NCBI GenBank assembly: GCA_951799445.1
Contig: OX637296.1
Span: 11,284,001-11,348,000, forward strand
Reading direction: 5' to 3'
Source: Pseudisothecium myosuroides
Taxonomy: Eukaryota > Streptophyta > Bryopsida > Hypnales > Lembophyllaceae
Length of the DNA stretch: 64,000 bases
The position numbers and the translations under genes are program-made. Positions within the stretch are counted from its first letter, which is position 1, and each line of letters begins with the position of its first letter. Below, piece by piece: positions 1-64,000 of the stretch. The notes under the pieces were generated by a model. It saw nothing but the letters and a program-made list of their open reading frames with translations, did no database searches and was not told the origin of the DNA.

Positions 1-1579
1 ACCAAGCACGGATGGCCAAGTATCTACTCTGAGCCTCCTCTAATGATACAGAGTTCTTGTATTGTTTACAGAGGCGTCGATGCTGATCCTGCAAGTCTGC
101 TTTGATATTTGTCTTCGTGTGTTTCTCCAGTGATTGGGTCCAATGGAAAAGGCATGTCCTCTCGCGGTTTACCATGGGGATTGCTGGATCACCAGAACCG
201 TATACAACACGTACAGCATTCCAGTTTGCTTGAGCACTGTCTGCCATGAACCCTTTGAAATTTGGATTAGTAACACCGAGCCTAGAAGACACAGGATTCA
301 GATTCTTCCAAAACACTTGTTGAACTGCCACATCTTCAGATTGCATATCGCAAACCGCAATAGTCATGATGCGGCAGTATGTGGAGTCATAGACGTGACA
401 GGCCATCGTGGTCCAAGACTTTACCCGTTTGACATGGTCGAACATCATCCACGCGTTTTCCAAGTCCCCTCCGGGTTGCATACGCTTGACTAGGTCGACC
501 CCACTTCCGGAGCCTAGTTCCGCCATTTTGAAAATGAAGACCTTGTTAGAGTCCGCCCCTTGTCCCAGAAACCTGTTTTTCTGGATGAAGGCCCAATTGC
601 TGGACCCTCTCAGTTTGGTGATGCTATCTAGGACGCCAAAACGACAGAGGTATCTGAAAGTGGTTACCTCGTTCCGAATACTCGGAGATGACATTTGCTT
701 GAATTTGTCCAAGACCGGGATTAGTTCGTCAATGGCTAGAGTCTTCTGAGGAATACCTTCCGGGCATAGAAGTAATTTGCCAAGGTACTCCTTCGTCGCC
801 TCGAGGACAATGGCAGAGTTTGTCGCAGATGGAGCCCTTTCTATATGTTCTCCAATAAGACTACGGAGTTTGGCAGCTGATTCTCGACTATTTCCTTGTT
901 TCACAGGATGTGCATGGAATCCAAGATGGATACAGGCATGGGTCATGTGACTTGGGCCGTAAACATAATATATCTTTGCAGGACAACTATCTAAGCAAGT
1001 AGGCTTCACAAGACAGAGGGCACAGACGACAATAGAGTTAGATAGTGGATCAGATCTGGGAATGAAGGCAGAGGAGGCAAGACCTTCCCACTCAGTTTCG
1101 TTTGACGGAGACAAACGGTTGGGCCTACTTCCATATTCACAATCAGTATTATCGCAACGTAGATGTCCCAAGCAATTGGACAATCTGAATGAAAGTTGAG
1201 ATGCTGATTGGATATGCATAGTAGCCGTTTGAGTCCAAGCGTGTCCGTCATCCTTTTTATCCATGCCATGCAGTTGCCCAGCCTTTGTGGATAACGGATA
1301 CTTCCCCATTGGAGGGAGCTCGAAGATGATATCACCATTGAAAACAGGAGGCAGACATTCTACCTTCTCTATCGGAATTGAATTGTAATCTAACTTGCTA
1401 AGGATTGACCTAGCGCCCTTGTTGGTATTCAACTGGCGAAGGCAGTGGACGATACTCTCAGCAGGTGGCAAGGGAGGCTTAGAACTGGATGGACCTGAAC
1501 AACGGGAGGGACCTGACTCAAGAACGGAATGTGCGCGTACGACCGGTTGTGGGAGCACAAAATGTAAGGATAAGGTTAG
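1..1579 (-). CDS. MULE-like (Mutator superfamily) transposase, partial, runs off the left edge
   Basis: The minus strand is open for 526 codons from just after an in-frame TAA (1580-1582) to base 1, so the gene continues outside the window. The first in-frame ATG is at 1307-1309; the 90 codons before it look coding but lack an ATG, so an upstream exon or a non-ATG-containing exon start is likely. Counting from that ATG there is a Cys/His cluster (C52, C57, C96, C99, C105, C109, C126, H128, H132, H134) ending in ACIHLGFHAHPV, as in zinc-finger domains of MULE transposases. The catalytic core shows a first Asp in HVYDSTYCR (residue 308), a second in FMADSAQANW (357), then CLFHW (386-390), the C-x2-H that MULE transposases carry between the second Asp and the final Glu. 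The Glu would lie outside the window. No internal stop, so this copy may be intact. Divergent from the gene at 2214. Confidence 0.85.
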
Positions 1580-2213
1580 TTAGCTAAGGATATAAAAGAA
1601 GGAGTGAGAAATGGTAAAATTTTTAGCTTTTTACAAGGCTTAGATAGGAGTTTTACCAAAATTAAGATTTTTCCATTATAGGATAATAGTAAATAGATAA
1701 ATAGGTTAAGAAGGGGAAATTAGATTCCCTGATTTATCGAGATATCCGGAACCGGATACGGAACCGGTGGATGAATCTGGACTTGTTCAATATACCGGGG
1801 CCGGATATAAACATGTACCGGAGGATACCAGAGGATACCGGAGATCCCAGAAGAAGCCATGAGGGCAATTCTGCGATCCAACGGCTCTACCGGAAGATAA
1901 GGAAGACCGTTTAACGGTCACAATCCTCCGGGATTTCAGCGGGAACGGAAAACCCTAACGGCTGGAAAGCGGCTGGACGGGAGAGAAGACCCAGGGGTCG
2001 GATTTTCTTCTCTCACTTCTCAGTTGGAGGATTGTGGAGACCTTGGAGCGCTTGGAGTTGTTGTGTGGAGTCAGGTTGCAAAGAGAGAAAGAGCTCCGAG
2101 TTTCCCGGACCCGAGAGAGAAATAGGACTGGGAAAGAGAACTTTGCAGTTTTGCATTAGTGAGGGACTGTGTGAGGATTGTTTTTGAGGGTATTTTTTGG
2201 AAGTTTGAGTGCA
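1580..2213. promoter_or_regulatory. Divergent intergenic region between the transposase and the 611-aa gene
   Basis: This 0.6-kb spacer separates two divergently oriented genes and should hold both promoters. A TATAAAA string lies at 1591-1597 on the plus strand. Between about 1735 and 1850 the motif ATACCGG/CCGGATA recurs several times in both orientations, giving a GC-richer cluster that could be a protein-binding array or a transposon end. Neither has been tested; the TATA string is far (about 620 bp) from the plus-strand ATG, so it would imply a long leader. Confidence 0.35.
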
Positions 2214-4049
2214 ATGGTGAAGGGCGAAGGGAGCAGAGCTGTTACCTTGAAGTTCAAGAACCTTGTTCCAATCATCCCGCAAGATCCGGGTTACCGGAAA
2301 CAGTTGGAGGAAGACCTCGCGCAGATGGGGTGTGTGAACTTTCTGCAACGACCCTGGAAGCTGAGGAACGAGGACATGATCCGGGAGTTAACGAGGGACC
2401 AGTCGAACAAATGGGAAAAGACTTCCCGGGCGCTTCCCAGCAGTTGGACTATCAATACCTGGAAACGGGTATACGATTTTCCAAGACCGGGAGAGGGAAT
2501 GGCGTCCCGGACGCTCAAGTTTCATGAGGGTAAGTTCTCTGAAGCCCCTCATGGCAATGATGGGTACACCGTAGCAGATTGTAAGGATCAGAGGGAGAAG
2601 AGAGTATTAGAGTTCCTGCTCCCAATCCTGTACCCGGAACGGCCGACCAGGATTACATTAACCTGGGCCAACACGATATTTGGGGCACTGAGTGGAGATA
2701 GAAAGGTTTTCTGGGCTGGCATTGTTAAGGAGAGAGTGACCAAGATGGTCTCATCCTTAGGGAATACCAAGGCGACAGCAATAGGGCCGTTTATATTTCA
2801 CTTCTATGAGTATTTAGGAACTTTGAGAGGTCCGGAGAGAACTGCCTATAAGGCTGCCGCCACGTTCATGAAACTGAACATCACTCCAAAGGGAGAAGAA
2901 GAGGTAGAGGAAGAGAATGACGAGGGATCCGAGAGAGAATCCTCAGAAGAGGAAGAGGAAACCCCAGAAAAGATTCCAGCCTCAGAGAAGAAGAAGGGGA
3001 ATAAGAGTGAGGAATCCCCGGATAAGGAAGGTCCCTCAGATAAACCGCTGGGTAGAATCATTGAGGATCTGGAGAGGCTCAGAGAGGAGTTAGATGTGGA
3101 GAGAAAAGCAGTCAAGAGTGCGTGTGGGCTGCTAGGGGGAATAAACACATCTGAACTCGCTAAGAGGATTGAGGATTTACTTCGGGATAGAGAGAACCGG
3201 AAGTGGGAATCCCGGGTTAAGGAATTGACTGAGCAGAACCAGGAACTAACCCGGGAACTTGAGGAGAGTAAAAAGGGGAAGAAACTTTCCCCAGAGGCTG
3301 AGGAGACCCTCCGTAGAGTTAGGGCTTTTGTGTCAAATTCGGGGAATGTGATTAACAAGGCCAAATTGTTCGATGAGGGGATCCATAAGGCCGGGTCAGA
3401 GGCAGCAGTTAAGTCAGTAGAAGTTCTGGCTGAGTATTCCGATGTTACGGAGAAGTTCATGTTCGAGATCCGGGATGTTCTTCAAGAATCGGGGTTGTTC
3501 AAGGGTTCCAAGAAGGTGCCCATGTCGCCCCCAGCGAATGTGAAACCGAAGAGTAAGCCCAAGGAAGAGAAAACACCCGCAAAGGAAACCCCTAAGCGGA
3601 AGTCAGAAGGAGGAGAAGGATCAGGGCATGGATCCGGTTCCAAGGAGAAGACCCGAAAGTCCAGATCAGAACTAGGGACACCCCCGAGCAAGGATTCGAA
3701 GCCATCTCCAACGATGCCCAGCACCACGAAGAAGAAGACAACACCAAAAAGAGGAAGGGAGGCAACTTCTGCTAGTTATCATTCAGAAGAAGGCGAGTCG
3801 CCAAGTAACTCAGCGAAGGAGGGCAGCCAGTCGGGATCCGGTTTCCAGTCCGAGTCACATCCGGGCTCTGAATCGGAAGAGGATACAAACATGGAGACCA
3901 TCTCGCCTTCGCAGTTCAAGGGTAAGACGGCCTCAGCAACAAAGGGGAAGTATCCCAAGCCGCCCAAACCATCGCCCAGCAGGAAACAGCCAACCCGGAA
4001 AGGAGCTGTCAAGTTGGAGGCACCTTCTCCGAAGTGGCAGAAGAAGTAG
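2214..4049 (+). CDS. Transposon-associated coiled-coil protein, 611 aa, function unknown
   Basis: ATG at 2214 is the first good start; the frame is open slightly further upstream but only through a TTG. Residues 1-220 form a folded-looking region (WANTIFGALSGDRKVFW near its middle, then IGPFIFHFYEYLGTL), a pattern I associate with plant transposon-linked hypothetical proteins resembling plant-mobile-domain or gag-like modules; this assignment is from memory of the style, not a search. Residues 223-275 are very acidic (runs of E and S), 279-360 contain heptad-like charged leucine repeats (EDLERLREELDVERK) suited to a coiled coil, and 430-611 is a Lys/Ser/Pro-rich disordered tail with basic segments that could be nuclear-localising. 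Uninterrupted. It diverges from the MULE-like transposase 0.6-0.9 kb away, so it may be an accessory gene of the same element. Confidence 0.75.
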   Translation: MVKGEGSRAVTLKFKNLVPIIPQDPGYRKQLEEDLAQMGCVNFLQRPWKLRNEDMIRELTRDQSNKWEKTSRALPSSWTINTWKRVYDFPRPGEGMASRTLKFHEGKFSEAPHGNDGYTVADCKDQREKRVLEFLLPILYPERPTRITLTWANTIFGALSGDRKVFWAGIVKERVTKMVSSLGNTKATAIGPFIFHFYEYLGTLRGPERTAYKAAATFMKLNITPKGEEEVEEENDEGSERESSEEEEETPEKIPASEKKKGNKSEESPDKEGPSDKPLGRIIEDLERLREELDVERKAVKSACGLLGGINTSELAKRIEDLLRDRENRKWESRVKELTEQNQELTRELEESKKGKKLSPEAEETLRRVRAFVSNSGNVINKAKLFDEGIHKAGSEAAVKSVEVLAEYSDVTEKFMFEIRDVLQESGLFKGSKKVPMSPPANVKPKSKPKEEKTPAKETPKRKSEGGEGSGHGSGSKEKTRKSRSELGTPPSKDSKPSPTMPSTTKKKTTPKRGREATSASYHSEEGESPSNSAKEGSQSGSGFQSESHPGSESEEDTNMETISPSQFKGKTASATKGKYPKPPKPSPSRKQPTRKGAVKLEAPSPKWQKK

Positions 4050-5389
4050 CTAGGTAGTTACTTGAGTTGACCCTAGCATGGTTAGTATTAAAACTCAAGT
4101 TTTGGATAAGTAGGAAGCTATTAGCCAGCTGCTTTTCAGTTGGATGAACCTGGACTTCACTTTCCGGGTTTTTAGGATCTGAGATCCACATTTTGCGGAT
4201 CGGCGGGGTGTGGTAGGAAAGTCAACGTGGGAAGGATAAGGGGAATGACAGGTGTCATTCTCTGGTCCTTTCCTTTTGATTCCCAGGGGCCTTTAGGGTT
4301 CTCTGGGTGTTTGGTATTTAGGGGGCTGATTTTGGTTTGAAGCCCCGGGCATTCTTATGTATATTTTTCAGTACTCTGTAAATTGATTTCAGATTTCCAC
4401 TTCGCAAGTACTGGTCTGAAAAGTCTCACTCTGTGTTGGTATGCCATCAATGTGTTAAGCATTGGTAGTGCGGGTAGCTGGTTTGCAGGTGTTGGAGAAG
4501 AATAGATGACCCCCGGATTCTGTCTGATCCGGTTCTGGGAGTATTAGGAGTTGGTTTATGAAGAACTAGCATACTAAGGGGTAGTTTCATCTGCCGATTT
4601 TCCTTGAGAGTCTTTTGAGTGAGATAGCCACTCTTAGATTGGGTGAGTTCTTTGGGTTGGAGTACGAATGCTAACCGACGTTTGATGAGGTCTTGCTGTT
4701 ACCGGAAGATAGGAACTGGAAAGTAGTTGGGATCCTTTAGTTAGTTGGTACTAGCTCTGCTCTGGGAACTACGTTTTGGCAGAGTCTGTCGTTGTAGTAA
4801 GTGGGATAGTAGGGGTTTCCTGAGTGACCTTCTTGTCTGGAGTAACTTCCCGGATCAGTTGTGAGGAAATACTTGCCTTCCGGTTTTCTTTGTTTTCTTT
4901 GTTATTTCTCTTTTAGTGGAACTTCAGCCACTTTAAACCAGTGGAGGGTAGGATTTACGTGTCCTTCCTTAAGTCCAAGAGCGGAACCCTCTGATGTAGA
5001 GGTTAAACTATACCATTGGTTACATTTGCTTGCTAGGTCCGGATCCGGGAAAGGTACAGGATTAAGACACTCTTTCCGGTTCTATGTTTAGCTAAGCCGG
5101 ATACTAAGTTACTGCTACTATCGTGAAGGAATGCCAATCTATTTCTTGTTGATTGGTAATATGTTTGAGAACTAGGCTTATACAGGAGAAAGTTAACCAA
5201 ATACAGATCGGGAAATCTAGCTCTACATTTTATTCCCGGATTCTGTTTGTCTTTGGTTTTGTGTTCCGGATCCTCTTCCGGTTATTTTGAGAATACTACT
5301 AGTTGAAATCCTGTGGGAACGATACACGAGTCATCTTAGGTGTTTTTGCGCTAGATTAACACTTAAAGGGGGATTTGTGCTTTGCTGTG
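4050..5389. other. Gene-free 3' flank of the 611-aa gene
   Basis: No frame here looks coding. The stretch is moderately GC-balanced and has many scattered CCGGAT/ATCCGG words (for example near 4855, 5040, 5090, 5270), which also occur in the spacer at 1735-1850. That shared vocabulary suggests both flanks belong to one element, but no long terminal repeat or clear terminal inverted repeat could be picked out. Confidence 0.4.
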
Positions 5390-5863
5390 TTACGACACTG
5401 GTTGTTCTGCAAGGTCGGGAGCAACGAAGTTAGGCGTGGAAAGGATGCAGCCACTATCAGAATCATCGCTGAGAACAAGGACTGGATCATGGACATGCTC
5501 TAATTTAATATTTCGAAGAATCAGGATAACCTCTGATGTTACAGAAGAACGTCTAGGAGTACAGTCGCCCATACTTTCTTTCTTTCTATACACGCGATAG
5601 TTTCCGGGTGACAAAGACCAAACCTCACCGCCCGAAGAGTCACTTGACATCTGCGCTACGATGTGAGAGACCTGCCTCGAGACTGGGTTAAGGACGTCCA
5701 AATCCAAATGCAAAGTACCTTCCATAATCCAAAACCGCGACGCCAAACAAGAACCAATAACTCTAGCGAAGCCATCCTCCTCCACAACGAAAGAAATAGG
5801 CACTGTTGGTCCATCTCCTCGAATTACAACCGCATTGGTGATGGCATCCTCCAAGGTAGACAT
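5390..5863 (-). CDS. Hypothetical protein, 157 aa
   Basis: The ORF reads from an ATG at 5861-5863 (MSTLEDAITNAVVIRG) to a TGA at 5390-5392; the frame is also open for 14 codons upstream through a TTG. I do not recognise the family. The sequence alternates hydrophobic and charged residues like a beta-rich globular protein in the first 110 residues, and ends with an acidic, serine-rich tail containing LVLSDDSDSG, a possible SUMO-interaction-like string. No internal stop, no signal peptide, no membrane segment. It converges on the 611-aa gene 1.3 kb away. It could be one exon of a longer gene or a chance ORF in a decayed transposon. Confidence 0.4.
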   Translation of the reverse strand: MSTLEDAITNAVVIRGDGPTVPISFVVEEDGFARVIGSCLASRFWIMEGTLHLDLDVLNPVSRQVSHIVAQMSSDSSGGEVWSLSPGNYRVYRKKESMGDCTPRRSSVTSEVILILRNIKLEHVHDPVLVLSDDSDSGCILSTPNFVAPDLAEQPVS

Positions 5864-6702
5864 CACAATCCTAATTCTTGAGGAGACCCTATAACAAACA
5901 TGCAAGCTCAGCGCAAAACCAGGACCAGGTAAAATCTAGGTATTGTACTCATAGAGTAAGTAAGGTAGAGTCCAAGGAGTACGTCAATATAGAGTACCCA
6001 TTTCATAACTAAAGACGTCGACGCCATGTGGTAGTTCATTAGGGCAAAAAATACTAAACCAAACTTCGTTGTACATTTATTTTTTAATGAGTATCCGTCC
6101 CCAGTTACAGTAAAAAATGCCGGAGCCGTGGACTGTCAAGGATGATTTCTTGGTGTTGTAAGACTTATAATGAATGAATTAGACTGCATATTAAAAGTAT
6201 GTGTGGTCGGAAGAGCCGACCTTTACTTTATTTTTTATGCTCCAGAGGAAATTAGGAGCCCAGAGGTTCGCAAGTACTTTTTCTTGAATTCGATGAATTG
6301 TCTTTGGACAACCGTCAATTAAAGTGTCAGTATACTCAAACCCGAAAATTGCAGGAGTGACGAATTCCGCAGAATGGAAACTTCCTCCATGACATAGATC
6401 GCCATTTTGAACGAGTTATGACGGCGCAACGGGTTAGTATGGACTGACCTGTCAGTCATCATCTTCGGCCCGCTGGAATGGAATGACGCCATTAGTGTTT
6501 CTCACTGGAGCTTTAAACCTGTAATCATCCGTGCTTGTTGGTATGTTTAAGGGGATTAGCACCCCGCCGGGCTGCGTAATATAGTCTTTATGGCTCAAGC
6601 ACTTGAAATAATACGTAAATAGCTGTAATGATACATAAATAGGACTAGGGTAATTAGTATTGCGGGGAGCAGAAATGACATTGAATTCCTGCATCCTTTA
6701 GA
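5864..6702. other. Gene-free spacer
   Basis: AT-rich, with no convincing coding frame. A short perfect stem (GTCGG then CCGAC) occurs near 6208-6221. Nothing else was seen. Confidence 0.4.
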
Positions 6703-7027
6703 ATGCCAAAGAGACAAAAACGACGGGCTCTGTATTTTACAAACCCGAAGCGCCTAAAGAGGTCTAGGATCATGAGGGAGTTGCGATCAAATGCTAGGAT
6801 TGCAGATGCAGGAGAGATTGTTAGAGTCCTGGAATTTGCCACCGCAGAACCATCAGTGAGCATAGTGCAGGTTCCTCCTCCAGGTAGCGTCACAGATATT
6901 GCAGAGGACATGATGCAATGAGGACTTCCAAAGAATACCACCCCAGTTAGCAGCGGAAGCGGGAGTACACCTGATGAGAGTGCTGGAGTTCGCGAAACCG
7001 GACCAAGTAGAGAGACCACGTCGCGAG

Positions 7028-8537
7028 GTAATGTGCCGATTAAATTATTTGTTCGTCTTATAGCATCATTGTTGGTGTTCCTCATGGTAATATAACAGGT
7101 ACCTTGTGCATTGAGTAGAGGGACTAGCCCATAATCTGAGGTTCATGTAATGATCAAGTCTGTGTGGTCTTTATCATGTCATTGCGAAATCAGTGCACGG
7201 AGAGTCACTAGAGGATTCACAACTTTGCAAAGAAAAACAGATGGGCTGTGAGTTGCGTTTTCTGTTTATTGGGGGACGTCGAGATTGAGAGCTTCAGTTG
7301 GGCGGTCCGACTGACCCGTTTGCATCTACTCGGAGGGCAACATTGTAAATTGCGAAGCATCAAGCGCGATTGACACTGGCATCTCTCGTTGGCTTGCTTG
7401 CTGGCTTGCGTGCTGTTTTCGCTTCATTTGGAAATGTGGCTTGCGTGCTGGTTTCGCTCCATTGTCTCCATGCTGTTTATCTCCGTTGTCTCCGAGCTGG
7501 TTTCGCTCCGTTGTCTCCGTGCTGGTTCCTCCCCTTCCGGAAACCTCTTCGCTGGTGGCTCGTGGATTCGCTCTGTCTCGTGACTTCATCCTACTATCTT
7601 CAAGCTCATTTTGCAACGTTTTGCTGGCGAGTAATCAGGTTCGCATTTTAGATTGATTCTCTCCTTCATGCTGGTTTCGCTTCAATTAGTGTTGCTTCGG
7701 TCCCTTGGCTTGCTTGCTGGTTTAGATCAATCAATTTTGCGTGCTCGTTAGCTATGTTGGCTTGCTCGATTAGAGTTTAGCGGTTTAGGATTTGCATTCG
7801 GGTTTAGGTCCGTTGCCTTGTGCATTCTGGTTTTCCCTTGTGGCTCCACGCTAGTTTTTTTGCTCCATTTTGCCCGTTTGCACCGATCGCAAAGGGTTTT
7901 TTTCTCCGATCGCTCCGTCATGACCATGCTAAGTCGCCCCGTGCTTAGTCGCCCAGTGCATTCTCGCCCTCGCTCGGCTTGCACATTCTGCTTGATATGT
8001 TTTGTGCTTAATCTAGTTAATCTGGTCTAGGAATTAGCACCAATCGCTCGTCCCGGTTGGCTTCGTAAACCCCGATTCTGTTCTTCCCGATTTATTTTGC
8101 GCCGTTCGCCCCGGTTGGGCTGCTCGCCCCGTTCCCCCGGTCTCTCTGTTCTCCCATCGACTTCTTCTCCCCGGTTGGCCCCACTTGCCCCGACTCGCGC
8201 AGTTTGTCCCGTTTGGCGTTGCTCCCCGACTGGCGCAGTTCGTCACCGCGCGCCCCACTGGCGCAGTTCACCGCGGCACTCTGTTTGCACTGGTTGGCGC
8301 CACTCCCCCGTCTCACCCTGCTCCCCCTCGTCTCTCAGGTCGCCCCATTCCCCGTCTGGGTATTCACCCCATTCAACCCGTCTCTGTTCTCTCCGAGTTG
8401 GTTTTCCTAGGGTTTCTATTTTCTGTCTAATTAGGTCTTCAACACCGATTCTGCACCCTTGTACATTTGCTGGACGTCTTGTTTAGGGTTTCGTAATCTG
8501 TTCCTAGACTTACCACAAGAATTGTCTGTGGTTGCAG
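7028..8537 (+). other. Probable 1.5-kb first intron of the methyltransferase gene, low-complexity
   Basis: The donor after CGAG at 7027 and the acceptor TTGCAG before 8538 give a phase-correct join, which is the only evidence that the exon at 6703 belongs to the gene downstream. About 7370-7570 contains imperfect tandem copies of a 20-30-bp unit around TGCTGGTTTCGCTCC. About 8080-8360 is pyrimidine-rich with repeated CGCCCC and CTGGCGC words. An alternative is that this is the promoter and leader of the methyltransferase gene and the 6703 exon is unrelated. Confidence 0.4.
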
Positions 8538-8683
8538 GACACGAGAAGATGCCAGAGACATCCGAAACCACGGAGTGCACGGAGAAGACATGCACGGAGA
8601 CGGAAGCCGTGAATCCTCCACAAGCCACGCAAACGGAACGAGGTAAAGCATGAAACTTTCCTCGTTATTTTCCAAACAGGAAA

Positions 8684-8745
8684 ACGCAAGCACTCCCTTA
8701 GAGGGAGTGCCGCTATCGGCACTCCCCCTAAGGGAGTGCTTGCGT
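8684..8745. repeat. Near-perfect 62-bp hairpin
   Basis: Two 28-bp arms with one mismatch and a 6-base loop (GCTATC). The arms end in ACGCAAGCACTCCC. Each arm is itself partly palindromic (CTCCCTTAGAGGGAG), so more than one fold is possible. It lies in the intron between exons 8538-8642 and 8932-9009. Confidence 0.9.
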
Positions 8746-8757
8746 TGATGCAATTTT

Positions 8758-8809
8758 AGCACTCCCCTAGAGGGAGTGCCAATGTCGGCACTCCCTCTAG
8801 GGGAGTGCT
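8758..8809. repeat. Perfect 52-bp hairpin, sister of the one at 8684
   Basis: Two identical inverted 23-bp arms starting AGCACTCCCCTAGAGGG flank a 6-base loop (AATGTC). The arm sequence is nearly that of the neighbouring hairpin, so the two look like tandem copies of one foldback unit. Half-copies of the same unit (GGGGAGTGCTGTTTTGC) follow near 8858-8875. Confidence 0.92.
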
Positions 8810-11235
8810 GTTTGGCATTGTCGTGCTGTAGGATGTGTTTCGCATTGGCGTTCTCAAGGGGAGTGCTGTTTTGCATCTGAGATGGCGTTCTCTCAACTTG
8901 AGGTGGCGTTCTCATATTCTCAATTTTTCAGGTGAGACGGATAATGTGACTGATTCTGGGAGAAGGGAGGGGCTACAGTCTTCGTCGCAGCCAGAAATTC
9001 ACGAGTCGGGTGCATTTTCTTGACAGCCTGACATTCTCAAATATGGTTTATGGGGGTTTGGTTGTTTGTCTGGCTTCTTGATAACGAAGTTCTTTTGCAG
9101 AGGAAGAGGGTAATGAGGATGTCGAGACATCCCAGGACGCCAACGAGGCTGAAAAAGCCAAGACGGAGATGACTGCAGAGGAGCTCGGGGTGGAAATGGA
9201 CAAGATGGTTGTGCGGGAGTCAGCCAATATCAACATTGTGTTGGACAAGCTCCGTTTCAAGCCAATGGAAAAGTCGAAAATGAACATCCTGCTCTGTCGT
9301 ATGAAAGCTCTGGCTGCTGTTTGCCCATACCTAAAGAACGACGTCATGGCACTGGGCGCACATTTTGTAAGCACTGGATATATGGACGGCCATGGTGTCT
9401 TTTATGTCACCTTGCAGGACAACGAGGGCAAAACATGAGACGTGATGAAAAAGGATGTGGCCTCCTGGACTCCGTTATGGGTTGCTGCAAACAACAACTT
9501 TGAAGAGGAGCTGCAAAAGGAAGACTCGTGGAAGCAATTCTCGGGGAAAATGTTCTTCGTCTGGGATGGCAACCATCGGCTGGCTGCCTGGCTGCCGATT
9601 ATCAACAGAGACCACGGGGATGATCCGTCATAGCATTACGCGGTTGAATCAATTGTCTTGGAGGTTGAGGGTCAGATCGGGCCACTTCTCACCGCGCTGC
9701 ACCAAGTGAATTGGTAATCCACGAGTCAGAGACCTTTCCTCATTGTGTTTTATTGCGAGTTGTATATCTTTCTCTAGTTCTAACTTTGATTGGCTTAAAC
9801 AGGAGAAACCAGACATGTCACGTGAAGTTAAACCTGGTTCACAAGCTATACTGGCTTCAGAGTATAGCTGGTCAACCCCTGTCCTACTTCGAGAATCTAG
9901 TTACGAAGGAGGAAGTAGTTGATGCCCAAAAGAAACAGAAATCAAAGACTCGGACTTGGTACACCTTGACGCTTGACGGGCTAATTAGCATCCTCTATCA
10001 GGTATGGTATTGTTATGTTTTTCAATGATTCTATATGCAGTTGATTGTTATGACCTCACAACTTTGCATTTGAACTTTGCTGAATTGGAATGCCGATATC
10101 GGCACTTGCTGTGTCTGTTCTGTGAGTTAGCTTTAACATCAGATTAGATTCCTAATTGCGTGTTCATTGTCTTGCAACAAGAGCTAGGTGACGCAATAGC
10201 TCATGCGACCAGGAGATTCAAGGAGAAGTATCCGGAGAAATCGAGTGAATGGACTACTAGGAAGCTCTATGATGCCATTGGGAAAGCTGTTGATAAAGTG
10301 AAGAAGGATATGTCATCTGATGTGAAGAAACAACTTCCCATTGCTGATCCGAGGCAAACACCGCAATTCCTGGAGCAAGTTCGCATTCACTATGAGAATC
10401 AGGAGGACGATCCAGAGATGTCGCAGGAGAAGTTGTGGTATCTTTCAACCTCGGCCATGGACCCGGCAGTGAAAGTGAAGTGGCTGGAGCGGTGGAACAA
10501 ACCTCCCTTGCTTCGGGAAGCTATGAGGTTCCCAAAAACCAAGTTTCCCGATCACGCTTTTCCTGAATGGCTTCACAAAGCGACTTGGTGGGCTCAAGTA
10601 ACTTCATTTACCTTTTCTTCTTTTTCTTGAATTTGATAATGGACCCGTCAGAGTTGTTACTGACTCCCTATTACAGTTGGCTACTTCTGTGTAGGAACTG
10701 TTCGATGCGGCTCTGTCTGAGCTGGATGTCACGATCAACTATCAACCAAGTGGTGAAAGTCCAATTCCTAGCATCGTTGATTATGTGGAGCAAAATCGCA
10801 TCCAGCTTTGGGATACTGCATTCCCCCATGAGTTTGATGGCAAAGGAGTTCACAAGAATCATCCTCCAGAGTTTCAAGTTGGTCTGGACCAGGCTGTTGC
10901 CAGAGTTCTCTATCGATATTTCAAGTTCGTGCTATACGCACGCAACGCCACGTTGAAGTCGCCGTCGTTCTTCCCAAGCTACTTGGACAGACGTGCCGAC
11001 AATTGCATGATATCGGATGAGATTGCCAAGAAGTGGAAGAAGGAGCACTGGGAAATTTGTGGGTGGTACATTGAATGCCCTCTGAACAATCCTCCTCCCT
11101 TTGAGATCGATTTAAGGAACAAGGTGCAACCCGATTTATCGGGGTTGAAGACGGTTCATGAGACAGCGCCGCCGGAGGCTCCTGCAAGGAAGACAAGGGG
11201 ATCAAAGAGGAAGGCCGAGGAAGAAGCAAAGAAGA

Positions 11236-11505
11236 CACTATAAGAACCCCCCGTTTTAGGTGGCGAGCCCTAATTTTTTATGACAAATTTTAGGTGATGT
11301 CAATGTTGACAACCTAAAAATTTTATGTCAACAAAAATGTACAATGTAACATCAATGTTGACATAAAAACATTAGATTGACAATATTGATGTTACGTTGT
11401 ACATTTTTGTTGACATAAAATTTTTGGGTTGTCAACATTGACATCACCTAAAATCCGTCATAAAAAATTAGGGCTCGTCACCTAAAACGGGGGGTTCTTA
11501 TAGTG
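11236..11505. mobile_element. 270-bp CACTA-type miniature element (MITE) in a coding exon
   Basis: The element begins CACTATAAGAACC and ends in its reverse complement GGTTCTTATAGTG. It is an almost continuous palindrome over its whole length, with arms of about 125 bp. It is flanked by a 3-bp duplication AGA (11233-11235 and 11506-11508), the size typical of CACTA transposons. Removing the element and one AGA rejoins the methyltransferase exon in frame (KKKSASNAAATQESD). Insertion length plus duplication is 273 bp, a multiple of three, but the element brings a TAA at 11241-11243. It has no coding capacity and would have to be moved by a CACTA transposase elsewhere. Confidence 0.96.
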
Positions 11506-13457
11506 AGAAGTCTGCCTCCAATGCGGCGGCCACACAAGAATCTGATGCATTGGCCCATGTGAGTACAAGGAGGACTGCTGGACAGACTGCACATACATTG
11601 CCGGACGTGGATACTGACATGGAAGTGCTGGATGTGGTTCACCCCCCTCCTCCGCAGACTAGTCCAGGTGGTGCTCGGAATCCTCATCTACCTGCTCTTC
11701 ATGCGCTATCGAGCCCGCTTTCATTTGCTACACAGAAGTTGAAGAACATGGTCACTTCTCGCAAAGCAACTTCATCATCAGGATCTTTCCTTCACTCCCT
11801 AGTGTGTGTTCAAAATTCTAGCCTGTTCCAGATTATGGAGGCTCTTCCTGACGTGCACACCTGCCTCGAGACTGTCAACAAGTTTGTTCTCAAGGTTTGT
11901 CTTTTCAATCACCAGTTACCCTTATGCATTATCCGTCATTCACCTGTCTGAGTTATGGTTTGTTGCTGTTTTTATGCCTTGCCAGTCCATTGTTTAGAGT
12001 CATTGCCAATGTCGGCACTCGGGGTTTCTCCTTCAGTGTCCAAGTTGCGTTCTTGGGACAGTTGTTTAGTTCTTGAGGCAAATTGGATTCTCAATGCATT
12101 TGTGTTATGCCATTCTCACCTAATGGATTCCATCCTTTGTAATGTCCAGGTCAAGAAAGAAGACGGTGCCAAGGCTTTGAATAAGTCTTGTCCGCATAGT
12201 GGCTTTGATTTGATTCTTGGCGATCTTAAAGATGGCCTCTGGGTTCTGTCCATTTCAGTGAACCCTGGAGATGTCCCTACCTGGAATGAGTACTCTGAGC
12301 AGGGGACTGAAAGTGTTTTCGAGTTTGCAGAACATTTTCTTCACGGTGCGGGTGCGATTCTGTTGTTTGTCCCAGATGTTCCACGGATCCGGACTGATGT
12401 GCTGTCGTATGCAAACGGCTACAACTTCATTCTGCATCGAGAGTGGTAGGGAATTAATGACCTACGTTGTGCATCGTGTTACAACGCAACAAATAAGGTA
12501 AATATTGTTTCGAATTTTTTTTTGGAATCATTGGATTGGAGTCACTGGATTGTAATTTACATTCTACCTGTCCTAATTCAATTTCATCGCAATCTCCATT
12601 GACAAAGCAGAGGATTCCGGATTCAACTCTTCATTCACCATGCCATGGATGCTAGCAAATTCACGATAGCGGCCGATGAATCACTTGTAGAGTTCGGAAT
12701 GGGAGTTGCTCAATCCGATGTGTTATTCAATTTCACTTCCGCGGCCTCTCAATCCATGAATGGATCTGTTCCTTGGAGAGGCGCCCGTGAGAAGGATCCA
12801 GTTTTCCTTCAAATGCTGATCGAGGCTTTTACCAAGCCGGGGTCCATCATCCTTGATGCATTTGCTTCTCTTGGTGAGCACTGCTTTCTCTTGTGATGAA
12901 TTTTTCTATCATTTTTTTTTGTCATGTCCTAAACTAAATTTCTTCATCTACTTCCAGGTAATTCTATTCGAGCTTGCAAAGGTATTGGACGACACATTGC
13001 GGCCCTCAAAGACAACGTCGTGATCTTCAGGGCTAAGTTGCAGCAGTTCCACCAGGTTGAAGCTCCAGCTCGAATTCAACTTCCCGCTTCTGACAATCCA
13101 CCAGAGATTTCACTGGACGTCCCTATTCGGCAGATCACTAAGAAGAACAGATTTAGTAAGTAAGTCTCGTGATTGATCCTAATATCTTTCAGTCTTCTGT
13201 TCATGGCCTACAATTTACTAATACAAACTCATTTGGCCAGAGTGATCACTCTCCTCCGATCTCCGCCCAAAGACTACTTTATGGCGCCGTGGGATGCAGG
13301 CGTCGCTATGTTGCAGGCGGCAGAATCTTCTACACCCTCCACGCGTAGTGTTAGAAGTTTTCGCAGACGTGTTTGTCGTTTTATTGATGACGAGGCAGAC
13401 GTTGATATGGAACCAAGACCAGCATCTTCTGGCAGTTCTTTGACTTTTACATTTTGA

Positions 13458-14224
13458 TAATTTAAATATCACTCGGATTTATTGTTTGAGTTCTTTTCAC
13501 CCAAATACATGTTGTGTTTCTATTTGTAATGTTCACCATCTATTTATGCTGATGTAATGGTTCATCTTAGCATCCATTCAAAGTGCAATTGAATTCCGCC
13601 GATCACCTGAATTATATCAATTCATCAAAGTCTTTCTTGCTTGGGATACGGTTTTGGTTTAGGTCTTATGGTACAATCCGCAACAGGTCAGTATTTCGCT
13701 GAAAACACAGAGGAATGCATCGCATGCACATCAATTCAAAAGTAACAAAATGGTCCATGCACAAATATGCACACCGTGAGCATAACAGAAGTCTCATATT
13801 CATAGTGCTGCATCTTCTGTGCTCCACACATATTTATGGCAAATTAAACGAGGCTGTCATGCACACCTTCTCAACGTATATACACTGTCTTCAAATAGCC
13901 GATAAGACATGGTGCTCTTCCTACTAGATTTGTACATAACACTTTGCGCAAACTAGATCGATGCCTAAGAAGCGTTAGGGAACTACATCGATCCATCAGG
14001 AAACTAGATCGATCCATCGGGAATTCTTCAATTCGTTTTTGTCTGCATTCAAGAGGCAGCCAACAATGTTTTCAATGGAGAATTTTTTATGCAGTTTCTT
14101 ACGACAAAGTGATAAGTATTACTCTTTTTTGCCTTTACGCCTACACTTGGTGATCACACACACCACAGCAGTTGTAGCGTTGGAATTTAATATTTCTCTT
14201 CTACGTCGTCCTAAAATTTTGCAG
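13458..14224. other. 3' flank of the methyltransferase pseudogene
   Basis: No convincing gene. Between about 13949 and 14020 there are three imperfect copies of a 25-30-bp unit containing AACTAGATCGAT(CC). The remainder is unremarkable AT-rich sequence. Confidence 0.4.
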
Positions 14225-14225
14225 G

Positions 14226-14440
14226 CACTGTGACATCAGCATTTGGACAGATGCAGCCGAAATATTCTCGGACCGAGAGCCAAAACATAATGTCCGTTTT
14301 GCCTGGATGTTTGCTGTTATCAGAATTGGGCAACCAAAAATTTCAACAGTTCTTGGCATCTCCCATTTTTCAAAAACTCTCGATGTCGTATTGCAGGGAG
14401 GGCTTTCCTGTTTCCAATAAAGAACTCTTCCAGCTATCTC
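14226..14440 (+). pseudogene. Coding-like fragment of unknown origin
   Basis: After a good acceptor (TTTTGCAG) one frame is open for about 65 codons and reads like protein (DISIWTDAAEIFSDREP, then RFAWMFAVIRIGQPKIS and SKTLDVVLQGG) before a TAA. No partner exon or family was recognised, and another frame is open over the same stretch. It may be the relic of a transposon gene or simply chance. Confidence 0.2.
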
Positions 14441-14780
14441 CAGAAAAAACGATGAATGAAAACCCGTCATTGTCCAGAAGATTCACCGCTATTTTTCTGT
14501 GCGTCGTCCAAAAAGTAGACGTCGACCCGCTTACTGGTTAACGCACTCACAATATAATTTTTATGAATGGATGCTCTCAGAGGACATTTCATTCTTGTTG
14601 ACGATTATCCCTAAATCCTCAATAATTTTCAATTTTTTTTTTTTTTCTAGACACACTCATGTTTGTAGTTTTTTAAAGAATATGAAATGGTTCTATTTGG
14701 ATTAATGGTGTGATAATATTCTAAGAAACCTTAGTTTATTTTTATGCTCTTTTCAGGTGGCGTCACAATGTCAACGGCTA

Positions 14781-14862
14781 CAGGGTAAGAACGGCCATTC
14801 GATAACAACGGCCATAGGATAACAATAGCCATTGAGTATCCACGGCCATAAGATACCTGCTC
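14781..14862. repeat. Short tandem repeat, about 17-bp unit, four to five copies
   Basis: Imperfect copies of AACAACGGCCATAGGAT follow one another, with the core CGGCCAT or TAGCCAT at each step. No coding sense. Confidence 0.7.
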
Positions 14863-15439
14863 TATTTATTCAATGAATTATTTTTGTTTACCATTTAACC
14901 ACCCCGTGCTGCCTATTACCATGGTCAATCCTTTCTCACATTCAACCACACTCATGGCTATAGGGCCTTACTATTGTAGATCGGTTTCTATTTTTAACTT
15001 TTGTTTTGCTTACATATTATCTCCTACTTTTACTTTTGTAGAAAATGCCCACTTTGGGGGTCCCAAGGCTCGCAAAAGTACGCTCACCGCTCTATGCTCT
15101 ACGCTCCCCGCTCGCAAAATAGCATCGTCCATTCCACACAAGTCTCTTTTTTCCACACAAGTCTCTCTCTTAGTATTGTCTCCCGTCAATTTATTCTCTT
15201 AGTTTGTACTCCCTCTCTTTTAGCAAGCTTCCATTTCTAAGTTTATTTTATTTTCTCCAACAAATATAGTTCCATTTGGAGCAATCCTTTCAAAGATCTT
15301 TAATTTCAGTTATTTAGCCCTTTTGCATAAATTTTAGCTCATTTAGTACCTTGCTAAAAAATCTAGTCCTAGCATGCCCAACCAAACCACTTGACTTCTG
15401 ACTAAGCCCTAGCCATCCCATTATTCCCTATTTGCTACA
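14863..15439. other. Gene-free stretch
   Basis: No supported gene. A pyrimidine-rich patch near 15100-15190 contains CACACAAGTCTCTCTT-like direct repeats. Confidence 0.35.
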
Positions 15440-16756
15440 AGAAACACATGTCATTAGAGAAATATCAAGCCTCTAGAGGGCTGCTTCAAAGCCCTCAAAG
15501 GACCCTAAAGATTACATTTTAGTTTGCACAAACGTTCATTTTTTTCAGGCTATTGCTGCTCACTTTATGTTGGAATGTCAAATGATTGTCAATGTATGGG
15601 GTGGTTCATAATCCGAGTAATGCAGGTGTATTCTAATTACAATACACCTTAACCATGAATATTAAACACCTTGTACTCTGATGCACCTTGCACTCTAACC
15701 AAGTTATTGAAAAAAAAGAAAATGTCCAAAATAGTCCTATTACCATCTATCATCAAGAATTTTTTTTGATGGCGATGTGAAAGTCTTACTTCATTGACTT
15801 TTGTTGAGAATGAAGGATGGAGAGTTTTTTTTATAATGAAATCAATTGCCCATCATGAATCCTCAAAAGTATGGGGTAATTTGAAGATGAGAGCTTGACC
15901 GCTCATTGTCAAAACCGATAGGAATTGCGCTCAAAGTAGAATTCTAGATCTCATTTTAGCATAGTAGAATAATTTTTTCCAAAAAACTTTGAACTAAAAA
16001 GCTAGGTAATCAAGCAAAATTTTATCTCCAAAAATCCATTTGAGGTTTAGAGCCTCTAATAAAAAGTTATAGACAAAATTCAAAGAGGCTATTTGAAAAT
16101 GTCAAATAAAATGTCCCTTCCAATCCCTCTTTGAAATTTTTCCATAACTTTTAGTTTGAGCCTTAAAATCTTAAATGGATTTTTTCAAATGAAAGTTAGC
16201 TGGATTTGCCACATTAATTTAGTTCAAAGTTTTTTGAAAAAAAATATTCTACTGAGCCTAAATGAGGTTTGAAATTTTATTTTAAACACAAATCCTATAT
16301 TTTAACTTAACTATGAGCGGTTGAGCTCCTACTTATCCTAATTTATAAATTCCACATGGATTGTTTTATTGACTACTATTCCATTTGTATAAAGAGCTTT
16401 TCTTGTCAACTTCAGGTATGCCAAATTATGTGGCTTTTGAAGCTAGTTGCCGAAAACATTAGAGGACTCTAATGATTTTGGCAACTAGCTTCAAAAGTCA
16501 CCTAATTTGGCTTAATTTGACTTAATTTCTTTAATTTTCTAATTAAATACTTTGTACTTTGATGTACTTGATTACTAAACCTACTTTTGATGCACTCTAA
16601 TTATTATGTCTTGACAACCTTAATAAAAGTTAGACAAGGTGAATTTCCAATTAGTAAGATTCTATAGGGCCAATGGTGACAAGAAAATCTTTAAGGATGT
16701 CATTGCAAAGCGGCCCTCTAGAGGCCTGATTTTTTTCTAATGTCTAAATGACGGAT
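15440..16756. mobile_element. Imperfect inverted-repeat (foldback-like) element, about 1.3 kb
   Basis: The left end (about 15446-15515, with GCCTCTAGAGGGC) is repeated inverted at the right end (about 16685-16750, with GGCCCTCTAGAGGCC), with several mismatches over roughly 70 bp. Inside, 16422-16520 forms a strong hairpin with about 45-bp arms (GTGGCTTTTGAAGCTAGTTG against its inverted partner) and a loop of a few bases. The interior has no coding capacity. About 16060-16290 is related to sequence inside the CACTA element at 27190-27400. Exact ends and target duplication could not be fixed. Confidence 0.5.
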
Positions 16757-16822
16757 TTTAGGTGACATCCATTGTAACAACCTAAATTTTTATGTCAACA
16801 AAAATTTCCAATTTAACACATT
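16747..16822. repeat. Half copy of the 270-bp CACTA miniature element
   Basis: TTTTAGGTGACATC...ACAACCTAAA...TATGTCAACAAAAAT matches, in order and spacing, the inner arm of the element at 11236-11505 (its bases from about 11280). Only one arm is recognisable, so this is a truncated or decayed relative. Confidence 0.65.
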
Positions 16823-19800
16823 TTACAATCTATTACTATCTATCAAAATTTTGCCTTTTTTTATTAATTCAACTACAAAGAGAATCTTGGAATAGGAAGT
16901 TCAATTGATTCTTTTGTTAAGTGGATCTTTTTAATGTCCATCAAACTATTTGGATGTAGTGTTTGGTTTTGAAAATTTAATATTATAAAAGAACACTATT
17001 ATAGCATCAAATAGTAGCATAAATTTTTTTTTAAATTTGCATCTAATAAATTATATTTGTTTTTTTGCCCACCCTTTTTTTGTAATCTTTTTTGAGATTT
17101 GAGATCCTAAAAAGAAAGTAATTTGGATTTGAATTAAGAAATAAATATTGATATGTTTTTGTAAAATTTGAATGTATTTTGAACCAAAGTTCTTCAATAT
17201 TTATATTACATTATTTTATATAATTACACCAAATTGAGATTTTAACTTTATTGATGTTAATTTCTAAAGTTTGTTGGTTCAATTTTTTTTTAAATACTCT
17301 CAAAATTGCACAAAAACAACACCTTGGACAAAAAGAATTGTAAGTAAATTTTTTTGCATTTTGAAGAACTTATAACTATAGGATCTCATTCTTGATTTGT
17401 GCTACAATGACATATAAAAAAATTTAGGGCTTTAAGGCAATACATGAATGACTACATGTTAAAGCATTGATTTTTTTATACAAATATATAGAATTGTATA
17501 TATAGCTATAAACAACAAAAATAAAAGTGCAGTTTGTAGGATTAAGGTATATTAAGAAGAAGGAATCAAATCTTTTTTCAAGGTTCACTTGGCATAATGA
17601 TGAGTTTGTTTGTTCAAAACTTCACACTAAAGCTCACATGATAATGGAAGAGTGTGGTATTTTGAATTTAGTGCACATCCAATGGTGCACTTTGCTACAA
17701 ATTGTGGATTGAAATGCATACAATTGGAATGTTTTAGGGATATCCAATGACCTCTTTTTATTTATAGTCATACATAGATTAATTCTTTGATCTAATGAAG
17801 CAAATCTAGATGTGAAATTAGACATTCTAAACTTTCCAATGATACACAGCAATGTACATATACAATTTTTTCATAAATTTTTTTTAAATTCAAAGTCATA
17901 AAATGAAATTTTTATATATTAGAAGCAACCCAAAATGTCTTTTTATGAAAAAAAAATTTCATGATTTTTTTGAAAGAATACTTGCCTCCTCAAGAAAAAA
18001 ATCCACCTTGGTTGTTTTATAATTTTTTTGAAACTCACACAATATTTTATAAATTTTCAAAGTTGAAAGCATAGAGTGCCTACTTAAGCCACTAGACTCC
18101 CTTTAAAACACTACCCTTAAAGCAAAAGATGCTTCAACTCCTATTGCTTGCTTCAAAAATTCTTCAACTTCCATTGGTTGTTTTAAAGAACATATATATA
18201 GTAGTTTGGTGAGAAACAATGGCTCTCTTGCCACCTTTCTTGGCTCCTTCCAAGAGACTTACTAGGTGACACAAAACAAAAAGACGCTTATTTGAGAGTC
18301 CCTACCTTAAAGCATAGGTTTGCATAGGGCAAGCTCATACACATCTCTAGTACTAAGTGATATACTTTTTACCAAATCAACATGTCAATCCTAATAGCTA
18401 AACATCAACTATGACTTTAAAAAATAAAACATACATAATATATTAATAAGCAATAAAAAAATATTGTGAGATACATTGTGATATATTGGTGTATATTGTA
18501 GTATACAACTTTTAATCCCTAAAGGACCATTGATAACCATTTCTCTGTCAAAAACCACCCACAACTACCATATTGATTGCAAAGAGGAAAAATTGTGAAA
18601 ATTGATTTTATTTTTGTATATCTAACTACAAAAAACTGCATTAGAATAGTGCAAGAATGTGTGGAAGAATTTTCTAAAACTTTGGCCGCATATATATTAC
18701 AAGATATTTGCAATTAAAGTGAAAAAACTAGGATTTTTTGTGCCTCTTGGGCCTAGATTATTTGACTTGGAACCTTCTTAATTTAATTCTTTTGCACTAG
18801 GAAATTTGAATATAAATTTTTTTAGCATGAAAAATTGAATTGAGTTTAGCAAAAAAACTTAAAATAAAAAACAACTAATTTTCGTCTTTCAAAAAACTGT
18901 TAAGTAGACTATGAAGGTACAAGATGAAAAAAAAAAATAACCCTAAAGGACCAAGCTACGTTTTTTTAGCAACATTACCAACATAGCAATTTTTGGCAGC
19001 TCACTATGAATGAAAATGGTGTTTTTTTTCTTTGAAATTTTCACAAAACATGCCAACATGGGGATGAGGTTTTCCTTTAAGGCCCAACAATTTTCATAGC
19101 TTTTAACTACACTATTAAAAAGTTATTGCATGATATATAATTTGTTTATCAACTCGGGCAATTCGGGCAGAATAGAAAAAATCACTTTTTTCATAAACAA
19201 GAATTTGAAATTGGTTTTCTAGATTTATATCTACGTGGAAAGCTTTGAATCATCCATTTTGATTAACGAGATGAAAGTTATGAGAAGTTTAGTTTGCTGG
19301 TAGTTATAGATTCTTTACTCTAAAATAAACTTTGAAGTCCTTTATTTTATTCAATTTTTAATATTTTTGAAAATTTGAGACCATAGAGCCCTACCTAAAA
19401 TCCATTTTGTCTCCCATAGGGACTGTGAAGCTCCTAATTGGACTTTGTTTTTTTCATTTTTTGTATTCAATTTTTTGCTTTGTTCCTAATAGGTAGTTCA
19501 AGGCATCAAATCAATGTTTTAATTAGTGAATTAACATGTGCAAGTATTGGTTTGATGGCTAGTTTTTGGTAGTCAATAGCCAAGTAGGTATGAGGTGATT
19601 GAGTGCCAAGTGGAATTTTAGTTGGCTATATTGGAAGCTAATTGGTTTGTGGTTGTGGTTCCAATTTGGTAATTTGCCTTCGCAGTTTGGTTGTGCAACC
19701 GCCGGCTTGAATCCTATTAGCGGTTGGTAAGGATTCATTTTAATGCACCCACTGCAAGAGAGTTGAGTGAGAGTTCCGACCCAAATTGGCTTTGTCTTTT

Positions 19801-20900
19801 CTTTGTTTTTTGTGATTTGTGATGTGTGCTAAGTGAGTGTGATAGAATTTGTGGTTCCAAGTTGGTTGTTGAAAAACTATGAAATTGTTAACGGTGATGT
19901 GATCACCATGTTGAGCAATATGATATAAATTTTAGGCTTAATTGGTTTCTAGTGCATAGTGGTGAATACGTGTGTTCAAATGAGTGATTGTGTGTTTTAG
20001 GGTTGTGTTATTTGTTTTAGATATTGTCCCTATTAGCATAGATTTCTTACTTGACCATCTCCCTTGGAATGAACTTATTATACTAAAAGGATAATTTCTA
20101 ATTAGGTCATTATTCTCCTTCAATAGGGATTTAGGTCTTGTAGGGGTTAATGTAACAATTCTTGTACCATTTGATACAATGCAAGATTTCTAGCGTCCAT
20201 CTAATTTGCAGAAAGTTCTAGATGTGGATATATTCCATTATATTCAAAATTGCATGTTTAAAGTGGCTACTTTTGGCCCCTTTGGAATTTTATTTTATTT
20301 TATTTTATTTTATTTTCTTGGAACACATGGATAAATTCCATTGATAAAGGAAAAAGTATAGAGAACCAAAGGATCACGTCCTCGGCGAAGATTTTTACAT
20401 TTTCTAAAACATTTTCAAAAACACCTTTTTTTATAACACCCAACCGGGGTGAGAGAGCAAATCCAAAGGCAAACCCTCAAGGGGTTCATTCCTTCATATG
20501 TTTAGATATCACGTGCAATAATGGGTCTTTAATTGGGGGTATTTATGTGTTTTAGAGTATTTTTTCTTCCCTATTTTTAGATAAAAAGCTACTGGCATAT
20601 ATTTTTCTCAAGGGATTTACTCCCGAAAATTTAGAAAACTATGTGAGATAAAAAATAGGGTCAATTTAATTCGTTGAACAAAAAATTTATACTTTTCTTA
20701 GATCTACCATAGCATTGGTAATAAGTGATGTAGGCAATTATAAAAAAAATAGGGTATTGATAAATTTCCCATTTTAGAATGTAGTAGAAAAAAATAGGAT
20801 GCTGAACTTTGGATTCCCCTAAACTTGTGTAGTAGGATTAGTTCTTTAATTACAGTCTGACAAGGTGTGATTCATATTTTTGGATTTTTCCATTGCTAGA
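16823..20900. other. AT-rich gene desert with dispersed repeat copies
   Basis: No gene was found. About 18510-18955 and 18955-19390 are two segments of a dispersed AT-rich repeat also found near 40030-40440, 41335-41520, 51945-52360, 60995-61460 and 61490-62455. Members are bordered by phrases such as CCCTAAAGGACCA or TTTAGGGGTTAA. A (TTTTA)n microsatellite lies at 20285-20318. About 20505-20800 is one copy of another dispersed sequence (GGATTTACTCCCGAAAATTT) with inverted relatives near 30185-30470 and 32950-33160. Confidence 0.6.
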
Positions 20901-21411
20901 GGGAAATTCAATTTCGATTTAGGCGGGTGACCGGATATGCCCTGTCGCCCCAATGGCATTAGGGTTTCCTTCCGTCATCTGGAGTTCAGCGTCCTTTTGC
21001 TTCATGGGTTGGATGCGCGTAGATTGCTTGTGGATTTTCTGGGAAATCGACTGCTGCTGTTGAAGATAGGATTGCAGTTTTACGAAGAGCTTCAAGGAAC
21101 ACCTGCGGACTGATTTGAACTGAAGTTTCGAGTTTGAAGACAACGTCTCCGAGCGCTCCGGTTTAGGGTGAGAAATCTAGAAATCTCCTGTCGCTGTTGT
21201 GTTTGCTATGGATTTGTTTTGCATCCTGTTCTTTGCAAAGTGGATCTGCTGTTGGAATTTAGGATTTCAGGACCACGGGACAAGTTTCAAATCTTGCATA
21301 GCGATCAACAGTATTTAGAGTTCCAAATGTCTATAATTTCTACGAGGTTGAAGCGCGGGTTTAGGGTGTTGCAGGGTTCGGCGTACTCGGATTGCATTCT
21401 TCTGCAGCACG

Positions 21412-24400
21412 ATGATGAAAATCAAGGTGTACACGCTCGCAGATGAAGCTGCTTGTCCGAAATGCATTGGGACGATGAAGGGCGAGGCTGGAGAATCTCT
21501 CGCTGACTTGCGACAACGTCTTGAACAAAAGCAGGTTCTGAATTTTTGATTTCAGTACTGGGATGTGGAAGAATGGTGCAGAGTAGCTATAACGCTTGAA
21601 TCCTTGAATGACATTGAAGACACCGTCTTCATGATCCCGGCTCTTGAGATTGAGGATGAGGTCGATAATGTAGCCTCTAAATGACAACGCCTTAGCGGTG
21701 AGCCGGATCTCCTAGAAACTCGACAGAGTAACGACCTCGAAGTGGACGTCCCCGAATTCCCTCCTCTTGATACAAGCGGGAGTGGCGACACAGACATCCC
21801 GCCAGATTTTGGTTCCTGCTCCCGGGTGAGCGCCTCCACCAAAGAAAGCTACTTGAAGTCCGAGATTGTAACAAAGGAGGTGATGGCGTTGTACAGCGAC
21901 GGAGAGCAGAAATTGCGAAGAGTTTTGAAGGATGTCTCTCTCGAGGACCACGAATGGTGTTTGAAATCCTATGACAACCACGGCAAAGCAATTGTGATCC
22001 TCTTCTGCCTTGAGTGCATGAAGGATTTCGGTGGGACAGATGGACAGCATACCAAGGATAGAATTTCGAATCTATTCTCGAATTTCCGGAAGAGCCACAT
22101 CCTTAGTAATCAACACATTCGAAGTTGGTGTCAGTGGAAGGGGTTGGATTGGTGCAATCACCCGCAATCAGTTGCAAAGGGGAAGAAGACCGTGGTGCTC
22201 ACGTCGGAAGATCACAAGCGTTTGGTGCTAGAAGGGGTTGAAAATCTCAACCAAGTGAACTATGATGTGGACCCCAGCCGAAAAACTTTTGAATTGATCG
22301 GAGGAGATCCCAACAGCACAGACTTGAAGAGTTTCTGGTGGAAAACTAAATGTCTGACTTGCAGCGACGTATACAATCTTTGTCCTCCCAAAAAAAATTT
22401 AGAAGCTAACCTGCTGAACCATGCTGGAGGAAGCAGGCACGTTGAGAAGGTACTGTAGTCGGCCACGTTGGGAAGGGGAGCTGCTCTTCCCGGCAAGAGG
22501 GGTAGGCCCACAAAGTCCATGGGAGACACTTCCAATTCTAATCAAAAGCAATTACATGCCTTCTTTGGTCATGTTGTAGACAGCCCGCATGTAAGTGTTC
22601 CCCGTTCTTTGGATCAATCTGATTGCAAATTGCTGATATGTTGGGGTTTCAGAGGGCCATTTGTTGTGTATGCTGGAAAGTCTTTTGATGTAGCTAGTTT
22701 GTTGTTTGACATTAAGCTTGGCCAAAGTTGGTATCCCGAACCCTGGCTACAAGAAGTTGTAGTGGTGGATGGCCAGTGCGTAAACATTATGGGGACCTTT
22801 AGACATCGCAGTTGTCTTAGGGTGTCTATGAATAATGAGCCTTGGGCTGGTCTAACTTGCAGTATGTGCACAACTATCCCCTATCTAACAGACTTTAGGT
22901 TGAGGGTGATGAGGGAGGACAAGTGTGTTCAAAAACGAGGTACGAGGACTACTGAGGGTGGGAGACGCATTGGATATTTATTTTCTGCCGGAACTCACTA
23001 CTCACAGTAGGTCTATGTCCAAGAAATTTAGAGCTGAGCGTCTTTATCATTGGGCAGCAAAACTTAGGATTGTCCAGCTGAAAGTTAAACGTCCTACATT
23101 GAAAGAGTCCGCAACCACTGCTTCTAACGAATATAATCTCTATAAGTTTTGTACAAATATTCTAGCAGCACACAGGTCTGGTGCGTTTGGAGGAAGGCCA
23201 GCATTGTGGGACTTCTTGCGGGATGTTGCTGCTAATTTGAAACGCAGGAAGGAGGGCTCTAGGTATTCGAAAAATTCAAAGGCCCTTGCACAAGCCATGA
23301 AGGTCTTCGGGGGAAGGAGGATGTATGACTTGTTTTCACTCAACTACTCCAGTCCCAGTTACAGCACTGTGAAGAGGGAGAACAAAAAAGGCCTACAACA
23401 TGTCCTGGGCGAGCACGGTGAGATTTTCGCATCAATAGCTGAGATTTACAAGGACGCCAAAGCTGCCCACGGAATCATTGGGCCTGTTCCAGTGATCCTG
23501 GCTGAAGACGAGACAAAGGTGAGTTTTCGAGTTTCATATGATCAACGTTTTGACAGCTTGACTGGTTTCTATGGTCCCACCGAAAACCATGTATGTGTAT
23601 CAAATTACAAACCCATTGTTGGCATAGGCGAGCTAGGTTACAACAAAATCTTAGAATGTTTTCAAAATGACACAATGGGAGGTTTTGCAAGGGTTCTGAT
23701 GGTCAGCCCATTGCACGAGAAGTTGCCACGGTTAGTGTTTTGTGTGTCCTGCACTTGCAATTGCTTCGATTCGAAGTGGGTTCACAACCAGTGGGTCAAA
23801 ATTGATAAATTGTGGGATAAACATTGCAAGCTAGCTGTTGGATCCATTATTGGGCATGCCAGTGATGGAGGTTCCAGAAGGCGCCAACTTATGCTTTCAG
23901 AATACAAGTCCACAGAAGGTGAGTAGTTCAAACTAGATTGGCCGGGGTGGGTGTTTACAGGCAAGTTAGATTCCGAGGGAAATGCTAGTGGCTTACATGA
24001 CCAAGATTTTATCCATAACGGAAAAAAGCTAATAAACCCGATTGACTCCCCTGTTCGAAAGCCTCAGTTAGGATCACATGTAGTGACATTGACTTACTTG
24101 GGATTAATTTACAACAAGTTCACCTATGACCAACATGGGCTGAAATTAGAAGATACAAATCGAAAAGATAGGCAGAATTGGGCGTTTGCTCAGAGAATTT
24201 GCCAAAAACAGGCTAAAAAATGTCTGGCAGAATTACGAGTGTCCAAGGAGGTTCACCAGGAGCGCACCCTCGGCGCGGAGTATTACTTGGAGGTTTGCTC
24301 TAACTATATTGACATCTTCCTTTCTCCAAGGCATGATTTGAGGCCTCGCATAGTTTTGGCCTCCAAAGTGTCATTCTTCTTCCACATTTGGAAGCTCTGG

Positions 24401-27400
24401 TTTCAGTTTGGAAACCATGCGGTTGGAGGGAATTCCAAGAAACTGACAGCAACCACTAATTTTGTGTCCCAGCAGTGCTTCATAGACGTGCAGATGTCAT
24501 GTCACTTTGTGGTCTTGCTAATCTGCCACTTTAGAGACAAGTACCCAACTTTTGCAGTTCCCCTCCATCTAACAGGGAGCGATGCTTGTAAAAAAAAAAT
24601 TTCAAAAGTTGGAGGAATGGAAGGACATGAGCGAGCGTACGATTTTCATCAGCTTGTAAGTACTGCTAATACACTGAATCGCTTGACAGTGACTGAGTTC
24701 AAAGATAGTGGCCTGAAATTTGGGCGGGTTCATAATAAGATGAAAAATGTTTGGTCGGACCTGCACCCGCTGGCAGCCAACGAGGTTCCTTGCAATCTTG
24801 CGGATTACAGTTGCATTTGCACAGATGCCGATGTCGTGGACGCCTTGCAAGAGGGTTTGGCAGAGGCTCAAAGCATACTGATAGTTTTGAATATGGCCCC
24901 TCTTGCTGAATGCCGTGACAAAACTTGGTTTGTATCGCCATGGTTGTTGGAGACATCTGATCCGCAGCACTTTGCATATATTCCTGCAACTTCACCAATT
25001 CGGGGGGAGGACGGTGATGCCGAGGTCCTTCGCCACGACTTGCAAGCCACTATAGCAGGAGAAGGAACCGTGGACAGCAACTCCTGCCCTGCTGGTGATG
25101 CCGAAGACGACATTGTGGAAGATGGATCGCCAAACTTACCTGTTTTGGAATCCGAGGCCACGGATGCAGTGACGGAGATGCTGAACTCAGAGGAGGCCCA
25201 AGTCAGCTGTGCAATCCCCGCGGAGAAGGTAATACCTTTCGTTGAATTTGGAGGTCATAACGTGTACAAATCCACCTTAGTCTCTCAGCTGAATTCGAAT
25301 CCATTTTTGTCCAAAGACAGACTAATGAGAGTGAAAAACTCAATATACTTTAACAATTCTGATGATTACATTAGCGCTTCATCTTCCACGGAGAGCATGC
25401 TTTTGGGTCTTGGAATGGATTGTGGGGTGTACTTCATGCAGCGGAGTACAACAACTTCGTCAACAGCAGTGGCACCAACAGTCAGGAAGACTAGGGGAAG
25501 ACCGTCCAAGAAAAGTCAGCCCACATGCGTCCTAAACGGAGTTGACCAAGGGACTTGGTGTGTTGGAAGAGTGCAAAAAATGAGGCGAAAGGTGGGTACT
25601 CGTTGGGGGAATTGCAGGCAGCCAATTGATTTGCAAAACCGCGACGTTAACAGAGGTAAGAGAGCAGGTAATGCTGGATGCACTTGCATGGTTTATCTGA
25701 ATTACTTTAGAAGAGTCCCTGGATTTTGGAAATTCAAATATGACCACTGCGATTCAATCTGGTGGATGTCACTACAAGAAAATGGCCACAATCGCGACTG
25801 GGAAAGAATGACTGCCTATCCACAATGACTAGGGAATGACTCTGACTCCCTTATTGCACCAAAAATGGATACGGGACAGCCTTCCAGTTGTGCTGCAGTC
25901 GCAAGCGCGACTGCGGGATGAGGAAGTCACGATGTGCATTCTTCATCCGCAGGTTCTCGTTCACAGCACCGTCGAACTTCTGACGTGGACTTCCTGAACT
26001 GCAGCATGGGGGCCAAAGTCAAAACCGAGTAAAACGTTGATTGCAAGGGCGACTGCGCACCACTTTGGAATGACTTCGGACCGACTTCTTTGTCACTGCG
26101 ACGGAGTCATTTGAAGTCATTTGTCAGCGCAATAAAATGTGATGGAAAGAAAAAGCCTTCTTCTTTCTAGGACATTTAGTCTTGTTATCTTTTTTACTTC
26201 TTCATTTAATTTTTTTTTAAATTTAGTTTTTTTTTCCTTCTCTTCTTTCGTGTCCTTGTTTTAAATTCTTCACTTATCAGTTTTCATAAATTGTAGTTTT
26301 TTTTTACTTATTCTTTAGAAGAAAAAATCATTTCTCTTTTTGTTGTATTTTTAATTTTTTAATTTTTAATTTTTTTTTTATGTCTTGTATTTTTTTAAGC
26401 AATCTAGGTTTTCTAATCTTTGTTTATCTTTTACATTTTTTTCCTTCCTAATTCCTCTACTCTTTCTTTATTTTTTTTATCCTTTTAATTTTATCTATTC
26501 TTTATTTTAATTTTAATTTTTTTCATTGGGATCAAATGATTTGAAGTCATCTGTTTGTGCTTTAGAAAATGATACGTACTAATAGGTTTTTTCCTTCTCT
26601 GTCATTTTTTGTTGTCTTCTTTATTTCTTGTTCATTCAATTTTTAAAATTTATTTTATCTTATTATCTCTTTTTTCTCCTTTTTCCCTTTATGTATTTTG
26701 TTTTTGTTTTTGTTTTTGTTTTTTATTTCTCAATTTCATTTGTTATCATTTCCTAATTTTTTTTTAAAAACCAACAAAATTCACTTCAGGATTCATTTAC
26801 ACTCCTACCATGGTAGCAACTATGACTTCAGTCCACTTGCATTGGTAACTTTACAAAACATTTGGACATTTTATATGATTCAAAATGGATATTTTTAAGG
26901 TCCCAACTTAAGGGCTGGAAGGTATTCTTGTTTATTCCCGTTTCTCCCTTACATGGACAACAATGTTGCGTCTCCAATGCCACTCTAGAATGACTTCGTG
27001 AGACTGCAAAATGACTTCCTGAGACTACAAAATGAGTTGAAAATGTCTATTGTGCAACTACTGTAGTATTGCTTCGGTGCAATGTGCATTGTGATGCATT
27101 GTGCAATTTTCAAACATCTTGCGTACCTTTCATCACACTTCCTCTACATTTGTAGCACATTTTTATATATGCCATATACAACAAGGATGGACAAAATTCA
27201 AAAAGGATGTTAGAAAATGTCAAAAGAAAATATACTTTCCAATCCCTTTTTCAGATTTGTCCATAACTTTTGATTTGAGACTTGAAATCTAAAACGGATT
27301 TTTGGAAATGAAAATAAGATTGATTTCCCAACTTTTTTTAGTTCAAATTTTTTTGAAAAAAGTTCATCTACCATGCCTAAATGAGGTTTGAAATATTACT

Positions 27401-27650
27401 TGTAACACAATTCCTGCGTATTACATATCCCACATGACTTCAAGGGCCCCTAGTCATTCTACAGTCATTTGTGTCCGGAATGACTCATTTGCAGTCATTC
27501 TTTGCAGTCATTTATGTGCTCCCTTTTTGTAGTGTGTGGATACGATAATTTGCACCGTGACAATGTCGTATGATGCAGACAGGGATTTGTTTGAGCTTGA
27601 TCATGTTGATGGGAATTCCTTAGATGAATTCGTTGAGAAATCAAGGTAAT
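21412..27650 (+). pseudogene. Decayed large DDE-like transposase with AT-hooks, split by a CACTA element
   Basis: One reading frame runs from ATG 21412 with stops at 21547 (TGA), 21682 (TGA) and 22456 (TAG). It shifts by one base between about 22930 and 22990, has a TAG at 23924, and shifts again near 25760. A tail in another frame (VDTIICTVTMSYDADRDLFE) follows the inserted element at 27535-27650. Original length exceeds 1,450 aa. Features in order: a Cys-rich N-terminus (ACPKC), a C-x2-C...H-x5-H finger (22350-22435), an AT-hook (KRGRPTKS), a core with ILAEDETKV (Asp 23507) and GHASDGGSRRRQLM (Asp 23864), then FIHNGKKLINP and LHLTGSDACKKK, a second AT-hook (TRGRPSKKS) and a C-terminal domain. 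The spaced Asp residues and the GSDxC block resemble uncharacterised DDE transposases of plants and animals as I remember them; family name not known. In such proteins I expect Glu after GSDxC; here it is Lys within a run of ten A (24590-24599). Confidence 0.7.
25770..27534. mobile_element. 1,765-bp non-autonomous CACTA transposon
   Basis: The left end CACTACAAGAAAA and right end CTTTTTGTAGTG are inverted repeats of the classic plant CACTA (En/Spm) type. A 3-bp duplication TGT flanks it (25767-25769 and 27535-27537). Subterminal repeats typical of the superfamily are obvious: AATGACT recurs several times within 100 bp of the left end and its complement AGTCATT within 100 bp of the right end. 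The interior is T-rich and has no transposase frame. A (TTTTTG)n run lies near 26697-26722. It sits inside the C-terminal part of the DDE-like pseudogene, so it is younger than that gene. Confidence 0.95.
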
Positions 27651-28540
27651 TTTGTTGTTTGTCAATTTCCTTTGAATGCTTACGCAGTGCTGCAGAACTA
27701 GTTTGCTGGGCATGCTTTTCCTTGAATTTGGAGGTAAGTCACTCCAATTGAAATGAGAAGTTTCAATTTTTTGTAAGGGCAGGCTGGAACTACATGTTGC
27801 TTACACAATTTGTGGGTTGTGAATAACAATGCATTTATCGGGTAGCGGGTTTTTTCAGAAAAAAATGGTTTCAGAATTAAAATGTGTGAAACTCACATTC
27901 ATGAAAAGAAAGGGGCCCCAAATCCGTGTGATCACAATCAATTATTGGAAGATATGTTTATTAATGACCCTTGACCCTAAACAGCAGTACAGCCCTCACT
28001 TAGCGCGTGACATGTTTCCTAAATCAAATTGTGAATGAGTACGATATGAGGTATGTCACTTCCTCACATCTTCAATTTTATGGATGGTTTTCATTTTTAT
28101 GACTCATCCAGCCATCCAGGGAGTTTCTAACCCTCAGCTGCATGCATGTGTGCTCACATGCTGGGTCTGTTGTTTGAGTTTTAGCATTTAAACTGCAGGG
28201 TTTATTGTGCACTTGTCTCGTTCTTCTCACGTTTTGGTATCAGTTTTGGCCTCCGCTTGTACTTGTGACTGTGCTATGCATGTGAACCCTTCCCGCTGCT
28301 GCTGTGGTTTGAAATTACAGCCAGTTTTGGGCGTTCTCAGACACAAAATCGGCCCACTATCATTCGCTTTTGTAGTCCGTTGTTGGCATTGTGGCGTTCA
28401 GATTTTTTCTTCTTGCTATTTTTGTGCTTTGTGGGCTTGTATCAGTCCTTGGTACTTTGGTAGCTAGAACCGCTCAGTTTTTTGTCTTTAGGTCGACTCA
28501 CCTGCATCTCAGCTACTTATACTAGTGCACAGTAAACCCC
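27651..28540. other. Flank between two pseudogenes
   Basis: No convincing coding frame. It may contain decayed introns of the DDE-like gene, whose last recognisable codons end at a potential donor (TCAAG|GTAATT, about 27645). Confidence 0.35.
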
Positions 28541-29101
28541 ATGGGTGCTCGTGAGGATTCTTTGTGGTCACCGAACTTGGAGCCCACTTTTTACCCTGGG
28601 AGTGAGTACAGCTTAGAGTACACCTTTTGCGATGCAGTGCTACCTGTTTTAGTGCCGCAGGTGCAGCTTCTGGATCCGTGGAAGTGGGATCAGCCACCGG
28701 AGGAGCATCCAGTAACATTTCAGACCCTGGAGTGCCTAAGGGAGACATGCGACTCCTAGAAGGAATTCGTGGAAGGGACGGCAGAGTGGGGCGCATTGAC
28801 CTTGGCGTGACATGAGTTCTCCACGTTGTTGCCGCTGCTGTGGACTGAGGAGGACGACTTTGTGGTTTTCCGCTTCCAGAAGCACCGCAGCGTTTTCAGC
28901 ACCAGTTGGTGGCTTCCTCGACCCTTGGAGAACGACCGCTGGCACACATCCCCCTTCGGCGACCTGGCTGTGGAGGAATTGGTTGGATTGAATGCGGCCT
29001 TGGAGCTGGGGCAGGAGTGTGTGCGTTGGACGTCAAGTGGCGCCCTGCATCCGAGCCTGTTTCTTTGGATTTTCCCTGCTGATCGTGGTGCTTGTCACTA
29101 A
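28541..29101 (+). pseudogene. Gene fragment with FVEGTAEWGA motif, copy 1
   Basis: One frame reads well from about 28541 (WSPNLEPTFYPGSEYSLEYT) through FVEGTAEWGALTLA and HRSVFSTSWWLPRPLENDRW to a TAA near 29099, broken by a TAG at 28757 and a TGA at 28808. Both stops fall where the related copy at 31316-31668 has, respectively, another stop and a Trp. No family is recognised. The Trp/Phe-rich pattern suggests a globular domain. It lies 0.9 kb after the transposase pseudogene, on the same strand, and could be its far 3' part or a separate gene. Confidence 0.5.
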
Positions 29102-31315
29102 AGGTAAAACCGCACCACCCTTTTGTTGTTCTTTGAGTGGTCCTTCAGTTTCAAATTTCACCTGGTTCGCAGCTGTTGTGGTTGTTTTCTTTGAAGGCGG
29201 GAGTAGTAAACCTGATAGTTGTGCTGGTCACTCTTGTTTTGGTTGCAGTTACTTCCACGTGCATATATATATATATATATATTGCAAGAGATGGTGCGGG
29301 ATCCTTCTCAGATACCGTGGAATTCAACTTCAGCTTTTTGGTTAAGACATTCGGCTGGTACTAGTCATGCATGTGTTTGTGAACACGAGTTGTACATAAA
29401 ATTTTGGTATATTCGGCTACTTTCTTTGTCACCATGTTGTACATGGTTGGCATTCACAGTCCGTCGGTTTTGGTCTTTCATGTGCCAAAATTTGCGTTTC
29501 ACAATGCCTTTGTTTTGCTGTGAATGCTAGTTAGATATGTTGTTTGTGGACCCAGGTATTGGAACTCTCTCAGACCGGTCTGGTCTTTGTGAATTCAATC
29601 ACAACCGCTCTTTCAATTTTGTTTTGTTCTTGTAAATTGGATGGCTGAAGCTGTTTGAATACGGTATAGTATCTCTACTAATGGAATGCAGGTCTGTGCA
29701 TGTGCTTTTCTGAAGATTATATGGCTGAATCCTTTTTTTTTGCAATATTGGAATGTAAGTGTCTGAATTTCAATTTGCATTCGTGAATTTGCAGAATTAT
29801 CCTTGTCTTTGTGAACTCAATGTTTGCAATTACTCACACAAAACCACTGCAACTACTGTATCGCAGAATTATCCTTCTCTTTGTGAACTCAATGTTTGCA
29901 ATTGCTCACACAAAACTGTGATGTTATTTTGGTTGAAGGATTGCATTGCCGATTGATTTCTTAGTCCTCCACAGTTTTGGTCGCCTGCCTCAGGCTTTGT
30001 GTTTTGGAGTTCCGGATTTGTCAATGACCTTCTTTGCAAATGGGTTGTGTTTTGAATGGCTTCTTTAATGGAACACAATTGCTCTTTGTTGGTGTCTTCT
30101 ACCAATTCCAATGCTATACTCATGCAATTAATTTTCCAAAACAATAGTACTCTTCTTTTTATTGTGTACTTCTACAAAGTTCAAATAAAATACGATGCCA
30201 AAAATTAGTCCCCATACCCACTTAAAAAAAAATAGGGTGCAAAAAAATACCCCTCAGTAGCTTTTTTTCTACAAATAGGGAAGAGAAAAATACTTACCCG
30301 CACATAAATACCCCCCTATAAAATACCCCATTATCGCACGTGGTTACCAAAATTAAGAGGGAGTAAATCCCCCAAGGTATTTTTCAACACCCGATTTTTT
30401 TATAATTAATTTGAGAGACTAATCTTTGGCACCCTATTTTTTTAATACATAGTAGGTTTAGGAAAATATTGAAAAAATTACTATGCCAATGCAAAACAAA
30501 TACTTGTGAGCAACAAACATTGTATATAATTCTGACTACCATTCTACAGCAATGCATGAAGAATCACTAACTTCTGCTTACCATTTAACATCCACAGCAT
30601 TCAACAAAGTCCAGTTGGAAACTAATGGAAGCTAAAACAAACAAGCATGGGTCTGCGCAAACAAAATAAGCTACAAGATTGACCTATGGCAAATATGCAA
30701 TTTACAACAAGGAGAACCTAAAAACTAGAAACAACTTGCTGTGACGTGAAATTTGGCTTCTCACAAATTCCACTCATCAACACAATAAGCAAACACACAT
30801 TTTCAAATTTTACACATCAACACCATAAGCAAACACACTATCTTGAATTCCACACATCAATACTAACAACAAATAAGCATTCAAGAATTCCTAGAAACAA
30901 CGCTTACAGCTAGAACGCATTCACAGCAAATACAAGACCAGAAGAGTGAAAGCAAATACATAAGACTGCAATTGCATCCAAAAAACTGAAAGGCAAAAAA
31001 TATTAACATGGAAGATGTGCTTACAAATACATTTATGAGTAGTGCATAGAATTATATATTTACTGTCTCTAACAACGCAAGAGGGATTAGCAAAGCCTAA
31101 ACATATTGCTAAAGAAGAGTTCTAAAAGTGTCATACACTGCAATTGTACATTAGCCAAGGCAAAATCTGCATGAATGTGCTTTGCTAATGATAAAGAAAA
31201 AATTAAAAGTCCCTGTAGTCATAATACCAAAACTGCAATACACCAAACAAAGAGAAGTTTGTTGAATAGGGCTCCTGGCTGTGGGAGTCAATTACAGTAG
31301 GGTCGATGACTCTAG
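29102..31315. other. Gene-free spacer between the two related fragments
   Basis: No supported gene. An (AT)10 microsatellite lies at 29263-29282. A roughly 55-bp unit (TGCAGAATTATCC...CTCACACAAAAC) is tandemly duplicated near 29790-29920. About 30185-30470 is an inverted relative of the repeat at 20505-20800 (AGTAAATCCCCCAAGG). Confidence 0.5.
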
Positions 31316-31668
31316 TCAACCGCTGCTTGGCATCTCCACACAACCTTCTATCAAGTCATGAAGTGTAGTATACAGTCTTTCGAGGTCGGCCACAACAAGG
31401 TCTTCAAAATGTACTATGCGCCAGCAATCATTAAATAGAGGATGCAGCAAGATCCAATTGCGAGTAAAAACGTTGCGGTGGTCTTTAAAGTGCAGTAACA
31501 TGAACTCTGACCATCAGTGTCCACACATGAGACTCCATTTGGTTGAACTCGTGCCATGCTAGGCTGAACGCTCCCCACTCTGCGGTGCCCTCCACATATT
31601 GCCTTCAAGAGGTGTTGGTCTCCCAAATGTTGTCGATGGTGTCTATAGTATACACTAGTATGATGCAA
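31316..31668 (-). pseudogene. Gene fragment with YVEGTAEWGA motif, copy 2 (inverted)
   Basis: The minus strand reads YVEGTAEWGAFSLAWHEF near 31600-31545, then shifts frame to FKDHRNVFTRNW and PLFNDCWRIVHFEDL before a TGA at 31316-31318. It aligns with copy 1 through EGTAEWGA, HR-VF, W, PL-ND-W and F-DL-V, differing mostly as diverged protein would. It has a TGA just before the VEGTAEWGA block, where copy 1 has TAG. Decayed; function unknown. Confidence 0.5.
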
Positions 31669-33756
31669 AATAAAGGGCGAAAATTTAGCATTTCACTTAC
31701 CACCCCAAAATGAGCCTCTCCCACAAAACCTCTGGATTTTGGCCCTTCAAAATGCAATTAAACCCTATCTCTGAACTAAAACTAAGTTTTCCAAACCTTA
31801 AGAATGAACCCGCAATGTCATTCCAAAACACTCAGCACATCTTGAACCCGTACTACCCTAAACCAAAGAAAACACAAGTTGGAAGCCCTACACCTTTCTC
31901 TCCCAAAAACCTGACCCTAAAACATTAGCAAGAATCTCAAAGCTTGAAGGTTGTTGAGATCACAAAATCGTTGCAAGATTGTAGCAGGTCTTCTACCGAT
32001 GGAGGCCGACAGCTCCTGAGGCGACATCGAGTCCCACAAAAATGCATCAACAAGCATTCCAACAGCTATTAGAGAGCGCCAACACCACCCCAATAAACAG
32101 GCAAAGACATTTCCCTCCACAAAAAAGCGCTTCTGGGTGATTGCACGAAACACCTGTCAGTTTTGTTGCGTTTTGAACAGTACTCATGATTTTTTTTTGG
32201 AGTACTTTAAAAATAGAAAAATAATTTCTAAAAAATTTAAAAAATATAACCAATGTATACACCTTTAAGATGAAGGTAACCACCAAAGGAAATGCATTGA
32301 AAAATTCTCTAAGTTGGAGAACTAGAAAAGTGCCAAATCTCAAGAAAGTAGATATTTTGATGTTTTAATTAGTTAAAAATAGGAAATTAAATTAAAAAAA
32401 TTAAATTAAAATTGGCCATTTGTAACAACTCTATGGAGATGGTCATTCACCAAAAAAAACACCAAAATAATGTTTTATGTATTTTAAAATGCAAGCAAAA
32501 AGAAGCTCACTTTGTAGACTTTCACACAACACAAAATTAATTATTTTTAGAATTCCTATGGACAATAGCTACAAGTCTACTAAAAGACCATCTCTACCAA
32601 ATTTCATGTCCAAATTCGTTTCTATGGGTACTAAATAGTACTAAAAACCTCCAACTTGGCAAGTGTGACATATTATCAAGGGCTATTTTTAAATAGTAAA
32701 ACATTTTTTAAAAATTCCAAAAAATTATGCAATGTGTATAATAGTCATCAGTACCTTGTCTATAAATTTCAAATCATTTGGAGCCAGATCACAAAAGTTA
32801 TAGCCAAAAAACTAATTAGCATGCATCATGTGACAGAAAATAGTACAAGTGTTTCGTGCAATGACCCTTCTTTCAAATGCTAGATTAGAAAAACGTTGTT
32901 ATTCATCCAAGTACAGCAGGTTGTACATGGTATTAACTCATCCTACTAAGTATTCCTTAGGGGATCCTAAGTCCTGGATCCTAATTTTTTCTACCGGTTT
33001 TAAAAATGAAAGGAGTATTAAGCACCCTATTTTATATATAAGGGATATGAGACATATTTCCTATGCTATAGTAGATCTAACAAAAGTATAAATTTTATCT
33101 TCAATGAATTAAAATGACCCTATTTTTTATCTCAACTAGTTTTTTAAATTTTCGGGAGTGAACCCCGTGAGGGCAAACCACAATAGCAAGCAAAGCATGC
33201 TATTAGAATCCCGATAACCAAAGAAAGAGCCTTGCCACTTCGGTTGAAAGCATCCATCTTAGGGTGAACTAATAGTCCCTTTGAGATTTGACAGATTAAC
33301 ATTGTTTGTTTTCTAGAATCCTGCTCATATTATCTAGGTATTCCAAAATTTTCAGAAGGCCTATGACATTTGCGTGTCAACAAGATGCTCAATCAGAGAC
33401 AAAATCTCACTATAATACTTTACACATTCAAAAGGTGCAAGATGACTAAATTCAAGGAATACGTCATAGTGAAAGTACTCATATCTTTTCTACTTTTTGA
33501 AAGAGTATAAAAATGGCAATCACTTTTAACATGATGAAGCATTGTATTTCTACATTCATCCATCTTAAGGACCAAGAAATACTTTTCAATTACTTTTGTG
33601 CACTTTTTCATCCAAACTAACCAAGTTATCTATATTTTTAATAGAAAAAATGGAACAAATTTATTAAATGAAAAAAATACTTTTATCAAAAAAATAGAGA
33701 TTTACTTGGAAATGGTACAATTTGGTCGCATGTTTTAATAAAGCCGGGAAAAATTT
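31669..33756. other. AT-rich gene-free stretch
   Basis: No gene was supported. About 32950-33160 carries a relative of the 20505-20800 repeat (CTAGATAAA.. / GGGAGTGAACCCC phrases in inverted order). The rest is unremarkable. Confidence 0.45.
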
Positions 33757-33761
33757 AAAAA
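33757..33761 (-). terminator. Pol III terminator of tRNA-Glu
   Basis: A run of five T on the minus strand, about 25 bases beyond the tRNA-Glu 3' end, fits RNA polymerase III termination. Confidence 0.7.
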
Positions 33762-33785
33762 GTAGTCCATTTCCACTCGGGAGCT

Positions 33786-33857
33786 TCCGTTGCCGGGACT
33801 CGAACCCGGGTCGCTCGGGTGAGAGCCGAGTATCCTAACCATCTAGACTACAACGGA
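33786..33857 (-). tRNA. tRNA-Glu (anticodon CTC)
   Basis: The minus strand gives a full 72-nt cloverleaf: acceptor stem TCCGTTG pairing with CAACGGA, A box TAGTCTAGATGG, anticodon loop CTCTCAC with CTC, and B box GGTTCGAGTCCC. It has no intron and no encoded CCA, as in eukaryotic nuclear tRNA genes. All stems pair, so it looks functional. It decodes GAG. Confidence 0.97.
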
Positions 33858-34844
33858 GCGGCTCCTGAACACGACCCCTTCAGTCCACGAAGGACGTGGA
33901 GAAGCAGGCGCCCAGTCAGCCACCAGATGCTGCGATTCTCCACTGCAACGTATTTAAAGAACTATCACTTCTTTTGTTCTAGGAAATAGAAAGCAGTCTG
34001 AAACCGGAAGCCCATCGAACCGGAAATCGGAAGATCAATCACCAGAAGTGATTTTTTCGGCTTCGGGCTTTTCAATCAACAGGCGTGACAAAATTGCACC
34101 ACGATACAGGCTATCAGTTTACGACCCACACTTTCAAACGAAATCTACGCTTTCCTAAGGCGAAATCTGTGGGACTCCACTCACACATCTGCTTCTAGGA
34201 ACCCTAAACCTCCACATGACACAGCCAGAAATCACTAGCAAGGGGTGCAGGCAGTTTTAACGAAAATGACACATCCTAGTGACATTGATCCTAATCGCCC
34301 TGTACGCAAACATCAATCACAATTCCAGCGTAGACTTCCATACGGCACCACTTCCACACTACCAAAGTTCCAACCGAAGGCAAACCTCCGATTCCGGTTG
34401 TCCAGACAACCTTAGCAGACCAAAGTAGTCTCCACTGACACGTTTCAGTGAAGCATCCGGACGCACAAAACCTAAATTGTTACGCTACTCTCTTACCACT
34501 CGAAGTAAAACCCATTGTCCAAGCATGCACACCGACGAATACGTCGGTCACAGCCTGAAAATGCAGCTGCGCTTGTAAGTTAACCAGAGTGAGCCCCAGG
34601 ATGTCGACGACGACGGCGATGCCAGTAGCTGCTGCACCATCGCCGCAACAGTTACAGATCGAAAAGAATTGAACTTAAGCTGACACCAAACTCATTCAAG
34701 CAGCCCTCGAGCCGGCCTTGTGTTGGTGTTGCCCAGTAACCCGAAGTGGGGTCTCTAGAATTTACTCAGACTGCCATTAGATATCAGTTTAAATATGGTA
34801 TTGTAACTCTCGCTCACCATCTGGGACGACTGTCCCCTTGGATT
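33858..34844. other. Spacer between the two tRNA genes
   Basis: GC content is higher than in the surrounding desert, yet no frame looks coding on either strand. A GTCGTCGTC-type triplet patch lies near 34603-34620. It may contain an exon or a decayed gene that I could not identify. Confidence 0.35.
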
Positions 34845-34926
34845 GTCGCTTTGGCCGAGTGGTTAAGGCGTGTGCCTGCTAAGTACATGGGGTTTCCCCG
34901 CAAGAGTTCGAATCTCTTAGGCGACG
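34845..34926 (+). tRNA. tRNA-Ser (anticodon GCT)
   Basis: An 82-nt class II tRNA: acceptor stem GTCGCTT with AGGCGAC and discriminator G, A box TGGCCGAGTGG, anticodon loop CTGCTAA with GCT, a long variable arm (TGGGGTTTCCCCG), and B box AGTTCGAATCTC. Intronless and without encoded CCA. All arms pair. It decodes AGC/AGT. Confidence 0.97.
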
Positions 34927-34957
34927 AGTGAGTGTTACCTGAACTTGCGACATCCTC

Positions 34958-34961
34958 TTTT
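34958..34961 (+). terminator. Pol III terminator of tRNA-Ser
   Basis: A T4 run 32 bases past the tRNA 3' end, backed up by a T6 run at 34980-34985. Confidence 0.6.
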
Positions 34962-35394
34962 CTCCTTCTCTTGTCCCCGTTTTTTGTCCTTTTTTTTTTC
35001 TTCAATAGTTTGGTAAGTTTTTTTTCGTTGAAAATATTGATAATTCAATTTTGTTAAAATTAATGCAAAGAACTTCACTTCGAAAGGGTGGATTTTTTCT
35101 TCTACAGAAGAAGATCAACTACACTAAGGACATTCATTGTCATTGTGAACCACAGAAATAACAATAATACATTTATTAATTTAGCTTTAGTGTGTGGCCA
35201 TAGACCACTTTGGAAATTGCAAAATACCTTACAGCCTATACTGTACACACATAATTGATGCGGGCCATATTTAATTTTTCTGTCTATGATTAGTGTAGCC
35301 GAAGAAACTCTTCTATCAAGCTCGTTGACGACTTCTCCTCACTTGTTTCAAGACCAGTGCAGAAAAAGAGGCCGACAGTAGGGAACAAGCCGAG

Positions 35395-35650
35395 TGAGAA
35401 GGGAAATTCAGAGAAACTTAATTAGGTAAGCACCTTCTTGTCACGATTCTCCAAAACAGACCAAGAGTATAATTATATGACTTGTCATGACCCAAAACAA
35501 CAGACTGGTCTTACTGTTCTTGTGAAATGAGAAGGAAAATCCAAAGAAACTTACAAGTAGATAGATAAGCACCCTCTTGTCATGATCCTCCAAAACAAGA
35601 CCAAGTGTGTGGGACTTGTCATTATCCAAAACAACAGGATGATCAGTCCT
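35395..35650. repeat. Tandem duplication, unit about 130 bp
   Basis: Two adjacent copies share GAGAAGG(G/A)AAAT, GTAAGCACC or ATAAGCACC, CTTGTCA, CCAAAACA and GACTTGTCAT in the same order and spacing. Identity is roughly 80 percent by eye. No coding sense. Confidence 0.7.
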
Positions 35651-38600
35651 GCCAACTTGTAAGTTATAAGAACCCGTTTGTCTCGATCCTCAGACAGGAC
35701 TGAAGACCCAAGTATAGTTACTGTCTATTTCTGCCATAAGGTAATCCAAAACAACGACATGAATGAACCTGAGGATAATATTATTGTGACTGGGTGCTGA
35801 CCTTTTGGTTCATGTCGATCATATGTTCTTCCAGAATCCAGTGTCATTGTTTGGTTGGCTCTGGAGTCTGGACCGCAGGGAGGAGGTTTGCATTGACTGA
35901 AGCTCTTGGGAGGAAGTTTGAATAGCTACGTTGCTCAAAAACCGAGTCACCTTAAAGATTTAAAAAATTAAAAAGAGTGACATCATTCGAGTTCCATGTT
36001 TTTAGTTCTATTGGGACAAAGCCTCTCGTAATATAGTTGCTTATTTTATTCGTTTGTTCTTCCTTCAAGGTTAACTTAAACCCTAAGCACCCAAGAGGAT
36101 CAAAAGTGTCCTCACATAGTTTGGAAGTCCAATTCGAAGTGCTATAATTTTCTCATCCAGTGTCCAAATTTAATAAAACTTGTTGGAAAATATGAGCTCT
36201 CCTCTCTAGTTTGTGTGATAAAATTTTCAGATCAATCCAAGATGTACAAATGTTTTGGAAGCCGTTTGAAGTTCAAGGGTTTAATTTGAGTTCATCAAAT
36301 TGCATTTTGATGGTTGCAACTTCGGGGGTTTGTATCTCCTTGATCCAATATTTTTTTTCAATAAAGTTTGTTGTATTATGTTCCCGGTTGAAGTCTAGTT
36401 ATTGTGGTAAAATTTTCATGTCAATCCAAGTTGTTTTGAATGTTTGGGAGCAATTCAAGTTCAAAATCCAGACACTTTTGGATTATGGTGAACTTTGGTG
36501 GCTTGTTTTTTCTTCATATAGTGTCTGTTTCCAATAAAAAAATTTGGAAAAGTTGCACATACTAGTCTAGTTTGTGTGTCTAAAATTTCATACCAATCCA
36601 AGAAGTTATGAGCAATTGAGAAGCATTTTAGTAGAAGGAGGTTCAACCCTTGATGTGTATTTTTGCAACTTTTCTTGCTCATTTCTTGACATTTCAAATC
36701 CATTTTGTAGATACAATGAGTGAATTGAATGATATTTTATTTCACCAATGTGTTTGTATGTTGGTTTTCAAGCACTTTAGTTTAAAGTTTTTTCATTTGA
36801 GTAGGTTTAGAAAACTAATTTCACCTCCAAATGTGTTGCTAGGAAAATTTCAACATCCTTTTTCAATACTAAAACAATATAATCTTGCAATCTATATGAC
36901 CAAATGACTCCATGTCATCTACAATATGTACACTACTAGATTATACAGTTGAAATCTCTATAACTTAGTGACATTTAGATCTATAACACTTCAAAAGCAA
37001 TAATGTTTTTTAACCCTCAAAAGTCCTGGGAATTTAGGGATTAACCTCTAAGTGCTCACAATAAAGATAATAAATTTTCTTTTCAATTTAATTATATATG
37101 ATTGAAATTCCTTCGTAGTTAAAATGTAGATGTAAAATTGTATTTTAATCATTACAAACATAATACATTTGTTGTTTCAGGAAAATGTGTAACATGCCAA
37201 AGATGTAATCAAATGATGAAGAATTGAACCTTAAAAGAAGTTACAATTTTTTTCTCAAGAAGATATGTATATGGACATACTAACTTCATAAAAAATGAAG
37301 TGATGTAAATTGGAGCAAAAGCTGAAATCATAGAAGTTGAAAAATTGGCAAAATTGTCACTTTGAGACAACAAAATCATTACATTGTACAATAGCTTGGA
37401 AACACCCTAAAGTCCGTAAGTGCCACTAGGTCATTGCAAAACAAATAAAGCACTAGTGTTGCATTCCAAAAATGTCAATTGTATTATCTTTGAAACAAGG
37501 CACATGTAGGTTTTTTCAAGGCTGTAGTAGAGTTGTTTTTAAAGCGGTGGAAATAGTCAAGTAGACACATACAATAAGAGTTTGACAAAAAATTAATTCT
37601 ACAGGATCATTTGTTTTTAAAGCAATCTAGAGTTATAGTTGAATGTAAAGAAACTTAATGCAGTTGTAAGAAATTCATAGGAATAAGCCTAAACAAAGAA
37701 TGAACAATTAGCCTTCTATAAACCTTTATGCCCATTTTGAACACTGAACAAAGTTTAGACAAAAAAAAATACTTTCATTCAATGTTAGTTTGTTGAAATC
37801 TAGGTTGAAATAAAGTCATTCTATGGATCTGTACATGCTTGCATCAATGGTGGATCATATATTCATAATTTCTAGAGAAGTCTATCATGAGTTTGTGATT
37901 CATGATTTGTAACAATTTGCCACAACCTTGAAGTGCCGCAACCTTGATTTTAAAACACATGTTTTTCAACACATTGTCATTGCAAGCTAGGTAATATGAG
38001 AGTTAATATATAAGTATTTTGTATTTTTGAAATCATAGGAATGTGGGTGATTGCAAGAAACAACTGTACTATTTTTCGTCACACATTCTATGCAGAAGTT
38101 GTTTTGTACCATAAATATTGCAAAAATGATTGGATGAACATGAAATTCAAAAGCAAGCTTCCTATAGCAATATAAAATGCACTTGAATTATTTTAATTTT
38201 TTCAAAATTAATTTAATAGGTGAAATTGAATTTTGAATATATGTCACACCTACGGTTTTGGTGGTTTTTAGTACTATTGAGTACCTTTTTTGAAGAGTTA
38301 CATCGTCAAATTTGGTAAGCTAACTTTTCTAATAGAAATACACCTTCTCAGGAGAGGAATTTCCAAAAACATGTTCCAAGTGTGTTTTCTATTGGCCTAA
38401 AGTGTGTTATATTCAGGTTGAATTTATATTGAATTAAAAATGGTTTTTTAATTCTAACTTTGAACCTTTTACTTTGCTCTTAGTTAACAACAATGGCATT
38501 TTTAAAATAAAATTTTCAAGCTCATTTCCTAATTTTCAAAAATAGATATGTCAAAGTCTCATTTTCTAGGGTAAATTGTAGCATGTGGCTCAAAATAGTA

Positions 38601-41600
38601 CTTCAGGGTACATAGAAAGACTCAATAGTACTGCTGGGGCTCGTAATACCTTCTATCTACCAATGTAAATTATTTTTTAATGGCAAATTAAGTATTTTCA
38701 TTCAACTCGTCATCCAATGTTGAACATCATATGTTGTCAGAATAATAAATTTGAAATCCAATTGACCATTCAAATTTTATGTTCTATGCCTTCAATAGTA
38801 CTGAAGGTGATTCATAGTACAAAAAGTACAAAAAGTACAAAAATTCAAAACGCAACAAATAATACAAGTGTTTCTTGCAATCACCCATGTCATCTTGATG
38901 GATAGTAATCATATAATTTTTAATAATTATTTTACAAATTTATAATATGAAAGTTGACCTTTAAAGCCAAAAGGCAATAAAGCTCATAATATTTGCATCA
39001 AGGTATTCAAGTCTTATAGGAATTCAATTGTTGAACTTTTTAAAAATATGTCTGTAAGCTCCTTCAGTTGTTAAAGGTAATACCTTTCTATGCTTGAAGA
39101 AGCAACTCCAAAATTTTAATTTTTTAAATTATTTTCTAAGACTAAAAAACTCAAAGACACTAAAGAGTTAAGTGACAATGAATGTAGCTATGACATTCAA
39201 ATATTGTCAAAGAAACTAAGCTTATAAGTAGCCTACGTACTTTGAGGCTATTTACATATAGCATTTATTTTTGTATTATTTTACTTGAGCTAAACTTAAT
39301 CACTAGTCATCTTTAATCATGAAAAATAACAATTAGATTATTCAAACTTGCTTTAAGTTCTAGAAAAATAAAAACAAAATCCCAAAATTGGTTTTGAAAT
39401 TAATATGAATCAAGAACTCATTTAGAGAAAGATAGCCTATATGATAGAAATGAAATGTACCTTTTCTTGCCAAAGTACAATCCTTGAATACATTAATAAA
39501 GCAAAAATCTTATTAATTCAAAAAAACATTAAAAAGATTTCATTAGAATGAAAGATTATGCATGTATCACATGAAAAGAAATTAGTTTTACACACTTGTT
39601 GACTCTACAAAAGATATTCCTAGAACACATTTATATTTTACAATATATTAGCTTAGCTTTACTAGCTAAGCTATAAATAAATATTCCCATGATTTAGATA
39701 AATATTAAATTTATCTAACAATTTTCTTTGATTACAAGAACTAAAAAGAGATTCTAGAGCATCTATACATATATTATTATTATGCATTGTTTTTGAATAA
39801 GATAAAGGAATGTCCATCTAGACATATATGCAACAACCTCGTATATGCTTATAAACATATGACAATTATACAATGATGTGACATTTATACATGAAAGCAT
39901 TACCAATACACATATTTGTAGAACATCAAATACAAACTTATAAGATATTGTTAATTGTACATTCCCTATACATCTTCACTTAACTCCGAAAATCTCAAGG
40001 CTTTTTTTCCATCAAAATCCACTCAAAATTGCTATTTCTATTGCAAAGAGCAAAAAAAATTTAATTTTTTTTTTGCATATTGAATTGTACATTCTTGCAC
40101 TAGACTGGTGTAAGAATGTGTAGAAGAAATTTCAAAAACTTTGAAGGCGTAGATTACAAGATATTTGCATTTAAAGTGAAGAAAACAAATTTTTTTGTAC
40201 CTTGCTTTACTACATTTTTTGACTTTGAATCTTTTTAGCTTAAATTTTTTGCACAGTTACTAATTTTGAATTTCTAATATTTTGTGTGGAAAAATTGAGT
40301 TGAGAATCTTGAATTTTTTTCAAAAAAGAACAAGCTTAATTTTTACTAATTAAAAAATTGTTAATTAGAAGTAGGTTCAAGATTGAAGGGAAAACTAAAT
40401 CGTTAAGAGCTCTAAGATAGAATTGAAATCTAATCTCAATGGTGAGATTGTTCTAGCAAGAGATCTTAATCCCTGATTGCTTAATCGCCCATATATAGCT
40501 TGCTTGTGCGTAGGCAATTAAATTCCTTCGATTTTTTTCAAAAAAAAATTTACAACCAATATTGAAGGTCAACAATTGGAAGCTTTTATTTTTAATAGAA
40601 AAAGATAAATATTTGATTTTTGAGAGGTCTTCAAAGGCATATATGTACCATTAGTGGAAGAAAGTAACAAAAGGTGGGAACAATGCATGCTAATGTTCAT
40701 GGCTTTGAGCAAAGCTTTCCGATTTTACTTGATTTTGAGATTTAAAAATTATACTTATCCATTTGTTTTGAAAATGATCCCAATGGAAAGGATATAGTGC
40801 TTTTATGATTTTCACCACTGAAAATTTAAATGTGGAAGTGTTGATTAGGAGTAATTTTCGATTTCTACTTATCAAGTGTATAAACAAAAGAAATTACATT
40901 TCAACAATTGCAAGGTGGATTGTGTTTTGAGTTTGGTAGTTCTTCATTTGAACTTAAGGCTTTTGAAAGCAATGCATTTTAGTGTGTGAACACAATGTCT
41001 AGTTGCACATGTCACATCCGATCCTAAAAAACTCTTATAGGCAAATTTCTCAAACCGATTGTAGGCTAGAGCAACATACTAAAAATAGGATATATATACA
41101 TTTTTCTTGTTATAATTTCGCAACTCCAATGCAATTTTACACTCAAAACTAGTATGTATACTAATAAGCAACTCTTTATTTTAAACTCAAAACTAGTATA
41201 AATACTAATAAGCAACTCTTTAAACATCTATATAGTTAGAATTTGAAAAAGAAACAATGTGCTTCATTGAGGATACCTGTAAGCCTATGTTTTTTTTTCA
41301 CTTGAAAAGCACATTTGAAAAGGCTTAAATACTTAGGGGGTAACCTTGTGAATTTTTTTTTTAAAATGGTGAGAATTGAATTCAAAATTGAACCTTACAA
41401 GTTATTTTTTCAAGAAGATGCTCTAATTGCCCGTAAAACAAGACTATCAATAACTTCACATCACTAATCAAAATGGAATGAATCAAAGCTTCCTATGTAG
41501 ATTAAAATACAATCTATGATAAACAAATCTTTAAAATTCTTAATTCTAAGTTAGTTAGTTTTTTTTCTACCCGTTAAATTAGAATTTGGAATTATTGTAC

Positions 41601-41619
41601 CATAACTTTTATTCCTGGG
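35651..41619. other. AT-rich gene desert
   Basis: No gene, RNA gene or long frame could be supported across about 6 kb. About 40030-40440 and 41335-41520 are members of the dispersed AT-rich repeat described at 18510-19390. Confidence 0.55.
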
Positions 41620-41795
41620 CATTAATTGAAATAAAAATTATATGCCCAGAAGCTAATGCATTTTTCTATCTTTACAAAAAGTTAATTTTTTTTTTTTTTT
41701 AATATTGAGATTGTAATCCCAAACATTGATTGAAATAAAAATTATATTTCCAGAAAGCTATTTAATGCATTTTTTAATCTTCACAAATTTTAAAA

Positions 41796-41858
<63 letters not shown>

Positions 41859-41965
41859 GATTGTAATCTTGAACGTTGATTGAAATAAAAATTATATTCC
41901 CCAAAAGCTAATCCATTTTTCTATCTTCGCAAAAGTTTCAAAAAAAGCACAATAAATATTGAGAT
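41620..41965. repeat. Triplicated 110-140-bp unit with an (AT)n microsatellite
   Basis: Three copies begin TTGAAATAAAAATTATAT, continue through AGCTA..GCATTTTT.TATCTT.ACAAA and end with ATTGAGATTGTAA. The middle copy has expanded into about 21 AT dinucleotides at 41814-41855, preceded by an A run. Confidence 0.8.
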
Positions 41966-42059
41966 TGTAAGAACCTGCCCAAAATCCGTTTTGTAAATGG
42001 GACTTTAGAGGATAACATTATTCAAGTAGTAGCAATAGTATCTTTACGATTCCAAGAGA

Positions 42060-42250
42060 AACAATAATTTATTTACTAATATGTGGAAATAACTGGCAAC
42101 AAATACTACAATATACTAATATGTATAAATAATTGGCAACAAATACTACAATAGAATCTCTCTCAATACATTCCCTTTCGCAATAATTTATTCACTAAAA
42201 TGTAGAAATAATTGGCAATGAATACTACAATAGAACCTTTCTTAGTGCAT
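42060..42250. repeat. Tandem repeat, period about 50-100 bp
   Basis: Repeated phrases AATAATTTATT(T/C)ACTAA, ATAATTGGCAA and AATACTACAATA occur in three partial copies. Further degenerate pieces (CTCTCTTAGTACAT) appear on both sides of the foldback at 42372, which seems to have inserted into this array. Confidence 0.65.
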
Positions 42251-42371
42251 CCTCTTTTGCAGTAAGAGAGTTAGTAGGTGGGCCCAATTAGAAGCACTTT
42301 TTCTGAAAAGTAGTGTGGTTAGAGGCCCTCTTAGATAGTGACCATTATTACACCTCTCTAAATGTACAATT

Positions 42372-42963
42372 GGATACAGGAACCTTACGAATTTTTGCAT
42401 CCTATTGAGATTAGGTCAACTTTGGGAGGCCCATGTGCACTCAAAAATGAACGGAATTTTGAATTTTGAATTGCGTTGGAATCACACTGAAGTCTACTTT
42501 ATCATCATTACAAACACACATATGTAATTGAAAATCATACAAAGAGTTTTCTATACACTATATATTATCTAGTGTTGCCAACATTTTTGAAAGTTACAAC
42601 TTGTATTCAATGGTACATATAAGAAATGAACCTTCACAATTGCTTAAGAGATACTTAATAACATACCACTTGAATTTCTTGTATGGTTTCTTGCTTGTTC
42701 TTCACCCCATTGCAAAAAAACTTTGACTATCTTCCAAAGGTTTTCTATGAAATGGTAGATAGTGTATAAAAGAAATTCAAATTGTTGTATGATTTGAAAT
42801 TATTCATTTTTCACTTGTTATGAAGTTGAAGTGCACTTCATTGCAATTCCAACGCAATTTGCGATTCCAAAATCCGTTCATTTTTTAGCATGCTAGAGCT
42901 TTCTGAAGTTGATGAACTTTCTAGAGAAAACTGACTGGAAAATTCGTAAGGTTCCTGTACCCG
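42372..42963. mobile_element. 592-bp foldback element
   Basis: The outer arms (42372-42395 and 42940-42963) match inverted in about 22 of 24 bases (ACAGGAACCTTACGAATTTT). An inner pair (about 42440-42485 and 42838-42886) matches inverted over about 45 bp (AAAAATGAACGGA and GAATTGCGTTGGAAT). There is no coding frame inside. Target duplication is unclear because the surroundings are repetitive. Confidence 0.7.
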
Positions 42964-43116
42964 ACTGTATAAACCTCTCTTAGTACATAGTCCCCGCACC
43001 ATGCACAAAGAGAGGTTCTACTGTATTCCAAACTTTCTATTGTAGTATTTGCTAAATGTCCAACATTTGACAACTGCATGACACCTTGCCTTAGTTTATT
43101 AACCTTTGAACGATGC

Positions 43117-43530
43117 GGAGGACATTTAACGTCCGATGAATGATAGAGCATCTTTGCATGTGGATAGAAGTGCAACTATTCATCCTCAGAATTTTGTAAT
43201 GAAAAGGGAAGGTCTTCTATAGTAGGTCAATTTCCAATGAGTGCTTTTCTATTTTGTTAAGGCAATGATTCACACGGTAATGGAAAGGGAGGATTTCGAG
43301 GGTCACCCCTTCGTCCAGTAAGGACGCCGCGGACCATAAGTGTCCGATGAATGACAAGGGATTCCCCAATGTAGGATAGAACTACAACTATTCATCCTTG
43401 GAGTTTTTTGTGGAAAGTGGAAAACATCTACAGTAGCTTGACTTCCAATGAGTACTTTTGGATTTTTTTATTCCAATGACTCTCACGGTTATACAATGCA
43501 TGATTTCCAGGGTCACCCCCCGCGTCCTTA
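43117..43530. repeat. Tandem duplication, unit about 205 bp
   Basis: The two copies share GTCCGATGAATGA, AACTATTCATCCT, CTTCCAATGAGT/ TTTCCAATGAGT, CTCACGGT-like and AGGGTCACCCC in order. Each copy carries an inverted pair (GATGAATGAT against ATTCATCC), and the duplication ends in GTCC...TTACAGGGTTAAGG. Confidence 0.75.
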
Positions 43531-44391
43531 CAGGGTTAAGGGTTAAGGATCAACCTTCATGCGTAACATCTGTCGACAAGGCAGGAGGGTCGAATATGTC
43601 ACAGAGGATCACTCTTCATGCGAGACATCTGCTTGGATAAGCTCCACATGTCAAGTTCTGAACATACTACCAGCCCATTTTGTCCCCCAAGGAAATGTCA
43701 GCCAAGAGGGTTGAGTGCAGCTCCATTTGGCAACCCTTGTGGCTATGTCAGACCCCAAATCCTGCAAAGAAAATAAATCCAGATGGAGTGATGGCCTTCA
43801 CACCCTAAAGCAAGAAAAAGACCGGCTCTAGCTCCTCCACCAGATTTCAAGGCATTCAGTTCAACGCCACGGTATCAGTCTCAACCAGGCCTGAGAGCCT
43901 TCCATGAGAGACGAAGAGTCGCGCTTTCCATGGGAGACGAAGAGTCGGGCTGACACCGGCCATCATAGCGACGCTCGCAATTTCTGACAAAACCGAGTAA
44001 GGAGACATGATGCTGCCGCCTTGATTCATTGCTCTCATCCAAGATGACACACGGAAGTAATCAGCAAAGCTGAGAACAATCTGTAAGCAATTTCAGTTCA
44101 CCCAATCGGCATTCGACGTAAAGTACAGCAAGTCAGTTGTATTACAGAGTTTGAGTTTACACAATGGATTCCGTTACTGCAGCGAGGTTTACCTGTTGCC
44201 AAGTTCCTTTCGTCACCAGGCTTCTTACTTGTGAGGTTGTAACACTCCTGACAATTCTGGTACATATTTGACTCTACCCTTCACCAAGTGGTTCGTGCCC
44301 AACAGATCTACACAGGGGCTGAGTGCTCAGAATTTAGAGACACCGGCAATGTATTTTGCGGCTACGGAGGTATTAGGCATATTTTGCGGAG
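43531..44391. other. 3' flank of PIFI
   Basis: No confident gene. A 26-bp unit (TTCCATGGGAGACGAAGAGT) is duplicated at about 43897-43948. The 300 bp next to 44392 will include the PIFI 3' untranslated region. Confidence 0.4.
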
Positions 44392-47300
44392 TTAATACTC
44401 GCCGTCGATAAAAAGCGGGCAGGATCCATCATCCACGTTGGCCAGGGGATCAAAGAAAGGCGACTCTGGGTCGGTGCAACCAAGCACGATGTCCAACTCG
44501 CATCGATCTCCCTGCGCGAAATGAATCAACCATATCTAAGGAGTCGTGGAACTACTTGGGTTTTTCCTTCTCTTAAATCAAATTCAATTCAAATATATAA
44601 CAAGGTTTTCAGAAAAAATAGACCGTTTCAAGAAATTTTAGATATAATAAGAATCTACTTCATGATTCATGAGGAAGATTATTATTATTAAGTTGTCTAA
44701 AAGTTCCTGAAACAGTCTCATCTTACCAAAATCACTGTTGTCTGTTTTTGGAACAATTGAAAGAGAAAAATGATGAACAGTATTACTGGCTTTATAACAA
44801 AGAGCAGAAAACGAACTCTCGACTCTATTGAGACATAAATTAAATGATATAGACGGGAAGTGGGCCGGCAGTAGATCACAACACTAGGTGTCAATGCCAG
44901 GTTGCTAGACTTGAAGGCCAACAGAAAGGATGTATCACATACCCCTTGCTGAATCATGCCTGCCGGGAAAGCACAACGGTCTTGCACAAAGACGGCTTCT
45001 GGATAAATTGCACTTTCACAGGCTCCCTCACGTGAGAGCTCCTTTGCAAGTCCCTGCACACACAGGCAAGTCGAATCTTCACCGCCATGTGTAGATCGCA
45101 ACGTGCAAAACAAAGCCCAACTTGTTCTAAAGTCTTTCTGAATTATTTTTTGAATGAATCTCAAACGCCTTCTAGTCAGACTGTAGATATTGTCATAGGA
45201 GATAGAGTGCTCTCTACGAAGGAATCTTAAAAGTGATTGTACAGTAGTAGTTTGATATTCTTGGCAGTCACTACATGAATATACCTCATCAATGAAGCGC
45301 TGCGGCAAGCCTTTCAGCTTCTGAGGAACTTCCATTATGATCTTGTAAGGACCATCCCAGTTCGTTCCGTCTGTGAACGAGAACTCCAAAGTCATCGCTG
45401 CACGCCATTTGACAAGTTAATAAGGTGGACATGAATCTCGAATTCTCCTTGGCATGGTAAATAGGGATAGAGACTACAGTATATGCCGTTGCTATCCAAG
45501 AGACCTTACTCTCTTTCAAATCATCAATCATAATTCAAAAAATTCGCAATACTTAAATAGCACAATCTTACGAAGTAAGGTACTATCAAGCAATTCAGCA
45601 ATGAAGATTTGTCTAATTATCTCGATAACTCCTGTCTTGTTAACTCATTACCTTGTTCATTATTTTCAGAGTTCAGAATCCTCGTCTTATAGTAACATAA
45701 CGTTCTTGAGTAGCAGTGGCACAGCTCTTATTGAGAACGGTGCCAAATAAAAGTTAGAGTAGCGTCATGCCAAACCAGAGCAAATCAAGGAAAAATTAAA
45801 GCTTTACATACTCTCACAAGTGAGGACAAGGGCTCCAGGAGTTGTCATTTCTTGAAATTGAGGTCAAAAAGGCACTGGGAATAATTTTTCATGCCAATTC
45901 AGAGGATGCTCAACATTTGTTTAGCTGGCACATTATAATATGAAAGTTGAACGAAGAATTCTCAAGTCAGACTTACCATGCAAAGGCATGTTGATTTTGA
46001 TGGCATATAAGGGCTCACACAAGCTTCCACGCTCCTTTTTCGTCATAACACGAGGCTCACCGCCACACATAATGGGTTGGTTGAATCCCCCTACAGGCAC
46101 CAACACCCTATCTAATCAGCTACCAGTCAATCTGAACACCATCTTGGCATCTTGGACAGTAATTTTAGGGTGCAAATTTTTAAGCAAGAGGCGTGAGTCT
46201 TGGTAAAGTTACCATTAAATCCAATTCCATATTCAGAATTAGGAGTCAACTGGCTCGCAGACGGGTTGAAGTATATGGTCAACAGTTGCCCCTGCAGGGA
46301 CAAAAGTCGCCACCAATGAGAAAATTTTACGTATAAAATTGTCATAGCAAATCCTAACATCATGATCGCACAAACAGAGACTTTACTAATAGCATAGAAT
46401 AAAATTGCTTACAGAGGTCGGTAGTCGGCCGTTATCAGTATCCCAGTACACAGTGGAACGTCCCATCTCAAAATCTGTCCACGATGGTAAAGTGTACCTG
46501 CCAAGACATATCCTCTTAATACCGAGACTCAAACCAGTGGTGACTGTTTTAACCTCGTCTCACCCACATCAGACTCCACCTTCGTGTGACCTTCAGCCAA
46601 GATCACTCTTAGCCTCAAACACGAGGGCCAGAATGTAACATGTCATATTGACTACGAGTACAGCAAAAGATGGATTCTGAATATTGAAGCTTCTGATTTC
46701 TACTAGAAATACTTGCCCCGGCAAGAATGAGACATTTTTTGAAGGTCTACAGTTGTTTGGACATACTGTTTCAGGTCTGTTTTGAGGACAGCTGTTGCAC
46801 ATGTCTTCCCTGCAGCTCTTTTCCAATTCTGTGACTTCACAGGTTTCGCCTCAGCTGCAAGATGCAGTCCATGAAAACGCGACACTGCACCCACCGTCCC
46901 ATAGCAACGAGTCTCAGAACAATTCGCAAACTAAGGAAGCAAGCAAGCGCACACACACACACACGCACCATCCAAGTAGCGGCTTTAGCTAATTGGAAAA
47001 AGCTACTGCCAAAACAGCGTCAGTTAGTAAATTGGTGCTAATTCCCGATATTTAACTAGCGTTGGCTGGATTTACATTCATGTGTATTATTTAAACCGGA
47101 ATAGCACGAAAATAAGGCCATAGTAACCGGAGATGATGTAATCAAAGGTTGCACTCAAAATTTAAAACTGAGGTTTTATACTCAATTTTTAATCAGAATT
47201 TTGGGTGATATCTTGTTGAAAAGCTGACGACCCGCTTCTAATGAATTAAAATACACCAGTAACTGGAAGTATTCATTATCTTCTAATGAGCCTAAATACA

Positions 47301-49273
47301 CCTCCTAACTAGAAGTATTGAATATAGCAAGCAATCAAAGATGCACAACAAACATGCACTACAAATAGGACAACAAACTGCATGACGAGCCAACAAGAAA
47401 ATTGTTGTTTTGAGATTTTTTTAAACTTCTGGACAAATCATGTGAGTGATAGCTCGCCGGAAAGCAATGAACAATGCACTTCTAGCAAGCAATTGGCCAT
47501 GTTCTAACTCCCAGTGTTCGGATCATAGCTAGCTGGCTAGAGATTCAAATGACATCAACAAGGCTTTTATACTTGCCATTTCAATTTTACTTAGCTCCCT
47601 AATCTTGGACAAATAACTTAATCGTGCCCATACCAATAGCCTGACCCCAGCTAGACCTACCTAAAAGCAAAAACTCTACTTTCTCTTTAGTTACCTTGCG
47701 ACTGCTGAAACATACGAAGAAGGTTACTAAAATTGCCGGCTAGGTAACAAGCCTTAAGGCACCAGTTAGGAAATAGATACTACTTGCTTCGAGTGGGCGG
47801 GGCCAAAGATGGACAGTCACGGACCCTAGCGTCAAAAATCATTTCAATCCCAAATTACAGATTGTCATCCCATGGATGACATTAACACCGAAACTAATTT
47901 CAAGTTGGTTGCAAATTTCCTGGTGTGAAGATGCATGTACACGAGAAATTGTAAGATTCTTAGCAATCAACACCACGAAGGTGAACAGACCTATTCTTAT
48001 CACTATTCTCATTCTTCTTAAGTAATCACCATACGTTTTCAGTGGAATTGACGTGTGGGACTATTTATAATACGTTGGCAGATCAAAACCCATGGATTCA
48101 CAGAAAAAATGTAATTTTCAAGTTTAAAACAAGATACTATGAATTTTTGAAGTTCAACTGCATGGGTGCCTCAAACCGACACTTGCGATTATATATACCA
48201 ACAAGTATATAGCAAATACATCTATGCATAGGCAAGATTTAGTAGGAGGCAGTTCCAAGTGAGGAATGAGAATGTCTCCATACTGCAATTTGTAGTCAGG
48301 TTGGTAAATGCAAAGTCTCCTACGATGCGTTAGGTTCTAGAGTAGATCGATTCCTACATGAAAGGGCAATTCTTTCGAAAGAATTAGACTCATCGTGAAC
48401 AAGACCTGTCACCAATTCCACTAATTCATGAACCATGAATGTCAAGGACACAAGACCAACACAACCAAAGGCTCCAGACCTACCCGACCTCAAACTGGAT
48501 TAGCTGCGCCCCGAATCACACAGTACAAGAGTACAAGATGCCAAGCGAGCTGAGCCCTAGAGTACAAGGTTTAGTAGAGGCAGATTCGAGTGAGAGATAA
48601 GATGTCTCTATATTGCAACTTGCAATTAGGTTGGTAAATGCAAAGTCTCCAACGATGCGTTAAGCCTTCGAGCAGACCGATTCCTAAAAGAAAGGGCAAT
48701 CTTTCGAGAATCACACTGATCGTGCACAGAAAGTAACACCGATTCCAGTAACTCATGGACCAGGACTGTCAGGGACGCAAGACCAACATCCAAAGCACAG
48801 CCAAAACTCACCAGACCTCCCTGATCTTAACCTAGGCTAGCCGAATCACGGAAACGCACCAAGTCAGCTGAATCCCAGAGTACAAGATACAGTAAGGGGG
48901 CAGTACAGTAATAGGTTGGTAAATGCAAAGTCTCCAACGAGACGTTAGCCTCCACAGCACATCGATTCCTAAAAGAACGGTCAATCTTTCCAGAATCCCA
49001 CTAATCGTGCCCAAAAATTCACCAACACCAATTCCATTAATTCATGGACCACAAATGCCAGAGACCCAACACCCAAACCCTAATCACAGCCAAGGCTAAT
49101 CGGGCTCCATCCCCCCCGATCTCCAACTGGGTTCACTGCGAATTTTTTTAAAACACAGCACGCGACTCCCAGACGTTCAATGCAACCTTACCTAACAGTG
49201 CAGGCCGCCCTCGACTCCCCTCACGGCCATGGCTAGTTGCAGCAATGACAGAGCCGTGGAAGATGGTCGCCAT
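44392..49273 (-). CDS. PIFI: Chloroplast PIFI protein (post-illumination chlorophyll fluorescence increase), eight exons
   Basis: Coding exons in transcription order: 49273-49192, 46854-46713, 46497-46413, 46291-46213, 46090-45977, 45397-45285, 45053-44943, 44511-44392. All joins use GT-AG and keep phase, summing to 846 bases, 281 aa plus TAA. The mature part has the family landmarks: [72 protein letters not shown] and a Cys-rich end, [13 protein letters not shown] then [12 protein letters not shown]. The first 60 or so residues are Ala/Ser/Lys/Arg-rich with few acids, as expected of a plastid transit peptide. In Arabidopsis PIFI is needed for the NDH-linked chlororespiratory reduction of the plastoquinone pool; that role is known biology, transferred here by similarity. 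Length is close to the flowering-plant protein. The first intron is long (2.3 kb) and contains a triplicated repeat. No lesion was seen. Confidence 0.95.
48234..49140. repeat. Three tandem copies of a roughly 320-bp unit in PIFI intron 1
   Basis: Copies start near 48234, 48569 and 48889. Each contains GGTTGGTAAATGCAAAGTCT, then CGATTCCTA, AATCTTTC or AATTCTTTC, ATTCATG or ACTCATGGACCA, and a final part with ACAGCC or CCGA. Copies 1 and 2 end in AGAGTACAAG. The third is shorter and abuts exon 1, so the array ends about 50 bp from the first donor site. Confidence 0.85.
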
Positions 49274-49350
49274 AGCTAGCAGAGCTTGCAACCCTGTGAA
49301 TCTCTCCAACGCCAAGCTTGCTTTCTAGTGTGCGGACGAACGAGGCATGG

Positions 49351-49357
49351 ATATATA
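49351..49357 (-). promoter_or_regulatory. Candidate TATA box of PIFI
   Basis: TATATAT on the minus strand lies about 78 bases before the ATG at 49273. With the usual 25-35 base spacing, transcription would start near 49320-49325 and leave a short leader of about 50 bases. Confidence 0.5.
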
Positions 49358-50453
49358 GGTTGGGTTGTGCAGGCAGATAATGGCCAGTTCTTATGAATGG
49401 TTTGCAAGGGTGGCGGACGGAGAGAGAAGTTGAGCCTGCGGGATCTCTCTCTCTGGCTGGGGAAGGGAAAGGCGAAGCTTTCGGCCTGCTTTGGTGCACA
49501 GGTGGTGCTGTCCGCGACACGGCGCCTGGACGGAAAACAGTTGGAATCGCAAAACGGAATGGTTGGGTGGCTTTCACTGGCGCACAGAGCGACAAAGAGA
49601 AAGAGCAGTTGATGACGGAGTTGATCAGGCCCGGCCCACCAGCTTTTGCAAAGGGATCAGTTTCGTTCGCTCTCACGCACAAAAGGACTTGGGGCACCCG
49701 TGACCAAACAGGACCCCATCACCAACGCAGGACCCCATCACCAATCTATAGGGTACCCAAAATTCAACTGAGGCTGCCGTGGGACAAATTAATGACCACT
49801 AACCCTTAAATGCCCAAGGCCTTTTTTGAACTTCTAAGAATTTGCTTTAAATTGAACAAAAAAGCCAACATTTTGATAAGTTGTATCAATTTTTTATGAA
49901 TTGTAACCATACAAATTCAAACTAGACATGTTAGAGGTCACATAGGAAAAGAAAACACAACAATATCACTTATGAATTGAAAGATTATAATGTTTGAACA
50001 TAAGGGTGTTAAAACTACGAGAGTGACTTGAAATCCTTCAATCTTCTTTTCACATGCCAAATCTAAAAGGTTGATAAACAAAAAAATATGAGATTAAAGG
50101 ACCTAACATGCATAACCCCAATTAATTTACAGCGTCTGAAAATCTACTCTACATTTTTTTTAAATGAATTTCTAAAGTGATTTTTTCCACCAAGATCTAG
50201 TGTATTTGAGGCTCATTTCCAAGAGCCCTCAACACTACAAAAAGTCAAGATGGCAATGGGTACCCTTCCATAAAATCTTCAATAGAAAAATCATAATCCA
50301 TCATTTTCAAAATTGGACTTTAGACACTAAAATTAGGCTTTAAATAGAAATTTTTTAAATATAAATTACTAAAAATAGCAACTTGGTTAGGTTTTATTTA
50401 ACTTCAAAGTTTTGTCAATACCAAAATTTGGTGCCTTGGGCATTTAGGGGTTA
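49358..50453. other. PIFI upstream region and AT-rich spacer
   Basis: About 49390-49760 is GC-rich and likely promoter sequence. An 18-bp phrase (GGACCCCATCACCAA) is duplicated at about 49711-49744. The open frames over 49393-49809 on both strands show no recognisable protein character. Beyond 49830 the sequence turns AT-rich with no gene. Confidence 0.45.
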
Positions 50454-51231
50454 AGGTAGAACCACCCGTACCCGATCACTTAAGCGATTTCAAGACAGAT
50501 GAAGAACAAAGTGAGGTAGTGGAAATTTTTCTCATGTAAGGTAGAAGCACTAGTAGTCAACCATGCCTAATACCCAACTAGTAAGGTTGCAGTATTTCCA
50601 ACCAAGGCTCAAATGTGTTTTTTTTGTCCTTTTCAAGGTGGGGACTAATAAGATTATGACACATGTCCCAAAGTAGTGAGCAAGAAAGCAGTAAGTAATA
50701 AGTGGGAAAGTAATTCTAGAATGATCGGAATTGGAAGACTCTAGACATTGGCTACTAGTGAAATGCACTTTTTGACTCCCAAAATTCACTGTAAATTCAA
50801 TTTTTGGAATAAAATTCTGAAAATTTTGCAATCCCCATATTTTCTATCTTCCTACATGGAAAAAATTTCCACCACCTCTTACTGCGCAAGATTTGCTCCA
50901 AAAGTCCTTGAATGATTGACTACCAGTGCTTCTACCTTAAAGAGATAAGAAATATTGGGACTGTGAATTTTTCGTAATTTTATTGCTGAAATTGAAATTA
51001 CTATGAGTTTTGGGACACATAAAGTGTTCCGAACCCATAGCCAATGTCTAAAATCTTCCAATTCCACTCATAGCTAAACTACTTTCCTGTTGCTTACTAC
51101 TTCCCGTGCACTTTGGGACATGTGTCATGGCCTTATTCATTCCAACCTTGAAAAGGAGAAAAAAACCCTCCAAGCTTGTGCACCCTACAGGTTGGGCATC
51201 GCTCCCTAGTCTGGAATGGGTGGTCCTACCT
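50454..51231. mobile_element. TA-flanked inverted-repeat element (outer member of a nest)
   Basis: The ends AGGTAGAACCACCC and GGGTGGTCCTACCT are inverted repeats and sit directly against TA on both sides (50452-50453 and 51232-51233), as in Tc1/mariner-type elements. An alternative right end with a weaker match lies at 51763, also followed by TA. No transposase frame inside. It contains a second, related element at 50539-50937. Confidence 0.6.
50539..50937. mobile_element. TA-flanked foldback element nested in the previous one
   Basis: The ends AGGTAGAAGCACTAGTAGTC and GACTACCAGTGCTTCTACCT are inverted with one mismatch over 20 bases, each next to TA (50537-50538 and 50938-50939). The 399-bp body is AT-rich and non-coding. 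Its ends resemble those of the elements at 50454 and 51361, so the three are one family. Sequence 50700-50880 recurs, in inverted and decayed form, at about 50945-51120 and 51580-51720. Confidence 0.75.
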
Positions 51232-51360
51232 TAGTTGTTAGTTTTCATTAGTTCCTGGTTTTCAACCATCAATTTTTTCACTCATATCATGACACATGTC
51301 TTTGGTTTGGAGTGCTAAAGTGGGTAGGAAGTAGTCTCTTGAATGAGCAGTTTTGGAATA

Positions 51361-51562
51361 AGGGAAAAGCACCCAAAACCAACATTGTACCCCACTACAA
51401 CAATTTCTAGACATGGTAATCATTCAAGACCATGGATAGTTTACTGTTTGTTGACAAAAATGATAAGCTATCATTGTTTGCCTAGATTTACATTCTAAAA
51501 TGACTACCATATCTAGAAATTGTTGCAATTGGATACATTGTTGGTTTTGGGTGCTTCTTCCT
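51361..51562. mobile_element. 202-bp TA-flanked MITE that folds into one long hairpin
   Basis: It starts AGGGAAAAGCACCCAAAACC and ends in the inverted equivalent GGTTTTGGGTGCTTCTTCCT, directly flanked by TA on both sides (51359-51360 and 51563-51564). The arms pair over about 70 bases, including CAACAATTTCTAGA.ATGGTA against its inverted partner. It has no coding sequence. Size, TA duplication and structure fit a Stowaway/mariner-type MITE. Confidence 0.85.
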
Positions 51563-51763
51563 TAGTCTAAACATTGACTATGGATTCTGGACAACTTTTG
51601 ACTCCTAAAATTCATAGTAATTTCAATTCTAGGAATAAAATTACAAAAGAATTGTAGTTCCCATATTTCCTATTTTTCTATACAGAAAAATTTTCAATCT
51701 CCTTACACTGCTCATGATCTATTGTAGAAGCGCTAAAGTAATTGAGTACAGGTGGTTTGACCT

Positions 51764-53682
51764 TAGAATTATCCAAAACCGATCATTGAAACTTAGGTAA
51801 AGTCAAAATTAGAAGTCAGATTATATATTTTTTGTAGCCAAATTTAAATCATGAATTTCCTAAAAATGAAATTATAATTTGAGGAGTATTTATTTATTAA
51901 TTTTTAATAATTCCAAAGTACGAATTTGAAAAAATCTTAACCTCTAAAAGATCAAGCTGCATTTTTGGCAACATAGCAATTTTGGACAGCTCACTACAAA
52001 TGGAATTTTTTTTTTTGTGAAATTTTTGCACATTATAGGGACGAGGTTTTTCTTTAAGCCCAAACAATTTTCATAACTTTTGACAATATGGTTAAAAAAT
52101 TATTATATGATATGTAGTTTTTTCCTCGGCCAGGTAGTCTAGGCAAATATCAAAAAATCACTTATCTTCATGAACAAAAATTTGAAATTGGTTTTCTAGA
52201 TTTATATACACATGAAAAAGCTTTGAATCATTTTGATCAATGAAATGAAAGTTATGAGGAGTTTTAGTTTTTGGGTAGTTATGGATTTTCTACTCTAAAA
52301 TAAACTTTTGAAATCCTTTATCATACTCAATTTTCAATATTTTTGAAAAAAAAAAAATCATAGGATATAGATTGTTTATTACAACATTGTGTTGCATTTT
52401 CTTTCTTAATGCAAATATAGGCATTCAAAGAATATATTCTAATCACTTCAAATACACATCTTTCGTTGCAAATTAATGCATTCCTCTCATTATTTGTTTG
52501 TAATTATCTTGCTAACTATATTCCACTTATTGCCTCTAAACCCTACACTAAAATAGGATCCCCTTATAAGTGCTAGGTACTTGAAAGTACTACTTAATCA
52601 AAATCAATACTTACATCTCCTAAATCAATTTGTACCTATGTTTCAAAAAAATTCAAAACATCAACCAAAAAGACTCTCACCCATCATAACTTTTGCATAC
52701 AATATCCAAATGATGGATTCTTTGATGCATTGAAGCCTCCTATCATTTGCCAAAAAAAAATGCGACGTACAAAATTTCTACCAATCTAATAATACAAAGT
52801 GTCCATACTAGAAAAAGTGGCGATTTTAGCCTTACATAGCCTGCCTCAACAATTCATCAAAACACTCTCGAAGTCTGCAGGGCCGATATCCATAGTCATG
52901 AACTTGCTACAAAAGATGTGTATTTGAAGTCATGTTCATTTCTCACCACATTTTGGTGCAATTACACCGCCCTTACAATGTGTCCGCTCTGGCCACATTA
53001 AGCATTCAGCTATGAAGCGTTGAACTGATATTCATAACGTTTCATACACAGGTGGTGTGTATACTCTCTCCTCAAGAAGGAAACTAATTGTGTTTCAAGA
53101 AAAAAAAAAAAGGAACTAAGCAAAAATACCTGGTGTTATAAAATCACAATTTTGATCTCTCATTGAAGGTAGAGCTTTGATTCTCATGCTAACAATGTTG
53201 AACACATTCCATAAGAGAGTGCTCAAGAAACTGGTCCAATTCTATGTATCATGATTTCTAACATTTGCAGGGAAAGCCTGCTTTTCTTGACTTCAGAAAA
53301 ATGATAGAACCCAGAGATTATCTTAAAGGGTGGCAAGGGAGCGGGCCGTGAATACAAGCCTGAAATAAATAAAAAATGAAGAATTAGGGTTTAGGGTGCA
53401 ACTTCACAGTGCTCACCAGTTTCGCACAAATTCACAGATTCCAGTGCAGGCAGTAGCTTCTACCACAAAATAATAGGACGACGTTGTCTTGTTGCGGATT
53501 GAATGGAGGATCAACTGATCTAATGGTTTTGATTGAAATTTTCTTTGAGGTTTAGATTGCCGCAACAGTTGGGGCAGCTAGAAGTTCCGTCGGTCGTTCT
53601 CCTGCAACACATAATAGTCGAAATTGAAAATCAGAGCCGCATCGCATTGCTGACGCTTTCACTGTTACACCTCTAGATGTCC
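51764..53682. other. AT-rich spacer with a dispersed repeat
   Basis: About 51945-52360 is the copy of the dispersed AT-rich repeat closest to that at 18955-19390 (GAAATTGGTTTTCTAGATTT, then ATGAAAGTTATGAG and CTCTAAAATAAACTTT). No gene was seen here. A pure A run lies at 53100-53111. Confidence 0.55.
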
Positions 53683-54205
53683 AAACTTCACCCCTGAACC
53701 TCAAATGTACAGAATCAACCCCTAAAACCTAATGTCGAGATTTAACCCTACACCCTAAATGCCCAGAATAAAACCCTAAACCCTACTTGTTCAGAATCAA
53801 TCCCTAAACCCTGCTGGTCCAGAATAAAACCCTACACCCTACTTGTTCAGAATTTATCCCTTAACCCTACTTGTCCAGAATTTATCCCTAAACCCTACTT
53901 GTCCAGAATATATCCCTACACCCTACTTGTCCAGAATTTATCCCTACACCCTACTTGTCCAGAATTAACCCTAAACCCTACTTGTCCAGAATTAATCCCT
54001 AAACCCTGCTGGTCCAGAATAAAACCCTAAACCCTACTTGTCCAGAATTAATCCCAAAACCCTGCTGGTCCAGAATAAAACCCTAAACCCTGCTCGTCCA
54101 GAATTAATCCCTAAACCCTACTTGTAACCCTACTTGTACAGAGTTGAACTCTGAACCCGTACTTGGCCAGAATTAGACCCTAACCCTACATGTCCAGAAT
54201 AAACC
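53683..54205. repeat. Minisatellite of 29-30 bp with telomere-like CCCTAAA
   Basis: About 16 imperfect copies of a unit such as CCAGAATTAATCCCTAAACC followed by CTACTTGT or CTGCTGGT. Each copy contains CCCTAAACCCTA or a variant, so it resembles the plant telomere repeat alternating with a short spacer. The first and last copies are the most degenerate. Confidence 0.92.
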
Positions 54206-55170
54206 CTAAATTGCAGCTTTCAAAAATCAACAAATTTTGATCATAAACCCATGAGATCTTTTTCAATAACGATGGTTTTTCATTTCCAGGTATGTTATTC
54301 AAAAACGAGAAAAATGCATATGACAATAAGGATTACCACATCAGAAACACACACAATCATCGCGCTTAACTCCCGTAACCCCTGAAGGAAATCAGCTGCA
54401 AAATGACAGGATCAAATACAGTACCTTCGGAAGAGATGTCAAACGGCTCCTCGTATGGAAGATATAATATCACGCAGGTGATTAGCTAGAAGCTGGAAAC
54501 GTAGAATCCGTTACATTGTCACCAAAATTAAGCAGCAGTTCGAGCAACAATCTCATGTCTTGTGCAAGTCGCTTTGATTGCGTATAGAAGACCACGTGAG
54601 TGGCCGATCACCCGGAGAATATGCATCCACCGGAAAATGGTTCACTGGTACTGATAGGCCAGGCCATTGCAATAAAAATTTAGGGGCAAACACTCTTGGA
54701 TCCAATCTGCACAAATCAATCAAATTGAATGAGTACCATCAAGTCACAAAATGAGCAAAACTGTGTGCTAGCACTGGCTTTTCAGCGCATGCAGTTTTCG
54801 AATTGAATTAGAAGGATTGTGGTCGTTGCTATGACTGATCATAATTGTTCCGTTGTAAAAAGCATGGTATACAGTATCGTGCTGAAATCCTTGAAACTGT
54901 AAGGTAGAGGCTCCATTGGCCATACAGGAGAGATTTGATTTGATTGTGAAAATACTTAATCTATTGACGCTTGGTTATCCTGCAATTTGTTTTGTAGCTT
55001 AACACCAAAAAAAAATTGCAAAAATTTAGTTTGTCGGGAAAGGTTAAAAGTTCACCTGTATGGTGAATGGAACCTCTCCCTGACTGTATGGTGAATGGAA
55101 ACTACACATTAGATCATAGCAGAACTGTAAATAAGCGAGGACTGATCGACTGGCAACCTACTTTCGTCAG
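54206..55170. other. 3' flank of the ARM-repeat gene
   Basis: No gene was supported. A 13-bp phrase (TGTATGGTGAATG) occurs twice at about 55057 and 55086, close to the end of the ARM gene, and will fall in its 3' untranslated region if that extends about 100 bases. Confidence 0.4.
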
Positions 55171-56976
55171 TCAGAAGGGCAGGCTCTTGGAGCTGGAGCA
55201 TCCCGAAAGCGAGAAGACGTGCTTCACGCCCTCTCCTTTCCCAATTTCGAAGAGCGGAAGCTGCGCGCGTCGCACAATGCGTTGTAAGTTCTGCTCCAAG
55301 CTCTGCTGCACCATGTGGTTCACCACTTTGCTTCCTTCGCTGACAATGTGATGGTTTGGGTGCTCCTCACGTTTGGGTTTCCTTGGAGGAGGTCCCATGG
55401 GCGCCGACATGGGGCGCGGCAAGCCCTGCTCGCGATCCTCCCGCAAGCATTCCAGAACGCGCACCGCGCGCTTCTGCGCCAAGGCGCTTCCTAGAAGCGA
55501 AACCTCCAGCAGCGCCGGAATCGCGCTTTTCTGCACCATGGCTTGGCGATGGCCATGGCTCTGATGCGCAAGCACCATGAGAATGTACGCCGCGCGCTCC
55601 TGGCATTTCGCGAATTGAACACCCCAGCTGAGAACGTCAATCAGACTCTCCACCACTGCCTCCGTGACGCATTTACGACCGATACCCACCCCGATTATGT
55701 TGCCCAGCACCGCCAATGCCTTCTCAGCATTCACATTCTCTTTCGCATTCGCATCCCGTGTTTTCAGAATTTCCACGAGCGCGATCGTGGCGTCCCCCTC
55801 GACGAAGAATTTGATGTTGGCTTGCGAAAGTGATAGGTTGTAAAGCGCGCGGAGCGCTTCCCAGCGGATGGGCTCCTTGATGCTCTGGTTGAGTATTCGG
55901 ACGAGCTCCGGAACGGCGCCACTGGAGCCAATCAAGGGCTTGTTGCGGTCGAGAGCGGACAAGCTTAAGAAATTCGCGACGACGGCCTCCTGAGTTCCCG
56001 CCTCCCGTTTTTGTAAGAGCGTTACTAACTTGGGTACGACGCCGGCGTCGACGATGGCGGCTTTGTTGACGCCGTTGCCGCCGGCGAGCGTGTAGAGCGT
56101 TAGAAGCGCGGAGTGCACGCAGAAGCTGGAAGTGGACTCCAGCATTGCGACTAACGGCGCGATGGCACCGAGCGACGCGAACGTGACACGCGCGGGCGGA
56201 TAATCCCTCGCGAGAATGCGCACTTCGGCCGCGACTACGCCTTGCTCCTTCCCTCGCTTACAACGCAAATGCGTCACGAGCACCTGCGTTCGGTACCCGA
56301 CGTCATCGCTATCAAGTCGTAACCGCAGATTCTTTCGAGCCTCTGAAAAAACGCTCGGATCCTTCCTTTCTTCGGGACATTGCACCAAATCCGTCGTTAC
56401 GAATCGCATGGGCTCCAAAACAGGCTTCTCTAACTCGTACTGACTTTTACAATCCTCCTTTTGCTCCCCTCTTCTCGCAATCCGCGACAGATCCCCGCAC
56501 GCCACCCATTTGATGGGATCCCCGCTTCCCCGATCATCATGGCTAGCCGACTCCTCCACGCGAGGCTTTTTCTGCTCCTTGGATGTCGAAGCTTCCTCCC
56601 TCACTCTGCTCTTCTTTCCCCCCAATCGCCCCACAATGCGACGCCATCGCGACACCTTTCTCTCGTCGGAGAAGCCTTGCACTTGAACGTCTTCCTTGGA
56701 CATGGTCTCATCACGACGTGGTGACGAGGACGAGATGGGGTGCTCGCAGAAGAGCGCATCCCGGAACGAGTGGAAAGCCAAGCACGAAGGGGTCGATTCG
56801 ATACTTGCGCTTCGGTGGTGATGTTGTTGTTGTTGGGGCGTGCAGCTTGCGAAGCGCTTGGAGTGGAATAGCGAGAGGTTTAAGAAGCGGGAACTCCTCG
56901 TTGGGGCGATGGCTGATGATCGGGGATTAGTATTATTACTATTCTCCGGAATTGTTGCGCCGCCATCGTCCGGCAT
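55171..56976 (-). CDS. ARM-repeat protein without U-box, 601 aa
   Basis: An intact, intronless gene from ATG 56974-56976 to TGA 55171-55173. Residues 1-90 are Ser/Asn-rich with a Gln/His run (TPQQQQHHH, 47-54); 100-140 is strongly basic (RRIVGRLGGKKSRVR), a possible nuclear signal. From about residue 240 to 520 come tandem armadillo repeats: SLGAIAPLVAMLES, DAGVVPKLVTLLQKR, SSGAVPELVRILNQ, WEALRALYNLSLSQANIKFF, and so on. The C-terminus has MVQQSLEQNLQRIVRRAQLP, an ending I associate with plant ARM-only relatives of the PUB E3 ligases. No U-box (CPIxxxxMxxPV-like) was found, so ubiquitin-ligase activity should not be assumed; such proteins act as protein-binding scaffolds. GC content is much higher than its surroundings. 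Confidence 0.9.
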   Translation of the reverse strand: MPDDGGATIPENSNNTNPRSSAIAPTRSSRFLNLSLFHSKRFASCTPQQQQHHHRSASIESTPSCLAFHSFRDALFCEHPISSSSPRRDETMSKEDVQVQGFSDERKVSRWRRIVGRLGGKKSRVREEASTSKEQKKPRVEESASHDDRGSGDPIKWVACGDLSRIARRGEQKEDCKSQYELEKPVLEPMRFVTTDLVQCPEERKDPSVFSEARKNLRLRLDSDDVGYRTQVLVTHLRCKRGKEQGVVAAEVRILARDYPPARVTFASLGAIAPLVAMLESTSSFCVHSALLTLYTLAGGNGVNKAAIVDAGVVPKLVTLLQKREAGTQEAVVANFLSLSALDRNKPLIGSSGAVPELVRILNQSIKEPIRWEALRALYNLSLSQANIKFFVEGDATIALVEILKTRDANAKENVNAEKALAVLGNIIGVGIGRKCVTEAVVESLIDVLSWGVQFAKCQERAAYILMVLAHQSHGHRQAMVQKSAIPALLEVSLLGSALAQKRAVRVLECLREDREQGLPRPMSAPMGPPPRKPKREEHPNHHIVSEGSKVVNHMVQQSLEQNLQRIVRRAQLPLFEIGKGEGVKHVFSLSGCSSSKSLPF

Positions 56977-58994
56977 CTTGCAACTTGCGCCGCCGGCCGT
57001 CTCAGGATGCTAAACCGCCATGCTGGAGCTTACGCAACTTCGGTGATGCGTGACTGATCTGTGGGATACAAATCAAGACCGAGTGAATCAATCTAAACCT
57101 CCGAAAGCCGTATCAAATGCGTAAGCTGTTACCATGGCAAGCTATCCATAAAAAAATTCAAAATTGCAGTACGTAGTGAAACAGCCGAGTTAGGTTAAAA
57201 TAGCCATGACGGGTCGCGAGCGACGTTGCTCTAATTGCAACTGCAAAGGAATATTTGAATAGTCAGGGCGACCTCGTGAATGGATTCTCAAACCACATTT
57301 TGGAACTGATCGAGTTTGAAGAGACAAACGATAACAGCAAACAACAGGGAGTAGAATTTTCGAACAGGGCTCCCTAGCTTAGCTCGTGAATGAATCGGAC
57401 AAGAACCACACTTTTGACCGGAGTTCGACGAGATAAACGAAAATAACCACATCTAACGTACAGTGAAATTTTTGGACCAGTTCGGGCTACCTCGTGAGTG
57501 GATCCTCGAACCACATTAATTTCTAAACTGAGTTAGAATAGACAAACACAAAGACCAGTGAAATTTATGAACATGTCAGACCGGGCTACCTTGAGAATGG
57601 ATCCTAAGCTCCCACGAACCACATTTTTCGAACTGAGTTTGAAGAGACAAATTAAAGCAAAAATCTACAGTTTAGAATCAAGAACACGTACAGCCCTTAG
57701 CTTCTACTTCCACAGCAACCGATGCCACACCATCCACGAGCTCCGTGCAAGAGAACATTCTGCCATGCCACAAAGCTTGAAATTAAAAGCTGCAGTAACG
57801 TACAGCGATCAACAACGAAACAATTGCAAAACCATCGCTAGCTAGCTGACTCAAAAGAAGAAAGCTTGAAACGTCAACAAATCGCACTGTATAAGAGCAA
57901 ACATATTCGGAAAGCTCACCTGGTACAGAGATTTTCCAGCCGAAGTCACGTCCTGGCTTCAGCATTCACCATCAGATAGTTTGTAATGTTATTACGTTGG
58001 CACTGCATGCCAAGCTATCTAGTCCGCGTTGATCGAACTCACTTCCAAGAAAAAGCAAATAGCGTGCAGAGAATTGCGCACAAAACAAGAGCAACAAGCC
58101 AGTCTGAGGAATGTTTTGTCGTTGTCGTTGTTGCAAGAGATGGTGGAAGAGTGCTCTGCTGCTGCAGCCTAGTACGTTGTTTCAGAATTAGGCCTGCAGT
58201 AGTGCCGGTTTTGTAAGTTCGGTACACGTCTTGGGTCGTTGCTGGTAGGTACCTTACAAGACCAATTGATGGTGGGTTGGAAATGTACCTCAGAGCTTGA
58301 TCCCAGGAGGCCAGAAGCGCAGGACCAGGCATCATTTATACTGGAAAGTGTCCTGCCAGACAATCCTCAATTCAGACATCTCGACATGAGCTAACTTACC
58401 GTAGTGTTCCAATAAGTGTGCCATACGTGCATACCGTTGAGGGCCTTCGGCATGTGCCGAAATCAATTAATTTTGGGGGGCGATGCTTGAGATTTTCCTC
58501 AAGTGGAAAGGAATGTGAGAAATATTCTATGTGAATTGTGATTGTTTTTGTTGAATAGAGTGTTATTGGCAATACATTCCTTACCAACATCAAGTTTGGG
58601 TGAACACATGACAAAAATGATGTTGGGCAAGTTTGACCTCCAAAAATTCTAAAAATAGATGCCTAAATTTTGGGGGAGATTATTTTTCAAAGAACAAAAA
58701 AATTACATGGAGGGAAATTTTCTATTTATGGCATATGCTGAACCTTATTTGTTGGAAAAACATAAATATTCAACAAGATATGTCCCCCTTGCCTCCATTA
58801 CAATTCTTTATATTTTTTAGCTCATTTCTAATTCAATTGTAAGATCACTTAGCTATGTCTTTGGATTATGTCCTATTAAATTTCAAAAAGATAAACCTAA
58901 TCAATTGTAAGAGATTTTTGCTTGAACTTTGATAAAAAAAATAAATATTCCCATGCCTTTTGCTGATAAGGTAATAGGCTCTAAAATTGCACAA
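56977..58994. other. Upstream region of the ARM gene, with a tandem repeat
   Basis: The first 250 bases should hold the promoter. About 57263-57660 holds four imperfect copies of a roughly 100-bp unit: GGGC(G/T)ACCTCGTGAATGGAT, CC(A/T)CGAACCACA, GA(A/T)CTGAGTT and AGACAAAC. No gene was found up to 58994; sequence from 58400 becomes AT-rich. Confidence 0.6.
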
Positions 58995-59107
58995 GCTCTA
59001 GAATCGCCCACCCTATTCAAATGTACACTGCTTGTACATGTAACTATTTCATAGCCTTCAGCGCTATACAAACAATGTACATTTTAGGGGGTGGGCGATT
59101 TTAGAGC
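58995..59107. repeat. 113-bp foldback
   Basis: GCTCTAGAATCGCCCACCCT at the left pairs with AGGGGGTGGGCGATTTTAGA at the right, with TGTACATT-type extensions into the loop. Two AATAGGCTCTAAAAT / TTTTAGAGCCCTAT phrases border it, so the arm was probably once longer. Confidence 0.75.
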
Positions 59108-62100
59108 CCTATGCCACTTCAACTTCAAAATTTCATAACTAATTCCAGAAAGCTCCAAAAATAATGAAACGACTTGGGTTAGATGCCAATTCATCTTGTC
59201 TTTTAAGGAAAATTTACTAAAAAATATTTCGAGATGTTTCACCTCCCCAAAATTCAATTTCAGCTTTTAGTTCATAATGATAAGGTTAGGGTGTCCCCTG
59301 AGATGAAATCCTTAAGGTGGGTACCCCCCAAACCATCACTTTTTGCTACTATGCCTAGTTACTATTGTTAAACTCGTCAAATTTTCATATTTTCTTGTTG
59401 ACAAGTGAAAGAAGGTTCCAACGCACTAAGTGAACGCGACATTTGGATACCATATGCAAAAGTTATGAAGGGTCGAAGTTGTTTTGGTAGAGGTTCTAAA
59501 ATCGTTTCTTCCACATACATACATATTGATTTCAGAGATGTAGCCAGAGTGATGATGGCAGTTTTAGGCAGGGTGTGCTTCGGGGTGTACCCACTCCACT
59601 CCACCTTATCTGAAAAGTCTGTTGAAATCCAAAATCATTCACTGAGTTGATAAGGATTTCCATTCCAGATATGGACTCACTCAGAATGAATGATTTCGAC
59701 AAGTCTGGCATTCTGGCAGTGTCATCTCTTCCACAACTGAAGGTGGGAGATCCATATCACTTCAATTAACTTAAGCTTATTGGGTATCAAATCACTTCTT
59801 AACTTAGGGTGAAATTTGGACCTAAAGTTATCATGAGCCTAAATTATTCTAATAGTGAATAGTGATGCACTGATGCTTGTTATCATAAGCCATCAAAGAG
59901 TACTTCGAAGCAATTAGTGGCTGGCTGTTGAATGAATTAATGGAAACTGTGGTGACATTCAAATTCAAACCATCGCAAATTCCCAAAACTTATCAAATGA
60001 GTTAAGTTTTTCAACTCTCCAAGGTAGAACAGGGCATTGTCAGTGAAATATTCTAACTTAATGTAATGTAATAGCACCCATGATTGATACTAATAGCAAT
60101 GGAGCATACTTACTACTGTTTTATAAAATAAAAATGATTGTTTTTGGATTTTATTGGCAATTAGAAGAGGATTCCAACACATTCTAGCATGCATTAAGAT
60201 AGAACATCCTATCACCACCCTGATTTGCAATCTGGGTATCTTGTGCAATGCATTGATTATTGCCTAGATTTTTCAGAGATAGAATTAGTTGAATTGACTA
60301 AAATGCAAGTGGAATCATAATAATCTAGGAAGAACTTGAATTGATACGAATTTTCAAACCAAAAATAAAACCATTAGTAGGTGGGGATCATGAACATCTT
60401 AAAAAGGGTTCAAAATCAGTGACCTACCGTCCTAATTCCGTTTGATGAGTGTTATAAAAGCACAAGTTCAACATTCCAAAAGCATCTCTTCTATTGGCTG
60501 AAATTACAACTTTTTTGACTAGTACTCACAATTAACCCCTAATGTTCCTTGACTATGTTTTCACCAAAAACGCTCCAAAACTGCCATTTCTAGTACAAGT
60601 ATCAAATTTTAGGAAAAAAAAATTTAGACACATATAACCGTAGGATCTTATAGTATTCTATTTTTAGAAGACGTGGAAAATTTTCAGAATTTTCCACCGT
60701 GCAGACTGGAAGATATAAGCATTTGAATTGGCAAAGATCATTTTTTGTCCCTACGAAAAACAGGGCAGCAGCACTTCACAAGGTCACATTTGTATGAAAA
60801 AATGTCCAAAATGGTGGTGCTTCTTTGAATTTTTATTTCTAAACAAGTTGGCTACATGCTTAAAAAATTTCAAATCATTTGGAATTGTACAACATATAGG
60901 AAAAAAATAGTAAGTAGAAAAAAGTAGAGAACGATTCAAAACACTAAATTGTTAAGAATTTAATTATGGAATTGAAAATTTTCAATCCCAATAGTTGTAA
61001 TGTTGTAATAAACAATCTATATCCTATAATTTTATTTATTTTTTAAATATTGAAAATTGAGTGAAATAAACAACTTCAAAGTTTATTTTAGAGTAGAAAA
61101 TCCATAATTGCCCGCAAACTAAAATTCCTCATAATTTTTTACTCATTGATCAAAATGGAATGATTCAAAGCTTTCCACATATGTATAAAATTAGAAAACC
61201 AATTTCAAATTTTTATTTTTGAAAAAAGTGATTTTCTCATATCTGCTTAGACTACCCATCCGGTGAAAAAAATAACATATTAGGCCATAACTTTTGACTC
61301 CTATTTCAAAATGTGATGAAATTTAGTGCACATGAAAGATATTCCTCGTCCCCACCTTCTACTAAAATTTCAGCTTAAAATATAAAAATATCTAGTCACA
61401 CGTACTTGCCCAAAATTGCTATGTTGCTAAAAATAGCAGGCTGGTCCTTTAAGGGTTAAACTCACCTAAATCAAGATTTATTGAACCATATCCCAATCAA
61501 CCTTAAACCGTCCTTAACCCCTAAAGGCCCATTGTCCCCTCGGGGGACAAATGGGATTTCGGGCAGGTACCTACGGGCTGAAATTTTGTCCTGATTTTTT
61601 GAAACTTTTTTTGAAGATAGAAAAACTGATAAGCTTTGTGGGAATATAATTTTTTCCACAATCGGTGCCCGGGAACAATAGTTATGACCAAATAAGCTCA
61701 AAACAGGGGACGGCGGGCAGCTCGGGCAGAAGAAAAAAAATGGACAAAAATTTGAATTTTTTTTTTAATATTTTTTTTCTGATATATTATATTTTTGCCT
61801 ATCTGGAAAGCTTTGATTCATTTCATTTGGATATATTATGAGAAAGTTATGGATTTTCTTGTTTTTCGGGCAGTTAGAGCATCTTCTTGAAAAAAATAAC
61901 TTGTAGGATTCATTTCTGAATGAAATTTTTCAAATTTTTCAATTTTTTTTTTCTTGCATGGTCTGATTTACTTGCTAGAACAATCTCACCATTGGGATTA
62001 GTGCATTTTAATTCCATCTAAAATATATGAGTATTTTAGATTTTCCTTTTATCTTGGACCTACTTCTACTTAACAATTTTTTTAAGAATGATAATTAAGT

Positions 62101-64000
62101 TTTTTTGAATTTTTATTTTTTTTCCTGGACTCTCAACTCAATTCTCTACAATAAAGATTAAAAGCTCAAAACGCTGTAGTGCAAAAATTTTAAGTTAAAA
62201 ATGTTTAAAGCCAAAAAATCTAGCCCCGCAATGTGCTGAAAAACTTGTTTTTTTCACTTTAAACGCAGATATCTTGCAATCTGTGCGGTCAAAAATTCTG
62301 AAAATTTTTCCATACATTCTCATACTAGTAAGGTGTAAGATCCTACGGTTGGATGTTCAAAAAAAACATTTTAAATTTTTTTTTATACTTTGCTATAGAA
62401 ATGGCAGTTTTTAGTGTTTTTTGGCAGAAAAAAGGCCTTGGGCCTTTAGGGGTTAACTAGATGTGATCTTGGTATCATTCCTTGACAATAGCACCTAATT
62501 ACTTGCCCAAAATATCTGACACACACACTCTGTGGAAATGAGTGAGAGACTGATGGAATTGAGAGGAACCTATAGATGGCAGAATTAAGAGCTTGACGGT
62601 GTTGGGTTGTTCTACCTTATGTGGACATTGTTTGAAAAAGTTATGAAATTTCAAGGTATTATTTATAGGTGTACCCAAAATGGGCACTAGGCTCTTCGAA
62701 TTTTTTTTGTTTTGATTGTGTACATTCTTTGCCATCAATATCTAGGTTGTTGTGGGTTTTTTGGATCCAAATGTCGGTGTTGCATTTGAGGCAATGATGA
62801 TTATAAGTGAACACACTTCTAGTTAGTTGGAGAGAAAAATACATTTGAAAAGTAGATAATTAATAGTAAGGTAGGAGGTCTAGCTATAGAGTGTCCCTTT
62901 AAAAGTTGATTCACAATTTTTGGGTGTTTGACTTCTTGAAACACAAGACAAATGACATTGGCATCTAATCCAAGCTGTTTTGTATTTTTGGGACCCTTGT
63001 AGAATTACTTATGAATTTTGATGTTGGAATCACATAGGTTACTTTAAAGTGCCCAACCTTTGATATGTTCACTCTTAGTATGTTGATAAATACAATTGAT
63101 ACATTGAAAAAAGCAAAATGTACCTATAGATTTGAGGATGTGTTTGTTTTGCTTACCACTCAATGTTCTTCAACTAAATTGTTTTGTAGATTAGCATGAA
63201 GAGGTACCTAGTACTTACATGACAATGGTTTTCAAAATGTTTCTTACACTTATAAAAATTGCCATTGCTAATTGAATAATTAGAGATTTTTCAACAAAAT
63301 TTGAACATATTTGTGGTGCAAGTAACATACTTGCATAAGACTAAATTTTTAAATTTTTAAAAATTATTGTTTCTTTCATGAATTTAATAAATTTTATTAT
63401 TAAGAAAAACTTTTAATACGAGTGATTTATTTCAAGATTCTTTAGTAAGCAGAATGAAGATTCTTTCTTAGAATTTTTTGGTAAGAATTTCAAGAATTTT
63501 GAAATTTTATTGAGAAAAATATTATTGACTAAAATATGATTATAAACATTCACAAGTTTTGTAATTTATTCCAAAAAACACCAAAAAATAGTGGAAATTT
63601 TGAAAAGTATATTAAAGAAATCTATTTTTACATATTATTTTTCATAATTTTTTGGAGTCTTTTGGACAAAATTGTAAGAAATGTAACTATTTGGAGTCAT
63701 ATTTTAATTTCACTCAATCAAATTTCAAAATTTGTAATATTTTAACCAAAAAATTTCCAAAAGAATTCTCATTAAACTTACTAAAGAATCTTTTAAAAAC
63801 TCACTTGCATTAAAAAAAATTCACTAACACACTAATTAGATATTTTTTAAATTAATATTATAGAAGTGTCTTACTTGTACTTCAACACGTCTAGAGCTTG
63901 CTGAAAAAAACTCTAATTTCTCAATTAATTATGGCAATTTTTTAAGTGTACGAATACCGTACTTACTGTATGAGAGCCACTGTACAGTACTGTCCATGCA
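59108..64000. other. AT-rich gene-free stretch to the window end
   Basis: No gene was supported. About 60995-61460 is an inverted copy of the dispersed AT-rich repeat at 18955-19390 and 51945-52360, and 61490-62455 an inverted relative of that at 18510-18955 and 40030-40440. Both are bordered by AAGGGTTAA or AGGGGTTAA. The last 1.2 kb is very AT-rich, with dense GAATTTT and AAGAATTC words. Confidence 0.55.

Follow-up and report, generated by a model that had tools for sequence, protein, structure and literature searches.

The question addressed here is what a gene that places a DGNHR motif ahead of a region resembling bacterial DNA methyltransferases represents in the genome of the moss Pseudisothecium myosuroides: a host gene, an active DNA-modifying enzyme or part of a mobile element. 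The gene lies in a window of 64,000 nucleotides (contig OX637296.1, positions 11,284,001 to 11,348,000), a term that refers throughout to the whole stretch of DNA analysed. The analysis described below indicates that the window probably holds most of one decayed DNA transposon, the passenger gene of which likely encodes a ParB-like domain joined to a methyltransferase-derived domain, predicted to be catalytically dead, in a protein that would serve as a DNA-binding module.

Organisation of the passenger gene

Nine exons with GT-AG borders, designated A to I, were read as a single gene between positions 9103 and 13457 of the window (forward strand), with a coding length of about 1,060 amino acids. 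The exon phases are compatible with the exception of F-G, where a frame slip occurs between 12497 and 12612. Exon A (9103-9713), which contains the DGNHR motif and is ParB/sulfiredoxin-like by motif and layout, is followed by exon B (9803-10001) and by exons C (10184-10597) and D (10695-11235), which are kept in copies of the element and contain no known domain. Exon E (11506-11894) encodes a linker rich in P, S, T and A residues, and exons F (12150-12497), G (12612-12873) and H (12958-13159) the likely methyltransferase-derived domain, which ends in exon H; exon I (13241-13457) is the final exon and includes the stop codon. A possible first exon (6705-7028, forward strand), with a stop at 6919-6921, falls within DNA common to element copies according to the copy comparison, and no protein relative of this proposed exon was found.

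The sequence-only reading had described a decayed gene, and this description holds. Stops are present at 9436-9438 and 9631-9633 in exon A and at 12447-12449 in exon F, in addition to the F-G frame slip, and exon D is interrupted by a foldback insertion of 270 bp (11236-11505) with a 3-bp AGA duplication. The insertion, the ends of which we take to be of the CACTA type, is missing from all nine close genomic copies fetched. Two further domains recognised in the window fit a plant host: one is PIFI-like (E 1.1e-11), the other a plant U-box ARM repeat region (E 4.5e-11).

Protein relatives and genomic copies

A query with exon A returned 49 proteins (E 1.2e-88 to 4.0e-24), representing 304 member sequences; of the 66 alignment columns with 90% conservation or more in the 34 longer relatives, the window matches 62. 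Thirty-nine relatives reach the end of the exon, where 19 stop, 19 continue with Y and one (P0017) continues with F; 38 of these are consistent with a GT donor after TG|G. In a tree, the window fell together with P0001 and P0002, a grouping with support (94/79) under the starred level. Only two relatives, both metagenomic, were found with the methyltransferase exons (P0050 and P0051), and P0051 reads through introns at apparently matching places, including that within motif I. A near-full-length protein query found no relative among the 7,987 best candidates scored, while exon-sized queries succeeded, the likely reason being that eukaryotic genes are stored as exon-sized pieces in the protein database.

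Within the moss's own genome (388 Mb, 222 contigs), exon F gave 150 scored matches from 267 candidates, a count that includes three pairs of rows that are split pieces of one copy each. Thirty-three matches, the window's own included, show at least 86% identity over nearly the whole query; the remainder comprise one group near 60% identity and many matches at 29-44%. Nine close copies were retrieved as 20-kb stretches and 15 diverged copies as 1.6-kb pieces. The 49 protein relatives, the GT-consistent continuation and the 150 genomic matches to exon F together indicate that the gene containing exon A is real rather than a chance assembly, and the claim that a multi-exon gene joins a DGNHR exon to a beta-class-like methyltransferase domain is borne out by the GT-AG exons, the relatives and the genomic matches.

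No relatives were found in viral contigs or prokaryote genome contigs at the sensitivity of the scan. A tblastn search of phage sequences with the methyltransferase part gave 286 records at E ≤10, the best of the matches listed being at about E 0.3, and exon A gave two lysin records at E 5.

Selection on the coding sequence

Nei-Gojobori dN/dS, pooled over non-independent pairs and given as point values, was 0.32 among the nine close copies (exon A 0.29, C 0.44, D 0.26, F 0.40 and G 0.30), 0.16 for the window versus these copies (0.15 for exons F and G together) and 0.26 between two diverged groups; synonymous sites were saturated between the 60% group and the close copies. The low ratios suggest selective constraint on the passenger coding sequence. 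Stops were found in the tested exon pieces of five of the nine close copies (four with one stop and one with two), and many copies are therefore decaying too.

The DGNHR domain

Motifs of the DG(N/H/Q)HR type mark the ParB/sulfiredoxin-like domain. The window carries DGNHR in exon A, and WDGNH is present in 41 of the 49 relatives; of the others, three have WDGNY, two WDDNH or WDRNH, and three lack the stretch or the motif. By eye, the helix-G-strand layout ahead of DGNHR and the strand behind it agree with ParB. The DGNHR domain is, we infer, ParB-like, from the motif, the layout and the pairing published for algae.

The alternative, that the N-terminal domain is unrelated to ParB and contains DGNHR by chance, draws on the profile searches, in which no ParB match was obtained in the libraries tried (Pfam, NCBIfam and PDB among them); a profile comparison with phage ParB proteins did land on DGNHR, at E 0.24, no better than the reversed control (E 0.18). 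This alternative is nevertheless considered unlikely, given the conservation of WDGNH among the relatives and the fit of the surrounding secondary-structure layout. The DndB family, which carries a DGQHR motif, was also matched weakly by two of 40 relatives (best E 0.0059), and the same pair of domains has been reported in algal transposons, as described in the accessible text of PMC12477816, both of which argue against a chance motif.

The domain encoded by exons F to H

Profile libraries matched this domain to methyltransferases with scores that fall short of curated cut-offs and in the motif I half only: the motif I stretch was matched by NCBIfam PRK13699 (E 3.7e-4), Pfam N6_N4_Mtase (E 0.0017; 18.7 bits, under the cut-off of 26.7), a PHROG DNA methyltransferase (E 0.0026) and CcrM in the PDB (E 0.12). 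P0051 alone matched a Pfam methyltransferase at E 0.019, and no PDB methyltransferase was found with the A2 profile of three sequences. An hhalign comparison with six phage ParB-methylases bearing DPPY gave E 7e-4 (score 31.7, probability 26%), compared with E 0.11 for the reversed control and 0.71 and 0.24 for the crossed controls. Of the two kinships that the sequence-only reading expected profiles to recover, that to methyltransferases thus stands at the level of weak, sub-cut-off matches, and that to ParB found no profile match. The structure models of both domains were poor (pLDDT 49 and 46), and Foldseek gave no match to them at E 0.001 or better. The domain of exons F to H is likely to be derived from a methyltransferase. 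Kinship to MT-A70 was set aside: no library match to MT-A70 was obtained, and the methyltransferase matches are to DNA methyltransferases.

The order of the motifs is IV before I, as had been claimed, the place of motif IV being in exon F and that of motif I downstream in exon G. In the window, the place of motif IV reads GDLKDGL, and the beta-class motif I-like stretch, in the region DAFASLG, is interrupted by the intron between 12873 and 12958, which splits a glycine codon. A motif IV of the form (D/N/S)PP(Y/F/W) was present in none of the 27 sequences read, namely 24 genomic copies (nine close and 15 diverged, a minority of the 150 matches), the window, P0050 and P0051. All nine close copies have DLKDGL at this place, and all 15 diverged copies have DLKSGL, DVPEGL, DVPKGL, DVLEGL, DIPDGL, DMPEGL or DIPENL; P0050 and P0051 agree at the place of motif IV, and P0051 also at motif I. 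Two of the 24 copy alignments end before motif I, and in 21 of the 22 copies aligned through it the motif is D-x-x-A-(S/A)-x-G, the exception being c1b, which differs at both ends of the motif. Since the loss of motif IV extends to copies with as little as 31% identity in exon F, it is not just a product of decay of the window copy, and the domain is predicted from these motifs to be catalytically dead. The proposal that the element carries its own, working DNA methyltransferase is therefore not upheld, the 27 sequences containing no DPPY, NPPY or SPPY, and the intact relatives with DPPY or NPPY that the sequence-only reading had suggested looking for were absent from the 24 genomic copies and from P0050 and P0051.

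An active N6A or N4C DNA methyltransferase that has an atypical motif IV and marks the DNA of its own transposon would account for the beta-class relatedness seen with profiles and hhalign, for the low dN/dS in exons F and G, and for the retention of one proline of motif IV in many diverged copies (DVPEGL). Such activity has also been suggested in print for the algal relatives (accessible text of PMC12477816). However, none of the 27 sequences read retains the aromatic residue of motif IV, and wherever motif I was read it does not have the GxG form; an active enzyme is consequently judged very unlikely.

Delimitation of the element

The transposon occupies positions 1-15131 of the window, as defined by alignment of copies and flanks, with TTCCACAC on both sides; on the left it extends 2,662 bases beyond window base 1 (to G000 C10:11281339), and on the right it ends at base 15131. 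Homology between copies ends at the same sequence on either side (three loci with extra left flank). In c1a, c2 and the window copy, for which both ends were compared, the element starts with (T/A)GGGGATTGCTATTT and finishes with AAATAGCATCGTCCA. All three copies have imperfect terminal inverted repeats of about 57 bp, that at the right end of the window copy being at 15068-15131 (reverse strand), and a perfect 8-bp target duplication: CCATGCAA, TCCAATTC and, in the window, TTCCACAC, found at 15132-15139. Superfamilies with 8-bp target duplications include hAT, P and KDZ, and the Sola1 target duplication is 4 bp. The copies c1a and c2 are 13,224 and 12,859 bp in length, and the window copy, with later insertions, is 17,793 bp.

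One such insertion spans 1551-5396 and contains a 624-aa open frame at 2175-4049. The stretch is missing from all five fetched copies that span this part, in which the counterparts of bases 1550 and 5397 adjoin, which marks the stretch as a later insertion and the frame at 2-1579 as the element's own. A further insertion-like stretch is present at 13651-14544, in place of which all nine copies have about 140 bp. The frame at 2-1579 (reverse strand; 588 aa from stop to stop, including left flank) is transposase-like and common to the copies, and c2 has an opposite-strand frame of 750 aa. No Pfam match was found for these opposite-strand frames. Because Pfam does not recognise the frame, we infer the name transposase only from its place and from a pattern of D and C-H residues seen by eye.

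The unit is thus a DNA transposon, in which a passenger gene lies opposite the presumed transposase. The suggestion of a eukaryotic mobile element is confirmed by the shared ends, the 8-bp target duplications and the many genomic copies, and the search for common flanking ends has served to define the element in three of three copies. That the gene belongs instead to a domesticated host family merely located among transposons, which the low dN/dS and many diverged subfamilies could suggest, is most improbable and is disfavoured for the window's subfamily, since in three of three copies, at unrelated places, the gene is part of a larger unit that has common ends with inverted repeats and is flanked by target duplications.

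Palindromic sequences within introns

Four TGCC-N6-GGCA sites are present in the window, all within introns of the passenger gene, against 0.57 expected, and one of 100 shuffles reached this number; the pattern was picked after the sites had been seen, and those at 8708 and 8777 share one local repeat. The sites, all on the forward strand, comprise the palindrome-like TGCCGCTATCGGCA (8708-8721) and TGCCAATGTCGGCA (8777-8790), the perfect palindrome TGCCGATATCGGCA in the B-C intron (10091-10104), and a second TGCCAATGTCGGCA in the E-F intron (12004-12017). Three equally alike, spaced 17-mers arose in none of 60 shuffles, one of which came within a single mismatch, and the longest exact repeat alone was attained in three of 200 shuffles. 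The word at 10091 is present at the matching place in eight of the nine copies, a site of this type in the left part in four, and a site like that at 12004 at the matching place in one. Within the fetched stretches, TGCC-N6-GGCA also occurs three times beyond the limits of the element (twice in c6b and once in c2), and the palindrome is absent from all 15 diverged 1.6-kb pieces. As a binding site, the intron palindrome is no more than a candidate with weak support.

Comparison with known systems

The references behind the ParB-methyltransferase transposon genes of algae are said to be Iyer 2011 and Petroll 2025. The closest counterpart is the transposon Sola1-1_Ec32 of the brown alga Ectocarpus, the passenger of which encodes ParB-like and DNA methyltransferase domains in 1104 aa, and similar genes of green and red algal transposons are cited alongside it; such passengers are proposed to bind and modify the DNA of their own transposon (accessible text of PMC12477816). 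As far as can be compared from the description there, the moss element shares with Sola1-1_Ec32 the pair of domains, a similar length, a gene opposite the transposase and a large DNA transposon, and differs in host group, in its 8-bp target duplication and in having no motif IV in the copies read.

Fusions of the ParB-methylase type in phages (e.g. AcaML1 gp25, L001) similarly have a ParB-like domain before a beta-class methyltransferase with motif IV ahead of motif I. Eight phage proteins of the fusion type were read, six of which carry DPPY and D-x-F-x-G-S-G and have a length of 409-445 aa. In contrast, the moss protein is more than twice as long, is encoded with introns and has a middle region without a known domain. 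PMC5512222 also mentions a ParB-methylase fusion of Bacillus cereus that has nicking activity.

DIRS1-type retroposons resemble the moss element in being mobile elements with a catalytically inactive N6-adenine methylase domain; they differ as retroposons with a tyrosine recombinase, and ParB is mentioned zero times in the accessible text (PMC3537659). The bdelloid N4CMT and the cited Marchantia 4mC methyltransferase likewise represent bacterial-type amino-methyltransferases in eukaryotes, whereas the SPPY motif and demonstrated 4mC belong to N4CMT, and ParB is unmentioned in the accessible text of that source (PMC8885841). The window's element family was not found in the literature searched, which mostly excluded subscription papers, so it may already be in print. 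ParB-methyltransferase passengers of transposons have already been reported as a class; the novelty here lies in the family of elements and in the loss of the catalytic motif.

Proposed role of the passenger protein

If the passenger protein is a DNA-binding module, as preferred here, it would bind DNA of the element itself, with the intron palindromes as possible sites, and could help the element to transpose or to escape silencing. The methyltransferase fold would then be retained for binding DNA or SAM, as opposed to methyl transfer. A bolder version, to which only a slim chance is given, is that a pseudo-enzyme steered by its ParB-like part binds palindromes in its own element as a eukaryotic counterpart of ParB/parS, protecting or mobilising the element without methylation.

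The family has more than 100 genomic matches, the catalytic motif is absent from every copy read, and the coding sequence is apparently constrained. The combination of motif loss and apparent constraint makes the role that a methyltransferase fold may have for a transposon without methylation a testable one, and the ends of the element, its target duplications and candidate binding sites are now defined for such experiments.

Within an intron of the transposon's passenger gene, inverted repeats of 52 nt, built from GCACTCCC units, form a hairpin at 8689-8809, and the number of TGCC-N6-GGCA-type palindromes around this region ranged from 0 to 4 per copy amongst the nine close relatives fetched from the same genome. 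At 7389-7732, presumably in the gene's first intron or its promoter region, a unit of the CTGGTTTCGCTCCGTTGTCTC type recurs in tandem-like fashion. In Rhizobium phage RHph_I4 (L010:1565-2897), a ParB-like gene adjoins a separate putative DNA methyltransferase gene, and the phage carries the ParB-like/methyltransferase pair in unfused form.

The transposon is interrupted by a 3.8-kb insertion (1551-5396), both flanks of which carry short similar sequence; the intact 624-aa frame inside it (2175-4049) had no significant match in a Pfam search. Elsewhere in the window, long plus-strand frames form a broken chain (21685-25828) that, by eye, looks like a transposase, and for which a Pfam search also returned no significant match. 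Genes for tRNA-Glu (CTC; 33785-33857, minus strand) and tRNA-Ser (GCT; 34844-34927, plus strand) are present, and a 28-bp unit containing CCCTAAACCCTA is arrayed in tandem at 53706-54210, in a manner reminiscent of interstitial telomere-like repeats.
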